DNA from: Thermoanaerobaculia bacterium
GTDB taxonomy: Bacteria > Acidobacteriota > Thermoanaerobaculia > UBA5066 > DATFVB01
NCBI GenBank assembly: GCA_035260525.1
Contig: DATFVB010000172.1
Span: forward strand, 1 to 33,763
Direction: 5' to 3'
DNA length: 33,763 nucleotides
The position numbers and the translations under genes are program-made. Positions 1 to 33,763 of this stretch are shown one piece after another (position 1 is the stretch's first letter; every line of letters begins with the position of its first letter). The notes under the pieces were generated by a model, which searched no databases, was not told where the DNA came from, and worked only from the letters and a program-made list of their open reading frames with translations.

Positions 1-671
1 CGCCAGGTCGCATCGAAGAGGAGCAGCATCGCAACGATTGCGGCCGGATATTCGGAAAGAACGGCCCATCCGGCCAGGAATCCGGCGAGCGCGGGATGCC
101 ACGGCTTCTCCTCCGGACGATGAAGGCACTCGAACGCGAGATAGAGAAGCGCCGCCGTCCAAGCGTGCGAGAAGAAAGAGCGTGAATAGACGAGCCAAGG
201 GGTACCGAAAGCGAGAGCGAAAACAACGGACGGAATCCACCGAGGATCCATACGCGACCGACGGAGCCGGCGTGAAAAAACCAGCAGTGCGAAAACACCG
301 ACGCTCGAGACCGTCAGCAGGCGAATCACGAAGAGAATTGGCACGAGCGTCGTCTCGCTTGCGGGTCCGGTAAAGAGCCGGATGAGCGCGTATGCCGGAA
401 CCGCGGCAAAGGACAGACCGGGAGCCTTGTTCGAAAAGAACTCGCCCCGAAACACCGACCTGTCCTCGTGATACCCGAACTTGGCCAACTCGGGGCCGAT
501 CGACAGGCTCCCCCGATCGACGATCGACACCACGAGATCGAATCGACTAAGCTCGTTGGGATTTCGATAGTGCGGAAACAGGTTCACGCAGAAGACGGTT
601 GCAAACGCAAAGCTCGCAAGGACGATTGCGACGGCTCTGACGGAGAAACGAGACTGCGCCTCGTGGTTCAA
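1..671 (-). CDS. GT-C type membrane glycosyltransferase, C-terminus cut by window edge
   Basis: An uninterrupted minus-strand frame runs from a TTG at 671 off the left edge, about 223 residues. An in-frame TAG lies five codons upstream, so the start is close to TTG 671, with a weak AGG ribosome site. The peptide has an N-terminal membrane segment, an acidic extracytoplasmic loop with NPNELSRFD and FFSNKAPG motifs, then several hydrophobic segments. This layout is typical of phospholipid-carrier-dependent GT39-like glycosyltransferases, polytopic inner-membrane enzymes that use polyprenyl-phosphate sugars on the periplasmic side. Substrate cannot be told. It diverges from the GT2 gene at 698 with only 26 bases between them. 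Base composition is visibly AT-richer than all other genes here, with more A/T-ending codons, a possible sign of transfer. Confidence 0.7.
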   Translation of the reverse strand, partial: MNHEAQSRFSVRAVAIVLASFAFATVFCVNLFPHYRNPNELSRFDLVVSIVDRGSLSIGPELAKFGYHEDRSVFRGEFFSNKAPGLSFAAVPAYALIRLFTGPASETTLVPILFVIRLLTVSSVGVFALLVFSRRLRRSRMDPRWIPSVVFALAFGTPWLVYSRSFFSHAWTAALLYLAFECLHRPEEKPWHPALAGFLAGWAVLSEYPAAIVAMLLLFDATW

Positions 672-679
672 TCGTCGCC

Positions 680-686
680 TATTCTA
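680..686. promoter_or_regulatory. Overlapping divergent -10 boxes
   Basis: The 26-base gap between the two divergent glycosyltransferase genes contains TATTCTA. Read on the plus strand it gives TATTCT (680-685), and on the minus strand TAGAAT (686-681), both -10-like. No clear -35 was found for either. The plus-strand gene also has AAGGA (686-690) seven bases before its ATG, so the plus-strand promoter may lie elsewhere. Confidence 0.3.
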
Positions 687-697
687 AGGAACTTCGC

Positions 698-1450
698 ATG
701 AGCCGCCCCGCCGAGCTCGACGGGCGCAAGGTCGTCGTCGTCATGCCCGCCTACAACGCGGCGAAGACGCTCGAGCGCACGCTCGCCGACGTGCCGAAGG
801 AGTGGGTCCACGAGATCATCCTCGTCGACGACGCCTCGAAGGACGGCACGGCGGATCTCGCGCGGAAGCTCGGCCTGAAGGTCGTCGTCCACGAGCGCAA
901 CCGCGGCTACGGCGCCAACCAGAAGACCTGCTACCGAGAGGCGCTCGCCGCCGGCGCCGACGCGGTCGTGATGGTGCACCCCGACCATCAGTACGACCCG
1001 CGCGTGCTGCCGCAGCTCGTCGCGCCGATCCTCGCGGGCGAGAGCGACGCCGTCTTCGGCAGCCGGATGCTCGGCGGCCGCGCGCTCGAGGGCGGCATGC
1101 CGCGCTGGAAGTACTACGCCAACGTCTTCCTGACGGCGTGCGCGAACGCGGCGTTCCTCCGCTACTTCACGGAGATCCACAGCGGGCTCCGCGCCTACTC
1201 GCGCCGCTATCTCGAGTCCGTGCGCCTCGAGGCGAACTCCGACGACTTCATCTTCGACACGCAGATCATCGCTCAGGGCGTCGCGCGCGGGATGCGCTTC
1301 CGCGAGATCCCGATCGAGACGCGATACTTCGACGAAGCCTCGCAGATCAACTTTCGGCGCTCGACACGCTACGGCTTCTCGATCCTCTGGGTGCTCGTCG
1401 AGTTCAAGCTCCGGACGTGGGGAGTCTGGAAGAGCGCGATCTTCCGGTGA
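698..1450 (+). CDS. Family 2 glycosyltransferase (DPM1/polyprenyl-sugar-synthase-like)
   Basis: A 250-residue soluble GT-A enzyme. The N-terminal nucleotide-binding strand VVVVMPAYNAAKTLERTL (residues about 12-29), ILVDDASKDGT, the GYGANQKTCYREAL segment and the metal-binding region VHPDHQYDP are all in family order. The usual DXD is here HPDHQYDP, common in this subfamily. There is no C-terminal membrane domain, so it probably works at the inner face of the membrane, moving a sugar from a nucleotide donor to a polyprenyl or glycolipid acceptor. The ATG is preceded by AAGGA at good spacing. It sits beside two membrane proteins with probable glycan roles (1-671 and 1721-4099). Its stop codon overlaps the first bases of a strong hairpin. 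Exact substrate unknown. Confidence 0.85.
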   Translation: MSRPAELDGRKVVVVMPAYNAAKTLERTLADVPKEWVHEIILVDDASKDGTADLARKLGLKVVVHERNRGYGANQKTCYREALAAGADAVVMVHPDHQYDPRVLPQLVAPILAGESDAVFGSRMLGGRALEGGMPRWKYYANVFLTACANAAFLRYFTEIHSGLRAYSRRYLESVRLEANSDDFIFDTQIIAQGVARGMRFREIPIETRYFDEASQINFRRSTRYGFSILWVLVEFKLRTWGVWKSAIFR

Positions 1451-1499
1451 GCGGCCGGCCGGCGAACCCGACGGGCTCCGGAGAGCCGGCCGGCCGCTC
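1449..1499 (+). terminator. 15-bp-arm perfect hairpin at the end of the GT2 gene
   Basis: GAGCGGCCGGCCGGC (1449-1463) is repeated as its exact reverse complement at 1485-1499, with a 21-base loop that itself contains CCCGACGGG. The stem starts inside the TGA stop codon at 1448-1450. There is no T-tract, so it is not a classical intrinsic terminator; it may end or protect the transcript's 3' end. Confidence 0.5.
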
Positions 1500-1545
1500 C
1501 TCTCCGATTGGGGAAGGAAGGGAGGATCGAGCGATCTTCGCTTCA

Positions 1546-1684
1546 CCTCTCCCCTCGTGGGAGAGGTCGCGACGGAGTCGCGGGTGAGGGGGCGGATCTC
1601 TCCACCCTCACCCGGCGCCCTCGCGGACGCCGGCCTCCGCCGCCGCCGAGGCTATGGCGGACGCGTCTCCCATCGAGGGAGAGG
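1546..1684. repeat. Inverted pair of CTCTCCC/GTGAGGG intergenic repeats
   Basis: Within the 270-base gap between 1450 and 1721 there are two copies of a short palindromic repeat in opposite orientation. The first is CTCTCCC-CTCGT-GGGAGAG followed by a GTCGCGAC spacer and GGGTGAGGG (to 1590). The second runs CCCTCACCC (1605) to GTCTCCCATCGAGGGAGAGG (ending 1684). Further copies lie at about 16343-16390 and 26706-26770. Repeats of this pattern are scattered through intergenic DNA of many GC-rich bacteria. No coding function is supported here, although an open frame passes through. Confidence 0.65.
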
Positions 1685-1720
1685 CGAAGACCTGAGCTGC
1701 GGAACGACCCGACGCGAGCC

Positions 1721-4099
1721 GTGAAAGTCAAGGATCGGCTCCTTCCGCTCGGCATTCTCGCGCTCTTCTTCCTTCCTCTCCTCCCGCTCGTCACGGGAGC
1801 GCGCCTGCTCTGCTTCCGGGACGCGTTCATCACTCACTTTCCGATCGCGCAATGGGCCGCGGCGCGCGAGCGCGCGGGCGTCGTTCCGTTCCTCGACTTC
1901 GCCGCCTCGAACGTCGAGCCGCTCATCCCGAACCCGAACACCGTCACGCTTTACCCGACGCATCTCCTCTACCGGGTCCTCCCCGCGCCCGCCGCCTTCG
2001 ATCTGCACCTGCTGCTCCACGTCGTCTGGGCGTTTTTCGGCGCCGCCGTCCTCGCGCGAAGGCTCGGCGCGTCCCGCCGCGCGTCCTGGATCGGAGGCGC
2101 CGGGTACGCGTTCTCCGGGCCGTATCTGTCGTATGCCGCCGCGTTCACGAACGCCGCCGCCGCGGCGGCCTGGGCCCCGTGGGCGGTCGCGGAAGCGGTT
2201 CGCCTCGCCCGTGCGGGCGAGCGCAGGCTTCCGCAGCTCCGTTCCGCGCTCGCTCTCGCGATCGCCCTCGGTCTGCAGCTCCTCGCGGGCGAGCCGGCGA
2301 TCTCCGCCTGGACGGTCGCGGCCTGCGCGATTCCGATCCTGATCGCCCTCGGGCGGAGCACTCGACGCGGGCTTCGCGCCGGCGCGGCCGCCGTCGGCGC
2401 GGGGCTCGGGGCGCTCCTCCTCGCGGCGCCGCTCCTGCTGGCGACGCGCGCCGCGGTGCCCTGGTCGTTCCGCGGCGAGCATCTCTTCTCGCGCGACCAG
2501 TTCAACGCGGCGGCAAACGTCCCGATCCGGGCCGTCGAGAGCGTGTTCCCGCTCGTCTTCGGATCGCCCCGGCCTCTCGTCTCGGGCGCCTTCTGGGGAT
2601 ATCGCCTCTTCGACTCGCTTCAGCCGTATCTGTGGTCCCTGAACTTCGGGCTCGCGGGTCTGCTTCTCGTCATCTCCGCGCTCGCGATCCCGGCGTTTCG
2701 CGGGCGCTTCGCGGTTCGCGCGGCTTTCGCCGCGGCGATCCTTTTTCTCCTTCTTTCGTATGGTTTCCGCACGCCGCTCTTCGAAGCCCTCTGGGCGATC
2801 CCGCCGCTTCGCCACTTCCGGTATCCGGTCAAATTCGCTCTCCCCGCGGCGCTGGCGATCTCGTCGCTCGCGGCGCTCGCCGCCGACGCGTGGACGGAGC
2901 GCGTTTCGACCCGAGCTCTCTCGCGGGCGGCGATCGGGGCCGGAGCGCTGCTGCTCGCAGGCGCCGGCCTGGTCTTCGGCGCGCCGTCGGCGTTTCGCGG
3001 GCTCCTGGCGCCGGCGTTCCGGGGACTCGCGTTCGGCCCCGACCGGGTCCTCCCCGGAATATCGAGCACGATCGCGATCGACGCGCTCTGCGGGGCCGGC
3101 GCGATGGCGCTCGTCGCGCTCGCCGCCGCCCGCCCGCCCGGGCGCGGCCGGCTCCCGCTCTTCCTCGGGGCGGTGCTCGCGACACTCCTCCCCTCCGGAT
3201 GGCCGCTTTTCGTGTCGGTTCCGTCGGCGCCGTACGTCGCGCGGCCGGCGCTCGCGTCCGCAGCCGCCGCGTCCGGCCGAACCTGGGTCGGCGGCCTTCC
3301 CGAATTCACGGTCGTGAAGTACGGAATGCGGCACGCCTTCGCCGCCGACGACGTCGGCGGCCTGATCGAGACGGGGCGCGCGGAGCTGTGGCCCCTGACC
3401 GGGATTCCCGACGGGCTCCAGTACGCCTACGACAAGGACCCGGACGGCTCGTACGGTTTCCTCGATCGCGTCTTCTTCGAGGCGGTCGCGGCGAAGCCTC
3501 CGGACGAACGGGCCCGGCTGCTTTCGGCGGCGTCCGTCGGCTCGGCGATCACGGATTCCGCAGCGATCCTGCCGGGGTTCCGCCCCCGCGTCGCCGCGAG
3601 CCTCTCGGGGCGTCGCGTGTACGTCTGGGAGGCTCTGCGGCCGATTCCGATCGTGCGGGCCTCGTCCCGGATCTTCCGCCGGACATCCCTCTCCGGCACC
3701 GTCGATCTCGTCGCCTCCTCCCGCTTCGATCCCGCCGCCGACGTCGTGCTGCGGGGTCCGGATCGTGATCCGGCGGGCCCGCCTCCCGATGCGAAGGTCG
3801 CGCGCTTCCGCGAAATCGGGAACGGGTTCTCCGCGGATTTCGACAGCTCCTCCGGCACCGTCGCGGTTTTCGCCGCGACGTACTTCGAGTACTGGCGGGC
3901 CACGATCGACGGCGCCCCCGCTCCCGTCGAGATCGCCAACGGAACCTTCTGCGGCGTGCGGGTGCCGGCGGGACGCCACCGCGTCGCGCTCTTCTACGAC
4001 GAGCGGCCGTTTCGCGCGGGCGCGTTCCTCGGCCTCGCCGCCGCGGTGGTCATATTTCTCTTTTCCCTCACCGGGCACGCAACTCGGCTGAAAAGCTGA
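1721..4099 (+). CDS. YfhO-family polytopic membrane protein
   Basis: About 792 residues from GTG 1721. The frame stays open further upstream, but that part is repeat DNA and reads as low-complexity Arg/Pro, so the GTG just before the first hydrophobic segment (KDRLLPLGILALFFLPLLP) is preferred. There are roughly a dozen membrane segments with a large soluble C-terminal part. The N-terminal loop with FRDAFITHFPIAQ and PNPNTVTLYPTHLLY, and the C-terminal YFEYWRATIDGAPAPVEIANG followed by a VPAGRHRVALFY beta-structure and a last membrane helix, are the hallmarks of the YfhO family. In Firmicutes a family member is implicated in glycosylating lipoteichoic acid; here a role in lipid-linked sugar transfer to an envelope glycan is inferred from fold and neighbours. 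It follows the GT2 gene on the same strand. Confidence 0.75.
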   Translation: MKVKDRLLPLGILALFFLPLLPLVTGARLLCFRDAFITHFPIAQWAAARERAGVVPFLDFAASNVEPLIPNPNTVTLYPTHLLYRVLPAPAAFDLHLLLHVVWAFFGAAVLARRLGASRRASWIGGAGYAFSGPYLSYAAAFTNAAAAAAWAPWAVAEAVRLARAGERRLPQLRSALALAIALGLQLLAGEPAISAWTVAACAIPILIALGRSTRRGLRAGAAAVGAGLGALLLAAPLLLATRAAVPWSFRGEHLFSRDQFNAAANVPIRAVESVFPLVFGSPRPLVSGAFWGYRLFDSLQPYLWSLNFGLAGLLLVISALAIPAFRGRFAVRAAFAAAILFLLLSYGFRTPLFEALWAIPPLRHFRYPVKFALPAALAISSLAALAADAWTERVSTRALSRAAIGAGALLLAGAGLVFGAPSAFRGLLAPAFRGLAFGPDRVLPGISSTIAIDALCGAGAMALVALAAARPPGRGRLPLFLGAVLATLLPSGWPLFVSVPSAPYVARPALASAAAASGRTWVGGLPEFTVVKYGMRHAFAADDVGGLIETGRAELWPLTGIPDGLQYAYDKDPDGSYGFLDRVFFEAVAAKPPDERARLLSAASVGSAITDSAAILPGFRPRVAASLSGRRVYVWEALRPIPIVRASSRIFRRTSLSGTVDLVASSRFDPAADVVLRGPDRDPAGPPPDAKVARFREIGNGFSADFDSSSGTVAVFAATYFEYWRATIDGAPAPVEIANGTFCGVRVPAGRHRVALFYDERPFRAGAFLGLAAAVVIFLFSLTGHATRLKS

Positions 4100-4137
4100 A
4101 TCCGAGGCATCGACGTTCGAGTCCGGCGAGGACGGCG

Positions 4138-4262
4138 AAGCGCGTCGAGACGCGAGCCCGACGGGATGCGGCTCGCCCGCGGTGACCGCAGGCGTACTGA
4201 AATAGTACGTCGGAGGGAGACGCGGGTGAGACGCGCCCGTCCGGCTCGATGTATCGCCGCGC
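4138..4262 (-). repeat. 3'-end hairpin repeat, copy C (downstream of arnD)
   Basis: A roughly 125-base imperfect hairpin. Outer arms are CGAGCCCGACGGG (4153-4165) and CCCGTCCGGCTCG (4236-4248), and the tip is CGTAC-TGAAATA-GTACG. On the minus strand it starts a few bases after the arnD stop (4266), in sense orientation. It matches copies at 5174-5300 and 25856-25982 and shares its tip with 5368-5445. No T-tract follows, and no coding function is supported. Confidence 0.75.
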
Positions 4263-4265
4263 CCG

Positions 4266-5159
4266 CTACCACCCGGAGGCGACCGTTCCGGCGCGTCCCG
4301 GAAGCGTGATCGCCGCGATGGTCCGCACGGGGAGCTCCGCGAGTCGCTCCCTCGCCTCGATCCCGAACGTCTCCATCGCGACGAACTCCGCTCCGCGGCT
4401 CTTCCAGTCGTCGAGGAGCCGTTCGAACCACTCCCGGTACGGCCCCCCCTCGACTTCCGTGTGGATCGTATGGACGGCGTCTCCCCGCGGCGCGCCGGCG
4501 AACCAGCGCCTCAGGTCGTCGGGCCCTCGGAATTCGGGATCTCCCAGCTTCTCGTCGAGCGTCGGAAGCGTCGACGGGATCTCCGGGATCGCGGACGCCG
4601 CGCCGCCGACCCGCGGCCGGAAGGGGCCGCCTTCCCGGGTGTCGGACGTGTACAGGAGCGGGTACTTCTCCCGCTCGGCGAGATAGGCCTCCGAGACCGT
4701 CCACCCGGGGCACGCCGAAGCGTGCGCGTCCGAGCCCAAGATCGCGCGATACTCCTCGTGGAGGCGCCGGTATTCCGACGCGACCCGCTTCGCCGTCCAG
4801 CGCGGCAGCCCGTCGTGCCAGCCCACGTGGTCCCAGGCGTGCACGCCCGTCTCGTGCCCGGAGGCGGCGACGGATCGAATCTCGGCGCGGCAGGTCTTGC
4901 CGATTATCGGCGCCGGCAGGAGCGTTCCCGAAAGCATCGTTCGCAGCGGATAGAGGGACGGGGCGCGCGAGCGAAGCATCTTCCGGAGGAACCCCTTTCG
5001 CGTGAAGACGCGCAGCGCCGCGCGCCCCGACCGGTCCGGGCCGAGCGAGAAGAAGAACGTCGCGCGGATCCCCTTCTTCTCGAAGAGCGCCAGCAGCCGG
5101 GGGATTCCGCGCCGCGTCCCTTCCGCGGTGTCGCAGTCGACTTTCAGCGCAATGCGCAT
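4266..5159 (-). CDS. arnD: 4-deoxy-4-formamido-L-arabinose-phosphoundecaprenol deformylase
   Basis: A 297-residue NodB-fold deacetylase that fits E. coli ArnD along its length. It removes the formyl group from undecaprenyl-phosphate-L-Ara4FN, giving the Ara4N donor used by ArnT, at the inner membrane. Visible landmarks are LKVDCDTAEGTRRGIPRLL at the N-terminus (ArnD has LRIDVDTFRGTREGVPRLL), FFFSLGPDRSGR, the metal-site region HETGVHAWDHVGWH (residues about 102-115), SDTREGGPFRP, and HTIHTEVEGGPY near the C-terminus. ATG 5159 is chosen because an earlier in-frame start lies inside the flanking repeat. It is last in the arn block and separated from the dehydrogenase gene by 313 bases of repeats, so it may have its own promoter, though none was recognised. 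Confidence 0.92.
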   Translation of the reverse strand: MRIALKVDCDTAEGTRRGIPRLLALFEKKGIRATFFFSLGPDRSGRAALRVFTRKGFLRKMLRSRAPSLYPLRTMLSGTLLPAPIIGKTCRAEIRSVAASGHETGVHAWDHVGWHDGLPRWTAKRVASEYRRLHEEYRAILGSDAHASACPGWTVSEAYLAEREKYPLLYTSDTREGGPFRPRVGGAASAIPEIPSTLPTLDEKLGDPEFRGPDDLRRWFAGAPRGDAVHTIHTEVEGGPYREWFERLLDDWKSRGAEFVAMETFGIEARERLAELPVRTIAAITLPGRAGTVASGW

Positions 5160-5173
5160 GATCAGAGATCGGA

Positions 5174-5300
5174 CGCGGCGATGCATCGAGCCGGGCGGGC
5201 GCGTGCGCCGCGACCCGCGGCCTTAACGTACGCGCCGGTACGCCGCGGCCGCGGGCTCGGACGCCCGCATCCCGCCGGGCTCGCGCCTCGCCGCGCCTCG
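5174..5300 (+). repeat. 3'-end hairpin repeat, copy A
   Basis: Outer arms CGAGCCGGGCGGG (5187-5199) and CCCGCCGGGCTCG (5271-5283); inner arms CCCGCGGC (5214-5221) and GCCGCGGG (5248-5255); tip CGTAC-GCGCCG-GTACG. Compared with copy B the arm pairs change together (a G-C pair here, A-T there), which supports a structured DNA or RNA. This is the one copy not in sense orientation behind a stop codon: it sits upstream of arnD, head-to-head with copy D. The 313 bases between arnD and the dehydrogenase gene hold only copies A and D. Confidence 0.75.
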
Positions 5301-5367
5301 GGGCCCGCGCCCCCAGGCCGGGCTGACGGCGTGTCGACCGACGAGGCGCGGCCAGACGTGGTGGAAG

Positions 5368-5445
5368 ACGGGTTCGGCGGGCCGGCCGGCGGTGAAGGCG
5401 TACTGAAGACGTACGTCGAGCCGCCGGCCGGGCCGACGGACCCGT
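5368..5445 (-). repeat. Diverged hairpin repeat, copy D (downstream of the ArnA-type dehydrogenase gene)
   Basis: Two 25-base arms at 5368-5392 and 5421-5445 are complementary at 22 of 25 positions. The loop carries CGTAC-TGAAGAC-GTACG, sharing AGGCGTACTGAA and GTACGTCG with copy C. It lies 27 bases past the stop codon of the dehydrogenase gene and in its sense orientation. Without a T-tract it is not a textbook terminator, but it could block 3' exonucleases or end the transcript before arnD. Confidence 0.65.
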
Positions 5446-5472
5446 ATAACGCCGCGCATGGTCCGCGCCGCC

Positions 5473-6501
5473 TCACGGCACCGGAGGTTTGCGACCGGTG
5501 AGATAGAAGTCCAGCGTCATCTGCAGCGCCGTGTCGAAGTCGATGCGCGGCTCCCAGCCGAGGATCTCCCTCGCGCGGCGGATCGACGGGACGCGCGTGG
5601 CGATGTCCTGGTAGCCGGGACCGTAGTAGTCCGCGGCGGACACGTCCACGATCTCGGCGCGGCGGCCGATCTCCTCGTAGCCGGGATACTTCGCGACGGC
5701 GGCCTTGAGCTTCTCGGCGAGCTCGCGGATCGAGAGGTCGCTCTCGGGATTGCCGAAGTTGAAGATGCCGCCGTTGGCCTGGTCTTCGTGGGCGATGATC
5801 CGCATGAGCCCGTCGATGCCGTCGGAGATGTAGGTGAACGAGCGGCGCTGCCACCCGCCGTCGACCAGCTTGATCGGCTCGCCGTAGAGGATGTTGTGCA
5901 GGAACTGCGTCAGCACGCGCGACGACCCCTCCTTCGGCGAGTCCACGTTGTCGAGGTTCGGCCCGAACCAGTTGAACGGGCGGAAGAGCGTGAATCGCAG
6001 GCCCTCCGACTGGCCGTAGGCCCAGATCACCCGGTCGAGGAGCTGCTTGCTGCACGAATAGATCCAGCGCTGCTTCGAGATCGGCCCGTACACGAAGTTC
6101 GAGCTCTCCTCGTCGAACTCGGGATCGGGACACATCCCGTACACCTCCGACGTCGACGGGAAGATCACCCGCTTCTTGTAGCGCACGGACTGCTTGATGA
6201 CGCGGAGGTTCTCCTCGAAGTCGAGCTCGAAGACGGCGATCGGCTGGCGCACGTAGGTCGCCGGCGTCGCGATCGCGACGAGCGGGAGCACCACGTCGCA
6301 TTTCTTGACGTGGTACTCGATCCACTCCTTGTTGATCGCGATGTCGCCCTCGAGGAACTGGAATCGGCGGTCGGCGAGGAACGGCTCGATCTTGTCGCTC
6401 GCCATGTCGAGACCGTACACGTGCCAGTCCGTCGACGTGAGGATTCGTTCGGTGAGCGCGTTGCCGATGAAACCGTTGACGCCGAGGATCAGGACCTTCA
6501 T
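5473..6501 (-). CDS. arnA: UDP-glucuronate oxidative decarboxylase (ArnA C-terminal-domain type), stand-alone
   Basis: A 342-residue short-chain dehydrogenase very close to the C-terminal half of E. coli ArnA. It oxidises and decarboxylates UDP-glucuronate with NAD+ to UDP-4-keto-pentose, the first committed step of L-Ara4N synthesis. Seen: nucleotide-binding GVNGFIG (residues 7-13), [27 protein letters not shown] with S118/E119 at the places of ArnA Ser433/Glu434, Y148-x3-K152 (Tyr463/Lys467), [25 protein letters not shown], and R308 near the place of Arg619. In Gammaproteobacteria this domain is fused behind the formyltransferase. Here it starts at ATG 6501, overlapping the formyltransferase stop by 4 nt (ATGA), so the pair is a split ArnA that stays translationally coupled. 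Confidence 0.93.
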
Positions 6502-7418
6502 CGATTCTCCTGCTGCATGCGGGCGACCCACTGGGCCGCGGTCATCTCGGGTTTTCCCTCCCGCTGCAGGACGAGGATCTCGATGTAGCGGTCGTCGCCG
6601 CAGCAGACGAGAAGGCGAGGCCCTTCGACGTTGATCTGTCCGGGATACGCGTCGTGGACCGACAGCCCCGGGAGGCGGGTCCTCCAGACGAACGTCTTCC
6701 CTCCGAAGAGGTCGGTGTAGGCGCCGGGATACGGGTGCGTCACGGCGCGCACGAGATCGTGCACGCGCCCCGAGGGGCGGTTCCAGTCGATCAGCCCGTC
6801 CTCCGGACGTCGGCGGCCGCGGTAGAAGCCGTCCTCGAGATTCTGGGGACGCCGCGGCGCCGCGCCGCGCTTCAACGCGTCGAGCTGCCGATCGAGGATC
6901 CGGACGGCGGCCTCGGTGACCCGCTTCTGGACCTCGAAGGCGGTGTCGTCCGGCCCGATCGGGACCTTCTCCTGGTCGACGATCGGGCCGGCGTCCGCCT
7001 TCTCGACCATCTGGTGGAGGGTCGCGCCCGTCTCCTTCTCCCCTTCGAGGACCGCCCAGTTGACCGGCGCGCGGCCGCGGTACTTCGGGAGCAGCGCCCC
7101 GTGCATGTTGAAGGCGCCCAGGCGCGGGAGCGCCAGGACCTCGCGCGGCAGCAGCTCGCGGTAGTAGAAGGAGAAGACGATATCGGGAGCGAGCGTGCGC
7201 GCGTGGAAGAGCTCCTCCGCGGTCCACCGGACGTCCGTCCAGCAGGGGATCCCGTGCGACGCGCACAGCGACGAGAGCGACGGCGGCCAGCCCCCGGGCC
7301 CCGGCGGGTCGGAGTACGTGTAGCACCCGACGACCTTCTCTCCGCGCCCGATCAGGTGCTCGAGACAGCGGTATCCGAGATCGGAGAACCCGAAGACGAG
7401 GATTCTTTCGTCGCTCAT
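6498..7418 (-). CDS. arnA: UDP-L-Ara4N formyltransferase (ArnA N-terminal-domain type), stand-alone
   Basis: A 306-residue formyltransferase matching the N-terminal half of ArnA. It uses N10-formyltetrahydrofolate to formylate UDP-L-Ara4N in the cytoplasm, needed before ArnC transfer. Evidence: [14 protein letters not shown], the active-site stretch [20 protein letters not shown] with N104 and H106, and D142 in [10 protein letters not shown], equivalent to ArnA Asn102/His104/Asp140. A C-terminal OB-like domain follows ([18 protein letters not shown]). Length equals one ArnA half. It overlaps arnC upstream and the dehydrogenase downstream by 4 nt each. The dehydrogenase half is a separate gene, so the two activities are not in one chain as in E. 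coli; a complex between the two products is possible but cannot be seen. Confidence 0.93.
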
Positions 7419-8386
7419 GCGGAGGGAGCTCCATATTCGCGGCGCACCGAGAACCGGGGGCGGCGGCGCACCTCATGATAGATCCGGCCGATGTACTCGC
7501 CGACGATTCCGAGGCCGGCGAGGAGCACTCCGACGACGGTGAAGAGGATCGCGAACAACGTGAACACCCCCTCGACTTCCGCGCCGACGATGAGCCGCCG
7601 GATGCCGAGGAAGATGCCGAACCCGACGCCTCCGGCGGCGACGACGAAGCCGAACAGCGTGAAGATCTGGAGCGGGACGACGGAGAAGCCCGTCATCAGG
7701 TCGAAGTTCAGGCGCAGCAGCCGGTAGAGGGAGTACTTCGATCGCCCGGCGGCGCGCTCGGCGTGCGCCACTTCGACCTCCGTCGGACGCCGCGAGAACG
7801 ACTGCGCGAGCGCCGGGATGAACGTCGCGTTCTCCTCGCACGCGTTGATCTCGTTGACGACGTCGCGCGAATACGCGCGCAGCATGCAGCCGTAGTCGGA
7901 CAGGCGCATCCCGGTGATCGCGCCCGTCACGCGGTTGACCATGCGCGACGCGGCGCGGCGGAACCACGAATCCTTCCGCTGCCGGCGGATGCCGCCGACG
8001 ACGTCGTATCCCTCGTCGATGCGGGCGAGGAGCTTCGGGATCTCCTCGGGCGGGTTCTGGAGGTCGGCGTCGAGCGTGACGACGACCTTCCCGCGGGCGC
8101 GCTGGAAGGCCGCGAGGATCGCCGGATGCTGTCCGAAATTCCGCGAAAGCTCGAGCGCGCGGACCTTGCCCGGGTGCGCCTCGACGAACGAGCGCAGGAT
8201 CGAGAGCGAAGCGTCGCGGCTCCCGTCGTCGACGAAGAGCACCTCGTACGGACGGCCGACACGATCGAGCACCGGCAGGAGCCGCGGCAGGAGCGCCGGC
8301 AGGTTCTCCTGCTCGTTGTAGACGGGGATCACCACCGAAATGTCGGGTCGCTCGGTCAAATCGGCGCTAATCCTAACCGATTCCAA
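7415..8386 (-). CDS. arnC: Undecaprenyl-phosphate 4-deoxy-4-formamido-L-arabinose transferase
   Basis: A GT2 enzyme with two C-terminal membrane helices that transfers Ara4FN from UDP to undecaprenyl phosphate. The match to E. coli ArnC is strong: [100 protein letters not shown] and, after the helices, [20 protein letters not shown]. The start is uncertain: TTG 8386 (323 residues) or TTG 8359, which gives an N-terminus as short as E. coli ArnC and has AGGA upstream. A TAGGAT -10-like box (8375-8370) and the palindrome CCAACAGTTGG (8383-8393) lie here, so arnC might have an internal promoter. It is 57 bases downstream of arnB and its stop overlaps the formyltransferase start. Confidence 0.93.
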
Positions 8387-8398
8387 CAGTTGGCGCGT

Positions 8399-8441
8399 GG
8401 CGCGCGGAACTCGCCGGTCCGGCTCGATGCATCCGCGCGCC
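8399..8441 (-). repeat. Short variant of the hairpin repeat just after arnB
   Basis: Perfect 10-bp arms, GGCGCGCGGA (8399-8408) and TCCGCGCGCC (8432-8441), enclose CTCGATGCAT and an inner GCCGGTCCGGC palindrome. On the minus strand it begins two bases after the arnB stop codon and carries the ATGCATCGAGCCGGAC start seen in copy B, but lacks the CGTAC tip. It lies inside the arn block, between arnB and arnC, where it could attenuate read-through. Confidence 0.55.
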
Positions 8442-8443
8442 GG

Positions 8444-9604
8444 CTATCTCCGGAATTTCTTCGCGATGTCGAAGACGGCCTGCACCACGTCGCCCCGGTC
8501 GGCTTCGGTCATGTCGGGGAAGAGCGGGAGCGAAACGATTCGCTCGGAAACGAAGTGCGCCTCGGGAAAGTCCTCCGGCTGCCACCCGAACCGGTCGCGA
8601 TAGTACGAGAACTCGTGGGCGGCGCAGTAGTGGAGCCCGCACCCGATGTTGCGCTCCTTGAGCTCCGCCATGAAGCGGTCGCGGTCGATCGTGAGCCGGT
8701 CGAGGTCGACGAGCGGCGCGTAGAGGTGCCACGCGTGCCGCGACGGCCACGGCACGGGCTCCGGGAGGAGGAACGGCGCGTCGGCGAAGTCGCGTTGGTA
8801 CGCCGCGGCGATCGCGGCGCGCTTCCCGATGAACCCTTCGAGCTTCGGGAGCTGGTGGAGGCCGATCGCGGCCTGGATGTCCATCATGTTGTACTTGTAG
8901 CCGGGAAGCGCGATGTCGTAGCGCGGGCTCCCCGCCTTCGCGAACCGCTTCCAGGCGTTGCGGTCCATGCCGTGGAACTTCAGGAGCGACACGGTCTCGA
9001 AGACGCGCTCGTCGTCGGTCACGACCATGCCGCCTTCGCCGGTCGTGATGTTCTTGTTCGGATGGAAGGAGAAGACCGACGTCGTCGGGAGGGAGCCGAT
9101 CCGGCGCTTCTTGTATTCGGTCCCGATCGCGTGCGCGGCGTCCTCGACGACCGCGATCCCCCGCGCGGAGGCGAGCGCGAGGATCGGGTCCATGTCGCAG
9201 GGCTGGCCGACGTAGTGGACGGGAATGATCGCCCGCGTCTTCGGCGTGAGCTTCTTTTCGATCTCGTCGGCGCGCACGTTGAGCGTATGGCGGTCGATGT
9301 CCGCGAGAACGGGGGTCGCGCCGACGAGCACGATCACGTTCAACGTCGCGGCGAAGGTCATCGGCGTCGTGATCACCTCGTCGCCCGGCCCGATGCGATG
9401 CGCGAGCAGCGCCACGTGGAGGCCGGCGGTCGCCGACGAGATCGCGGACGCGAACCGTCCGCCGACGTACGCGCGGAACTCTTCCGTGAAGCGCTCCGTC
9501 TTCGGCCCCGTCGTCAGCCATCCGGATCGCATCGAGTCGGCGACCTCGGCGATCTCCTCCTCCCCGATCGACGGCTTCGCGAACGGAAGAAACTTCTCTC
9601 TCAC
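8444..9604 (-). CDS. arnB: UDP-4-amino-4-deoxy-L-arabinose aminotransferase
   Basis: A 386-residue PLP-dependent aminotransferase of the DegT/DnrJ/EryC1 type, collinear with E. coli ArnB. It converts the 4-keto-pentose made by the ArnA dehydrogenase into UDP-L-Ara4N, taking the amino group from glutamate. Motifs: FLPFAKPSIGEEE, SGWLTTGPK, SSATAGLHVAL, GDEVITTPMTFAATLN, AIIPVHYVGQP, EDAAHAIGT, the Schiff-base lysine K184 in FHPNKNITTGEGG, KFHGMDRNAW, PGYKYNMMDIQAAIGLHQLPKLE, HAWHLY and SLPLFPDMT. The start is GTG 9604, overlapping the arnT stop by four bases (GTGA), a form of coupling used repeatedly in this block. An open frame continues upstream through the other strand frame of arnT, but family N-termini begin at the GTG. 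Confidence 0.93.
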   Translation of the reverse strand: MREKFLPFAKPSIGEEEIAEVADSMRSGWLTTGPKTERFTEEFRAYVGGRFASAISSATAGLHVALLAHRIGPGDEVITTPMTFAATLNVIVLVGATPVLADIDRHTLNVRADEIEKKLTPKTRAIIPVHYVGQPCDMDPILALASARGIAVVEDAAHAIGTEYKKRRIGSLPTTSVFSFHPNKNITTGEGGMVVTDDERVFETVSLLKFHGMDRNAWKRFAKAGSPRYDIALPGYKYNMMDIQAAIGLHQLPKLEGFIGKRAAIAAAYQRDFADAPFLLPEPVPWPSRHAWHLYAPLVDLDRLTIDRDRFMAELKERNIGCGLHYCAAHEFSYYRDRFGWQPEDFPEAHFVSERIVSLPLFPDMTEADRGDVVQAVFDIAKKFRR

Positions 9605-11244
9605 GGCCCCGCCGGGAAGTTCTTCACGACGAAAAATTTCCGGTTCTGCGCGACGAGCTCGGCGCGGTGGCCGTACATGTCGGACCGGTCCTTCTTCCGC
9701 AGGAGCGCCACCATCTTCTTCGACGAATCCCACTCCTTCCAGAACGCGTCGCGGGAAGGGAACCACGACGCCTGGCCGCCGCGCGCGCTCCCGAACGCGA
9801 GCTCCCCCCTCCACCCGAAGATCCGCACGCGCCGCTCGAGCTCCCACGGGAACCCCTGCAGGTACGTGTGATAGCAGACGACCTCGGCGTCCGATCCGGC
9901 CGCTCGGCCGGCGGCGACGGCGAGGTCGTGCGCGGACTGGTCCACGGCGACGGCCGGCAAGGCGACGATCAAGGCCGCGTAGAAAATACACCAGCCGGCC
10001 ACGACGACGCCGATGCCGGCGAGCGGGCGGCGTTTCGACGCGAACGCTCCCGCCCAGGCGGTGATCACGAGCGCGCCGAGCGCAAACGCGGCGAGCGCCG
10101 CAACGCCATAGCGGGCGAGCTCTCCGCCCCGGATCAGGAGCACGAACCCGGCCGGCGCGACGATCGTCCAGAAAAGCGCGTGGAACGCGAGCGGCCGCGA
10201 AGGAGTCTTCTCGCCGCTTCGGAGGTTCGCGTCGAGGAGACGCGCGAAGAGCACGGCCGCCGCGGGGCATGCCGGCAGGAGATACGGCGTCAGCTTCGAA
10301 TGCGACAGCGAGAAGAAGACGATGATCACGGAGAACCAGAGCGCGAACCAGAGGTCGGAGGCGTCGGGGACGGTCTCGCGGCGGCGCGACCACCAGAGCC
10401 GCCTCCCCAGCCGCGAAGAGAAGAACGTCCACGGGAGCATTCCGACGAGAAACGTCACCAGGAAATACCACCAGGCTCCGGGCCGCGAGGCTTCGGCGGT
10501 CGCGTACCGCGCGAAGTGCTCGTGGACCCAGAAGAACTTCGAAAAGCCGGGCGCCGCTTTCTCGACCGCCACGAAGTACGGCACCGCCGCCGTGAGGCAC
10601 GTGACCGGGGCCCACGAGAGGAGGACGCGCCCGACGGGCCTCGCGTCGCGCCGCATCAGGCACCAGAAGACGAACGCGCCGCCGGGGAGGACCAGGCCGA
10701 TGAGCCCCTTGTCGAGGAGCGAGAGCCCGCACCCCAGGCCCGCGAGCGCCGCGGCGCCGCGGGCGGGCCGGTCTTCCGCGGTCGCGAGGAGGAACCGGTG
10801 CAGCGAGAAGAGCGTGAGCGCCATCGTGAACGTGAGCACGCCGTCGGTCAGCGCGACGCGTCCGAGCGAAAACACGAGCGGCGAGGAAAGGAAGGCGAGG
10901 GCCGAAAGCAGCGCCACCCGCTCGCCGAATGGCTTGCGGAGCGCGGCGAGCATCAGGAGCGCGGTCCCGACGATCGCGAGCCGCTCCGGAAGCCGCGCCG
11001 CGAACGGATTGTGGCCGAGGACGCCGATCGAGATCGCGCTGGCCCAGTAGGTCAGGGGCGGCTTCTCGAAATAGTCGACGCCGTTCAGCTTCGGGACGAG
11101 CCAGTTCCCGGTCGCGAGCATCTCCCGCGGAATCTCCGCGTACCGGGCCTCGTCCGGCTCGAACAGCCACGACCCGGGAAGCTCGAGGAAGAGCAGCACC
11201 GTGAGCGCCGCGAGCAGCAGGAGGAGCAGGCGGCGGTCGCTCAT
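9601..11244 (-). CDS. arnT: Lipid A L-Ara4N transferase (ArnT-like GT83)
   Basis: A 547-residue inner-membrane GT-C enzyme expected to move L-Ara4N from undecaprenyl phosphate to lipid A phosphate on the periplasmic side, lowering negative charge and binding of cationic peptides. Visible: one N-terminal helix, then the catalytic loop FEPDEARYAEIPREML (acidic residues 31-32), GVDYFEKPPLTYWASA, FAARLPERL, about a dozen hydrophobic segments, FFWVHEHFARY, SHSKLTPYLLPACPA, and a soluble C-terminal tail (residues about 440-547). Start ATG 11244 overlaps the wzt stop by 4 nt. Placement between the ABC exporter and arnB, with the rest of the pathway downstream, supports ArnT over a generic GT39 enzyme, though the acceptor could be another glycan. 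Confidence 0.88.
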   Translation of the reverse strand: MSDRRLLLLLLAALTVLLFLELPGSWLFEPDEARYAEIPREMLATGNWLVPKLNGVDYFEKPPLTYWASAISIGVLGHNPFAARLPERLAIVGTALLMLAALRKPFGERVALLSALAFLSSPLVFSLGRVALTDGVLTFTMALTLFSLHRFLLATAEDRPARGAAALAGLGCGLSLLDKGLIGLVLPGGAFVFWCLMRRDARPVGRVLLSWAPVTCLTAAVPYFVAVEKAAPGFSKFFWVHEHFARYATAEASRPGAWWYFLVTFLVGMLPWTFFSSRLGRRLWWSRRRETVPDASDLWFALWFSVIIVFFSLSHSKLTPYLLPACPAAAVLFARLLDANLRSGEKTPSRPLAFHALFWTIVAPAGFVLLIRGGELARYGVAALAAFALGALVITAWAGAFASKRRPLAGIGVVVAGWCIFYAALIVALPAVAVDQSAHDLAVAAGRAAGSDAEVVCYHTYLQGFPWELERRVRIFGWRGELAFGSARGGQASWFPSRDAFWKEWDSSKKMVALLRKKDRSDMYGHRAELVAQNRKFFVVKNFPAGP

Positions 11245-12467
11245 TTCGTCCACCGCCCCGCGCGGGAAAGGTCCCACCGGTGCTCCGCTCTCCACACTCC
11301 GGAGGTCGCCTCCGGCGCGTAGACGTCGAACCGCAGGACGTCGGCCCGGTAATCGTAGGGGGCGCCGTCGGCCGCGTGCACCGCCGCGTCGAGCGAGTAG
11401 GTTCCCGCCGTGAGGTCCGCCGCCGGGAAGTCGACGGCGACGCGGAACTCCCCCTCGACCGATTCCGCGCGGTGCCCGTCGATCGAGGTGTTCGTCCCGA
11501 AGACCGTCGTCCCGTCGATCCGCGAGATCCGCACTCCTGCGACGAAGTCGGCGATCGCCGCCCCGGCCCTTCCTGCGACCTCGATCGAGAACGGCCGGCC
11601 GGCGGAGAGAACGCCCGCGGAGCGGCCGTCGCCGTCGAGGAGCCGGACCGATTCGATCCGCGCGGCTCCCGAGCCCCAGCGGTTTCCCTCGCCGGCGGAC
11701 GCGGCGCGCGCCTCCCCTTCGCGGTACGCGACCTCCTCGCGATACCGCCCGACGACCTCGGCGGCCGGGGCGTCGGCGACGAGCCGACCGCCGGACAGCC
11801 GGAGCGCGCGGCGCGCGGTCGCGATCACGAGCTCGAGATCGTGGCTCACGACGACGATCGTGCGTCCCTCGCGCTGGAAATCGGCGATCCGCTCGAGGCA
11901 GCGGTGGGTGAACTGCTCGTCGCCGACCGAGAGCACCTCGTCGACGAGGAGGATCTCGGGGTCCGCATGGGCGGCGACCGCGAAGCCGAGCCGGACGGTC
12001 ATCCCCGAGGAGAACGTCTTCACCGGCTCGTCGAGGAAGCGCTCGATTCCCGCGAAGGCGACGATCGCGTCGAGGCGCGCCGCGATCTCCTTCCGGGAGA
12101 GGCCGAGCAGCATCCCGTTGATCTCGACGTTCTCGCGGGCGGTGATCTCCGGGTGGAACCCGGCGCCGAGCTCGATCAGCGCCGCGACCCGTCCGCTCGT
12201 CTCGACGCGTCCCGACGTCGGCGCGTGGATCCCGGCGAGGACCTTCAGCAGCGTCGACTTGCCCGAGCCGTTCTCCCCCACGATCCCGACGGTCTCCCCT
12301 TTCCCGACGGAGAAGCTCACGTCCGTCAGCGCCGGAAAGACCGTCCCCGGCGAGACCGGCCCGCCGCGGAGGCCGTGGAGCACCGCGGATTTGAGGCTCC
12401 CCGCCGAGCGTCTTCGCCCGAAGCGGCGGTACGACTTCGAGAGGTGCTCGACGAGGATCGCCGTCAC
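11241..12467 (-). CDS. wzt: Polysaccharide ABC exporter ATPase with C-terminal Wzt-type domain
   Basis: 408 residues from GTG 12467 (GTGA overlap with wzm). Residues 1-245 are an ABC ATPase: Walker A GENGSGKST (64-72), an alpha-helical region rich in ELGAGFHPEITARENVEINGMLLG typical of TagH/Wzt ATPases, signature FSSGM, Walker B ILLVDEVLSVGD and the switch histidine in VVSHD. Residues about 265-408 form a beta-rich extension (RIESVRLLDGDGRS, GVRISRIDGTTVFGTNT, GTYSLDAAVHA) like the carbohydrate-binding domain of Wzt that recognises the capped end of O-antigen. With wzm it would export a lipid-linked polysaccharide across the inner membrane. It is followed without a gap by arnT. Confidence 0.9.
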   Translation of the reverse strand: MTAILVEHLSKSYRRFGRRRSAGSLKSAVLHGLRGGPVSPGTVFPALTDVSFSVGKGETVGIVGENGSGKSTLLKVLAGIHAPTSGRVETSGRVAALIELGAGFHPEITARENVEINGMLLGLSRKEIAARLDAIVAFAGIERFLDEPVKTFSSGMTVRLGFAVAAHADPEILLVDEVLSVGDEQFTHRCLERIADFQREGRTIVVVSHDLELVIATARRALRLSGGRLVADAPAAEVVGRYREEVAYREGEARAASAGEGNRWGSGAARIESVRLLDGDGRSAGVLSAGRPFSIEVAGRAGAAIADFVAGVRISRIDGTTVFGTNTSIDGHRAESVEGEFRVAVDFPAADLTAGTYSLDAAVHAADGAPYDYRADVLRFDVYAPEATSGVWRAEHRWDLSRAGRWTK

Positions 12468-13261
12468 GATTCCTCCGCGATCGACTCGCGCAGACGCGCA
12501 AACGTCGATCCGCCGATCGCGAGCGCGACCGCCGCCGCCGCCGCCATCGCGGCCCAGTCGGCGGCGCCGATCCAGCGGTCGTCGAAGAGGGAGTCGTGGA
12601 CGCCCGTGAAGAACGCCGTCGCCGGATTGACGCGGACCCACGGGCGGAAGCGCTCCGGGATCGCCTCGAGGGGATAGATGATCGGCGTCGCGAAGAACCA
12701 GAAGGTCAGCACGCTCTGGAGGAGGTCGCGCAGATCCTGGAAGTGCACCGATGCGGCCGAGACGAAGAGCGCGCCCCCGAGGACGGCCGCGCCGAGCAGG
12801 AGGAGCACGGGGACGATCTGGAGCGCGGCCCATCCGAACCGTCCCGAGAACCAGAGGACCGACGCGGCCGTCGCGGCGAGCAGCACCGGAAAGGCGAGAA
12901 GGAAATGGAAGGCCTGCGAGAGCACCGAGACGCCCGGGAAGATCTCGGGAGCGACGATCACCTTTCGCAGCAGCGGACCGTTGCTCTTGAACGTCTGCGC
13001 CGCGTCGAGGAGCGAAGAGGAGACGAAGCTCCAGGCGAGGACGCCGCCGAAGAGGAAGAGCGCGTACGGATGCACGCCGCCCGCGCGGGGCGCAAAGACG
13101 ACCGTGAAGACGACCGAGTAGATCGCCAGCAGCAGCAGCGGGTTGACGAGCGACCAGAGGAAGCCGAGGGAACTGCCGCGGTAGCGCGCCTTGAGCTCGC
13201 GCTTGGCCAGCACCCACACGAGCGCGCGGGAGCGATAGAGGCGTCGCAGCGTCGCCGTCAT
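12464..13261 (-). CDS. wzm: Polysaccharide ABC exporter permease (Wzm/TagG-like)
   Basis: 265 residues, ABC-2 type permease of the O-antigen/teichoic acid exporter family. It starts with an amphipathic cytoplasmic helix (RALVWVLAKRELKARYRGSSLGFLWSLVNPLLLL), has about six membrane helices, and contains the conserved NGPLLRKVIVAPEIFPGVSVLSQ coupling region and FFATPIIYPLEAIPERFRPWVRVNPATAFF. The start ATG overlaps the stop of the upstream membrane protein by 4 nt and its stop overlaps wzt by 4 nt, so the two transporter subunits are made from one message. Exported glycan is unknown; no polysaccharide-polymerising enzymes are nearby apart from the two GT-C proteins. Confidence 0.9.
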   Translation of the reverse strand: MTATLRRLYRSRALVWVLAKRELKARYRGSSLGFLWSLVNPLLLLAIYSVVFTVVFAPRAGGVHPYALFLFGGVLAWSFVSSSLLDAAQTFKSNGPLLRKVIVAPEIFPGVSVLSQAFHFLLAFPVLLAATAASVLWFSGRFGWAALQIVPVLLLLGAAVLGGALFVSAASVHFQDLRDLLQSVLTFWFFATPIIYPLEAIPERFRPWVRVNPATAFFTGVHDSLFDDRWIGAADWAAMAAAAAVALAIGGSTFARLRESIAEES

Positions 13262-14604
13262 TCGGCGGTGACTCTACCCGAAGAAAAGAGGAACGCGAGG
13301 CGCGGCGCGACGGCCAGGACCATCACCGGGAAGAGCGCGTTCTCGAGCCGCGGCACGAAGCTCGCCTGCCAGACCGGGTCGAACGTCGAAAACGAGCACA
13401 CCGCCACGTATACGCACGACTGGAGCAAGAGCGCCGGCCCGAGGATCGCGAGCGCGGGAGCCCCGCCGGCGGGCCGGGCGGCCGCGGCGAAGAAGGCGAG
13501 AGCGAGGAACGCGATCCACGTCGCCGCGTCTCCCGCCCGGAAGAGGTGGGAAAGGACCTGTCCCGCCTGGCCCGCGAGAGCCGGCCATCGGTCCGGCCGC
13601 GCGAAGGACCAGTCGTAATCCCGGTCGGGGATCGAGCCTCGGGCCGCCGTCAGCAGGAGCCCATGCAGAACGGCGGGCGCGGCGGCGAGCGCCAGAACCG
13701 GGACCGCGCGCCCGTTCCGGCGGCGAAGCGCTCGCAGGGCCATCCATCCCGCCGCGAGCACGACGAAGAGCGTCCCTTCCCGCTTGACCGCGGCCGCGAG
13801 CAACGACGCGATCGCCAGCCGCATGCCGGCGGACCGGGACGGCGTTTCGTCGAAATCGACCGCGGCCTGCGAAAAGAGGAGGAGCGACAGAGCGAGCGGG
13901 ATCTCCGCCATCCCGACCTCGAAGGCCCGGAAGAGCGGGAAGAAAGCCGCCGCCAGGATCGCCGCGAGTGCGCCCGCGCAAGTCGAGAACCGCCTCTTCG
14001 TCCACCCGTAGAGGGCGGCGGCGGTCGCCGCCTGGAGCAGCGGAAAGAGAGCCGCGAGGGCGTGGTCGTCCCAGCGGCCGATCGAGGCCGACAGCGCGGC
14101 GAAAACGGCGGGCAGGAACAGCGGATATTCCGGGTGGGACCAGACGACCGCCGGATCGTGAAAGATCCGGTCCGGCACCGCGCGGGAAAACCAGATCGTC
14201 TTCCCCTTGAATCCCCAGATCGCGAGGAAGTCGTTGGACCACATCGGCTCGGAGAGCGCCGCCAACGCGAAGACGGCGACCGCGACGACCGAGAGCGCCA
14301 GGAGCGCACGCGCCGGCGAACCGGGCGCCGGCTCGGTTGCCCGTGGGCGCCGCCGAAGGAACAGGATCGCCGCCGCCGCGATCACGGCGGGCGCTCCGAC
14401 CATCACCGCGGGTCCCGGAGCCCGGCCGGCGGCGAGGAACACGAGGTAGACGGACGCTTCGAGCGCGAGCCCGAGCCAGAGCGCCCATGCCCATCGCTCC
14501 GCGCGGGAAAGCCCGGCCAGAAAGGCGTCCGCCGCGAAACGGGCGGCGCACGCGGACACGGCGATCGCCGCGAGAATCCCGGCCGTGTGCAGGAGGAAGC
14601 TCAC
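13258..14604 (-). CDS. Polytopic GT-C-like membrane protein, probable glycosyltransferase
   Basis: 448 residues from GTG 14604, which overlaps the previous gene's stop (GTGA). About ten hydrophobic segments. The loop WSNDFLAIWGFKGKTIWFSRAVPDRIFHDPAVVWSHPEYPLFLP looks like the first extracytoplasmic loop of GT-C glycosyltransferases, with an acidic residue near the start and a conserved HPEYPL motif. Residues about 250-300 (ASLLAAAVKREGTLFVVLAAG) also fit this class. The frame is open further upstream in antisense to the preceding gene, but the GTG gives a clean signal-anchor N-terminus. As part of the wzm-wzt-arn message it may act on lipid-linked or exported glycan. No specific family name can be given. 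Confidence 0.65.
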   Translation of the reverse strand: MSFLLHTAGILAAIAVSACAARFAADAFLAGLSRAERWAWALWLGLALEASVYLVFLAAGRAPGPAVMVGAPAVIAAAAILFLRRRPRATEPAPGSPARALLALSVVAVAVFALAALSEPMWSNDFLAIWGFKGKTIWFSRAVPDRIFHDPAVVWSHPEYPLFLPAVFAALSASIGRWDDHALAALFPLLQAATAAALYGWTKRRFSTCAGALAAILAAAFFPLFRAFEVGMAEIPLALSLLLFSQAAVDFDETPSRSAGMRLAIASLLAAAVKREGTLFVVLAAGWMALRALRRRNGRAVPVLALAAAPAVLHGLLLTAARGSIPDRDYDWSFARPDRWPALAGQAGQVLSHLFRAGDAATWIAFLALAFFAAAARPAGGAPALAILGPALLLQSCVYVAVCSFSTFDPVWQASFVPRLENALFPVMVLAVAPRLAFLFSSGRVTAE

Positions 14605-15059
14605 CGGAGCCGGAAGAGCTCGCCGAAGGGCACGCTCGTTCCGCGCGTTCCGCCGAGGCGCCGGTCCGCGGCGGAGGCGCCGCCGGGCGCGAGGAAGACG
14701 GCCGCGAAATCGGCCTCTCGCCGCCGCGCAAAACTCACGACCCGGCGCGGAGCGAGCTCGAAGGCCGCGGCGTACGTCGCGCGGTCGCCTTTTTCCGAAA
14801 CGAACGAGAGCGCGACCGTCGAGCTCGGCGGCGTGGCGGAGGCGACGCCCCGCACGAACGGCGCGACGTTGCGCAGTCCGCTGAAAGCCGAGCCGTGGAG
14901 ACGCGCCGTCTCGGAAGGCATCGAAGCGAACGCGAAGAAGCCGCGGGCTCGCCCCGCGAGCTCCCGCCACCGGCCCGATCGGACCTCCGCTCCGAAAACG
15001 ACGAGAAGACAGAGCACCGCCGCCCGGATGCGCCAGCGCTGACTGGAAGGGGGATGCAC
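14601..15059 (-). CDS. Small membrane-anchored protein of unknown function, first gene of the arn block
   Basis: 152 residues from GTG 15059. One N-terminal hydrophobic segment (IRAAVLCLLVVFGAEV) is followed by about 125 soluble residues that would lie outside the cytoplasm, with strand-like stretches (STVALSFVSEKGDRATYAAAF, FAAVFLAPGG). I do not recognise a family. Its stop overlaps the GT-C gene start, and it leads the operon, so it may be an accessory to that glycosyltransferase: a short soluble partner next to a polytopic enzyme. The start codon lies six bases after TAGAAT, suggesting a leaderless message. An equally open frame exists on the opposite strand in this stretch, but the chain of overlaps favours this one. 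Confidence 0.6.
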   Translation of the reverse strand: MHPPSSQRWRIRAAVLCLLVVFGAEVRSGRWRELAGRARGFFAFASMPSETARLHGSAFSGLRNVAPFVRGVASATPPSSTVALSFVSEKGDRATYAAAFELAPRRVVSFARRREADFAAVFLAPGGASAADRRLGGTRGTSVPFGELFRLR

Positions 15060-15065
15060 GCGAGC

Positions 15066-15071
15066 ATTCTA
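15066..15071 (-). promoter_or_regulatory. -10 box of the arn block, leaderless arrangement
   Basis: TAGAAT on the minus strand, then six bases, then GTG 15059. With the start of transcription about 6-7 bases after the -10 box, the message would begin at or near the start codon. No ribosome site precedes the GTG. No good -35 was seen at 17 bases. Confidence 0.5.
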
Positions 15072-15083
15072 TTGATCTCCCGC

Positions 15084-15112
15084 TTGCGTTGCGCCCGATT
15101 TACGCCTACCAT
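15084..15112 (+). promoter_or_regulatory. Promoter of the radical SAM gene, leaderless arrangement
   Basis: TTGCGT (15084-15089), 17 bases, TACCAT (15107-15112), then six bases to ATG 15119. It shares the 59-base divergent gap with the minus-strand -10 box at 15071-15066. An in-frame TTG at 15089 would lie inside this promoter, so ATG 15119 is preferred. Confidence 0.5.
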
Positions 15113-15118
15113 TCCGGA

Positions 15119-16342
15119 ATGCACGACGCGCTGACGACCGACGAGAAGATCGAGATCCTGATGCGCGGGGCCGCCGACGACCGCGACGGAGACCGGTTCG
15201 GAGAGGCCGGGGGCCTGAATCCCTTCAACATTCGCACCCTCTCGCATGGGTTCGGGCCCACGCGGATCTTCCGGATCCTTCTCAGCAACGCCTGCGCGTT
15301 CTCGTGCGCCTACTGCCCGATGCGGGCGGGAAACGACGTGCCCCGCCACGCGCTGGCGCCCGAGAAGCTCGCGGAGGTCTTCCTCGAAGCATACCGGCGC
15401 GGCTGGGCGTCCGGACTCTTCGTGACGTCCGGGATTCCGAAGAATCCGGTGTGGGCGATGGACCGGATGATCGCGCTCGTCGAGCGGCTCCGCTTCGATC
15501 TCGAGTACGACGGATATCTGCACGCCAAAGCGGTGGCGGGCTGCGAACCGGCGCAGGTCGAGCGGCTCGCGCTCCTGGTCGACCGGCTTTCCTACAATCT
15601 GGAGACGACGTGCCAGCGGACGCTCGACGCGCTCGCCCCGGAGAAATCGCTCTCGGCCGGCGTCGCACTCCTTCGACGCGCGAAGAAAGTCGCGCAATCG
15701 GGAAAGCCGGTCGCGAGGGACGCGCGCCGCGGAAAGCCGCTCCTCTCCTCCGGCGTGACGACGCAGATCGTCGTCGGGCTCGATGCGACGAACGACCGCG
15801 ACATCCTGCGGGCGACGTCGGCCCTGTGGCGCGAGCGCACGATTCATCATCCGCATTTCGCGGCCTTCCGCCCGATCGAAGGGACGCCGCTCGAGGAGCG
15901 CGAAGAGACGCCGGCGCTTCGCGAGCACCGGCTGTACGAAGCGGACCACCTCGTCCGCCGCTACGGCTTCGGCGACGACGAGCTCGTCTTCGACGACGCC
16001 GGACGGCTGCCGCTCGCGCACGACCCGAAGCTCTCCTGGGCGCTCGCCCACCCGGAGCGGTTCCCCGTCGAGATCAGCCGCGCGACGCGGGAGGATCTGC
16101 TCCGCGTCCCCGGAATCGGACGGCTTGCCGTCGAGCGGATCCTGCGCGAGCGGCGTTCCTGGGCTTCCTTCTCCCCGCGGGACCTCGCCGCGCTCGGGCC
16201 TCTCGCCCGCCGCGCGGCCGGCTTCGTGAGTTTCCGGGGAAAGCGGCTGTCGATCTTCAAGGCGCAACCGCCGCTGTTCGCGCCCGAGTCGATTCCAACG
16301 GCGCATCGAACGTACGCGGTCTCGCCGGGAACGTTCCGGTAG
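15119..16342 (+). CDS. Radical SAM protein of the putative DNA modification/repair family, with C-terminal HhH
   Basis: 407 residues. The N-terminal part matches the radical SAM family that is normally encoded beside a uracil-DNA-glycosylase-like protein: KIEILMRGAADD, the cluster motif C-AFS-C-AY-C (CX3CX2C) after IFRILLSNA, RRGWASGLFVTSGIPKNP, DGYLHAKAVAGCEPAQVERL, DRLSYNLE and LDALAPEKSL. The cysteines would bind a 4Fe-4S cluster for S-adenosylmethionine cleavage. The C-terminal part has a helix-hairpin-helix, EDLLRVPGIGRLAVERIL, a non-specific DNA-binding element, followed by a short tail. Substrate and reaction are not known for the family. The usual glycosylase partner is not next to it; downstream is a repeat and a convergent gene. 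Confidence 0.88.
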   Translation: MHDALTTDEKIEILMRGAADDRDGDRFGEAGGLNPFNIRTLSHGFGPTRIFRILLSNACAFSCAYCPMRAGNDVPRHALAPEKLAEVFLEAYRRGWASGLFVTSGIPKNPVWAMDRMIALVERLRFDLEYDGYLHAKAVAGCEPAQVERLALLVDRLSYNLETTCQRTLDALAPEKSLSAGVALLRRAKKVAQSGKPVARDARRGKPLLSSGVTTQIVVGLDATNDRDILRATSALWRERTIHHPHFAAFRPIEGTPLEEREETPALREHRLYEADHLVRRYGFGDDELVFDDAGRLPLAHDPKLSWALAHPERFPVEISRATREDLLRVPGIGRLAVERILRERRSWASFSPRDLAALGPLARRAAGFVSFRGKRLSIFKAQPPLFAPESIPTAHRTYAVSPGTFR

Positions 16343-16390
16343 GCCTTCTCCGTCTCCCCGCGGGAGAGGGTCGGGGTGAGGGAGATCCGG
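16343..16390. repeat. CTCTCCC/GTGAGGG intergenic repeat
   Basis: CTTCTCCGTCTCCCCGCGGGAGAG followed by GTCGGGGTGAGGG fills the 49-base gap between two convergent stop codons (16342 and 16392). CTCCCCGCGGGAG is a stem that could end transcripts from both sides, although it has no T-tract. Same family as 1546-1684 and 26706-26770. Confidence 0.6.
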
Positions 16391-16391
16391 T

Positions 16392-16949
16392 CTACTTCTC
16401 GCCCAGCATCCCGCGCTTGAGATCTTCCGTGGGCGGATGCGGTCCGAGAAACACGCTCCAGAGCGCGCGCATGAACTCCGCGCCCGGAATCGTCCCTCTC
16501 TCCTGTCCCGCGAGCTCGACGGTCGTGCCCTTTCCCGGTTCGTAGCTCAGGACGATCTCCTGGCCGGCGACGATGTCTCCCATCCATGACTCGAATCTCG
16601 CGAGGTCGGCCTTCACGGCCGGCGCGAGCGCGCCGGCGTTGTCGCGGAAGCCCTCTTCCCACGCTTCGACCAGCTGCTTGCTCGTCACCTTCTTGTAGAG
16701 GAAGTGCATCACGACGCGCTTGGCCTCGTCGGAGGAGATCGCCTTCGCGGGCTCCCGCGTCGGGCTCTCGAGGTAGAGACCGCCGACGTAGATCTTGAAG
16801 AAGACCTTGGTGCGGAGCCCGAGTCCGTTCAACCGCAGCGTCTTGCCCGAAGCCGAAACCGTGTCGGGCATCGTCACGCCCGCGAGCGTCGCCGCTCCGA
16901 TCGAGGTCGCCAGAACGAGTGCCACTCCTCCGATCGACCATCTCTTCAT
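16392..16949 (-). CDS. Secreted chalcone isomerase-like protein
   Basis: 185 residues from ATG 16949 with GGAGG at good distance. It has an N-terminal signal peptide (MKRWSIGGVALVLATSIGAATLAG), then the bacterial chalcone-isomerase-like domain: LRLNGLGLRTKVFFKIYVGGLYLE, DEAKRVVMHFLYKKVTSKQLVEAWEEGF, GQEIVLSYEPGKGTTVELAG, IPGAEFMRALWSVFLGPHPPTEDLKRGMLG. Proteins of this fold in bacteria are mostly periplasmic and of unknown role; real chalcone isomerase activity is not implied. It converges on the radical SAM gene and is separated from RNase D by 303 bases of repeat DNA. It is probably monocistronic. Confidence 0.85.
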   Translation of the reverse strand: MKRWSIGGVALVLATSIGAATLAGVTMPDTVSASGKTLRLNGLGLRTKVFFKIYVGGLYLESPTREPAKAISSDEAKRVVMHFLYKKVTSKQLVEAWEEGFRDNAGALAPAVKADLARFESWMGDIVAGQEIVLSYEPGKGTTVELAGQERGTIPGAEFMRALWSVFLGPHPPTEDLKRGMLGEK

Positions 16950-17015
16950 CGGGACCTCCGTGTCGGGGAGTCTATCCGAGAGCGTCACAGCGCCCGCCGC
17001 GGCCCTGATGGGCAC

Positions 17016-17197
17016 GTTCGCGATCCGAGCTCCGAGAGGTCGCGAACGGTTGGTCGGGGCTGGGGGCGCCGGAGCGGTCGAGGGACTCGAGCCCGAGCCG
17101 CGCAGGCCAGATCGCGGAAAGTCTCCTCGCCGGGACGAAACGCGCAGCGCCTCTGGCGCAAGCGCCCGGCGAGGAGGAGGTCCGCGATCTGAGAGGC
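17016..17197 (+). repeat. Dispersed repeat R2, uninterrupted copy
   Basis: The 303-base gap before the RNase D gene holds a 182-base element from GTTCGCGATCCGAGC to GATCTGAGAGGC. It contains two hairpins: GTTCGCGA/TCGCGAAC at the left, and AGATCGCGGA with CTCCTCGCCGGG pairing with CCCGGCGAGGAG and TCCGCGATCT at the right. The same element occurs reversed at 26630-26915, where it carries an insert. Open frames through it are not supported as genes. Confidence 0.7.
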
Positions 17198-17238
17198 TTC
17201 CGGCGGTCGAGCGCCGACGGCGCGAGCCGCCGGAAGCC
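17195..17238. repeat. Perfect 12-bp inverted repeat upstream of the RNase D gene
   Basis: GGCTTCCGGCGG (17195-17206) and its exact complement CCGCCGGAAGCC (17227-17238) flank a 20-base loop holding GCGCCGACGGCGC. It ends two bases before TAAGAT, so it covers the -35 region of the RNase D promoter. It could be an operator or a foldback element at the border of R2. Confidence 0.6.
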
Positions 17239-17240
17239 GT

Positions 17241-17246
17241 TAAGAT
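17241..17246 (+). promoter_or_regulatory. -10 box of the RNase D gene, leaderless arrangement
   Basis: TAAGAT, six bases, then GTG 17253. There is no ribosome site before the GTG. The upstream inverted repeat occupies the -35 position. Confidence 0.45.
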
Positions 17247-17252
17247 CGCCGC

Positions 17253-18344
17253 GTGACGGAGGACCGGGGCTTCGAGGCGCTCGCGGACCTGCGGCGGGCG
17301 GATCCCGCCCGCATCGCGCTGGACGTCGAAGGAGACTCGTTCTACCGCTACGGCGAGCGCCTCGGCCTCGTCCAGGTCGCCTACGCGGGCGCGGTCCGCG
17401 TGCACGACCCGCTGTCGGACGATCTCGAGCCCTTCTTCCGCGAGCTCGAGAATCGCGAGCTCGTGCTGCATGGCGCCGACTTCGACCTGCGCCTGCTCCA
17501 CGCGAAGTACGGGTTCGCTCCCGCGCGCGTCTTCGACACGATGCTCGCGGCGCGTTTCCTGAACCTGCCGAAGTTCGGGCTCTCCGATCTCTACGAGAAG
17601 TATTTCGGCATCGTCCTCGAGAAGAAGTACCAGCGCGCGGACTGGTGCCGCCGGCCGCTCTCCGACGAGCTCCTCGCCTACGCGCGCAAGGACGTCGAGC
17701 GGCTGGAGGAGCTCGGCTCGATCCTCGCCGGCGAGCTCTCGCGGCTCGGCCGGGGCGCGTGGCACGCCGAAGAGTGCGCCAACGTCGTGGCGAAGACCGT
17801 CCGGAGCGCGGCCCGGCCCCCGGACCCCGACGTGTGGCGGGTGAAAGGCTCGGGCGCGCTCGGCCGGAAGGAGCTCGCGTATCTCCAGGAGCTCGCCGCC
17901 GCGCGCGACCGCGTCGCCCGGGAGCTCGACCGCGCGCTCTTCCGGGTGCTTTCCGCCGAGGACCTCATCCGGCTCTCGCGTCTCGCCGCCGAAGACCCGG
18001 CCTCCGCGCTGCGCCGGTTTCCGCGCGCCCTACCCGGCGGGCTGCTCCGCGAGCTCCAGGACGCCATTCGCGCGGCCGGGGACCTCACGCCCGACCTCTG
18101 GCCCTCGCTTCCGCCGCCGGGACGGCGGCCCGACCCGGGGCTCGAGCGCCGGGTCGTCGCGCTCGCGAAGAAGAAGGAGGAGGTCGCCGGCGCGCTCGAG
18201 CTCGATTCCGGATTCCTCCTCTCGCGATCGGCGCTCGCGCGCGTCGCGGCGGCGCAGCCGTCGACGCCCGCCGAGCTCGAGACGCTCCTCGACTCGCGCT
18301 GGCGCGCGGCCGTGCTGAAAGATGCCCTCCTCGGAGCTCCATGA
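17253..18344 (+). CDS. rnd: Ribonuclease D
   Basis: 363 residues, close to the usual length. A DEDD-type 3'-5' exoribonuclease that trims tRNA and other stable RNA. The exonuclease domain (residues about 10-170) shows D24/E26 in IALDVEGDS, the second Asp motif in LVLHGADFDLRLLHAKYG (D76/D78), PKFGLSDLYEKYFGI, and Y143/D147 in LAYARKDVERL, marking the DEDDy class. The HRDC RNA-binding region follows (about 195-255; SGALGRKELAYLQELAAARDRVA and VLSAEDLIRLSRL). GTG 17253 is the start; it has no Shine-Dalgarno and lies six bases after a -10 box. The 3' end overlaps the next gene by 23 bases, so the two are probably co-transcribed, although no functional link is obvious. Confidence 0.92.
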   Translation: MTEDRGFEALADLRRADPARIALDVEGDSFYRYGERLGLVQVAYAGAVRVHDPLSDDLEPFFRELENRELVLHGADFDLRLLHAKYGFAPARVFDTMLAARFLNLPKFGLSDLYEKYFGIVLEKKYQRADWCRRPLSDELLAYARKDVERLEELGSILAGELSRLGRGAWHAEECANVVAKTVRSAARPPDPDVWRVKGSGALGRKELAYLQELAAARDRVARELDRALFRVLSAEDLIRLSRLAAEDPASALRRFPRALPGGLLRELQDAIRAAGDLTPDLWPSLPPPGRRPDPGLERRVVALAKKKEEVAGALELDSGFLLSRSALARVAAAQPSTPAELETLLDSRWRAAVLKDALLGAP

Positions 18345-19893
18345 CGTCGCCGTTCTCGGCGGCGGCATCACCGGCGCCGCGGTCGCCCGCGAAGCGTCGC
18401 GGCGCGGCTTTTCCGTCGTGCTGCTCGAGAAGGGAGACTTCGCCTCCGGCGCCTCGTCGAAATCGTCGAAGCTGATCCACGGCGGGCAGCGCTATCTCGA
18501 ATCCTTCCACTTCGGACTCGTGCGCGAGTCGTGCCTCGAGCGCGCGGCGCTCGGCAGGCTCGCGCCCCACCTCGTCCGGCCGCTTCCCTTCCTTTTCCCG
18601 ATCGGCGAGGCGAGCGCTCCCCCGCGGCCGATGCTCGCCGCCGGCCTCGCGCTCTACCGCGCTCTCGCGGCCGGAACGCGGACCGAGCCGGCGCGGTTCC
18701 TCGCGAAGGAGCGCCCGGAGGTCGCCGCGGAGGCGCCGGGGCTCGACCCGGCCGGATGGACCGGCGCTTACCGTTACTTCGACGCGCAGGCCGACGACGT
18801 CCTCCTGACGCTCGCGTTCCTCCGCGACGCCGCGGCGCACGGCGCCCGGCTCTTCTCCTACACGGCAGTCCTCCGGATCGCGCGCGCGCCCGGAGGCGAC
18901 GTTTCGGGCGTGGAAACGGAGGACCGGCGGACCGGCGAGCGCGCCGCGTTCGGCGCCCGCGTCGTCGTCTCCGCGCTCGGCCCGTGGTCGAACGCGCTTT
19001 CCGGACTCGTCGGCGAGGAGCTTCCCGACTCGGTGCGCCCTTCGCGCGGGTCCCACTTCTACCTCCCCGCCGGCGTGCTCCCGGTCCGCGCGGCGGTCGT
19101 GCTCCTCGACCGCGGCGGACGGCGCTGCTATGCGATCCCGTGGCGCGGCGGCACCCTCCTCGGAACGACCGACGCCGACGACCCGGTCTCGCCCGACGCC
19201 GTCGCGCCGACCGCCGGCGACCGGGCCGATCTGCTCGACGCCGCGCGCCGGTTCTTCCCGTCGGCGAACCTCGACGACGCGTCGATCGCGGGGGGATTCG
19301 CGGGGCTGCGCCCGCTTCTGGCGGCGACGCGCGATCACTCGCCGGACGACGCCTCGCGGGAGGAGTCGATCGCCGAGCCGGTTCCGCGGCTCATCGTCTC
19401 GGTCGGGGGAAAGCTCACGACGGCGCGCAAGACCGCCGGCCGCGTCGTCGACCGCGCGGAACGGATCCTCGACCGCGATTTCGGCCGCAGGAGGCCGGCG
19501 CGCCCTCGCGAGTCCCCTCTGCCCGGGGGCGCGATCGCGGATTTCGAAGCGTTCCGCGCCGATCTGCGCCGCGAAGCCTTTCGGCGGCTCGGCCTCTCCG
19601 AGGCGCAGGCGGACCGCGTGGTCGAGCGCGAAGGCGCGGACGCGCCGGCCGCGATCGACCGCATGGCCCGCGAACCCGACCTCGCGCGGCCGATCTCGGA
19701 GCGCCTTCCGTACACGGTTTCCGATCTCGTCTGGGGAGTCGAGCGCGCGGGAGCAAAGACGGTCGACGACCTCCTTTCGCGGCGCGTGCGCCTCGCCTGG
19801 GAATCCCCGGCGGAGGCGCGAGCCGTCGCGGGGCGGGCGGAGGAGATCCTCCGGGAGGCCGGCGCGAAACCTATCCCGGAGCCGGGCGTCTGA
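18322..19893 (+). CDS. glpD: FAD-dependent glycerol-3-phosphate dehydrogenase
   Basis: 523 residues, the normal aerobic GlpD length. It oxidises sn-glycerol 3-phosphate to dihydroxyacetone phosphate at the inner membrane and feeds electrons to quinone. The FAD-binding fingerprint is VAVLGGGITGAAVAREASRRGFSVVLLEKGDFASGASSKSSKLIHGGQRYLE (residues about 9-60). Later motifs are AYRYFDAQADDVLLTLAFLRDA, VVVSALGPWSN, SRGSHFYLP, YAIPWRGGTLLGTTD, GGFAGLRPLL and VGGKLTTARKTA, followed by a helical C-terminal domain with LVWGVERAGAKTVDDLLSRRVRL. ATG 18322 lies within the end of the RNase D gene; no better in-frame start follows before the FAD motif. No glycerol kinase or facilitator gene is nearby. Confidence 0.92.
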   Translation: MPSSELHDVAVLGGGITGAAVAREASRRGFSVVLLEKGDFASGASSKSSKLIHGGQRYLESFHFGLVRESCLERAALGRLAPHLVRPLPFLFPIGEASAPPRPMLAAGLALYRALAAGTRTEPARFLAKERPEVAAEAPGLDPAGWTGAYRYFDAQADDVLLTLAFLRDAAAHGARLFSYTAVLRIARAPGGDVSGVETEDRRTGERAAFGARVVVSALGPWSNALSGLVGEELPDSVRPSRGSHFYLPAGVLPVRAAVVLLDRGGRRCYAIPWRGGTLLGTTDADDPVSPDAVAPTAGDRADLLDAARRFFPSANLDDASIAGGFAGLRPLLAATRDHSPDDASREESIAEPVPRLIVSVGGKLTTARKTAGRVVDRAERILDRDFGRRRPARPRESPLPGGAIADFEAFRADLRREAFRRLGLSEAQADRVVEREGADAPAAIDRMAREPDLARPISERLPYTVSDLVWGVERAGAKTVDDLLSRRVRLAWESPAEARAVAGRAEEILREAGAKPIPEPGV

Positions 19894-19911
19894 CGGTCGA
19901 AGGAGACCGCC

Positions 19912-20805
19912 ATGAGCCCACGCGCCCTCGCCTGGATCGTTTTCCCCGCCGCCCTGCTCGCCGCGGCCGCGGCGGACGCCCGCGTCGGGCGCCACGGCCG
20001 CAACATTTCGACGACGGGCCGGGAGGGGATCACCCGGTGCGAACAGTGGCACGTCGAATTCGACGGCCGCGACGCCGCGGTGGCCCAGGATTCCCTCACG
20101 ATCCCGCTCGCCGAAGCGTCCCCGCTCGTCGCCGGACCGACCGAGAACGGCGGAATGACCGTGATCGGATCGGACGCTCCGGATTTCCACGTCACGCTCT
20201 GCAAGGCGGTTCCCGACGACGATGCCGCGGCGCTCGGCAGGATCGGAATCTCCCGGGAGCGAGGGCGGCTGACGGTCCACGGGCCTTCGGGAGAAGATTG
20301 GACCGCCCACCTGATCGTACGGGCGCCGAAGAACGCTTCCGTCGATCTCGAGACGCACAACGGACCGGTTTCCCTTGCGGATTTCACGGGCCGGGCCCGC
20401 ATCGCGAGCGAGAACGGGCCCGTCAGTCTCCGGCGCTCCTCCGGCGACCTCGAAGTCCGGACCACGAACGGGCCGATCCGCTTCGAAGGAGGCTCCGGAA
20501 AGGTCCACCTCGAAGCCGAGAACGGCCCGCTGTCGGTCGATCTGCAGAATTCGGCATGGACCGGCGGCGAGCTCGAGGGACGGACGCAGAACGGACCCGT
20601 GCACCTCGATCTGGCGGAAAACTACGCGTCGGGCGTGCTCGTGACGACGGCCGGGCGATCGCCGGTCCACTGCGGGGCCGACGCCTACCGGAACGCGCGG
20701 CGCAACCGGGACGACGACGGGAAGACGATCGCGTGGGGCGCCGGGAGCCCGCTCGTGCGGCTCTCGACCGAGAACGGGCCGGTCTCGATCGGCAACCGGG
20801 ACTGA
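19912..20805 (+). CDS. Secreted DUF4097-like solenoid protein with NGP repeats
   Basis: 297 residues. A signal peptide (LAWIVFPAALLAAAAADA) is followed by an unknown beta-rich domain (residues about 25-145), then a tandem repeat of about 20 residues whose marker is NGP: THNGPVSL, SENGPVSL, TTNGPIRF, AENGPLSV, TQNGPVHL and, at the very end, TENGPVSI. The pattern fits a beta-solenoid of the DUF4097/adhesin-like class in the periplasm or on the surface; the longer protein at 29171-31186 has the same kind of repeat with VNG. The ATG has GAAGGAGA at good distance and is 18 bases after glpD, so it may share that message. Two cysteines near the start and one near the end could form disulfides. Function unknown. 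Confidence 0.75.
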   Translation: MSPRALAWIVFPAALLAAAAADARVGRHGRNISTTGREGITRCEQWHVEFDGRDAAVAQDSLTIPLAEASPLVAGPTENGGMTVIGSDAPDFHVTLCKAVPDDDAAALGRIGISRERGRLTVHGPSGEDWTAHLIVRAPKNASVDLETHNGPVSLADFTGRARIASENGPVSLRRSSGDLEVRTTNGPIRFEGGSGKVHLEAENGPLSVDLQNSAWTGGELEGRTQNGPVHLDLAENYASGVLVTTAGRSPVHCGADAYRNARRNRDDDGKTIAWGAGSPLVRLSTENGPVSIGNRD

Positions 20806-20820
20806 CACCGGTTCGCCGGA

Positions 20821-21276
20821 TCACTCGGGCGGCGCTGGGCCGGCGAACGCCTCCCGGATGAGCTTCAGCCGGATCCCGTCGATCGGATGCCCGGGCTCCG
20901 TGGCGACGTCCACGTAGCCCGGGTCGTCCCGCGAGGGCGTCAGGACCGAGATCTTCCCGAGCCGCAAAAGGAAGGAGTACTCCGCGGGCGCCGCGAGCTC
21001 GAGCGAGAAGCGGCCGTCCCGGCCGGTCGTGTCGGGCGGACACCAGGGATAGTCTTTCCCCCGCGGAAGACCCGTCACTTCGATGCCGGCGACGGGCCTG
21101 CCGGTTTCCGCGTCGACGACGATCCCGGAAACGCGCACCTTCGGCGCCCGGCGGAGCGCGAGGATCTGCGGCGACGGCTTCGGCGCGGCGGCGCAGGCGG
21201 CCGTCAGCGCCGCCAGGATCGCCGCCGCGAGCCGCGCGGAGAGAGTCCACCGCGGCGGGATCCGGGCGCTCCGCAT
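20821..21276 (-). CDS. Lipoprotein with carboxypeptidase-regulatory-like beta-sandwich
   Basis: 151 residues. The N-terminus (RLAAAILAALTAAC) ends in a lipobox LTAAC, so the protein should be lipid-anchored. The rest is one carboxypeptidase-regulatory-like / CNA-B type sandwich: KVRVSGIVVDAETGRPVAGIEVTGLP, then TTGRDGRFSLELAAPAEYSFLLRLGK and a final strand. Such domains are common add-ons in Acidobacteriota and Bacteroidota surface proteins; here it stands alone. It is the second gene after the M28 peptidase, 8 bases downstream, and so is probably made from the same message. It converges with the NGP-repeat gene with only 15 bases between the stops. Precise role unknown. Confidence 0.75.
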   Translation of the reverse strand: MRSARIPPRWTLSARLAAAILAALTAACAAAPKPSPQILALRRAPKVRVSGIVVDAETGRPVAGIEVTGLPRGKDYPWCPPDTTGRDGRFSLELAAPAEYSFLLRLGKISVLTPSRDDPGYVDVATEPGHPIDGIRLKLIREAFAGPAPPE

Positions 21277-21284
21277 CGCCTCGC

Positions 21285-22958
21285 TCAGTGGGAGAGCGCG
21301 ACCGCCGCCGGGAAGCCCTCTTTCTCGAGCTTCGGCATCTCGGGAGCGTTCGACACGGCGTCCATCAGCCGCAGGATGAACCGCGCTTCCTGCACGGTTC
21401 CGGCCAGGTTCCATTTCGGATCGAACTCGTCCGACGGCTGGTGATAGTGATGGTTGTTGTAGTCCTGGAAGAGCTTTTCGCCGTACGCCGCGTCGTGGCC
21501 GCGGATCAGCCATCCCGGCTCGACGTTGATCGCCGGGACGCCCACGCGGACGAAGGAGAAATGGTCCGACCGGAAATACGAGCCCTGCTCCGGGTGCGCG
21601 TCCGGATCGAGCTTCACGTTCACCGCCTGCGCGACCCGCCGCGCGAGCGGCTCGAGCGTCGTGCGGTCGACCCCGAGCAGCGTGAAGTCGGCCGTCTCGC
21701 CGTGGACCGACAGAACGTCCATGTTGAAGTCGGCGGCGATCCTGTCCGCCGGTACCGGCGTGTGCCGGGCGAGATAGAGCGATCCGAGGAGGCCCTGCTC
21801 CTCCGCGGTCACGCCGACGAAGAGGATCGACCGTTTCGGCTTCCATCGCCCGTCGGCCGCCGCCCGCGCCATCTCCAGCATCGCCGCGGTCCCGCTGGCG
21901 TTGTCCACGGCCCCGTTGTAGATCGTGTCGCCGCGGGCGTCCGGGGCGCCGACGCCGAGATGGTCGAAGTGCGCGCTCACCGCGACGTAGGTGCTCTTCT
22001 TCGCCGGATCGGAGCCGGGCAGGATGCCGACGACGTTCTCGGTCTTGTAGGGACGGACCTTGAAAGCGAGCTTCCCCTCCGCTCGCGTCTGCAGCGCAAC
22101 GGGCCGGAAGCCCGGCTTCCCGGCGCGGGCGATCATCTCGTCCAGGTTCATTCCGTTGTCCGCGAAGAGACGCTCGGCGACCTCCCGGGTGATCCACCCG
22201 TTGAGCGGAACGTCGCGGGTTCCCTTCTCGAGGGGGAGCTGCGCCTGTTCGCCCGACCAGGAGTTGCGGACCACCTGCCAGCCGTATCCGGCCAGAGCAT
22301 CGGTGTGCACGAGGAGGATCCCGGCGGCATGGCGCCGCGCCGCCTCCTCGTACTTGTACGTCCAGCGGCCGTAATAGGTCAGCGCCCGGCCGCCGAAGAA
22401 CTTCGGGTCCGCCGACGGCGGGTCGTTGACGAGGCAGACGAGGAGCTTGCCGGAGGCGTCGGAGTTCGCGTAGTCGTCCCAGTGCATCTCCGGCGCCGTG
22501 ATGCCGTACCCGACGAAGAGAACGGGAGCGTCGATGGCGGCCTCCGGGCGCTGGTCGCGCGTCGAGAGCACCGAGTTCTCCCCGTTCTTCAGCACGATCT
22601 TCCCCTTCGGCGTGTCCAGGTCGAGCTCGCTCGACGGGTCCGTCGACACGCCGACCATCTCGAAGTTCTGGAGGTACGTCCCGTCGTCTCCGGCGGGCCG
22701 CAGGCCGTCCTCGGCGAACTCCGCGGCGATGTAGCGGGCCGCGATCTCCGACCCGCGCGCGCCGGTGCCGCGCCCTTCGAGCAGGTCGTCGGCGAGGAAA
22801 CGGATGCGGGCGGAGATCCGAGGCGCGGATACGGCCGCGAGCGTTCGGGCGAGCCCGTCGCCGGAAGCCGGCGGCGCGGACGAAGGGGATTCGGCCAACG
22901 CCGCGGCCGCGGCGAGGGCGGCGGCAGCGGACAGGAGCGAGCGAAGAGATCGGGTCAT
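21285..22958 (-). CDS. Secreted M28 family zinc aminopeptidase
   Basis: 557 residues with a signal peptide (RSLRSLLSAAAALAAAAALA). The peptidase domain carries the two-zinc M28 ligands: H330 and D332 in VSAHFDHLG, D352 in GAVDNASGTAAMLEMA, the base/ligand pair E386-E387 in TAEEQGLLGS, an Asp in DFNMDVLS, and the C-terminal His in NHHYHQPSDEFDP. Residues about 110-300 look like a protease-associated insertion (VLFVGYGITAPEMHWDDYAN, GRWTYKYEEAARRHAAGILLVHT). It probably trims N-terminal residues of peptides in the periplasm or outside the cell. ATG 22958 has a strong GGAGGAGG site and a TAGAAT -10 box (22981-22976) upstream. The lipoprotein gene follows on the same strand. Confidence 0.9.
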   Translation of the reverse strand: MTRSLRSLLSAAAALAAAAALAESPSSAPPASGDGLARTLAAVSAPRISARIRFLADDLLEGRGTGARGSEIAARYIAAEFAEDGLRPAGDDGTYLQNFEMVGVSTDPSSELDLDTPKGKIVLKNGENSVLSTRDQRPEAAIDAPVLFVGYGITAPEMHWDDYANSDASGKLLVCLVNDPPSADPKFFGGRALTYYGRWTYKYEEAARRHAAGILLVHTDALAGYGWQVVRNSWSGEQAQLPLEKGTRDVPLNGWITREVAERLFADNGMNLDEMIARAGKPGFRPVALQTRAEGKLAFKVRPYKTENVVGILPGSDPAKKSTYVAVSAHFDHLGVGAPDARGDTIYNGAVDNASGTAAMLEMARAAADGRWKPKRSILFVGVTAEEQGLLGSLYLARHTPVPADRIAADFNMDVLSVHGETADFTLLGVDRTTLEPLARRVAQAVNVKLDPDAHPEQGSYFRSDHFSFVRVGVPAINVEPGWLIRGHDAAYGEKLFQDYNNHHYHQPSDEFDPKWNLAGTVQEARFILRLMDAVSNAPEMPKLEKEGFPAAVALSH

Positions 22959-22975
22959 GAAGCCTCCTCCCGCCG

Positions 22976-23006
22976 ATTCTACAGAACTGGGTCGCTCCGC
23001 TATGAT
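22976..23006. promoter_or_regulatory. Divergent promoters for the M28 peptidase and OsmC genes
   Basis: On the minus strand TAGAAT (22981-22976) lies 17 bases before ATG 22958, leaving a short leader that holds GGAGGAGG. On the plus strand TATGAT (23001-23006), with TTCTAC 18 bases upstream, precedes ATG 23023 and its GGAGGA. The two elements overlap in a 64-base gap, so the genes may share control. Confidence 0.45.
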
Positions 23007-23022
23007 CCGCGCGGAGGACCGC

Positions 23023-23481
23023 ATGGCCGACGAGGAACGAGAGGAAACGCACCGGTTCCAGGTTTCCGTGACGTGGGAAGGAGACGCCGCCGGGAGCGGC
23101 CGGATCCAGGGACGGGACGGGCTGACGATCCCGTGCGGCTCGGCCTCCGAGCTCGGCGGATCCGGCCGGGGCGCGAATCCGGAGGACCTGCTGCTGTCGG
23201 CGGTCGGCGCCTGTTTCGTCGGCACGTGGGCGATCTTCCTGAAAAAGCTCGGGATCGCGTACGCCGAGCCGTCGCTCTCGGTCAAAGGCACGCTCGAGAA
23301 GGACCCCGGGGGCGGGTACCGGATGTCGGCGATCGAGATCGCCTGCGCGGTTCCCGAGTCCCTGCTCGAGCGCGACCGCGCCGCGGTCGAGAAGACGCTC
23401 AAGCTCGCCGAGAAATACTGCATCATTTCCAAGGTCGCCCGGGCTTCCATGCCCGTCCACGTGGCGATCGCGTCGATCTGA
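23023..23481 (+). CDS. OsmC-family peroxiredoxin-like protein
   Basis: 152 residues. OsmC-fold proteins reduce organic hydroperoxides through two cysteines. Both appear: one in LLLSAVGACFVGTWAIFLKK, the other in AEKYCIISKVARA, at the family spacing. The N-terminal strands (HRFQVSVTWEG, GSGRIQGRDG), the GGSGRGANPEDLLL turn before the core helix, and VKGTLEKDPGGGYRMSAIEIACAVP fit the YhfA/SACOL-like branch. The ATG has GGAGGA at good spacing. It is transcribed away from the M28 peptidase gene. The exact substrate cannot be told. Confidence 0.88.
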   Translation: MADEEREETHRFQVSVTWEGDAAGSGRIQGRDGLTIPCGSASELGGSGRGANPEDLLLSAVGACFVGTWAIFLKKLGIAYAEPSLSVKGTLEKDPGGGYRMSAIEIACAVPESLLERDRAAVEKTLKLAEKYCIISKVARASMPVHVAIASI

Positions 23482-23561
23482 CGATCCGAATCGGCCGTGC
23501 GCGGGACGATTCCGACCCTGCGGACCGTCGCCGGTCTGACCGCCTCGAACCTTTCGGGCGA

Positions 23562-23583
23562 AACCTTTTCGGGGAATTCGCGT
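23562..23583 (+). promoter_or_regulatory. ECF-sigma-type promoter (AAC-N16-CGT) before DUF5916 gene 1
   Basis: AACCTTTTCGG at the -35 position and CGTCGAA at -10, with exactly 16 bases between AAC (23562-23564) and CGT (23581-23583). Transcription would start only a few bases before ATG 23596. A second AACCTTTCGG lies just upstream (23549). Same spacing as the motifs at 27609 and 31551. Confidence 0.55.
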
Positions 23584-23595
23584 CGAAGCAGAGCA

Positions 23596-25845
23596 ATGAG
23601 GGATAACTGCGCCCGCCTGCTCCTCCTTTTCTTCTCGGCGGGGATCGCCGCCGTCGCTCGCGCCCAGGAGCCGCCTCCGCCGCTCGCGATCCCCCGGACG
23701 ACCGGCGTGATCACGGTGGACGGCAGTCTGGGAGACCCCGGCTGGAAAGACGCGGCCGTGATCGACCGGTTCTGGGAGACGCAGCCGGGCGACGACGTCG
23801 AGCCTCCCGTCAAGACGATCGCGCGGGTGACGTATGACGACCTCTTCTTCTACATCTCCCTCGACTGCCGCGACCCCCATCCGGAGAAGATCCGTGCCCC
23901 GTACGTCGACCGCGACAACGTCATCGGCACGGACGACAACGTCGCGATCTTCCTCGACACGCGCGACGATCACCGCTCCGCCATCGAGTTCCGCGTCAAT
24001 CCGCGCGGGATCCAGGGGGACGCGAGCTACAACGACGCCAACGGCAACGAGGACTTCTCCCCCGACTTCTTCTACGACACCGCGGCGCAGATCACGGCGA
24101 CGGGCTGGACCGCCGAGGTGCGCATCCCGTTCTCCTCGCTGCGGTATCCGAACAAAGACCCGCAGCAATGGGGGATCCTCGTCTGGCGCAACTATCCGCG
24201 CGAATTCCGCTACGCGTTCCACAGCAGCCCCATCCCGCGCAACTCGAACTGCTGGCTCTGCCACGAGATGCAGCTCACCGGGCTCACCGGGCTTCCCGGC
24301 GGCGGACACATCGTCGCCGCGCCGTACGTCACCGCGAAGGAGGAGGGCCGTCCCCGCGGCGGCGCCGGGTCCGAGATCGTCAACCGGCCCACGCGAGGAG
24401 ACGCGGGACTCGACGTGAAATGGACGCCCAACGCGAGCACGGCGCTCGACGCGACGATCAACCCCGACTTTTCCCAGGTCGAGTCGGACGTGGGACAGAT
24501 CAGCGTCAACAACCGGTTCGCGCTCTTCTTCCCGGAGAAGCGCCCGTTCTTCCTGGAAAGCGTCGACCTGTTCGACACGCCGATCCAGGCCGTTTACACG
24601 CGGACGATCACGTCGCCGCGCTGGGGAGCGCGCGCGACCGGAAAGTTCGACGCGTCGACGTACACGCTCCTCGTCTCGGAGGACCGCGGCGGGGGAAGCG
24701 TGATCATTCCGGGACCGACGCAGTCGGATTTCGCGCCGCAGGACTTCTCCTCGATCGCGGCGATCGGACGGATCCGCCAGGACGTCGGAGGGTCCTTCGG
24801 CGGGCTCCTGCTGACCGACCGCGAGATCGAGGGAGGGGCCGGGGGGCACAACCGCGTGCTCGGTCCCGATTTCCAGTGGCGGCCGGGAGACAAGGACCAG
24901 GTGACCGCTCAGCTCCTCGGCAGCGACACGCAGACGCCGAACCGCCCCGATCTCGCTCCCGAATGGAACGGCCGGCGGTTCTCCTCGCGGGCGATCTTCC
25001 TCTCGTGGCTCCACACCGGTCCGCACTGGGTGTTTCGTTCGACGTACCAGGACATCGGCGACGGGTTTCGGGCCGACGACGGCTTCGTTCCGCAGGTCGG
25101 GTTCCGGCAGGAGCGGCAATTCGCCGGCTACACGTTCTACCCGAAGGGGTTCTTCAACCGCGTGCAGCCGTACGTCGTCGTCAATTATCTGGCCGACGCC
25201 GACGGCGCGCTGGTCCAGCGCCAGACTTTTCCCGGCGTGTCGGCGAGCGGCCGCTACAATCTGAACGCGGAGCTCGACTACAACTGGAAGCAGAAGGACC
25301 GGGTCGCCGATCGCGATCTCGAGGCGACGAACGTCGCCTATTTCCTCCAGATCGACCCCTCCCGCCGGATCTCCCGCCTGACCCTCGTGGGATTCTTCGG
25401 CGAGCACCCGGACGTCGCCAACGTCCGGGTCGGCCGGGGCGGAGAGATCGAGGCGGACGCCACGATCAAGCCGACGGACCACCTCGAGCTCGACTTCAAC
25501 AGCGATCGCCAGTGGCTCGACGTCGACTCCGACGGCCGGCACGGGCGGCTCTTCACGGCGCAGATCGAACGGCTCAAGGCGACCTACAACTTCACGGCGC
25601 GGACGTTCCTGCGCGTCATCGGGCAATACCTGGACGTCCGCACCGACCCGTCGCTCTACACGTTCTCCGGCGTGCCGAAGCGTTCGGGCGGCTTCGACGG
25701 GTCCGCGCTCTTTTCGTACAAGCTCAACTGGCAGACGGTCTTCTTCCTCGGCTACGGCGACAGCCGGGTGCTCGAGCCCAAGGGAGATCTCCTGCGCTCC
25801 GACCGTCAGTTTTTCCTGAAGATCTCCTACGCCTTTCAGCGCTAG
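23596..25845 (+). CDS. DUF5916 outer-membrane-type protein with CBM9-like N-domain and CXXCH motif, copy 1
   Basis: 749 residues from ATG 23596 (signal peptide ARLLLLFFSAGIAAVARAQ). Residues about 35-210 are the carbohydrate-binding-9-like sandwich (GVITVDGSLGDPGWKDAAVID, ARVTYDDLFFYISLDCRDP, DNVAIFLDTRDD, WTAEVRIPFSSLRY). From about 290 on is the DUF5916 region: DVKWTPNASTALDATINPDFSQVESD, FALFFPEKRPFFLE, VYTRTITSPRWGARATGK, then alternating strands to a C-terminal SYAFQR ending in an aromatic-plus-Arg, as in outer-membrane barrels. C219-W-L-C222-H223 sits between the two parts. An earlier in-frame start exists but would lie upstream of the promoter. It is paralogous to the gene at 31598. 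Biological function of the family is not established. Confidence 0.85.
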   Translation: MRDNCARLLLLFFSAGIAAVARAQEPPPPLAIPRTTGVITVDGSLGDPGWKDAAVIDRFWETQPGDDVEPPVKTIARVTYDDLFFYISLDCRDPHPEKIRAPYVDRDNVIGTDDNVAIFLDTRDDHRSAIEFRVNPRGIQGDASYNDANGNEDFSPDFFYDTAAQITATGWTAEVRIPFSSLRYPNKDPQQWGILVWRNYPREFRYAFHSSPIPRNSNCWLCHEMQLTGLTGLPGGGHIVAAPYVTAKEEGRPRGGAGSEIVNRPTRGDAGLDVKWTPNASTALDATINPDFSQVESDVGQISVNNRFALFFPEKRPFFLESVDLFDTPIQAVYTRTITSPRWGARATGKFDASTYTLLVSEDRGGGSVIIPGPTQSDFAPQDFSSIAAIGRIRQDVGGSFGGLLLTDREIEGGAGGHNRVLGPDFQWRPGDKDQVTAQLLGSDTQTPNRPDLAPEWNGRRFSSRAIFLSWLHTGPHWVFRSTYQDIGDGFRADDGFVPQVGFRQERQFAGYTFYPKGFFNRVQPYVVVNYLADADGALVQRQTFPGVSASGRYNLNAELDYNWKQKDRVADRDLEATNVAYFLQIDPSRRISRLTLVGFFGEHPDVANVRVGRGGEIEADATIKPTDHLELDFNSDRQWLDVDSDGRHGRLFTAQIERLKATYNFTARTFLRVIGQYLDVRTDPSLYTFSGVPKRSGGFDGSALFSYKLNWQTVFFLGYGDSRVLEPKGDLLRSDRQFFLKISYAFQR

Positions 25846-25855
25846 GGGTGGCTGG

Positions 25856-25982
25856 CGCGGCCATGCATCGAGCCGGACGGGCGCGTGCCGCCCGGCTGCG
25901 GCGCTCGCCGTACGCCCCGGTACGACTCGGCCGCAGCCCGGGCAACCCGCATCCCGTCGGGCTCGCGCCTCGCCGCGCCTCA
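25856..25982 (+). repeat. 3'-end hairpin repeat, copy B (downstream of DUF5916 gene 1)
   Basis: Starts about 10 bases after the stop codon at 25845, in sense orientation. Outer arms CGAGCCGGACGGG (25869-25881) and CCCGTCGGGCTCG (25953-25965); inner arms CCCGGCTGCGGC (25891-25902) and GCCGCAGCCCGGG (25930-25942); tip CGTAC-GCCCCG-GTACG. Differences from copy A keep the pairing. An in-frame peptide starting MHRAGRARA is open here and in copy A, but not in C or D. Confidence 0.75.
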
Positions 25983-26014
25983 TCCGATTCCCATGTCATG
26001 GCGACGTGGGGGCT

Positions 26015-26029
26015 ACTGGAAATTCCAGT
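26015..26029. promoter_or_regulatory. 15-bp perfect palindrome, candidate operator
   Basis: ACTGGAA-A-TTCCAGT ends 18 bases before the TAGAAT -10 box of the PEBP gene, i.e. over its -35 region. It is outside the hairpin repeat copy B. It may be a binding site for a dimeric regulator. Confidence 0.4.
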
Positions 26030-26047
26030 GGGACCGATCGTCTGCTC

Positions 26048-26053
26048 TAGAAT
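26048..26053 (+). promoter_or_regulatory. -10 box of the PEBP gene, leaderless arrangement
   Basis: TAGAAT, six bases, then ATG 26060. No ribosome site is present before the ATG. Confidence 0.5.
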
Positions 26054-26059
26054 TGACGC

Positions 26060-26611
26060 ATGACCGGCATCTGGCTGGGCGCGGGCTTCCTGATCGCCGC
26101 CGTCGCGGGCGGACGGGCGGGAACGCGCCTTTCCGTCCAGAGCTCGTCCTTTCGGGCGGGCGCGGCGATCCCCCGCAAGCACACGTGCGACGGAGACGAC
26201 GTCTCCCCCGCGCTCTCCTGGTCGGGAGCGCCGGAAGGCACGAAGGAATTGGCTCTCCTCTGCGAAGATCCCGACGCTCCCGGCGGGACGTTCGTGCACT
26301 GGGTCCTCTGGGGAATTCCCGGCGGGACGACCGATCTGCCCGAGGGCGTCGCGGCCGGCGACGCGGTCCCGGGACTGGCGCAGGCGCGCCAGGGGACCAA
26401 CGGCTTTCGAATCCGCGGATACCGCGGCCCGTGCCCGCCTCCCGGCAAGCCCCATCACTATCATTTTCGCGTGTACGCGCTGGGCGCACGGCTCGACCTC
26501 CCCGCCGGCTCGACGATCGAGCGCGTGCGCGAGTCGATGAACGGACACGTTCTCGCCGAGGGAGAGCTCATCGGGATTTACGGCCGCGACGGCAGCACAG
26601 CTCGCGCCTGA
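26060..26611 (+). CDS. YbhB/YbcL-type PEBP (Raf-kinase-inhibitor-like) protein
   Basis: 183 residues. After an N-terminal hydrophobic stretch (WLGAGFLIAAVAGG, probable signal peptide or anchor) comes the whole phosphatidylethanolamine-binding-protein fold: SSSFRAGAAIPRKHTCDGDDVSPALSWSG, LALLCEDPDAPGGTFVHWVLWGIP with the DPDAP and HW ligand-pocket motifs, GTNGFRIRGYRGPCPPPGKPHHYHFRVYAL and ESMNGHVLAEGELIGIYGR at the C-terminus. Bacterial members have no settled function; ligand binding of small anions or phospholipid head groups is inferred from the pocket. It stands alone with its own promoter region between two repeat elements. Confidence 0.9.
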   Translation: MTGIWLGAGFLIAAVAGGRAGTRLSVQSSSFRAGAAIPRKHTCDGDDVSPALSWSGAPEGTKELALLCEDPDAPGGTFVHWVLWGIPGGTTDLPEGVAAGDAVPGLAQARQGTNGFRIRGYRGPCPPPGKPHHYHFRVYALGARLDLPAGSTIERVRESMNGHVLAEGELIGIYGRDGSTARA

Positions 26612-26629
26612 GGCGCTCGACGGTTTGCT

Positions 26630-26915
26630 GCCTCTCAGATCGCGGACCTCCTCCTCGCCGGGCGCTTGCGCACACACGGAGCTGCGAGCGCAGGGAGCGG
26701 CCGAATTCCCTTCTCCCCACGGGAGAAGGTGACGGCCGAAGCGAAGCGAGAGCCGTCGGATGAGGGAGCCGCATAGCGGCGTGCGCTGCGCGTTCATTCC
26801 GGCGACGAGACTTTCCGCGATCTGACCTCCGTCGCTCGTCCCTGAGGGACTCGACGACTCCGGCGCCCCTGGCCCCGAGCCGCGTTCGCGACCTCTCGGC
26901 GCTCGGATCGCGAAC
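26630..26915 (-). repeat. Dispersed repeat R2, copy interrupted by another repeat
   Basis: The 340-base gap after the PEBP gene is filled by R2 in reverse orientation to the copy at 17016-17197. Left part 26630-26671 (GCCTCTCAGATCGCGGACC to GGCGCTTGCGC) and right part 26783-26915 match it closely. Between them are 111 bases where the other copy has 5. The extra DNA includes the CTCTCCC-type repeat. No coding function is supported. Confidence 0.7.
26706..26770. repeat. CTCTCCC-type repeat nested in R2
   Basis: TTCCCTTCTCCCCACGGGAGAAGG followed by a GCGAAGCGAGAGCC spacer and GGATGAGGG. Same layout as the copies at 1546-1684 and 16343-16390: a stem, a variable spacer and a GTGAGGG-like end. Confidence 0.6.
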
Positions 26916-26949
26916 GGCCCCCGAAAAGGAGCGCGCCGCGCTCATATCG

Positions 26950-27606
26950 ATGAGCGATCCGGCCGTTCGCGCCGGGAGATCATTTGCGACAGAATCGATC
27001 GCCGTGCGACGCCTTCTTCTCCTCGCTCTCCCCTGGGTCCTCGCCGCCCTCTTCCTCTTCACGACGATCGAGCTCCTGCTCCATCGCAAGCCCGCCAGGG
27101 CGGCGGTCTCGGTCGACTCGGCGCCCGTCGTCATGGCGATGAAGAAGATCGCGCGGCTGGCGACCGTCGAGGTTCAGGTCTCCGACGTCGTCAAGTACGA
27201 GGAGTTCAAGAGCTTCCTCTTCATGAGCTTCCCGAAGAGCGCGACGCTGCGGGTGCGCGGATCGGTCCTTGGCGGCTTCGACCTCCAGCGGGACGGCGTC
27301 TCCGTCGTCGCCCACCCGGAAACGCGGAAGGTCGAGATCCGGATGCCCCGCCCCGCCATCCTCGCCGTCGACCCGAAGCTCGAGTGGTTCGACGAGAAGA
27401 GCGGGATGTTCAACCCGATCACGCCGGCCGACCGGAACCGGTGGATGGCCTGGGCGCGCACGAGCCTCGCGCGGACCGCCCGTCAGGCGGGGATGGACGA
27501 CAGGGCGAAGGAGCAGGCGAGGAAGCTCCTGGCCGGGGCCGCCGAAGCGCTCGGATGGACGGCGGACGTGGAGTTCCCCGGCGGTCCTCCGGCCCCGCTC
27601 CCCTGA
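26950..27606 (+). CDS. DUF4230-like single-pass membrane protein
   Basis: 218 residues from ATG 26950, or 200 from GTG 27004, which lies directly before the membrane helix (RRLLLLALPWVLAALFLFTTIELLL). The GTG is eight bases after CAGAAT in an AT-richer stretch, so the shorter form is a real alternative. The rest is extracytoplasmic: MAMKKIARLATVEVQVSDVVKYEE, then strand-like segments with VRGSVLGGFDLQRDGVSVV, EIRMPRPAILAVDPKLEWFDEKSG, and a helical end (ARTSLARTARQAGMDDRAKEQARKLL). This layout fits the DUF4230 family, of unknown function. Its stop codon lies 3 bases before the ECF-type promoter of the sigma factor gene. Confidence 0.7.
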   Translation: MSDPAVRAGRSFATESIAVRRLLLLALPWVLAALFLFTTIELLLHRKPARAAVSVDSAPVVMAMKKIARLATVEVQVSDVVKYEEFKSFLFMSFPKSATLRVRGSVLGGFDLQRDGVSVVAHPETRKVEIRMPRPAILAVDPKLEWFDEKSGMFNPITPADRNRWMAWARTSLARTARQAGMDDRAKEQARKLLAGAAEALGWTADVEFPGGPPAPLP

Positions 27607-27608
27607 GT

Positions 27609-27630
27609 AACCTTTCGGACGGGATCACGT
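27609..27630 (+). promoter_or_regulatory. ECF-sigma-type promoter (AAC-N16-CGT) before the sigma factor gene
   Basis: AACCTTTCGG (-35) and CGTCATA (-10) with exactly 16 bases between AAC and CGT, about 50 bases before the TTG start at 27679. The pattern fits self-activation by an ECF sigma factor and recurs before both DUF5916 genes. Confidence 0.6.
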
Positions 27631-27678
27631 CATACGAAGGGTGAAGGGAAGCGCGCGTTTGACCGAAGCGGCCCCAAG

Positions 27679-28242
27679 TTGAAGACGGACCTGGACTTCC
27701 TGAACATGGTCCGGCGCGGCGACCCCGCGGGGGCGACCGGTCTCTTCGAAAAATATGCCGACGCGCTTCTTCGGTTCGCGGACCGGATGCTGTCCAACCG
27801 GGGCGAGGCGGAAGAGGTCACCCAGGAGGTGTTTCTCAAGATGATCACCCGGGTCGAGCAGTACGACGGACGAGCGGCGGTCTCGTCCTGGCTCTTCGCG
27901 ATCGCGGCCAACGCGTGCCGCGACCGAATGCGCCGCAACCGGCGCGCGGTCGTCGTGCCGCTCGACGCCGTCGCCGAACCGCCGTCGAAGTCGGAGTCGG
28001 TCGAGAACCGGATCCACGAGGGCGATCGCCGCCGGGCGGTCCGGCGGGCGCTGTCGAAGCTCTCCGACGAACAGCGCGAGGCGCTCGTGCTCGCGCGATA
28101 CCACGGGATGCCGTACGCCGAGATCGCGCGGACCCTGCAGATCACCGAAGGCGCCGTGAAGACCCGGATCTTCCGCGCCATGGAAACGCTCAAGGAAATC
28201 TTCTCGGAGGGAGGCGCCACATGGAATGCGATGACGTCGTAG
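27679..28242 (+). CDS. ECF-type RNA polymerase sigma factor
   Basis: 187 residues from TTG 27679; the frame has no ATG or GTG upstream before the stop at 27604, so TTG is the only plausible start. Sigma region 2 is at residues about 12-75 (ATGLFEKYADALLRFADRMLSNRGEAEEVTQEVFLKM, then WLFAIAANACRDRMRRNRR), and region 4 at about 123-175 (LSKLSDEQREALVLARYHGMPYAEIARTLQITEGAVKTRIFRAMETL). No region 1 or 3, as expected for group 4. The 3' end overlaps the zinc-finger anti-sigma gene by 22 bases. Candidate targets, from AAC-N16-CGT motifs, are this operon and the two DUF5916 genes. Confidence 0.92.
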   Translation: MKTDLDFLNMVRRGDPAGATGLFEKYADALLRFADRMLSNRGEAEEVTQEVFLKMITRVEQYDGRAAVSSWLFAIAANACRDRMRRNRRAVVVPLDAVAEPPSKSESVENRIHEGDRRRAVRRALSKLSDEQREALVLARYHGMPYAEIARTLQITEGAVKTRIFRAMETLKEIFSEGGATWNAMTS

Positions 28243-29162
28243 GGCGGGCCGTCGAACGGCTTGCCAATCCCGCGTCGGCGGGGGCCGGTCCGCTCGACGC
28301 CCATCTCGACTCCTGCGAAAAGTGCCGGACCGAAGTGGAAGCGATCGAACGGGCGTGGGTCCGTCTCGGCGCGGATCCCGACGCCGCGATGGAGCCGGAG
28401 TTTCGCCGCGAGATGCGCGCGATGCTCGAGGCCGAGACGCTCCGCCGGCGCGTCGCGCCGATCCGGGCGCGGCGATGGATGCCGGCGCTCCAGGCCGCGG
28501 CGATGCTCGCGATGGGAGCCGGCGGCTACCTCGTCGCCCGCTCGGCGGTCCCCGCGCGGCCGAGCCCGGTCGCGGTCGCTCCCGCCCGCGTCATCGACGC
28601 CGACCGGTCGATCCCGGACCTCTCGCGCCAGCCGAAGCTCGCCAACGTCGCGTTCCGCCCGGCCGACGCGTCGGGACGGATCGGCATCTCGTTCGACGTG
28701 ACGACGCGCTACACGGTCGTCGGAAAGCCGAACGAGAGGGGCGTCGCGGACGTGCTCGCGTACATGGTCTCGGGATCCGGCGCGACGGAGGGGGCGCGCG
28801 GCAAGGCGATCGACCTCGTGTCGCAGCACTATTCCGGCGAGACGCCCGTTTCGCCCCAGATCGTCGCGACGCTCGTCGAAACGCTCAGGACCGACAAGAA
28901 CCCCGGCGTCCGCAAGAAGGCCGCCGAGGCCCTCGGCCAGCTGCCGCCTTCTCCGGAAGTCCGAGACGCGTTCCTTTCGGCCCTCAAGGGGGACGCGAAC
29001 CCGGCCGTCCGCATCGCCGCCGTCGAGGGGCTCGCGAAGGCCGCGCTGTCGCTGCGCGACCCCGCCGCGATCGAGACGCTGCGCGAGAGGGCCAATGACG
29101 ACCGCGAGACCGGCTACGTCCGCGTGAAGGCGGCGAAGGCGTTGAAGCGCATCGACCTGTGA
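28221..29162 (+). CDS. Zinc-finger anti-sigma factor fused to periplasmic HEAT repeats
   Basis: 313 residues from ATG 28221 (GGAGG upstream), overlapping the sigma gene by 22 bases. The cytoplasmic part has the zinc-binding anti-sigma signature H28-x3-C32-x2-C35 (AHLDSCEKC). One membrane helix follows (residues about 88-108, ALQAAAMLAMGAGGYLVA). The outer part has a linker with strands (KLANVAFRPADASGRIGISFDVTTRYTVVG) and then alpha-helical HEAT-like repeats to the end: LVETLRTDKNPGVRKKAAEALGQL, FLSALKGDANPAVRIAAVEGLAKA, LRERANDDRETGYVRVKAAKALKRI. The zinc part should hold the sigma factor at the membrane; the HEAT part is a plausible sensor or protein-binding surface. That a HEAT array is on the outer side is read from topology only. 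Confidence 0.85.
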   Translation: MECDDVVGRAVERLANPASAGAGPLDAHLDSCEKCRTEVEAIERAWVRLGADPDAAMEPEFRREMRAMLEAETLRRRVAPIRARRWMPALQAAAMLAMGAGGYLVARSAVPARPSPVAVAPARVIDADRSIPDLSRQPKLANVAFRPADASGRIGISFDVTTRYTVVGKPNERGVADVLAYMVSGSGATEGARGKAIDLVSQHYSGETPVSPQIVATLVETLRTDKNPGVRKKAAEALGQLPPSPEVRDAFLSALKGDANPAVRIAAVEGLAKAALSLRDPAAIETLRERANDDRETGYVRVKAAKALKRIDL

Positions 29163-29170
29163 GGAGCACC

Positions 29171-31186
29171 GTGACTTTTCCCGACGCCCGCCGTCTTACC
29201 GGCATGAACAGCCACACGACCTCCCGCGACCGAATCTCGCTCTGGATCGTCCTCGCCGTCGGACTGGCGCTGCTCGCCGTCGCGGCAATCTCGCGCGCGG
29301 ACGATTATTCCGCGGCCGCCCGCCGAACGGACCGTTTCTCCGGGGCCGGCCTCACCCGGCTCTCGCTCGAGAACGTCGGCGGCGACATCCGCGTGTCGGC
29401 GGGCGCGGCGTTTTCGGCGACGGCCGACGTCACCGTCCGCGCCGACACGCCGGCGCTCGCGAAGAAGTATCTCGACGCGACGCGGATCGAGCTGCGCAAC
29501 GACGGGGGCGGCTCCTTCAGCCTCGTGACCGAGGAGCCCGGAGCCCGCGTGTCGCGGCACGGAGGCGGCTGGGACATCGAAGTGCATCGCCGCGGAGCGC
29601 GGTTCCGGGTGGAAGCCCGGTTCGCGGTCACCGTCCCCGCCGCCGCGGCCGTGGACGTCCACACGGTCAACGGGAACGTCTCCACCGACGGGATCGGCGG
29701 CGCGATCAACGCGCGCTCCGTCAACGGACGCGTGAGGATCTCGGGCGCCCGCCGGGACGTGACCGCGCACACGGTCAACGGCGCGATCGAGGCCTCGCTC
29801 GCCGAGCTCCCGCACGGCACGCGCATCGACGCCGAGACGGTCAACGGGGCCATCGAACTCCGGCTCCCGCCCCGTGCGGCGTTCGATTTCCGGGGCCACA
29901 CGATGAACGGGGACATCGTCTCGACGTTCCCGCTCCCCTTCCACGAGATCCCGGACCAGACGGAACGGATGCGGGCGGAGCGCGAGAAGGTGCGCGCCGA
30001 GCAGGAGAAGCTCCGGCGCGAGATCCGGATGCGGAAGGAACACGCGCGCAAGGACGACGACGGAGACGTTGACATCGACCTCTCCGGGCTCGACGAGGGG
30101 CTCTACGAGCTGTCGCAGGAGCTCGCCCGGATCGGGCCGGAGATCGCGGCCGCGGTCTCGCAGTCCCTCAATCACACGTATCAGGGTTCCGTCGGCGGCG
30201 GCGGAGCCGACGTCAGGTGCTCGACGCTGAACGGCCGGATCGCGGTCCTGGCGGAAGGGACGTCCGACGAACGAGCGAAATCTCTCCTCCCGCGGCGCGG
30301 CCGCGGGACGCACGAGGCCCCCGAGCCTCCGGAGCCGCCGGAAGCGCCGGCGGTCCCGGTACCGGCGCCTTCGGTGCTCCGCCCCCCCCGTCCGCCGCGC
30401 GCGCCCCGGGCCGGCGTGAACGGAGGAGTGGAAGGCGGCGTCGCCGGCGGAGTCCGCGGCGGGATCCCCGGCGGCGTCCGCGGCGGCGTCCCGGGCGGGA
30501 TCGAGGAAGGCTCGATCGTCCGGGGCGACATCGCCGGGGACTTCTCGACCACGCTTCCGTTCGGCGACGTCCAGCTCGGAAAGGTTTCGGGGGCGGTGCG
30601 GATCGTCACCTACGGCGGGCAGATCCGCGTCGCCGAAGCCGGCAAGGGCGCCGACCTCTCGACGTCCGGCGGCGACATCCAGATCGACGGCGTCCACGGC
30701 GACCTGCGGGCGATCACGCACGGCGGCGAGCTCCGTGTCGGTCGCGTCACGGGCGACGCGAAGCTCGAGACCATGGGAGGCGACGTCGACCTGGCTTCCT
30801 GCGGCGGCTCGGTCATCGCGAAGACGGGAGGCGGCGACCTGCGGCTCCACCGGATCCGGGGCTCGATTCGCGCGTCGGCGGGGGGCGGGGACGTGCGCTG
30901 CGAGATCGTCGGCCGCGAGACTTCCGAGGGCGTCTCGATCGCGAGCGGCTCTGGAGACGTGACGCTCGTCCTCCCGTCGAACTTCCGCGCCGACGTCGAC
31001 ATCCAGGTCGACGGCGTGGACGAGTCGATGGACGCGATCGTCACCGACTTTCCGGAGATCTCGATCTCCCGCCGTCCCTCCTCCATGCGGCAGTCGGCCG
31101 GGGGCGCCATCAACGGCGGCGGCCCCAAGGTCTCGATCCGGATCTCGTCGGGGACGGTGCGGCTCAAGAAGGGACCACCCGCGTAA
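29171..31186 (+). CDS. Large secreted DUF4097-type double solenoid protein
   Basis: 671 residues from GTG 29171, which has GAGGAG just upstream; GTG 29159 (4-nt overlap with the anti-sigma gene) and ATG 29204 are alternatives. A signal anchor (LWIVLAVGLALLAVAAISRA) leads into a solenoid with (T/S)VNG turns (TVNGNVS, SVNGRVR, TVNGAIE twice, TMNGDIV, TLNGRIA). A charged helix interrupts it at about 265-300 (MRAEREKVRAEQEKLRREI). After a Pro-rich linker and a Gly-rich stretch of GGV/GGI repeats (about 418-445), a second solenoid has GG turns (TYGGQIR, TSGGDIQ, THGGELR, TMGGDVD, TGGGDLR, AGGGDVR). Third gene of the ECF operon and therefore a likely part of the regulated response. Function unknown. 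Confidence 0.8.
   Translation: MTFPDARRLTGMNSHTTSRDRISLWIVLAVGLALLAVAAISRADDYSAAARRTDRFSGAGLTRLSLENVGGDIRVSAGAAFSATADVTVRADTPALAKKYLDATRIELRNDGGGSFSLVTEEPGARVSRHGGGWDIEVHRRGARFRVEARFAVTVPAAAAVDVHTVNGNVSTDGIGGAINARSVNGRVRISGARRDVTAHTVNGAIEASLAELPHGTRIDAETVNGAIELRLPPRAAFDFRGHTMNGDIVSTFPLPFHEIPDQTERMRAEREKVRAEQEKLRREIRMRKEHARKDDDGDVDIDLSGLDEGLYELSQELARIGPEIAAAVSQSLNHTYQGSVGGGGADVRCSTLNGRIAVLAEGTSDERAKSLLPRRGRGTHEAPEPPEPPEAPAVPVPAPSVLRPPRPPRAPRAGVNGGVEGGVAGGVRGGIPGGVRGGVPGGIEEGSIVRGDIAGDFSTTLPFGDVQLGKVSGAVRIVTYGGQIRVAEAGKGADLSTSGGDIQIDGVHGDLRAITHGGELRVGRVTGDAKLETMGGDVDLASCGGSVIAKTGGGDLRLHRIRGSIRASAGGGDVRCEIVGRETSEGVSIASGSGDVTLVLPSNFRADVDIQVDGVDESMDAIVTDFPEISISRRPSSMRQSAGGAINGGGPKVSIRISSGTVRLKKGPPA
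30382..30389 (+). repeat. Run of eight cytosines inside the DUF4097 gene
   Basis: The run codes for part of the Pro-rich linker (LRPPRPPRAP). A one-base slip would shift the frame and cut off the Gly-rich stretch and the second solenoid. It may be chance in GC-rich DNA. Confidence 0.35.
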
Positions 31187-31191
31187 CCGTC

Positions 31192-31420
31192 GCAATCGCG
31201 ACGCTCGCGGAGCTCGGATCGCGATTGCTCCCGCCGCGGCTCGGGTTCCAACCCTCGACCGCTCCGGCGCCCGACCGGAGCCGCAGAATCCCGGCCGGGA
31301 ACCCCGCAATCGCGACGCTCGCGCGAGAAGATCCCTCGCTCGTTCGTTGCCGCCGCCCGGCGTCGGCCGGGGAGCTCGGGACTGAGCCCTCCGCGCTCAG
31401 GCTCGGACGCGATTGCGCGA
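31192..31420. repeat. Tandem-like hairpin repeats before DUF5916 gene 2
   Basis: The 411-base gap between 31186 and 31598 starts with repeat DNA. GCAATCGCGACGCTCGCG is present exactly twice (31192-31209 and 31306-31323). The first copy pairs with CGCGATTGC at 31220-31228 as a 9-bp-arm hairpin; a related GCTCGGACGCGATTGC closes the second unit near 31416. CTCGACCGCTCCGGCGCCC links it to R2. The rest of the gap (31430-31545) has no recognised element except AT-richer patches. Confidence 0.55.
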
Positions 31421-31550
31421 GACTTCGTCGCGCCGCGGAAGGCCCCCCAAAAATCGCTGGGCGACCCCTGGCCGCCGGGCTGCTTCACCGTAAACTCTCG
31501 TCTGTTCATCCCGCCGGTGGGCTCCTTCTCCGGCCAAATATCCGGCGTGG

Positions 31551-31572
31551 AACTTCGGCTCGATTCCCTCGT
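31551..31572 (+). promoter_or_regulatory. ECF-sigma-type promoter (AAC-N16-CGT) before DUF5916 gene 2
   Basis: GGAACTT (-35) and CGTATCA (-10), exactly 16 bases between AAC and CGT. GGAACTT is the classical ECF -35 form. Transcription would start near 31581, leaving a leader with GAGGAGAGGGGA before TTG 31598. This rules against the in-frame GTG at 31547, which is upstream of the promoter. Confidence 0.6.
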
Positions 31573-31597
31573 ATCAGGAGCGAGGAGAGGGGAACTC

Positions 31598-33763
31598 TTG
31601 CAAAACTGGAACGCGCTGGCAATCGCCCTCGGCGCGCTCGCGGCGGCGGGAGCCGCCGCCGGACAGACGCCGCCGTCCGACGAGCCGCCGATCGAGATCC
31701 ATCGCGCGGCCGGACCGATCACCGTCGACGGAGACCTGTCGGATCCCGGCTGGCAGGGCGCGGCGAGAGTCGAGACCTTCTACGAGACCAAGCCCGGCGA
31801 CAACACGCCGCCGAAGGTCCGGACCGTCGGGTTCCTGACGTACGACGGCCACGCGCTCTACGTCGCGTTCGAATGCGACGATCCGGACCCTGCGCGCATC
31901 CGCGCACCGTTCGCGGACCGCGACGCCGTCTCCTCCGACACGGACTACGCCGGGATCATCCTCGACACCCGACACGACCGGCGGACGGCGATCGAGTTCC
32001 TCGCCAATCCCCGCGGCGTCCAGTACGACGCCGTGCAGGACGACGCGTCGGGCAACGAAGACACGTCCGTCGACCTCTTCTGGGATTCCGCGGGGAAGAT
32101 CGGGGCGCGGGGTTGGACGCTCGAGATCCGGATCCCCTTCTCGAGCCTCCGGTACGACTCGAGCGCGCGGCCGGTCTGGGGCATCCAGCTCTACCGGAAC
32201 TCGACGCGCGACACGCGCTATCAGTACTTCTCGAACCGCCTGCCGCGGGACTCGAACTGCTTCATCTGCCACGAGCGGGATCTCGTCGGGCTCGAGGGCC
32301 TCCCCTCGGGCGGACACGTCATCGCCGCCCCCTACGTGACCGCGGCGGAACAGGGACGGCGAACCGACGGAGGCGATCTCTCCTCTCCCTGGGTGAACCG
32401 CCCCGTGCGGGGCAACGCGGGGCTCGACGTCAAGTGGCTGCCCAACGCCGACACCGCGATCGACGGCACGATCAACCCCGACTTCTCGCAGGTCGAATCG
32501 GACGTCGCGCAGATCTCGGCCAACACCCGGTTCGCGCTCTTCTACCCGGAGAAGCGCCCCTTCTTCCTCGAGGGGTTGGATCTCTTCTCGACGCCGATCC
32601 CGGCCGTCTACACGCGGACGATCACGTCTCCCCGCTGGGGAATCCGCGGCACCGGCAAGATCGACTCGACGAACTACACGATGCTCGTGACCGAAGACCG
32701 CGGCGGCGGGTCGGTGATCGTCCCGGGCCCGCAGTCCTCGACCTTCGTCGACCAGGACTTTTCGTCGATCGCCGGGATCGGCCGCGTTCGGAAGGACTTC
32801 GGCCGCTCGTACGTGAGCTTCCTCGCAACGGACCGCGAAGTCGAGGGAACGGGCTACAACCGGGTCTTCGGCCCCGACTTCCAGTGGTCGCCCGACGACT
32901 CCAACCAGATCCGCGGCCAGTTCCTCTACTCCGCCTCGCAAAACCCGAACCGCCCGGATCTCTTTTCGGGATGGAACGGCGAGCGCGTGTCCGGCCACGC
33001 CGCGTTCGTGAGCTGGGATAACACGGAGCTGACCCATGGCTGGTTCGTGGAAGCCATGGACGTTTCGGACGGCTTCCGCGCCGATGACGGCTTCGTGCCG
33101 CAGGTCGGGTACCGCGAAGTCAAGCCGGAGTTCTCCCTGCATTTCTACCCGACGGGCTTTTTCACGCGCCTGCGGCCCCTCGTGATGGCGGACTACACGG
33201 CCGACACTTCGGGGCGCACGCTGCGGCAGCGGGTCTTTCCGGGGATCTCCTTCGAGGGCCATCGCAGCCTGCAGGGCGAGGTCGACTACCTCTTCTCCTC
33301 CGAGCGCGTCGGAGACAAGCTGATCCCGAAGAACTTCTGGTCGATCTCCGTCCAGTTCTCGCCGTCGAGCGTCTTCGGCCAGATGTCGGTCAGCGGCGAG
33401 ATCGGAGACCAGATCGACTACGCGAACGCGCGGCCGGGCCACGGCGGGTCGCTCACGCTCTCCTCCCGCATCCAGCCGGAAGACCATCTCGAGCTCCGTC
33501 TCGACGAGGCGCTGTCGTGGATCAACGTCGACGCCGGCGAAGGGGAGCGCCGGCGGCTCTTCACCGCCGTTGTCCACCGCCTGAAAGCGACCTACAACTT
33601 CACGAACCGGACGTTCCTGCGCGGCATCGTCCAGTACATCAACGAGGACCGCAACCCGGCGCTCTACAACGACACGACGATTCCCCGGCGCGACGCCGCG
33701 CTCTCGAGCTCAGTCCTGCTCGCGTACAAGCTCAACTGGCAGAGCGTGCTGTTTCTCGGCTAC
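31598..33763 (+). CDS. DUF5916 outer-membrane-type protein with CXXCH motif, copy 2, cut by window edge
   Basis: An open frame of 722 residues from TTG 31598 to the right edge, still open. TTG is chosen for its GAGAGGGGA site, the signal peptide it begins (LAIALGALAAAGAAAGQ) and the promoter just upstream. The layout equals copy 1: a CBM9-like N-domain (GPITVDGDLSDPGWQGAARVE, IILDTRHDRRTAIEFL, WTLEIRIPFSSLRYD), C221-F-I-C224-H225, then DVKWLPNADTAIDGTINPDFSQVESD, FALFYPEKRPFFLEGLDLF, VYTRTITSPRWGIRGTGK and barrel-like strands, ending here at LNWQSVLFLGY, which corresponds to LNWQTVFFLGY about 37 residues before the end of copy 1. So only the last strands are missing. It follows the ECF operon by 411 bases. 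Confidence 0.85.
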   Translation, partial: MQNWNALAIALGALAAAGAAAGQTPPSDEPPIEIHRAAGPITVDGDLSDPGWQGAARVETFYETKPGDNTPPKVRTVGFLTYDGHALYVAFECDDPDPARIRAPFADRDAVSSDTDYAGIILDTRHDRRTAIEFLANPRGVQYDAVQDDASGNEDTSVDLFWDSAGKIGARGWTLEIRIPFSSLRYDSSARPVWGIQLYRNSTRDTRYQYFSNRLPRDSNCFICHERDLVGLEGLPSGGHVIAAPYVTAAEQGRRTDGGDLSSPWVNRPVRGNAGLDVKWLPNADTAIDGTINPDFSQVESDVAQISANTRFALFYPEKRPFFLEGLDLFSTPIPAVYTRTITSPRWGIRGTGKIDSTNYTMLVTEDRGGGSVIVPGPQSSTFVDQDFSSIAGIGRVRKDFGRSYVSFLATDREVEGTGYNRVFGPDFQWSPDDSNQIRGQFLYSASQNPNRPDLFSGWNGERVSGHAAFVSWDNTELTHGWFVEAMDVSDGFRADDGFVPQVGYREVKPEFSLHFYPTGFFTRLRPLVMADYTADTSGRTLRQRVFPGISFEGHRSLQGEVDYLFSSERVGDKLIPKNFWSISVQFSPSSVFGQMSVSGEIGDQIDYANARPGHGGSLTLSSRIQPEDHLELRLDEALSWINVDAGEGERRRLFTAVVHRLKATYNFTNRTFLRGIVQYINEDRNPALYNDTTIPRRDAALSSSVLLAYKLNWQSVLFLGY

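Follow-up and report, generated by a model that had tools for sequence, protein, structure and literature searches.

The closest described systems are autoregulated ECF sigma factors with a class I zinc anti-sigma factor, such as SigW/RsiW of Bacillus subtilis, and the PSP/Lia-type contexts of toastrack proteins. Autoregulation and promoters with AAC and CGT motifs have been described as hallmarks of ECF factors (PMC8103513), and zinc class I anti-sigma domains have Hx3Cx2C as their published signature (PMC7406223). For Toastrack contexts an operonically linked sigma factor has been mentioned, and the Toastrack itself has been predicted to be intracellular (PMC11237479). A search of an open-access library for papers on DUF5916 found none. 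The window analyzed here, 33,763 nucleotides that make up the whole contig C172 of a draft genome from a Thermoanaerobaculia bacterium (3.80 Mb, 98% complete), brings all of these elements together. We consider it likely that it encodes an autoregulated envelope module of ECF factor, zinc anti-sigma factor and toastrack protein, whose targets include DUF5916 gene 1, with DUF5916 gene 2 probably being read by another ECF factor. All gene starts given below are predicted.

The sigma gene (27679..28242, + strand) begins with TTG and encodes a protein of 187 aa that comprises regions 2 and 4 only. PF04542 and PF08281 span residues 22-171, and the NCBIfam model TIGR02937 matches above its cut-off. 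The nearest named relatives come from Acidobacteriota metagenome bins, Thermoanaerobaculia among them. The putative autopromoter AACCTTTCGGACGGGATCACGT (27609..27630, +) consists of the -35 element AACCTTT and the -10 element CGTCATA with 16 bases between AAC and CGT, and 48 nt separate the CGT (27628) from the TTG at 27679. In the order, the region upstream of the sigma gene is readable in 15 genomes, the window's own included, and every one of them has AACCTY-N-CGTC there, with AAC and CGT spaced by exactly 16 bases; these genomes, G003 and G035 among them, are related and not independent of one another. A first set of 11 sigma orthologues (63-70% identity), partly overlapped by a second collection, has without exception a (G)CGAAACCTTC-like -35 element and a CGTC -10 element with N16 between AAC and CGT. 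Beyond the order, 16 class-level sigma homologues (40-44% identity) were examined, 13 of which have the site in the form GTAACCTTTC...CGTCGAA, and wherever a site is present in the order or at class level it reads AAC-N16-CGTC. At the sequence level, the 15 order genomes thus display the AAC/CGT arrangement by which autoregulation of an ECF (group IV) factor is recognized, in agreement with the published hallmarks (PMC8103513). The predicted self-activation of the sigma factor, which had been claimed in the original prediction, is strongly supported by these sites, and the comparison of orthologous promoters proposed there as a check came out in its favor. In the class-level autopromoters (L125-L140) the spacer holds a conserved ATG in 13/13 cases, at an offset of 11-12 from the AAC in 11 and of 14 in two, which is unusual for the spacer of an ECF promoter. 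In G035 (locus L319) the sigma gene seems to be frame-broken after about 90 codons with the promoter intact, through an assembly error or in reality.

The second gene of the operon (28221..29162, +) overlaps the sigma gene and encodes a protein with a match to HEAT_2. From the N-terminus it contains Hx3Cx2C, a single membrane helix spanning roughly residues 88-108, a small beta section and C-terminal HEAT repeats. H28, C32 and C35 are invariant in 13 aligned sequences, all of which share the plan of Hx3Cx2C, membrane helix and C-terminal HEAT repeats. We examined the structure with an AlphaFold model, in which the N-terminal helices comprise residues 3-15, 22-31 and 33-51, and with Foldseek. 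The placement of Hx3Cx2C in an N-terminal helical domain is that of class I zinc anti-sigma factors; the NCBIfam antisigma model scores 40.9 bits, under its cut-off of 100. Family match, motif and single membrane helix fit the description of this protein as a HEAT-fused anti-sigma factor. Based on gene adjacency and overlap, it is a putative inhibitor that would bind the cognate sigma factor.

The third gene (29204..31186, +), formerly described as coding for a solenoid protein, encodes a LiaG-like DUF4097/Toastrack protein (PF13349) with an N-terminal membrane anchor. The DUF4097 match reaches 56.3 bits against a gathering score of 22.9, and the protein misses the cut-off of the NCBIfam LiaG equivalog (57.6 vs 285). 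The trio of sigma factor, HEAT anti-sigma factor and toastrack protein is found in 12/12 loci of the order, with the toastrack gene always third. Searches of the three operon genes with Pfam and NCBIfam returned no match to the PspA, PspC or LiaF/LiaI families. Between the anti-sigma and toastrack genes lies an ECF-type promoter of its own, GACTTTTCCCGACGCCCGCCGT (29173..29194, +), followed by CTTACCGGC-ATG, in which GAC is a variant -35 triplet and the CGT (29192) stands 9 nt before the ATG at 29204. CGTRAC-N16-CGTC or a near form precedes the toastrack gene in all 12 order loci (with TAC for AAC in G003), and the distance from CGT to ATG amounts to 9 nt in 10 loci and 11 nt in two. ECF transcription usually starts 6-10 nt past the -10 triplet. 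With the ATG 9 nt past the CGT, the transcript would therefore begin at or next to the start codon, and the toastrack mRNA from the internal promoter would be leaderless.

A further ECF-type promoter, GCGAAACCTATCCCGGAGCCGGGCGTCTGA (19868..19889, +), overlaps the end of a dehydrogenase-like gene and stands before a gene for an exported, DUF4097/toastrack-like protein (19912..20805, +), with 22 nt between the CGT (19887) and the ATG at 19912. This protein has a distant BLAST relation to DUF4097/toastrack repeat proteins and no Pfam family above its cut-off. Site and spacing are kept at the orthologue in the sister genome (G031:C177), where the coding end overlapped by the box has diverged and the box itself is conserved.

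The original prediction had named three AAC-N16-CGT sites, at 23562, 27609 and 31551, the coordinates and 16-base spacing of which are exact; the sites at 19868 and 29173 were absent from this set. Counting such motifs against chance, as had been proposed, spoke for the extended motif and not for the bare one. Bare AAC-N16-CGT occurs 17 times in the window with 13.0 expected, which is no enrichment over shuffles, whereas AACYTT-N13-CGT, which covers 23562 and 27609 only, was found twice with 0.11 expected and in 0/100 shuffles. We scanned the window's own genome by pattern search with the same pattern read backwards as control. AACYTT-N13-CGT gave 29 matches vs 11 for the control, and a same-strand gene lies just downstream of 18/29 matches vs 1/11 controls (Fisher p = 0.004). 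Order-wide, AACCTTY-N12-CGTCT occurs 25 times vs once in the backward control. Likewise, AAC-N16-CGTATCA gave 60 matches vs 2 backward across the order, but CGTATCA was dropped as a second promoter class. Many of the fetched sites fall within strong open frames, and other families of the class show the excess as well, which probably makes the backward control an unfair one; we draw no evidence from this count.

To rank the sites in the window, 22 orthologous sites of other genomes were combined into a core matrix, the window being excluded. The matrix covers the -35 triplet with 3 bases in front of it and 5 behind it, and 7 bases from the CGT; both strands of the window were scored (about 67,500 positions), and 4 Mb of sequence generated by a first-order Markov model supplied the expectations. 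The top four are 29173 (score 25.3), 27609 (23.8), 19868 (19.0) and 23562 (15.9); the corresponding expectations for the window are 0, 0, 0.03 and 0.135 sites, and the next best site reaches 12.0. All four are on the coding strand and close before genes, and 19868 and 29173 fit the orthologous consensus better than 23562. The site at 31551 has a score of 8.6 and rank 8, with 6.6 such sites expected by chance in the window. The core matrix replaced a 40-column matrix, likewise made from orthologous sites only, that had placed 19868 at rank 1 of 67,448 and that over-fitted spacer bases of related genomes.

The two DUF5916 genes of the window are the only ones detected in the genome, and they flank the sigma operon. 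Their PF19313 matches reach 47.0 and 42.8 bits against a gathering score of 22.6, over 60-70 of 572 positions. The flanking arrangement is confined to the genus of the window. In G031, the sister genome, contig C34 carries DUF5916 gene 2 downstream of the operon, and the two parts of gene 1 stand at the starts of C34 and C177. A PEBP/YbhB-type gene and a DUF4230 gene (26060-27606) are located between DUF5916 gene 1 and the sigma operon and are likewise placed in the sister genome. DUF5916 gene 1 (23596..25845, +) matches PF19313 and PF06452. Its AlphaFold model features a signal peptide, a CBM9-like sandwich and a C-terminal beta-barrel, with high confidence in the strands and a poor middle part. 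Foldseek retrieved outer-membrane barrels and a CBM9-like protein at low whole-chain TM-scores. The model thereby supports the earlier view of DUF5916 as outer-membrane-type proteins, with a predicted CBM9-like domain and beta-barrel.

The promoter of DUF5916 gene 1, AACCTTTTCGGGGAATTCGCGT (23562..23583, +), is of the ECF type, and its CGT (23581) stands 12 nt before the ATG at 23596, which suggests a transcript that is leaderless or has a very short leader. The block GAAACCTTTTC-GGAATTC-CGTCG upstream of this gene is kept in G031 despite a different upstream neighbor gene. DUF5916 gene 2 (31598..33763, +; PF19313) has a TTG start, ends at the contig edge and is preceded by the ECF-core site AACTTCGGCTCGATTCCCTCGT (31551..31572, +) of the -10 class CGTATCA, 25 nt separating CGT and TTG. 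The start at 31598, with a Shine-Dalgarno-like GAGGAGAGGGG, is supported by the G031 orthologue, and AAC...CGTAT is partly kept there. As a class, the DUF5916 genes of the order are predicted to carry ECF-type promoters: upstream of 22 of them, AAC and CGT are 16 bases apart in 12 and 17 apart in seven, other spacers occurring 0-4 times, and the start codon lies 12 nt past the CGT in many. The support for the site at 31551 comes from this pattern and from the partial conservation in G031. Outside the order the N16 motif before DUF5916 genes is weak (6 of the 27 anchorable loci among 40, other spacers up to 4). The -10 elements in the order are mostly CGTA, often with N17, and another ECF may therefore read these promoters. 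CGTC is found in few: window gene 1, its G031 orthologue, G019 and G023. The sigma factor and DUF5916 are also not strictly co-inherited. The sigma factor is present in G003, G007 and G043, in which DUF5916 was not detected, and DUF5916 is present in the draft genomes G071 and G035, in which an intact sigma gene was not detected, G035 having the frame-broken copy. Because the -10 classes differ and co-inheritance is not strict, we regard DUF5916 gene 1 as a likely target of this sigma factor and DUF5916 gene 2 as an unproven one.

Besides this sigma factor, the window's genome encodes roughly a dozen ECFs, and AAC/CGT boxes also stand before some of their genes. Such boxes are common to ECFs, so that the targets named here are candidates assigned by sequence similarity. 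Further high-scoring sites in this genome precede, among others, a DUF4097 gene (C38), genes for a BlaI-type (C46) and a PadR-type regulator (C268), and a gene on C104 whose product looks like an outer-membrane lipoprotein carrier by eye and has no Pfam match. In relatives, many AACCTTY-N12-CGTCT sites stand before sigma, toastrack, PDZ, PadR, BlaI and DUF5916 genes. The ECFs on C272 and C338 were considered as owners of the DUF5916 sites and neither is an obvious one, their orthologues being without a conserved AAC-N16-CGT upstream. Orthologues of the C338 factor (L217-L233) apparently have ACG-N16-CCGTA(T/G)AA upstream, a different promoter type. Tandem ECF-type boxes that differ in -10 class (CGTCT and CGTAA) precede one small uncharacterized gene at G000:C203:18894 and 18942. 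G031 has an extra operon of ECF factor, zinc-type anti-sigma factor and toastrack protein on the - strand, about 100-3,100 from the contig end (L337, G031:C177:1-12000). It adjoins DUF5916 gene 1 upstream and has its own box, AACCTTTTT...CGTCGAAG; the window's genome yielded no close orthologue of this second ECF, 34% identity being the best.

This extra operon gives some weight to the reading that the sigma factor is limited to its own operon and the toastrack genes and that both DUF5916 promoters are read by other ECFs of overlapping specificity. The number of further ECF genes with AAC/CGT-type boxes and the loose co-inheritance point the same way, and the -10 element CGTCGAA of DUF5916 gene 1 is equally like the autopromoters of G031's second ECF-toastrack operon and of this sigma factor. 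However, the promoter of DUF5916 gene 1 is conserved although the window's genome has no near counterpart of that ECF, and the DUF5916 promoter of G019 fits the sigma core matrix very well (score 26), which makes this reading rather doubtful in our view. We deem it unlikely that, as originally proposed, one ECF controls its own operon and both DUF5916 genes from three sites of one promoter class. Both genes flank the operon here and in the sister genome with AAC-N16-CGT before each start, and for ECF factors the fourth -10 base can be either A or C, but the footprinted sigma targets have CGTC in 22/22 cases, DUF5916 gene 2 has CGTATCA with a chance-level score, and CGTA, often with N17 spacing, prevails at DUF5916 genes of the order. 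Of the claimed control over both genes, the part on gene 1 is upheld by matrix score and G031 footprint and the part on gene 2 is not.

A short degenerate motif that was picked afterwards and is matched by chance would agree with the unremarkable frequency of the bare motif in the window. Conservation with fixed spacing over 15 genomes, the spacer peak at 16-17 before 22 DUF5916 genes and the enrichment at promoter positions render this highly improbable; it is contradicted for 27609 and 29173 and possible for 31551.

In the favored scheme of an autoregulated module with DUF5916 gene 1 among its targets, the zinc-type cytoplasmic domain of the anti-sigma factor would hold the sigma factor at the membrane, and its HEAT repeats, for which a position outside the cytoplasmic membrane is predicted, would sense an envelope signal or be engaged by one. 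The conservation of promoters and operon, the fixed spacing and the domain make-up are observed features of the sequences; binding of the sigma factor at these sites, the membrane topology, the signal and the leaderless start are what we infer from them. Once freed, the sigma factor would transcribe its own operon, and the internal promoter would yield leaderless toastrack mRNA and thus additional toastrack protein compared with the sigma and anti-sigma factors. It would also transcribe the second exported toastrack-like gene at 19912, DUF5916 gene 1 with its predicted outer-membrane barrel and CBM9-like domain, and genes scattered over the genome, among them one more toastrack gene and those for regulators of the BlaI and PadR types. 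DUF5916 gene 2 would probably be read by another ECF, or only weakly by this sigma factor. More tentatively, the HEAT zinc anti-sigma factor might represent a new type of envelope sensor, with the leaderless promoter selectively raising toastrack protein as its effector or feedback ligand. The analysis assembles uncharacterized Acidobacteriota genes for HEAT-fused anti-sigma factors, toastrack proteins and DUF5916 barrels into one candidate regulon with promoter coordinates and supplies a regulatory context for DUF5916. In addition, predicted leaderless transcription in this group has a clear example in the toastrack gene, with its constant short distance from conserved ECF promoter to ATG.

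Overall, the kind of system is known and this particular assembly appears to be undescribed. With SigW/RsiW and its kind the locus shares a sigma factor of regions 2 and 4 only, a co-transcribed membrane anti-sigma factor with Hx3Cx2C, the AAC/CGT motifs and, by prediction, self-activation (PMC8103513, PMC7406223). Unlike in these systems, the anti-sigma factor has a C-terminal HEAT-repeat domain, and the operon includes a toastrack gene with a second, probably leaderless, sigma-type promoter of its own. DUF5916 (PF19313) proteins with a CBM9-like N-terminus have the same Pfam families and a predicted N-terminal sandwich and C-terminal outer-membrane barrel. The link between toastrack protein and transcriptional regulator is the same as in PSP/Lia-type contexts (PMC11237479), whereas here the partners are a sigma factor and a HEAT anti-sigma factor, with no PspA, PspC, LiaF or two-component system seen beside them. 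In contrast to the intracellular location predicted for Toastrack (PMC11237479), the toastrack protein of this operon may lie outside, judging by how its signal anchor and repeats follow one another.

Follow-up and report, generated by a model that had tools for sequence, protein, structure and literature searches.

The CXXCH of two DUF5916 paralogs: a conserved Cys pair, probably a structural disulfide, followed by a variable residue

DUF5916 is a protein family to which Pfam gives no function. Two paralogs are encoded in the window, which is one whole contig (C172) of 33,763 bases, and both contain a literal CXXCH, the attachment motif of c-type heme. The question raised by this locus is whether the motif holds a heme, as the initial annotation proposed, or a metal site or redox disulfide, which it named as alternatives. 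The features considered are listed below.

23596..25845, + strand: copy 1, DUF5916 protein of 749 aa; ATG at 23596, stop codon ending at 25845; PF19313 at 47.0 bits against a cut-off of 22.6
23665..24285, + strand: CBM9-like domain of copy 1 (model residues 1-207); CBM9_1 at 30.3 bits, structural matches
23866..23868, + strand: Cys of DCRDP in copy 1 (C94 of P0001), uncoupled from the CxxC
24250..24264, + strand: C-W-L-C-H of copy 1; CxxC conserved, His not
24298..25836, + strand: predicted outer-membrane beta-barrel of copy 1 (model residues 212-724); AlphaFold model, 24 strands of at least 7 residues
31598..33763, + strand: copy 2, DUF5916 protein truncated by the contig end, with an uncertain start codon; PF19313 at 42.7 bits
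31874..31876, + strand: Cys of ECDDP in copy 2, the C94 equivalent by alignment of the paralogs
32258..32272, + strand: C-F-I-C-H of copy 2; reading frame, pattern search, alignment

The frame of copy 2, open from 31187 onward, runs off the contig at 33763, and about 29 C-terminal residues of the protein are missing. The shared SNC-x2-CHE reported initially was found again in both paralogs, as NSNC-WL-CHE in copy 1 (first Cys codon at 24250; C222 in the P0001 numbering used here, C219 in the earlier one) and as DSNC-FI-CHE in copy 2 at 32258. A degenerate CXXCH pattern searched on both strands of the window has two sites, exactly the two paralog motifs. Shuffled sequence gave a mean expectation of 0.26 sites, and at least two sites in 3 of 100 shuffles. 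The two occurrences are not independent and count as one event, since the two proteins align across the motif at 53-54% identity. The further N-domain Cys, in DCRDP and ECDDP, is likewise present in both copies (23866 and 31874), and export of both proteins agrees with N termini that, judged by eye, look like signal peptides.

Both paralogs exceed the curated Pfam cut-off for PF19313, with best stretches that cover only profile positions 24-94 (copy 1) and 25-85 (copy 2) out of 572. The carbohydrate-binding family CBM9_1 (PF06452; cut-off 23.4 bits) is matched above its cut-off by copy 1 and below it by copy 2 (18.0 bits). At E-values up to 10 these were the sole Pfam matches, with no cytochrome c, thioredoxin or MtrB_PioB family among them, and a search of NCBIfam returned no match. 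Among solved structures searched by sequence, 1i82 was found at E 0.018, in an aligned part that stops ahead of the motif; otherwise E-values were 0.3 to 0.5 or there was nothing. A search of the open-licence literature found nothing on DUF5916/PF19313, on family-9 carbohydrate binding at the outer membrane, or on CBM9 together with DOMON and heme.

The mature part of copy 1 was modeled with AlphaFold2 from a 140-row alignment (model residue = P0001 number minus 26), with a mean pLDDT of 95.8 and a pTM of 0.92. Compared by VIA-align, the N-domain is closest to 4jpq (Z 19.0), followed by the CBM9 modules CkCBM9.3 (7nwn, Z 18.2) and TmCBM9-2 (1i82, Z 17.8), with which it has its fold in common, and by the ethylbenzene dehydrogenase chain 2ivf_C (Z 14.4). 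After model residue 211 the secondary-structure listing contains 24 strands of at least 7 residues, which would form the predicted barrel. The CxxC, in the exported part of the protein, occupies model residues 196-199 within a short turn, with strand 182-186 before it and strand 202-207 after it, just ahead of the barrel. In four CBM9 or CBM9-like chains the last aligned model residues are 207-211, beyond the motif, so that the motif seems to lie inside the CBM9-like fold, ahead of its last strand, and not after the domain where it had been placed. A thioredoxin fold around the CxxC was not found, either by Pfam or in the model, in which the motif sits in the CBM9-like fold.

DUF5916 is common among the genomes sampled. 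Searched with copy 1, 269 of 297 genomes of the same phylum contained a match; in a further sample, 50 of 51 genomes have matches. The closest named relatives are from Acidobacteria MAGs, Pseudoalteromonas homologs with CxxCQ are represented by L127 and L128, and homologs occur also in Alteromonadales, Bacteroidota and Gemmatimonadota plasmid records, several of them annotated with DUF5916 or CBM9_1 domain names. The number of DUF5916-like matches per genome is 2 in the genome of the window, 11 in G304 (L153, L157, L160, L162, L164, L166) and 17 in G345 (L168). The sample for alignment was composed of loci from the genome searches, 80 stretches picked among the matches listed and 10 of 25 plasmid records; it is weighted to sequences scoring near copy 1, mostly of Acidobacteriota and Gemmatimonadota with few Bacteroidota. 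After removal of contained duplicates 185 rows remained, both window copies included. For the tree, 16 rows covering less than 85% of the columns were dropped, and the remaining 169 were used with FastTree, whose tree lacks support on 45 of its 166 inner branches.

Positions 222 and 225 (P0001) carry two Cys in 107 of the 185 rows, one Cys in L078 alone and none in 68, with a gap in the other 9; for the 169 rows of the tree the corresponding counts are 107, 1, 59 and 2. The pair is thus jointly present or absent in 175 of the 176 rows with letters at both positions. On the tree it is limited to one clade of 116 rows and changes six times. If read as losses, five of these changes fall inside the clade and four of them remove both Cys, a direction that parsimony alone does not give; the candidates for loss of the pair are L017, L038, L042 and a five-row clade (L092, L094, L096, L097, L103), and L078 kept one Cys. 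Cys-less rows mostly have Ser or Gly at the first position and Ala or Ser at the second (S-F-L-A-Q). In 106 of the 107 CxxC rows the stretch 205-246 is 42 residues long, whereas 49 of the 62 other rows have 41 residues there and are therefore not simple Cys-to-Ser/Ala swaps in an unchanged loop. The fold does not require the pair, given that some members lack it.

The residue that follows the pair behaves differently. Among the 107 CxxC rows it is Gln in 60, His in 18, Asn in 11, Arg in 7, Ser in 4, Leu and Lys in 2 each, and Thr, Trp and Glu in 1 each. All 18 His rows, the only ones with CxxCH, fall within one 42-row clade, the rest of which has Asn (10), Arg (6), Ser (3), Leu (2), Thr (1), Trp (1) and Gln (1, in the Cys-less L017). 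On the 169-row tree His and not-His interchange nine times, and counted among the 107 CxxC rows alone the residue changes 23 times. The sisters L005 (His) and L034 (Leu) are 72% identical; copy 1 (His) and its sister L004 (Arg) are 68% identical in this alignment, and L004 is also the best-scoring relative of copy 1 (CWICR, 67% identical). Rows without the full pair have Gln here in 49 of 62 cases. Gln prevails at this position throughout the family, and His looks like a late, unstable substitution.

A covalent c-type heme at the motif, which would make these proteins electron-transferring components of the outer membrane, is not supported because the His varies freely in relatives. It is absent from 89 of the 107 CxxC rows and is swapped between the two sister pairs, and the initial annotation had itself named such variation as grounds for giving up the heme reading, which we reject. 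What speaks for it is the literal CXXCH in both paralogs, a genome that makes real cytochromes c, and the likeness of the N-domain to 2ivf_C, a subunit of ethylbenzene dehydrogenase that holds heme b; however, the CBM9 and CBM9-like chains (Z 17.8-19.0) match better than 2ivf_C. With c-type cytochromes the DUF5916 proteins have the letters CXXCH in common but neither a conserved His nor a cytochrome domain. The genome of the window (G000, 98% complete) has 13 Cytochrome_CBB3 matches, 10 of them above the cut-off, with CxxCHG in all six loci read. The proposed comparison with cytochrome c maturation genes does not discriminate: this genome has CxxCHG cytochromes c yet gave no match to CcmF, CcmE or ResB. 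One Cytochrom_C_asm protein, encoded on contig C176 among heme-synthesis genes (gene names judged by eye from translations), looks like HemX. As the genome has Cytochrome_CBB3 proteins, missing the known maturation genes does not exclude heme, and its maturation system may be divergent or lie in an assembly gap. Within the 42-row clade, a screen for a distal ligand took nine residue types column by column for association with His226. The strongest associations are Tyr518 and other non-ligand residues, which resemble markers of subclades. Met323 is the one Cys, His or Met within the top 20, being present in 7 of the 18 CxxCH rows versus 0 of the 23 CxxC rows without His. None of these associations was taken as a signal, because many columns were compared among related rows. 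H241 occurs in 17 of the 18 CxxCH rows and also in 17 of the 23 CxxC rows of the same clade without His. No distal His or Met is conserved. Overall, the heme is very improbable.

A metal site, for example for Zn or Fe, built from the two Cys and other side chains, would fit the joint behavior of the pair and the several conserved Asp and Glu of the CBM9-like domain, and CBM9 modules bind calcium (PMC8280721, a 2021 study). Nevertheless, no further Cys, His or Met is conserved in at least 85% of the 107 CxxC rows; the best is His 476 in the barrel, at 72%, and outside the pair 35 of the 107 proteins are free of Cys over aligned columns 40-752. The CxxC clade has nine rows in which the pair is incomplete or absent; E155 is missing from 6 of these, D84, D108 and D160 from 4 each and D399 from 3, as a ligand of such a site might be, but no acidic or other conserved residue is missing throughout all nine, and E155 is missing in 14 of the 107 CxxC rows as well. 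The third Cys of the N-domain varies independently of the pair. C94 is present in 35 of the 107 CxxC rows versus 20 of the 62 others (Fisher p 1.0) and mostly alternates with Ala; coupling to the CxxC was accordingly rejected, and too few informative pairs were available for an independent-pairs test on the tree. The metal site suggested initially is improbable on these counts. Ligand conservation in the alignment speaks against both heme and a Cys/His metal site, and it fits a disulfide of the two Cys.

A disulfide of some kind is the most likely state of the pair. Of the redox disulfide named in the initial annotation, the Cys pair as a unit was upheld by its joint presence or absence, and redox activity found no support here. 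An exchangeable or inter-protein disulfide is nonetheless suggested by MtrB of Shewanella: one of the two Cys might be bonded to a partner where the barrel opens to the periplasm, or the pair might work as a thiol switch or as a handle for assembly. A 2025 study (PMC12175506) reports that Cys42 and Cys45, close to the N terminus of MtrB, may form a disulfide, that ferric reduction was lost in C42A and not in C45A, that a heterologous disulfide was proposed, and that the solved structure does not include the N-terminal part with these two Cys. Like this N-terminal CxxC, the DUF5916 pair sits directly before the first barrel strand, and MtrB (6r2q_B) is among the top VIA-align matches of the large barrel (Z 16.6, rmsd 4.1, 405 residues aligned). 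That structural likeness is not special, because it is tied with the TonB-dependent receptor PirA (5fp2, Z 16.4, 371 aligned), after which many more TonB-dependent receptors rank. Ranked by E-value, Foldseek alone puts TonB receptors at the top and MtrB in seventh place; by query TM-score MtrB leads the 50 matches listed (0.40). MtrB has 26 strands (PMC7198977), versus 24 counted in the DUF5916 model. An hhalign comparison of DUF5916 with 24 of the 30 MtrB_PioB loci from the phylum gave a probability of 83.5 over only 168 C-terminal columns, ragged and run without a TonB-receptor control, and the genome of the window has no match to PF11854 (MtrB_PioB). Both Cys are conserved in DUF5916, whereas only one matters in MtrB (PMC12175506); no N-terminal CxxC was seen in the 30 MtrB_PioB loci, two of which (L227, L232) are in the wrong frame and two (L208, L229) perhaps lack their N termini; and no gene neighbor recurs in 15 DUF5916 loci, several with short flanks. 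MtrB_PioB porins encase a multiheme cytochrome encoded nearby; of the 19 window ORFs scanned, many of which have no match of any kind, none is a cytochrome. The parallel with MtrB is treated as an analogy, and the exchangeable or inter-protein disulfide is unlikely. Narrower, and rather doubtful, is the claim by analogy that the CxxC might serve as a functional thiol switch or mixed-disulfide handle of the kind proposed for MtrB Cys42; were it true, opening and closing of the switch would control the ligand loop of the periplasmic domain or dock a partner at the mouth of the 24-strand barrel.

The CxxC is probably an intramolecular structural disulfide that braces the junction between the CBM9-like domain and the barrel; that the disulfide forms, what it stabilizes and that it faces the periplasm are what we infer. 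The two Cys would be joined after export, and their bond would brace the loop leading into the final strand of the periplasmic CBM9-like domain. It would thereby stiffen the junction of this domain with the outer-membrane barrel, and possibly also the domain's ligand loop. The His that follows would be a neutral variant at a tolerant position. Counting against a structural disulfide, VKOR, the one oxidant searched for, was not found in the genome of the window.

The ligand loop enters by way of the sugar clamps of CBM9 modules, which are Tyr89 and Trp191 in CBM9.3 and Trp71 and Trp175 in TmCBM9-2, the second clamp Trp being on the loop between strand 11 and helix 4 (PMC8280721). In the structural alignments model residue 211 ends against residue 206 of 7nwn, and 208 against 188 of 1i82. 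Counted back from these ends and assuming no gap, the C-terminal clamp Trp (Trp175/Trp191) would correspond to about model residues 195-196, adjoining the CxxC. Residue 223, between the two Cys, is Phe, Tyr or Trp in 61 of the 107 CxxC rows and in 45 of the 62 other rows, its correspondence to the clamp being by counting back only. It is possible that the disulfide holds a ligand-stacking loop of the CBM9-like domain.

For DUF5916 a misleading heme clue is in this way replaced by a checkable one, a paired Cys in the loop between domain and barrel that is kept in one large clade. A literal CXXCH that is found in one or two genomes can likewise mislead counts of cytochromes.

Directly upstream of copy 2, at 27679-31186, genes for an ECF sigma factor, a HEAT-repeat protein and a DUF4097 protein follow one another. 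PEBP, DUF4230, sigma factor, HEAT and DUF4097 neighbors are not recurrent beside DUF5916 in the 15 loci compared, several of which have short flanks; the exception is L036, with a weak DUF4097 match and a distant PEBP match. The N terminus of the HEAT-repeat protein (28221) has a short Cys/His stretch which by eye resembles anti-sigma factors, and in the DUF4097 protein a repeat with 12-base spacing at 30434-30502 encodes Gly-rich units. Porins of the MtrB_PioB type (L204-L233) occur in 71 of the 297 sampled genomes of the phylum, 68 of them above the cut-off. In both DUF5916 paralogs a segment NPDFSQVE...PEKRPFFLE (24379-24678 and 32393-32692) with many family-invariant residues (D, E, R) lies between early barrel strands; in the model it falls within a long stretch free of strands, and it may be a plug in the lumen or an active site.
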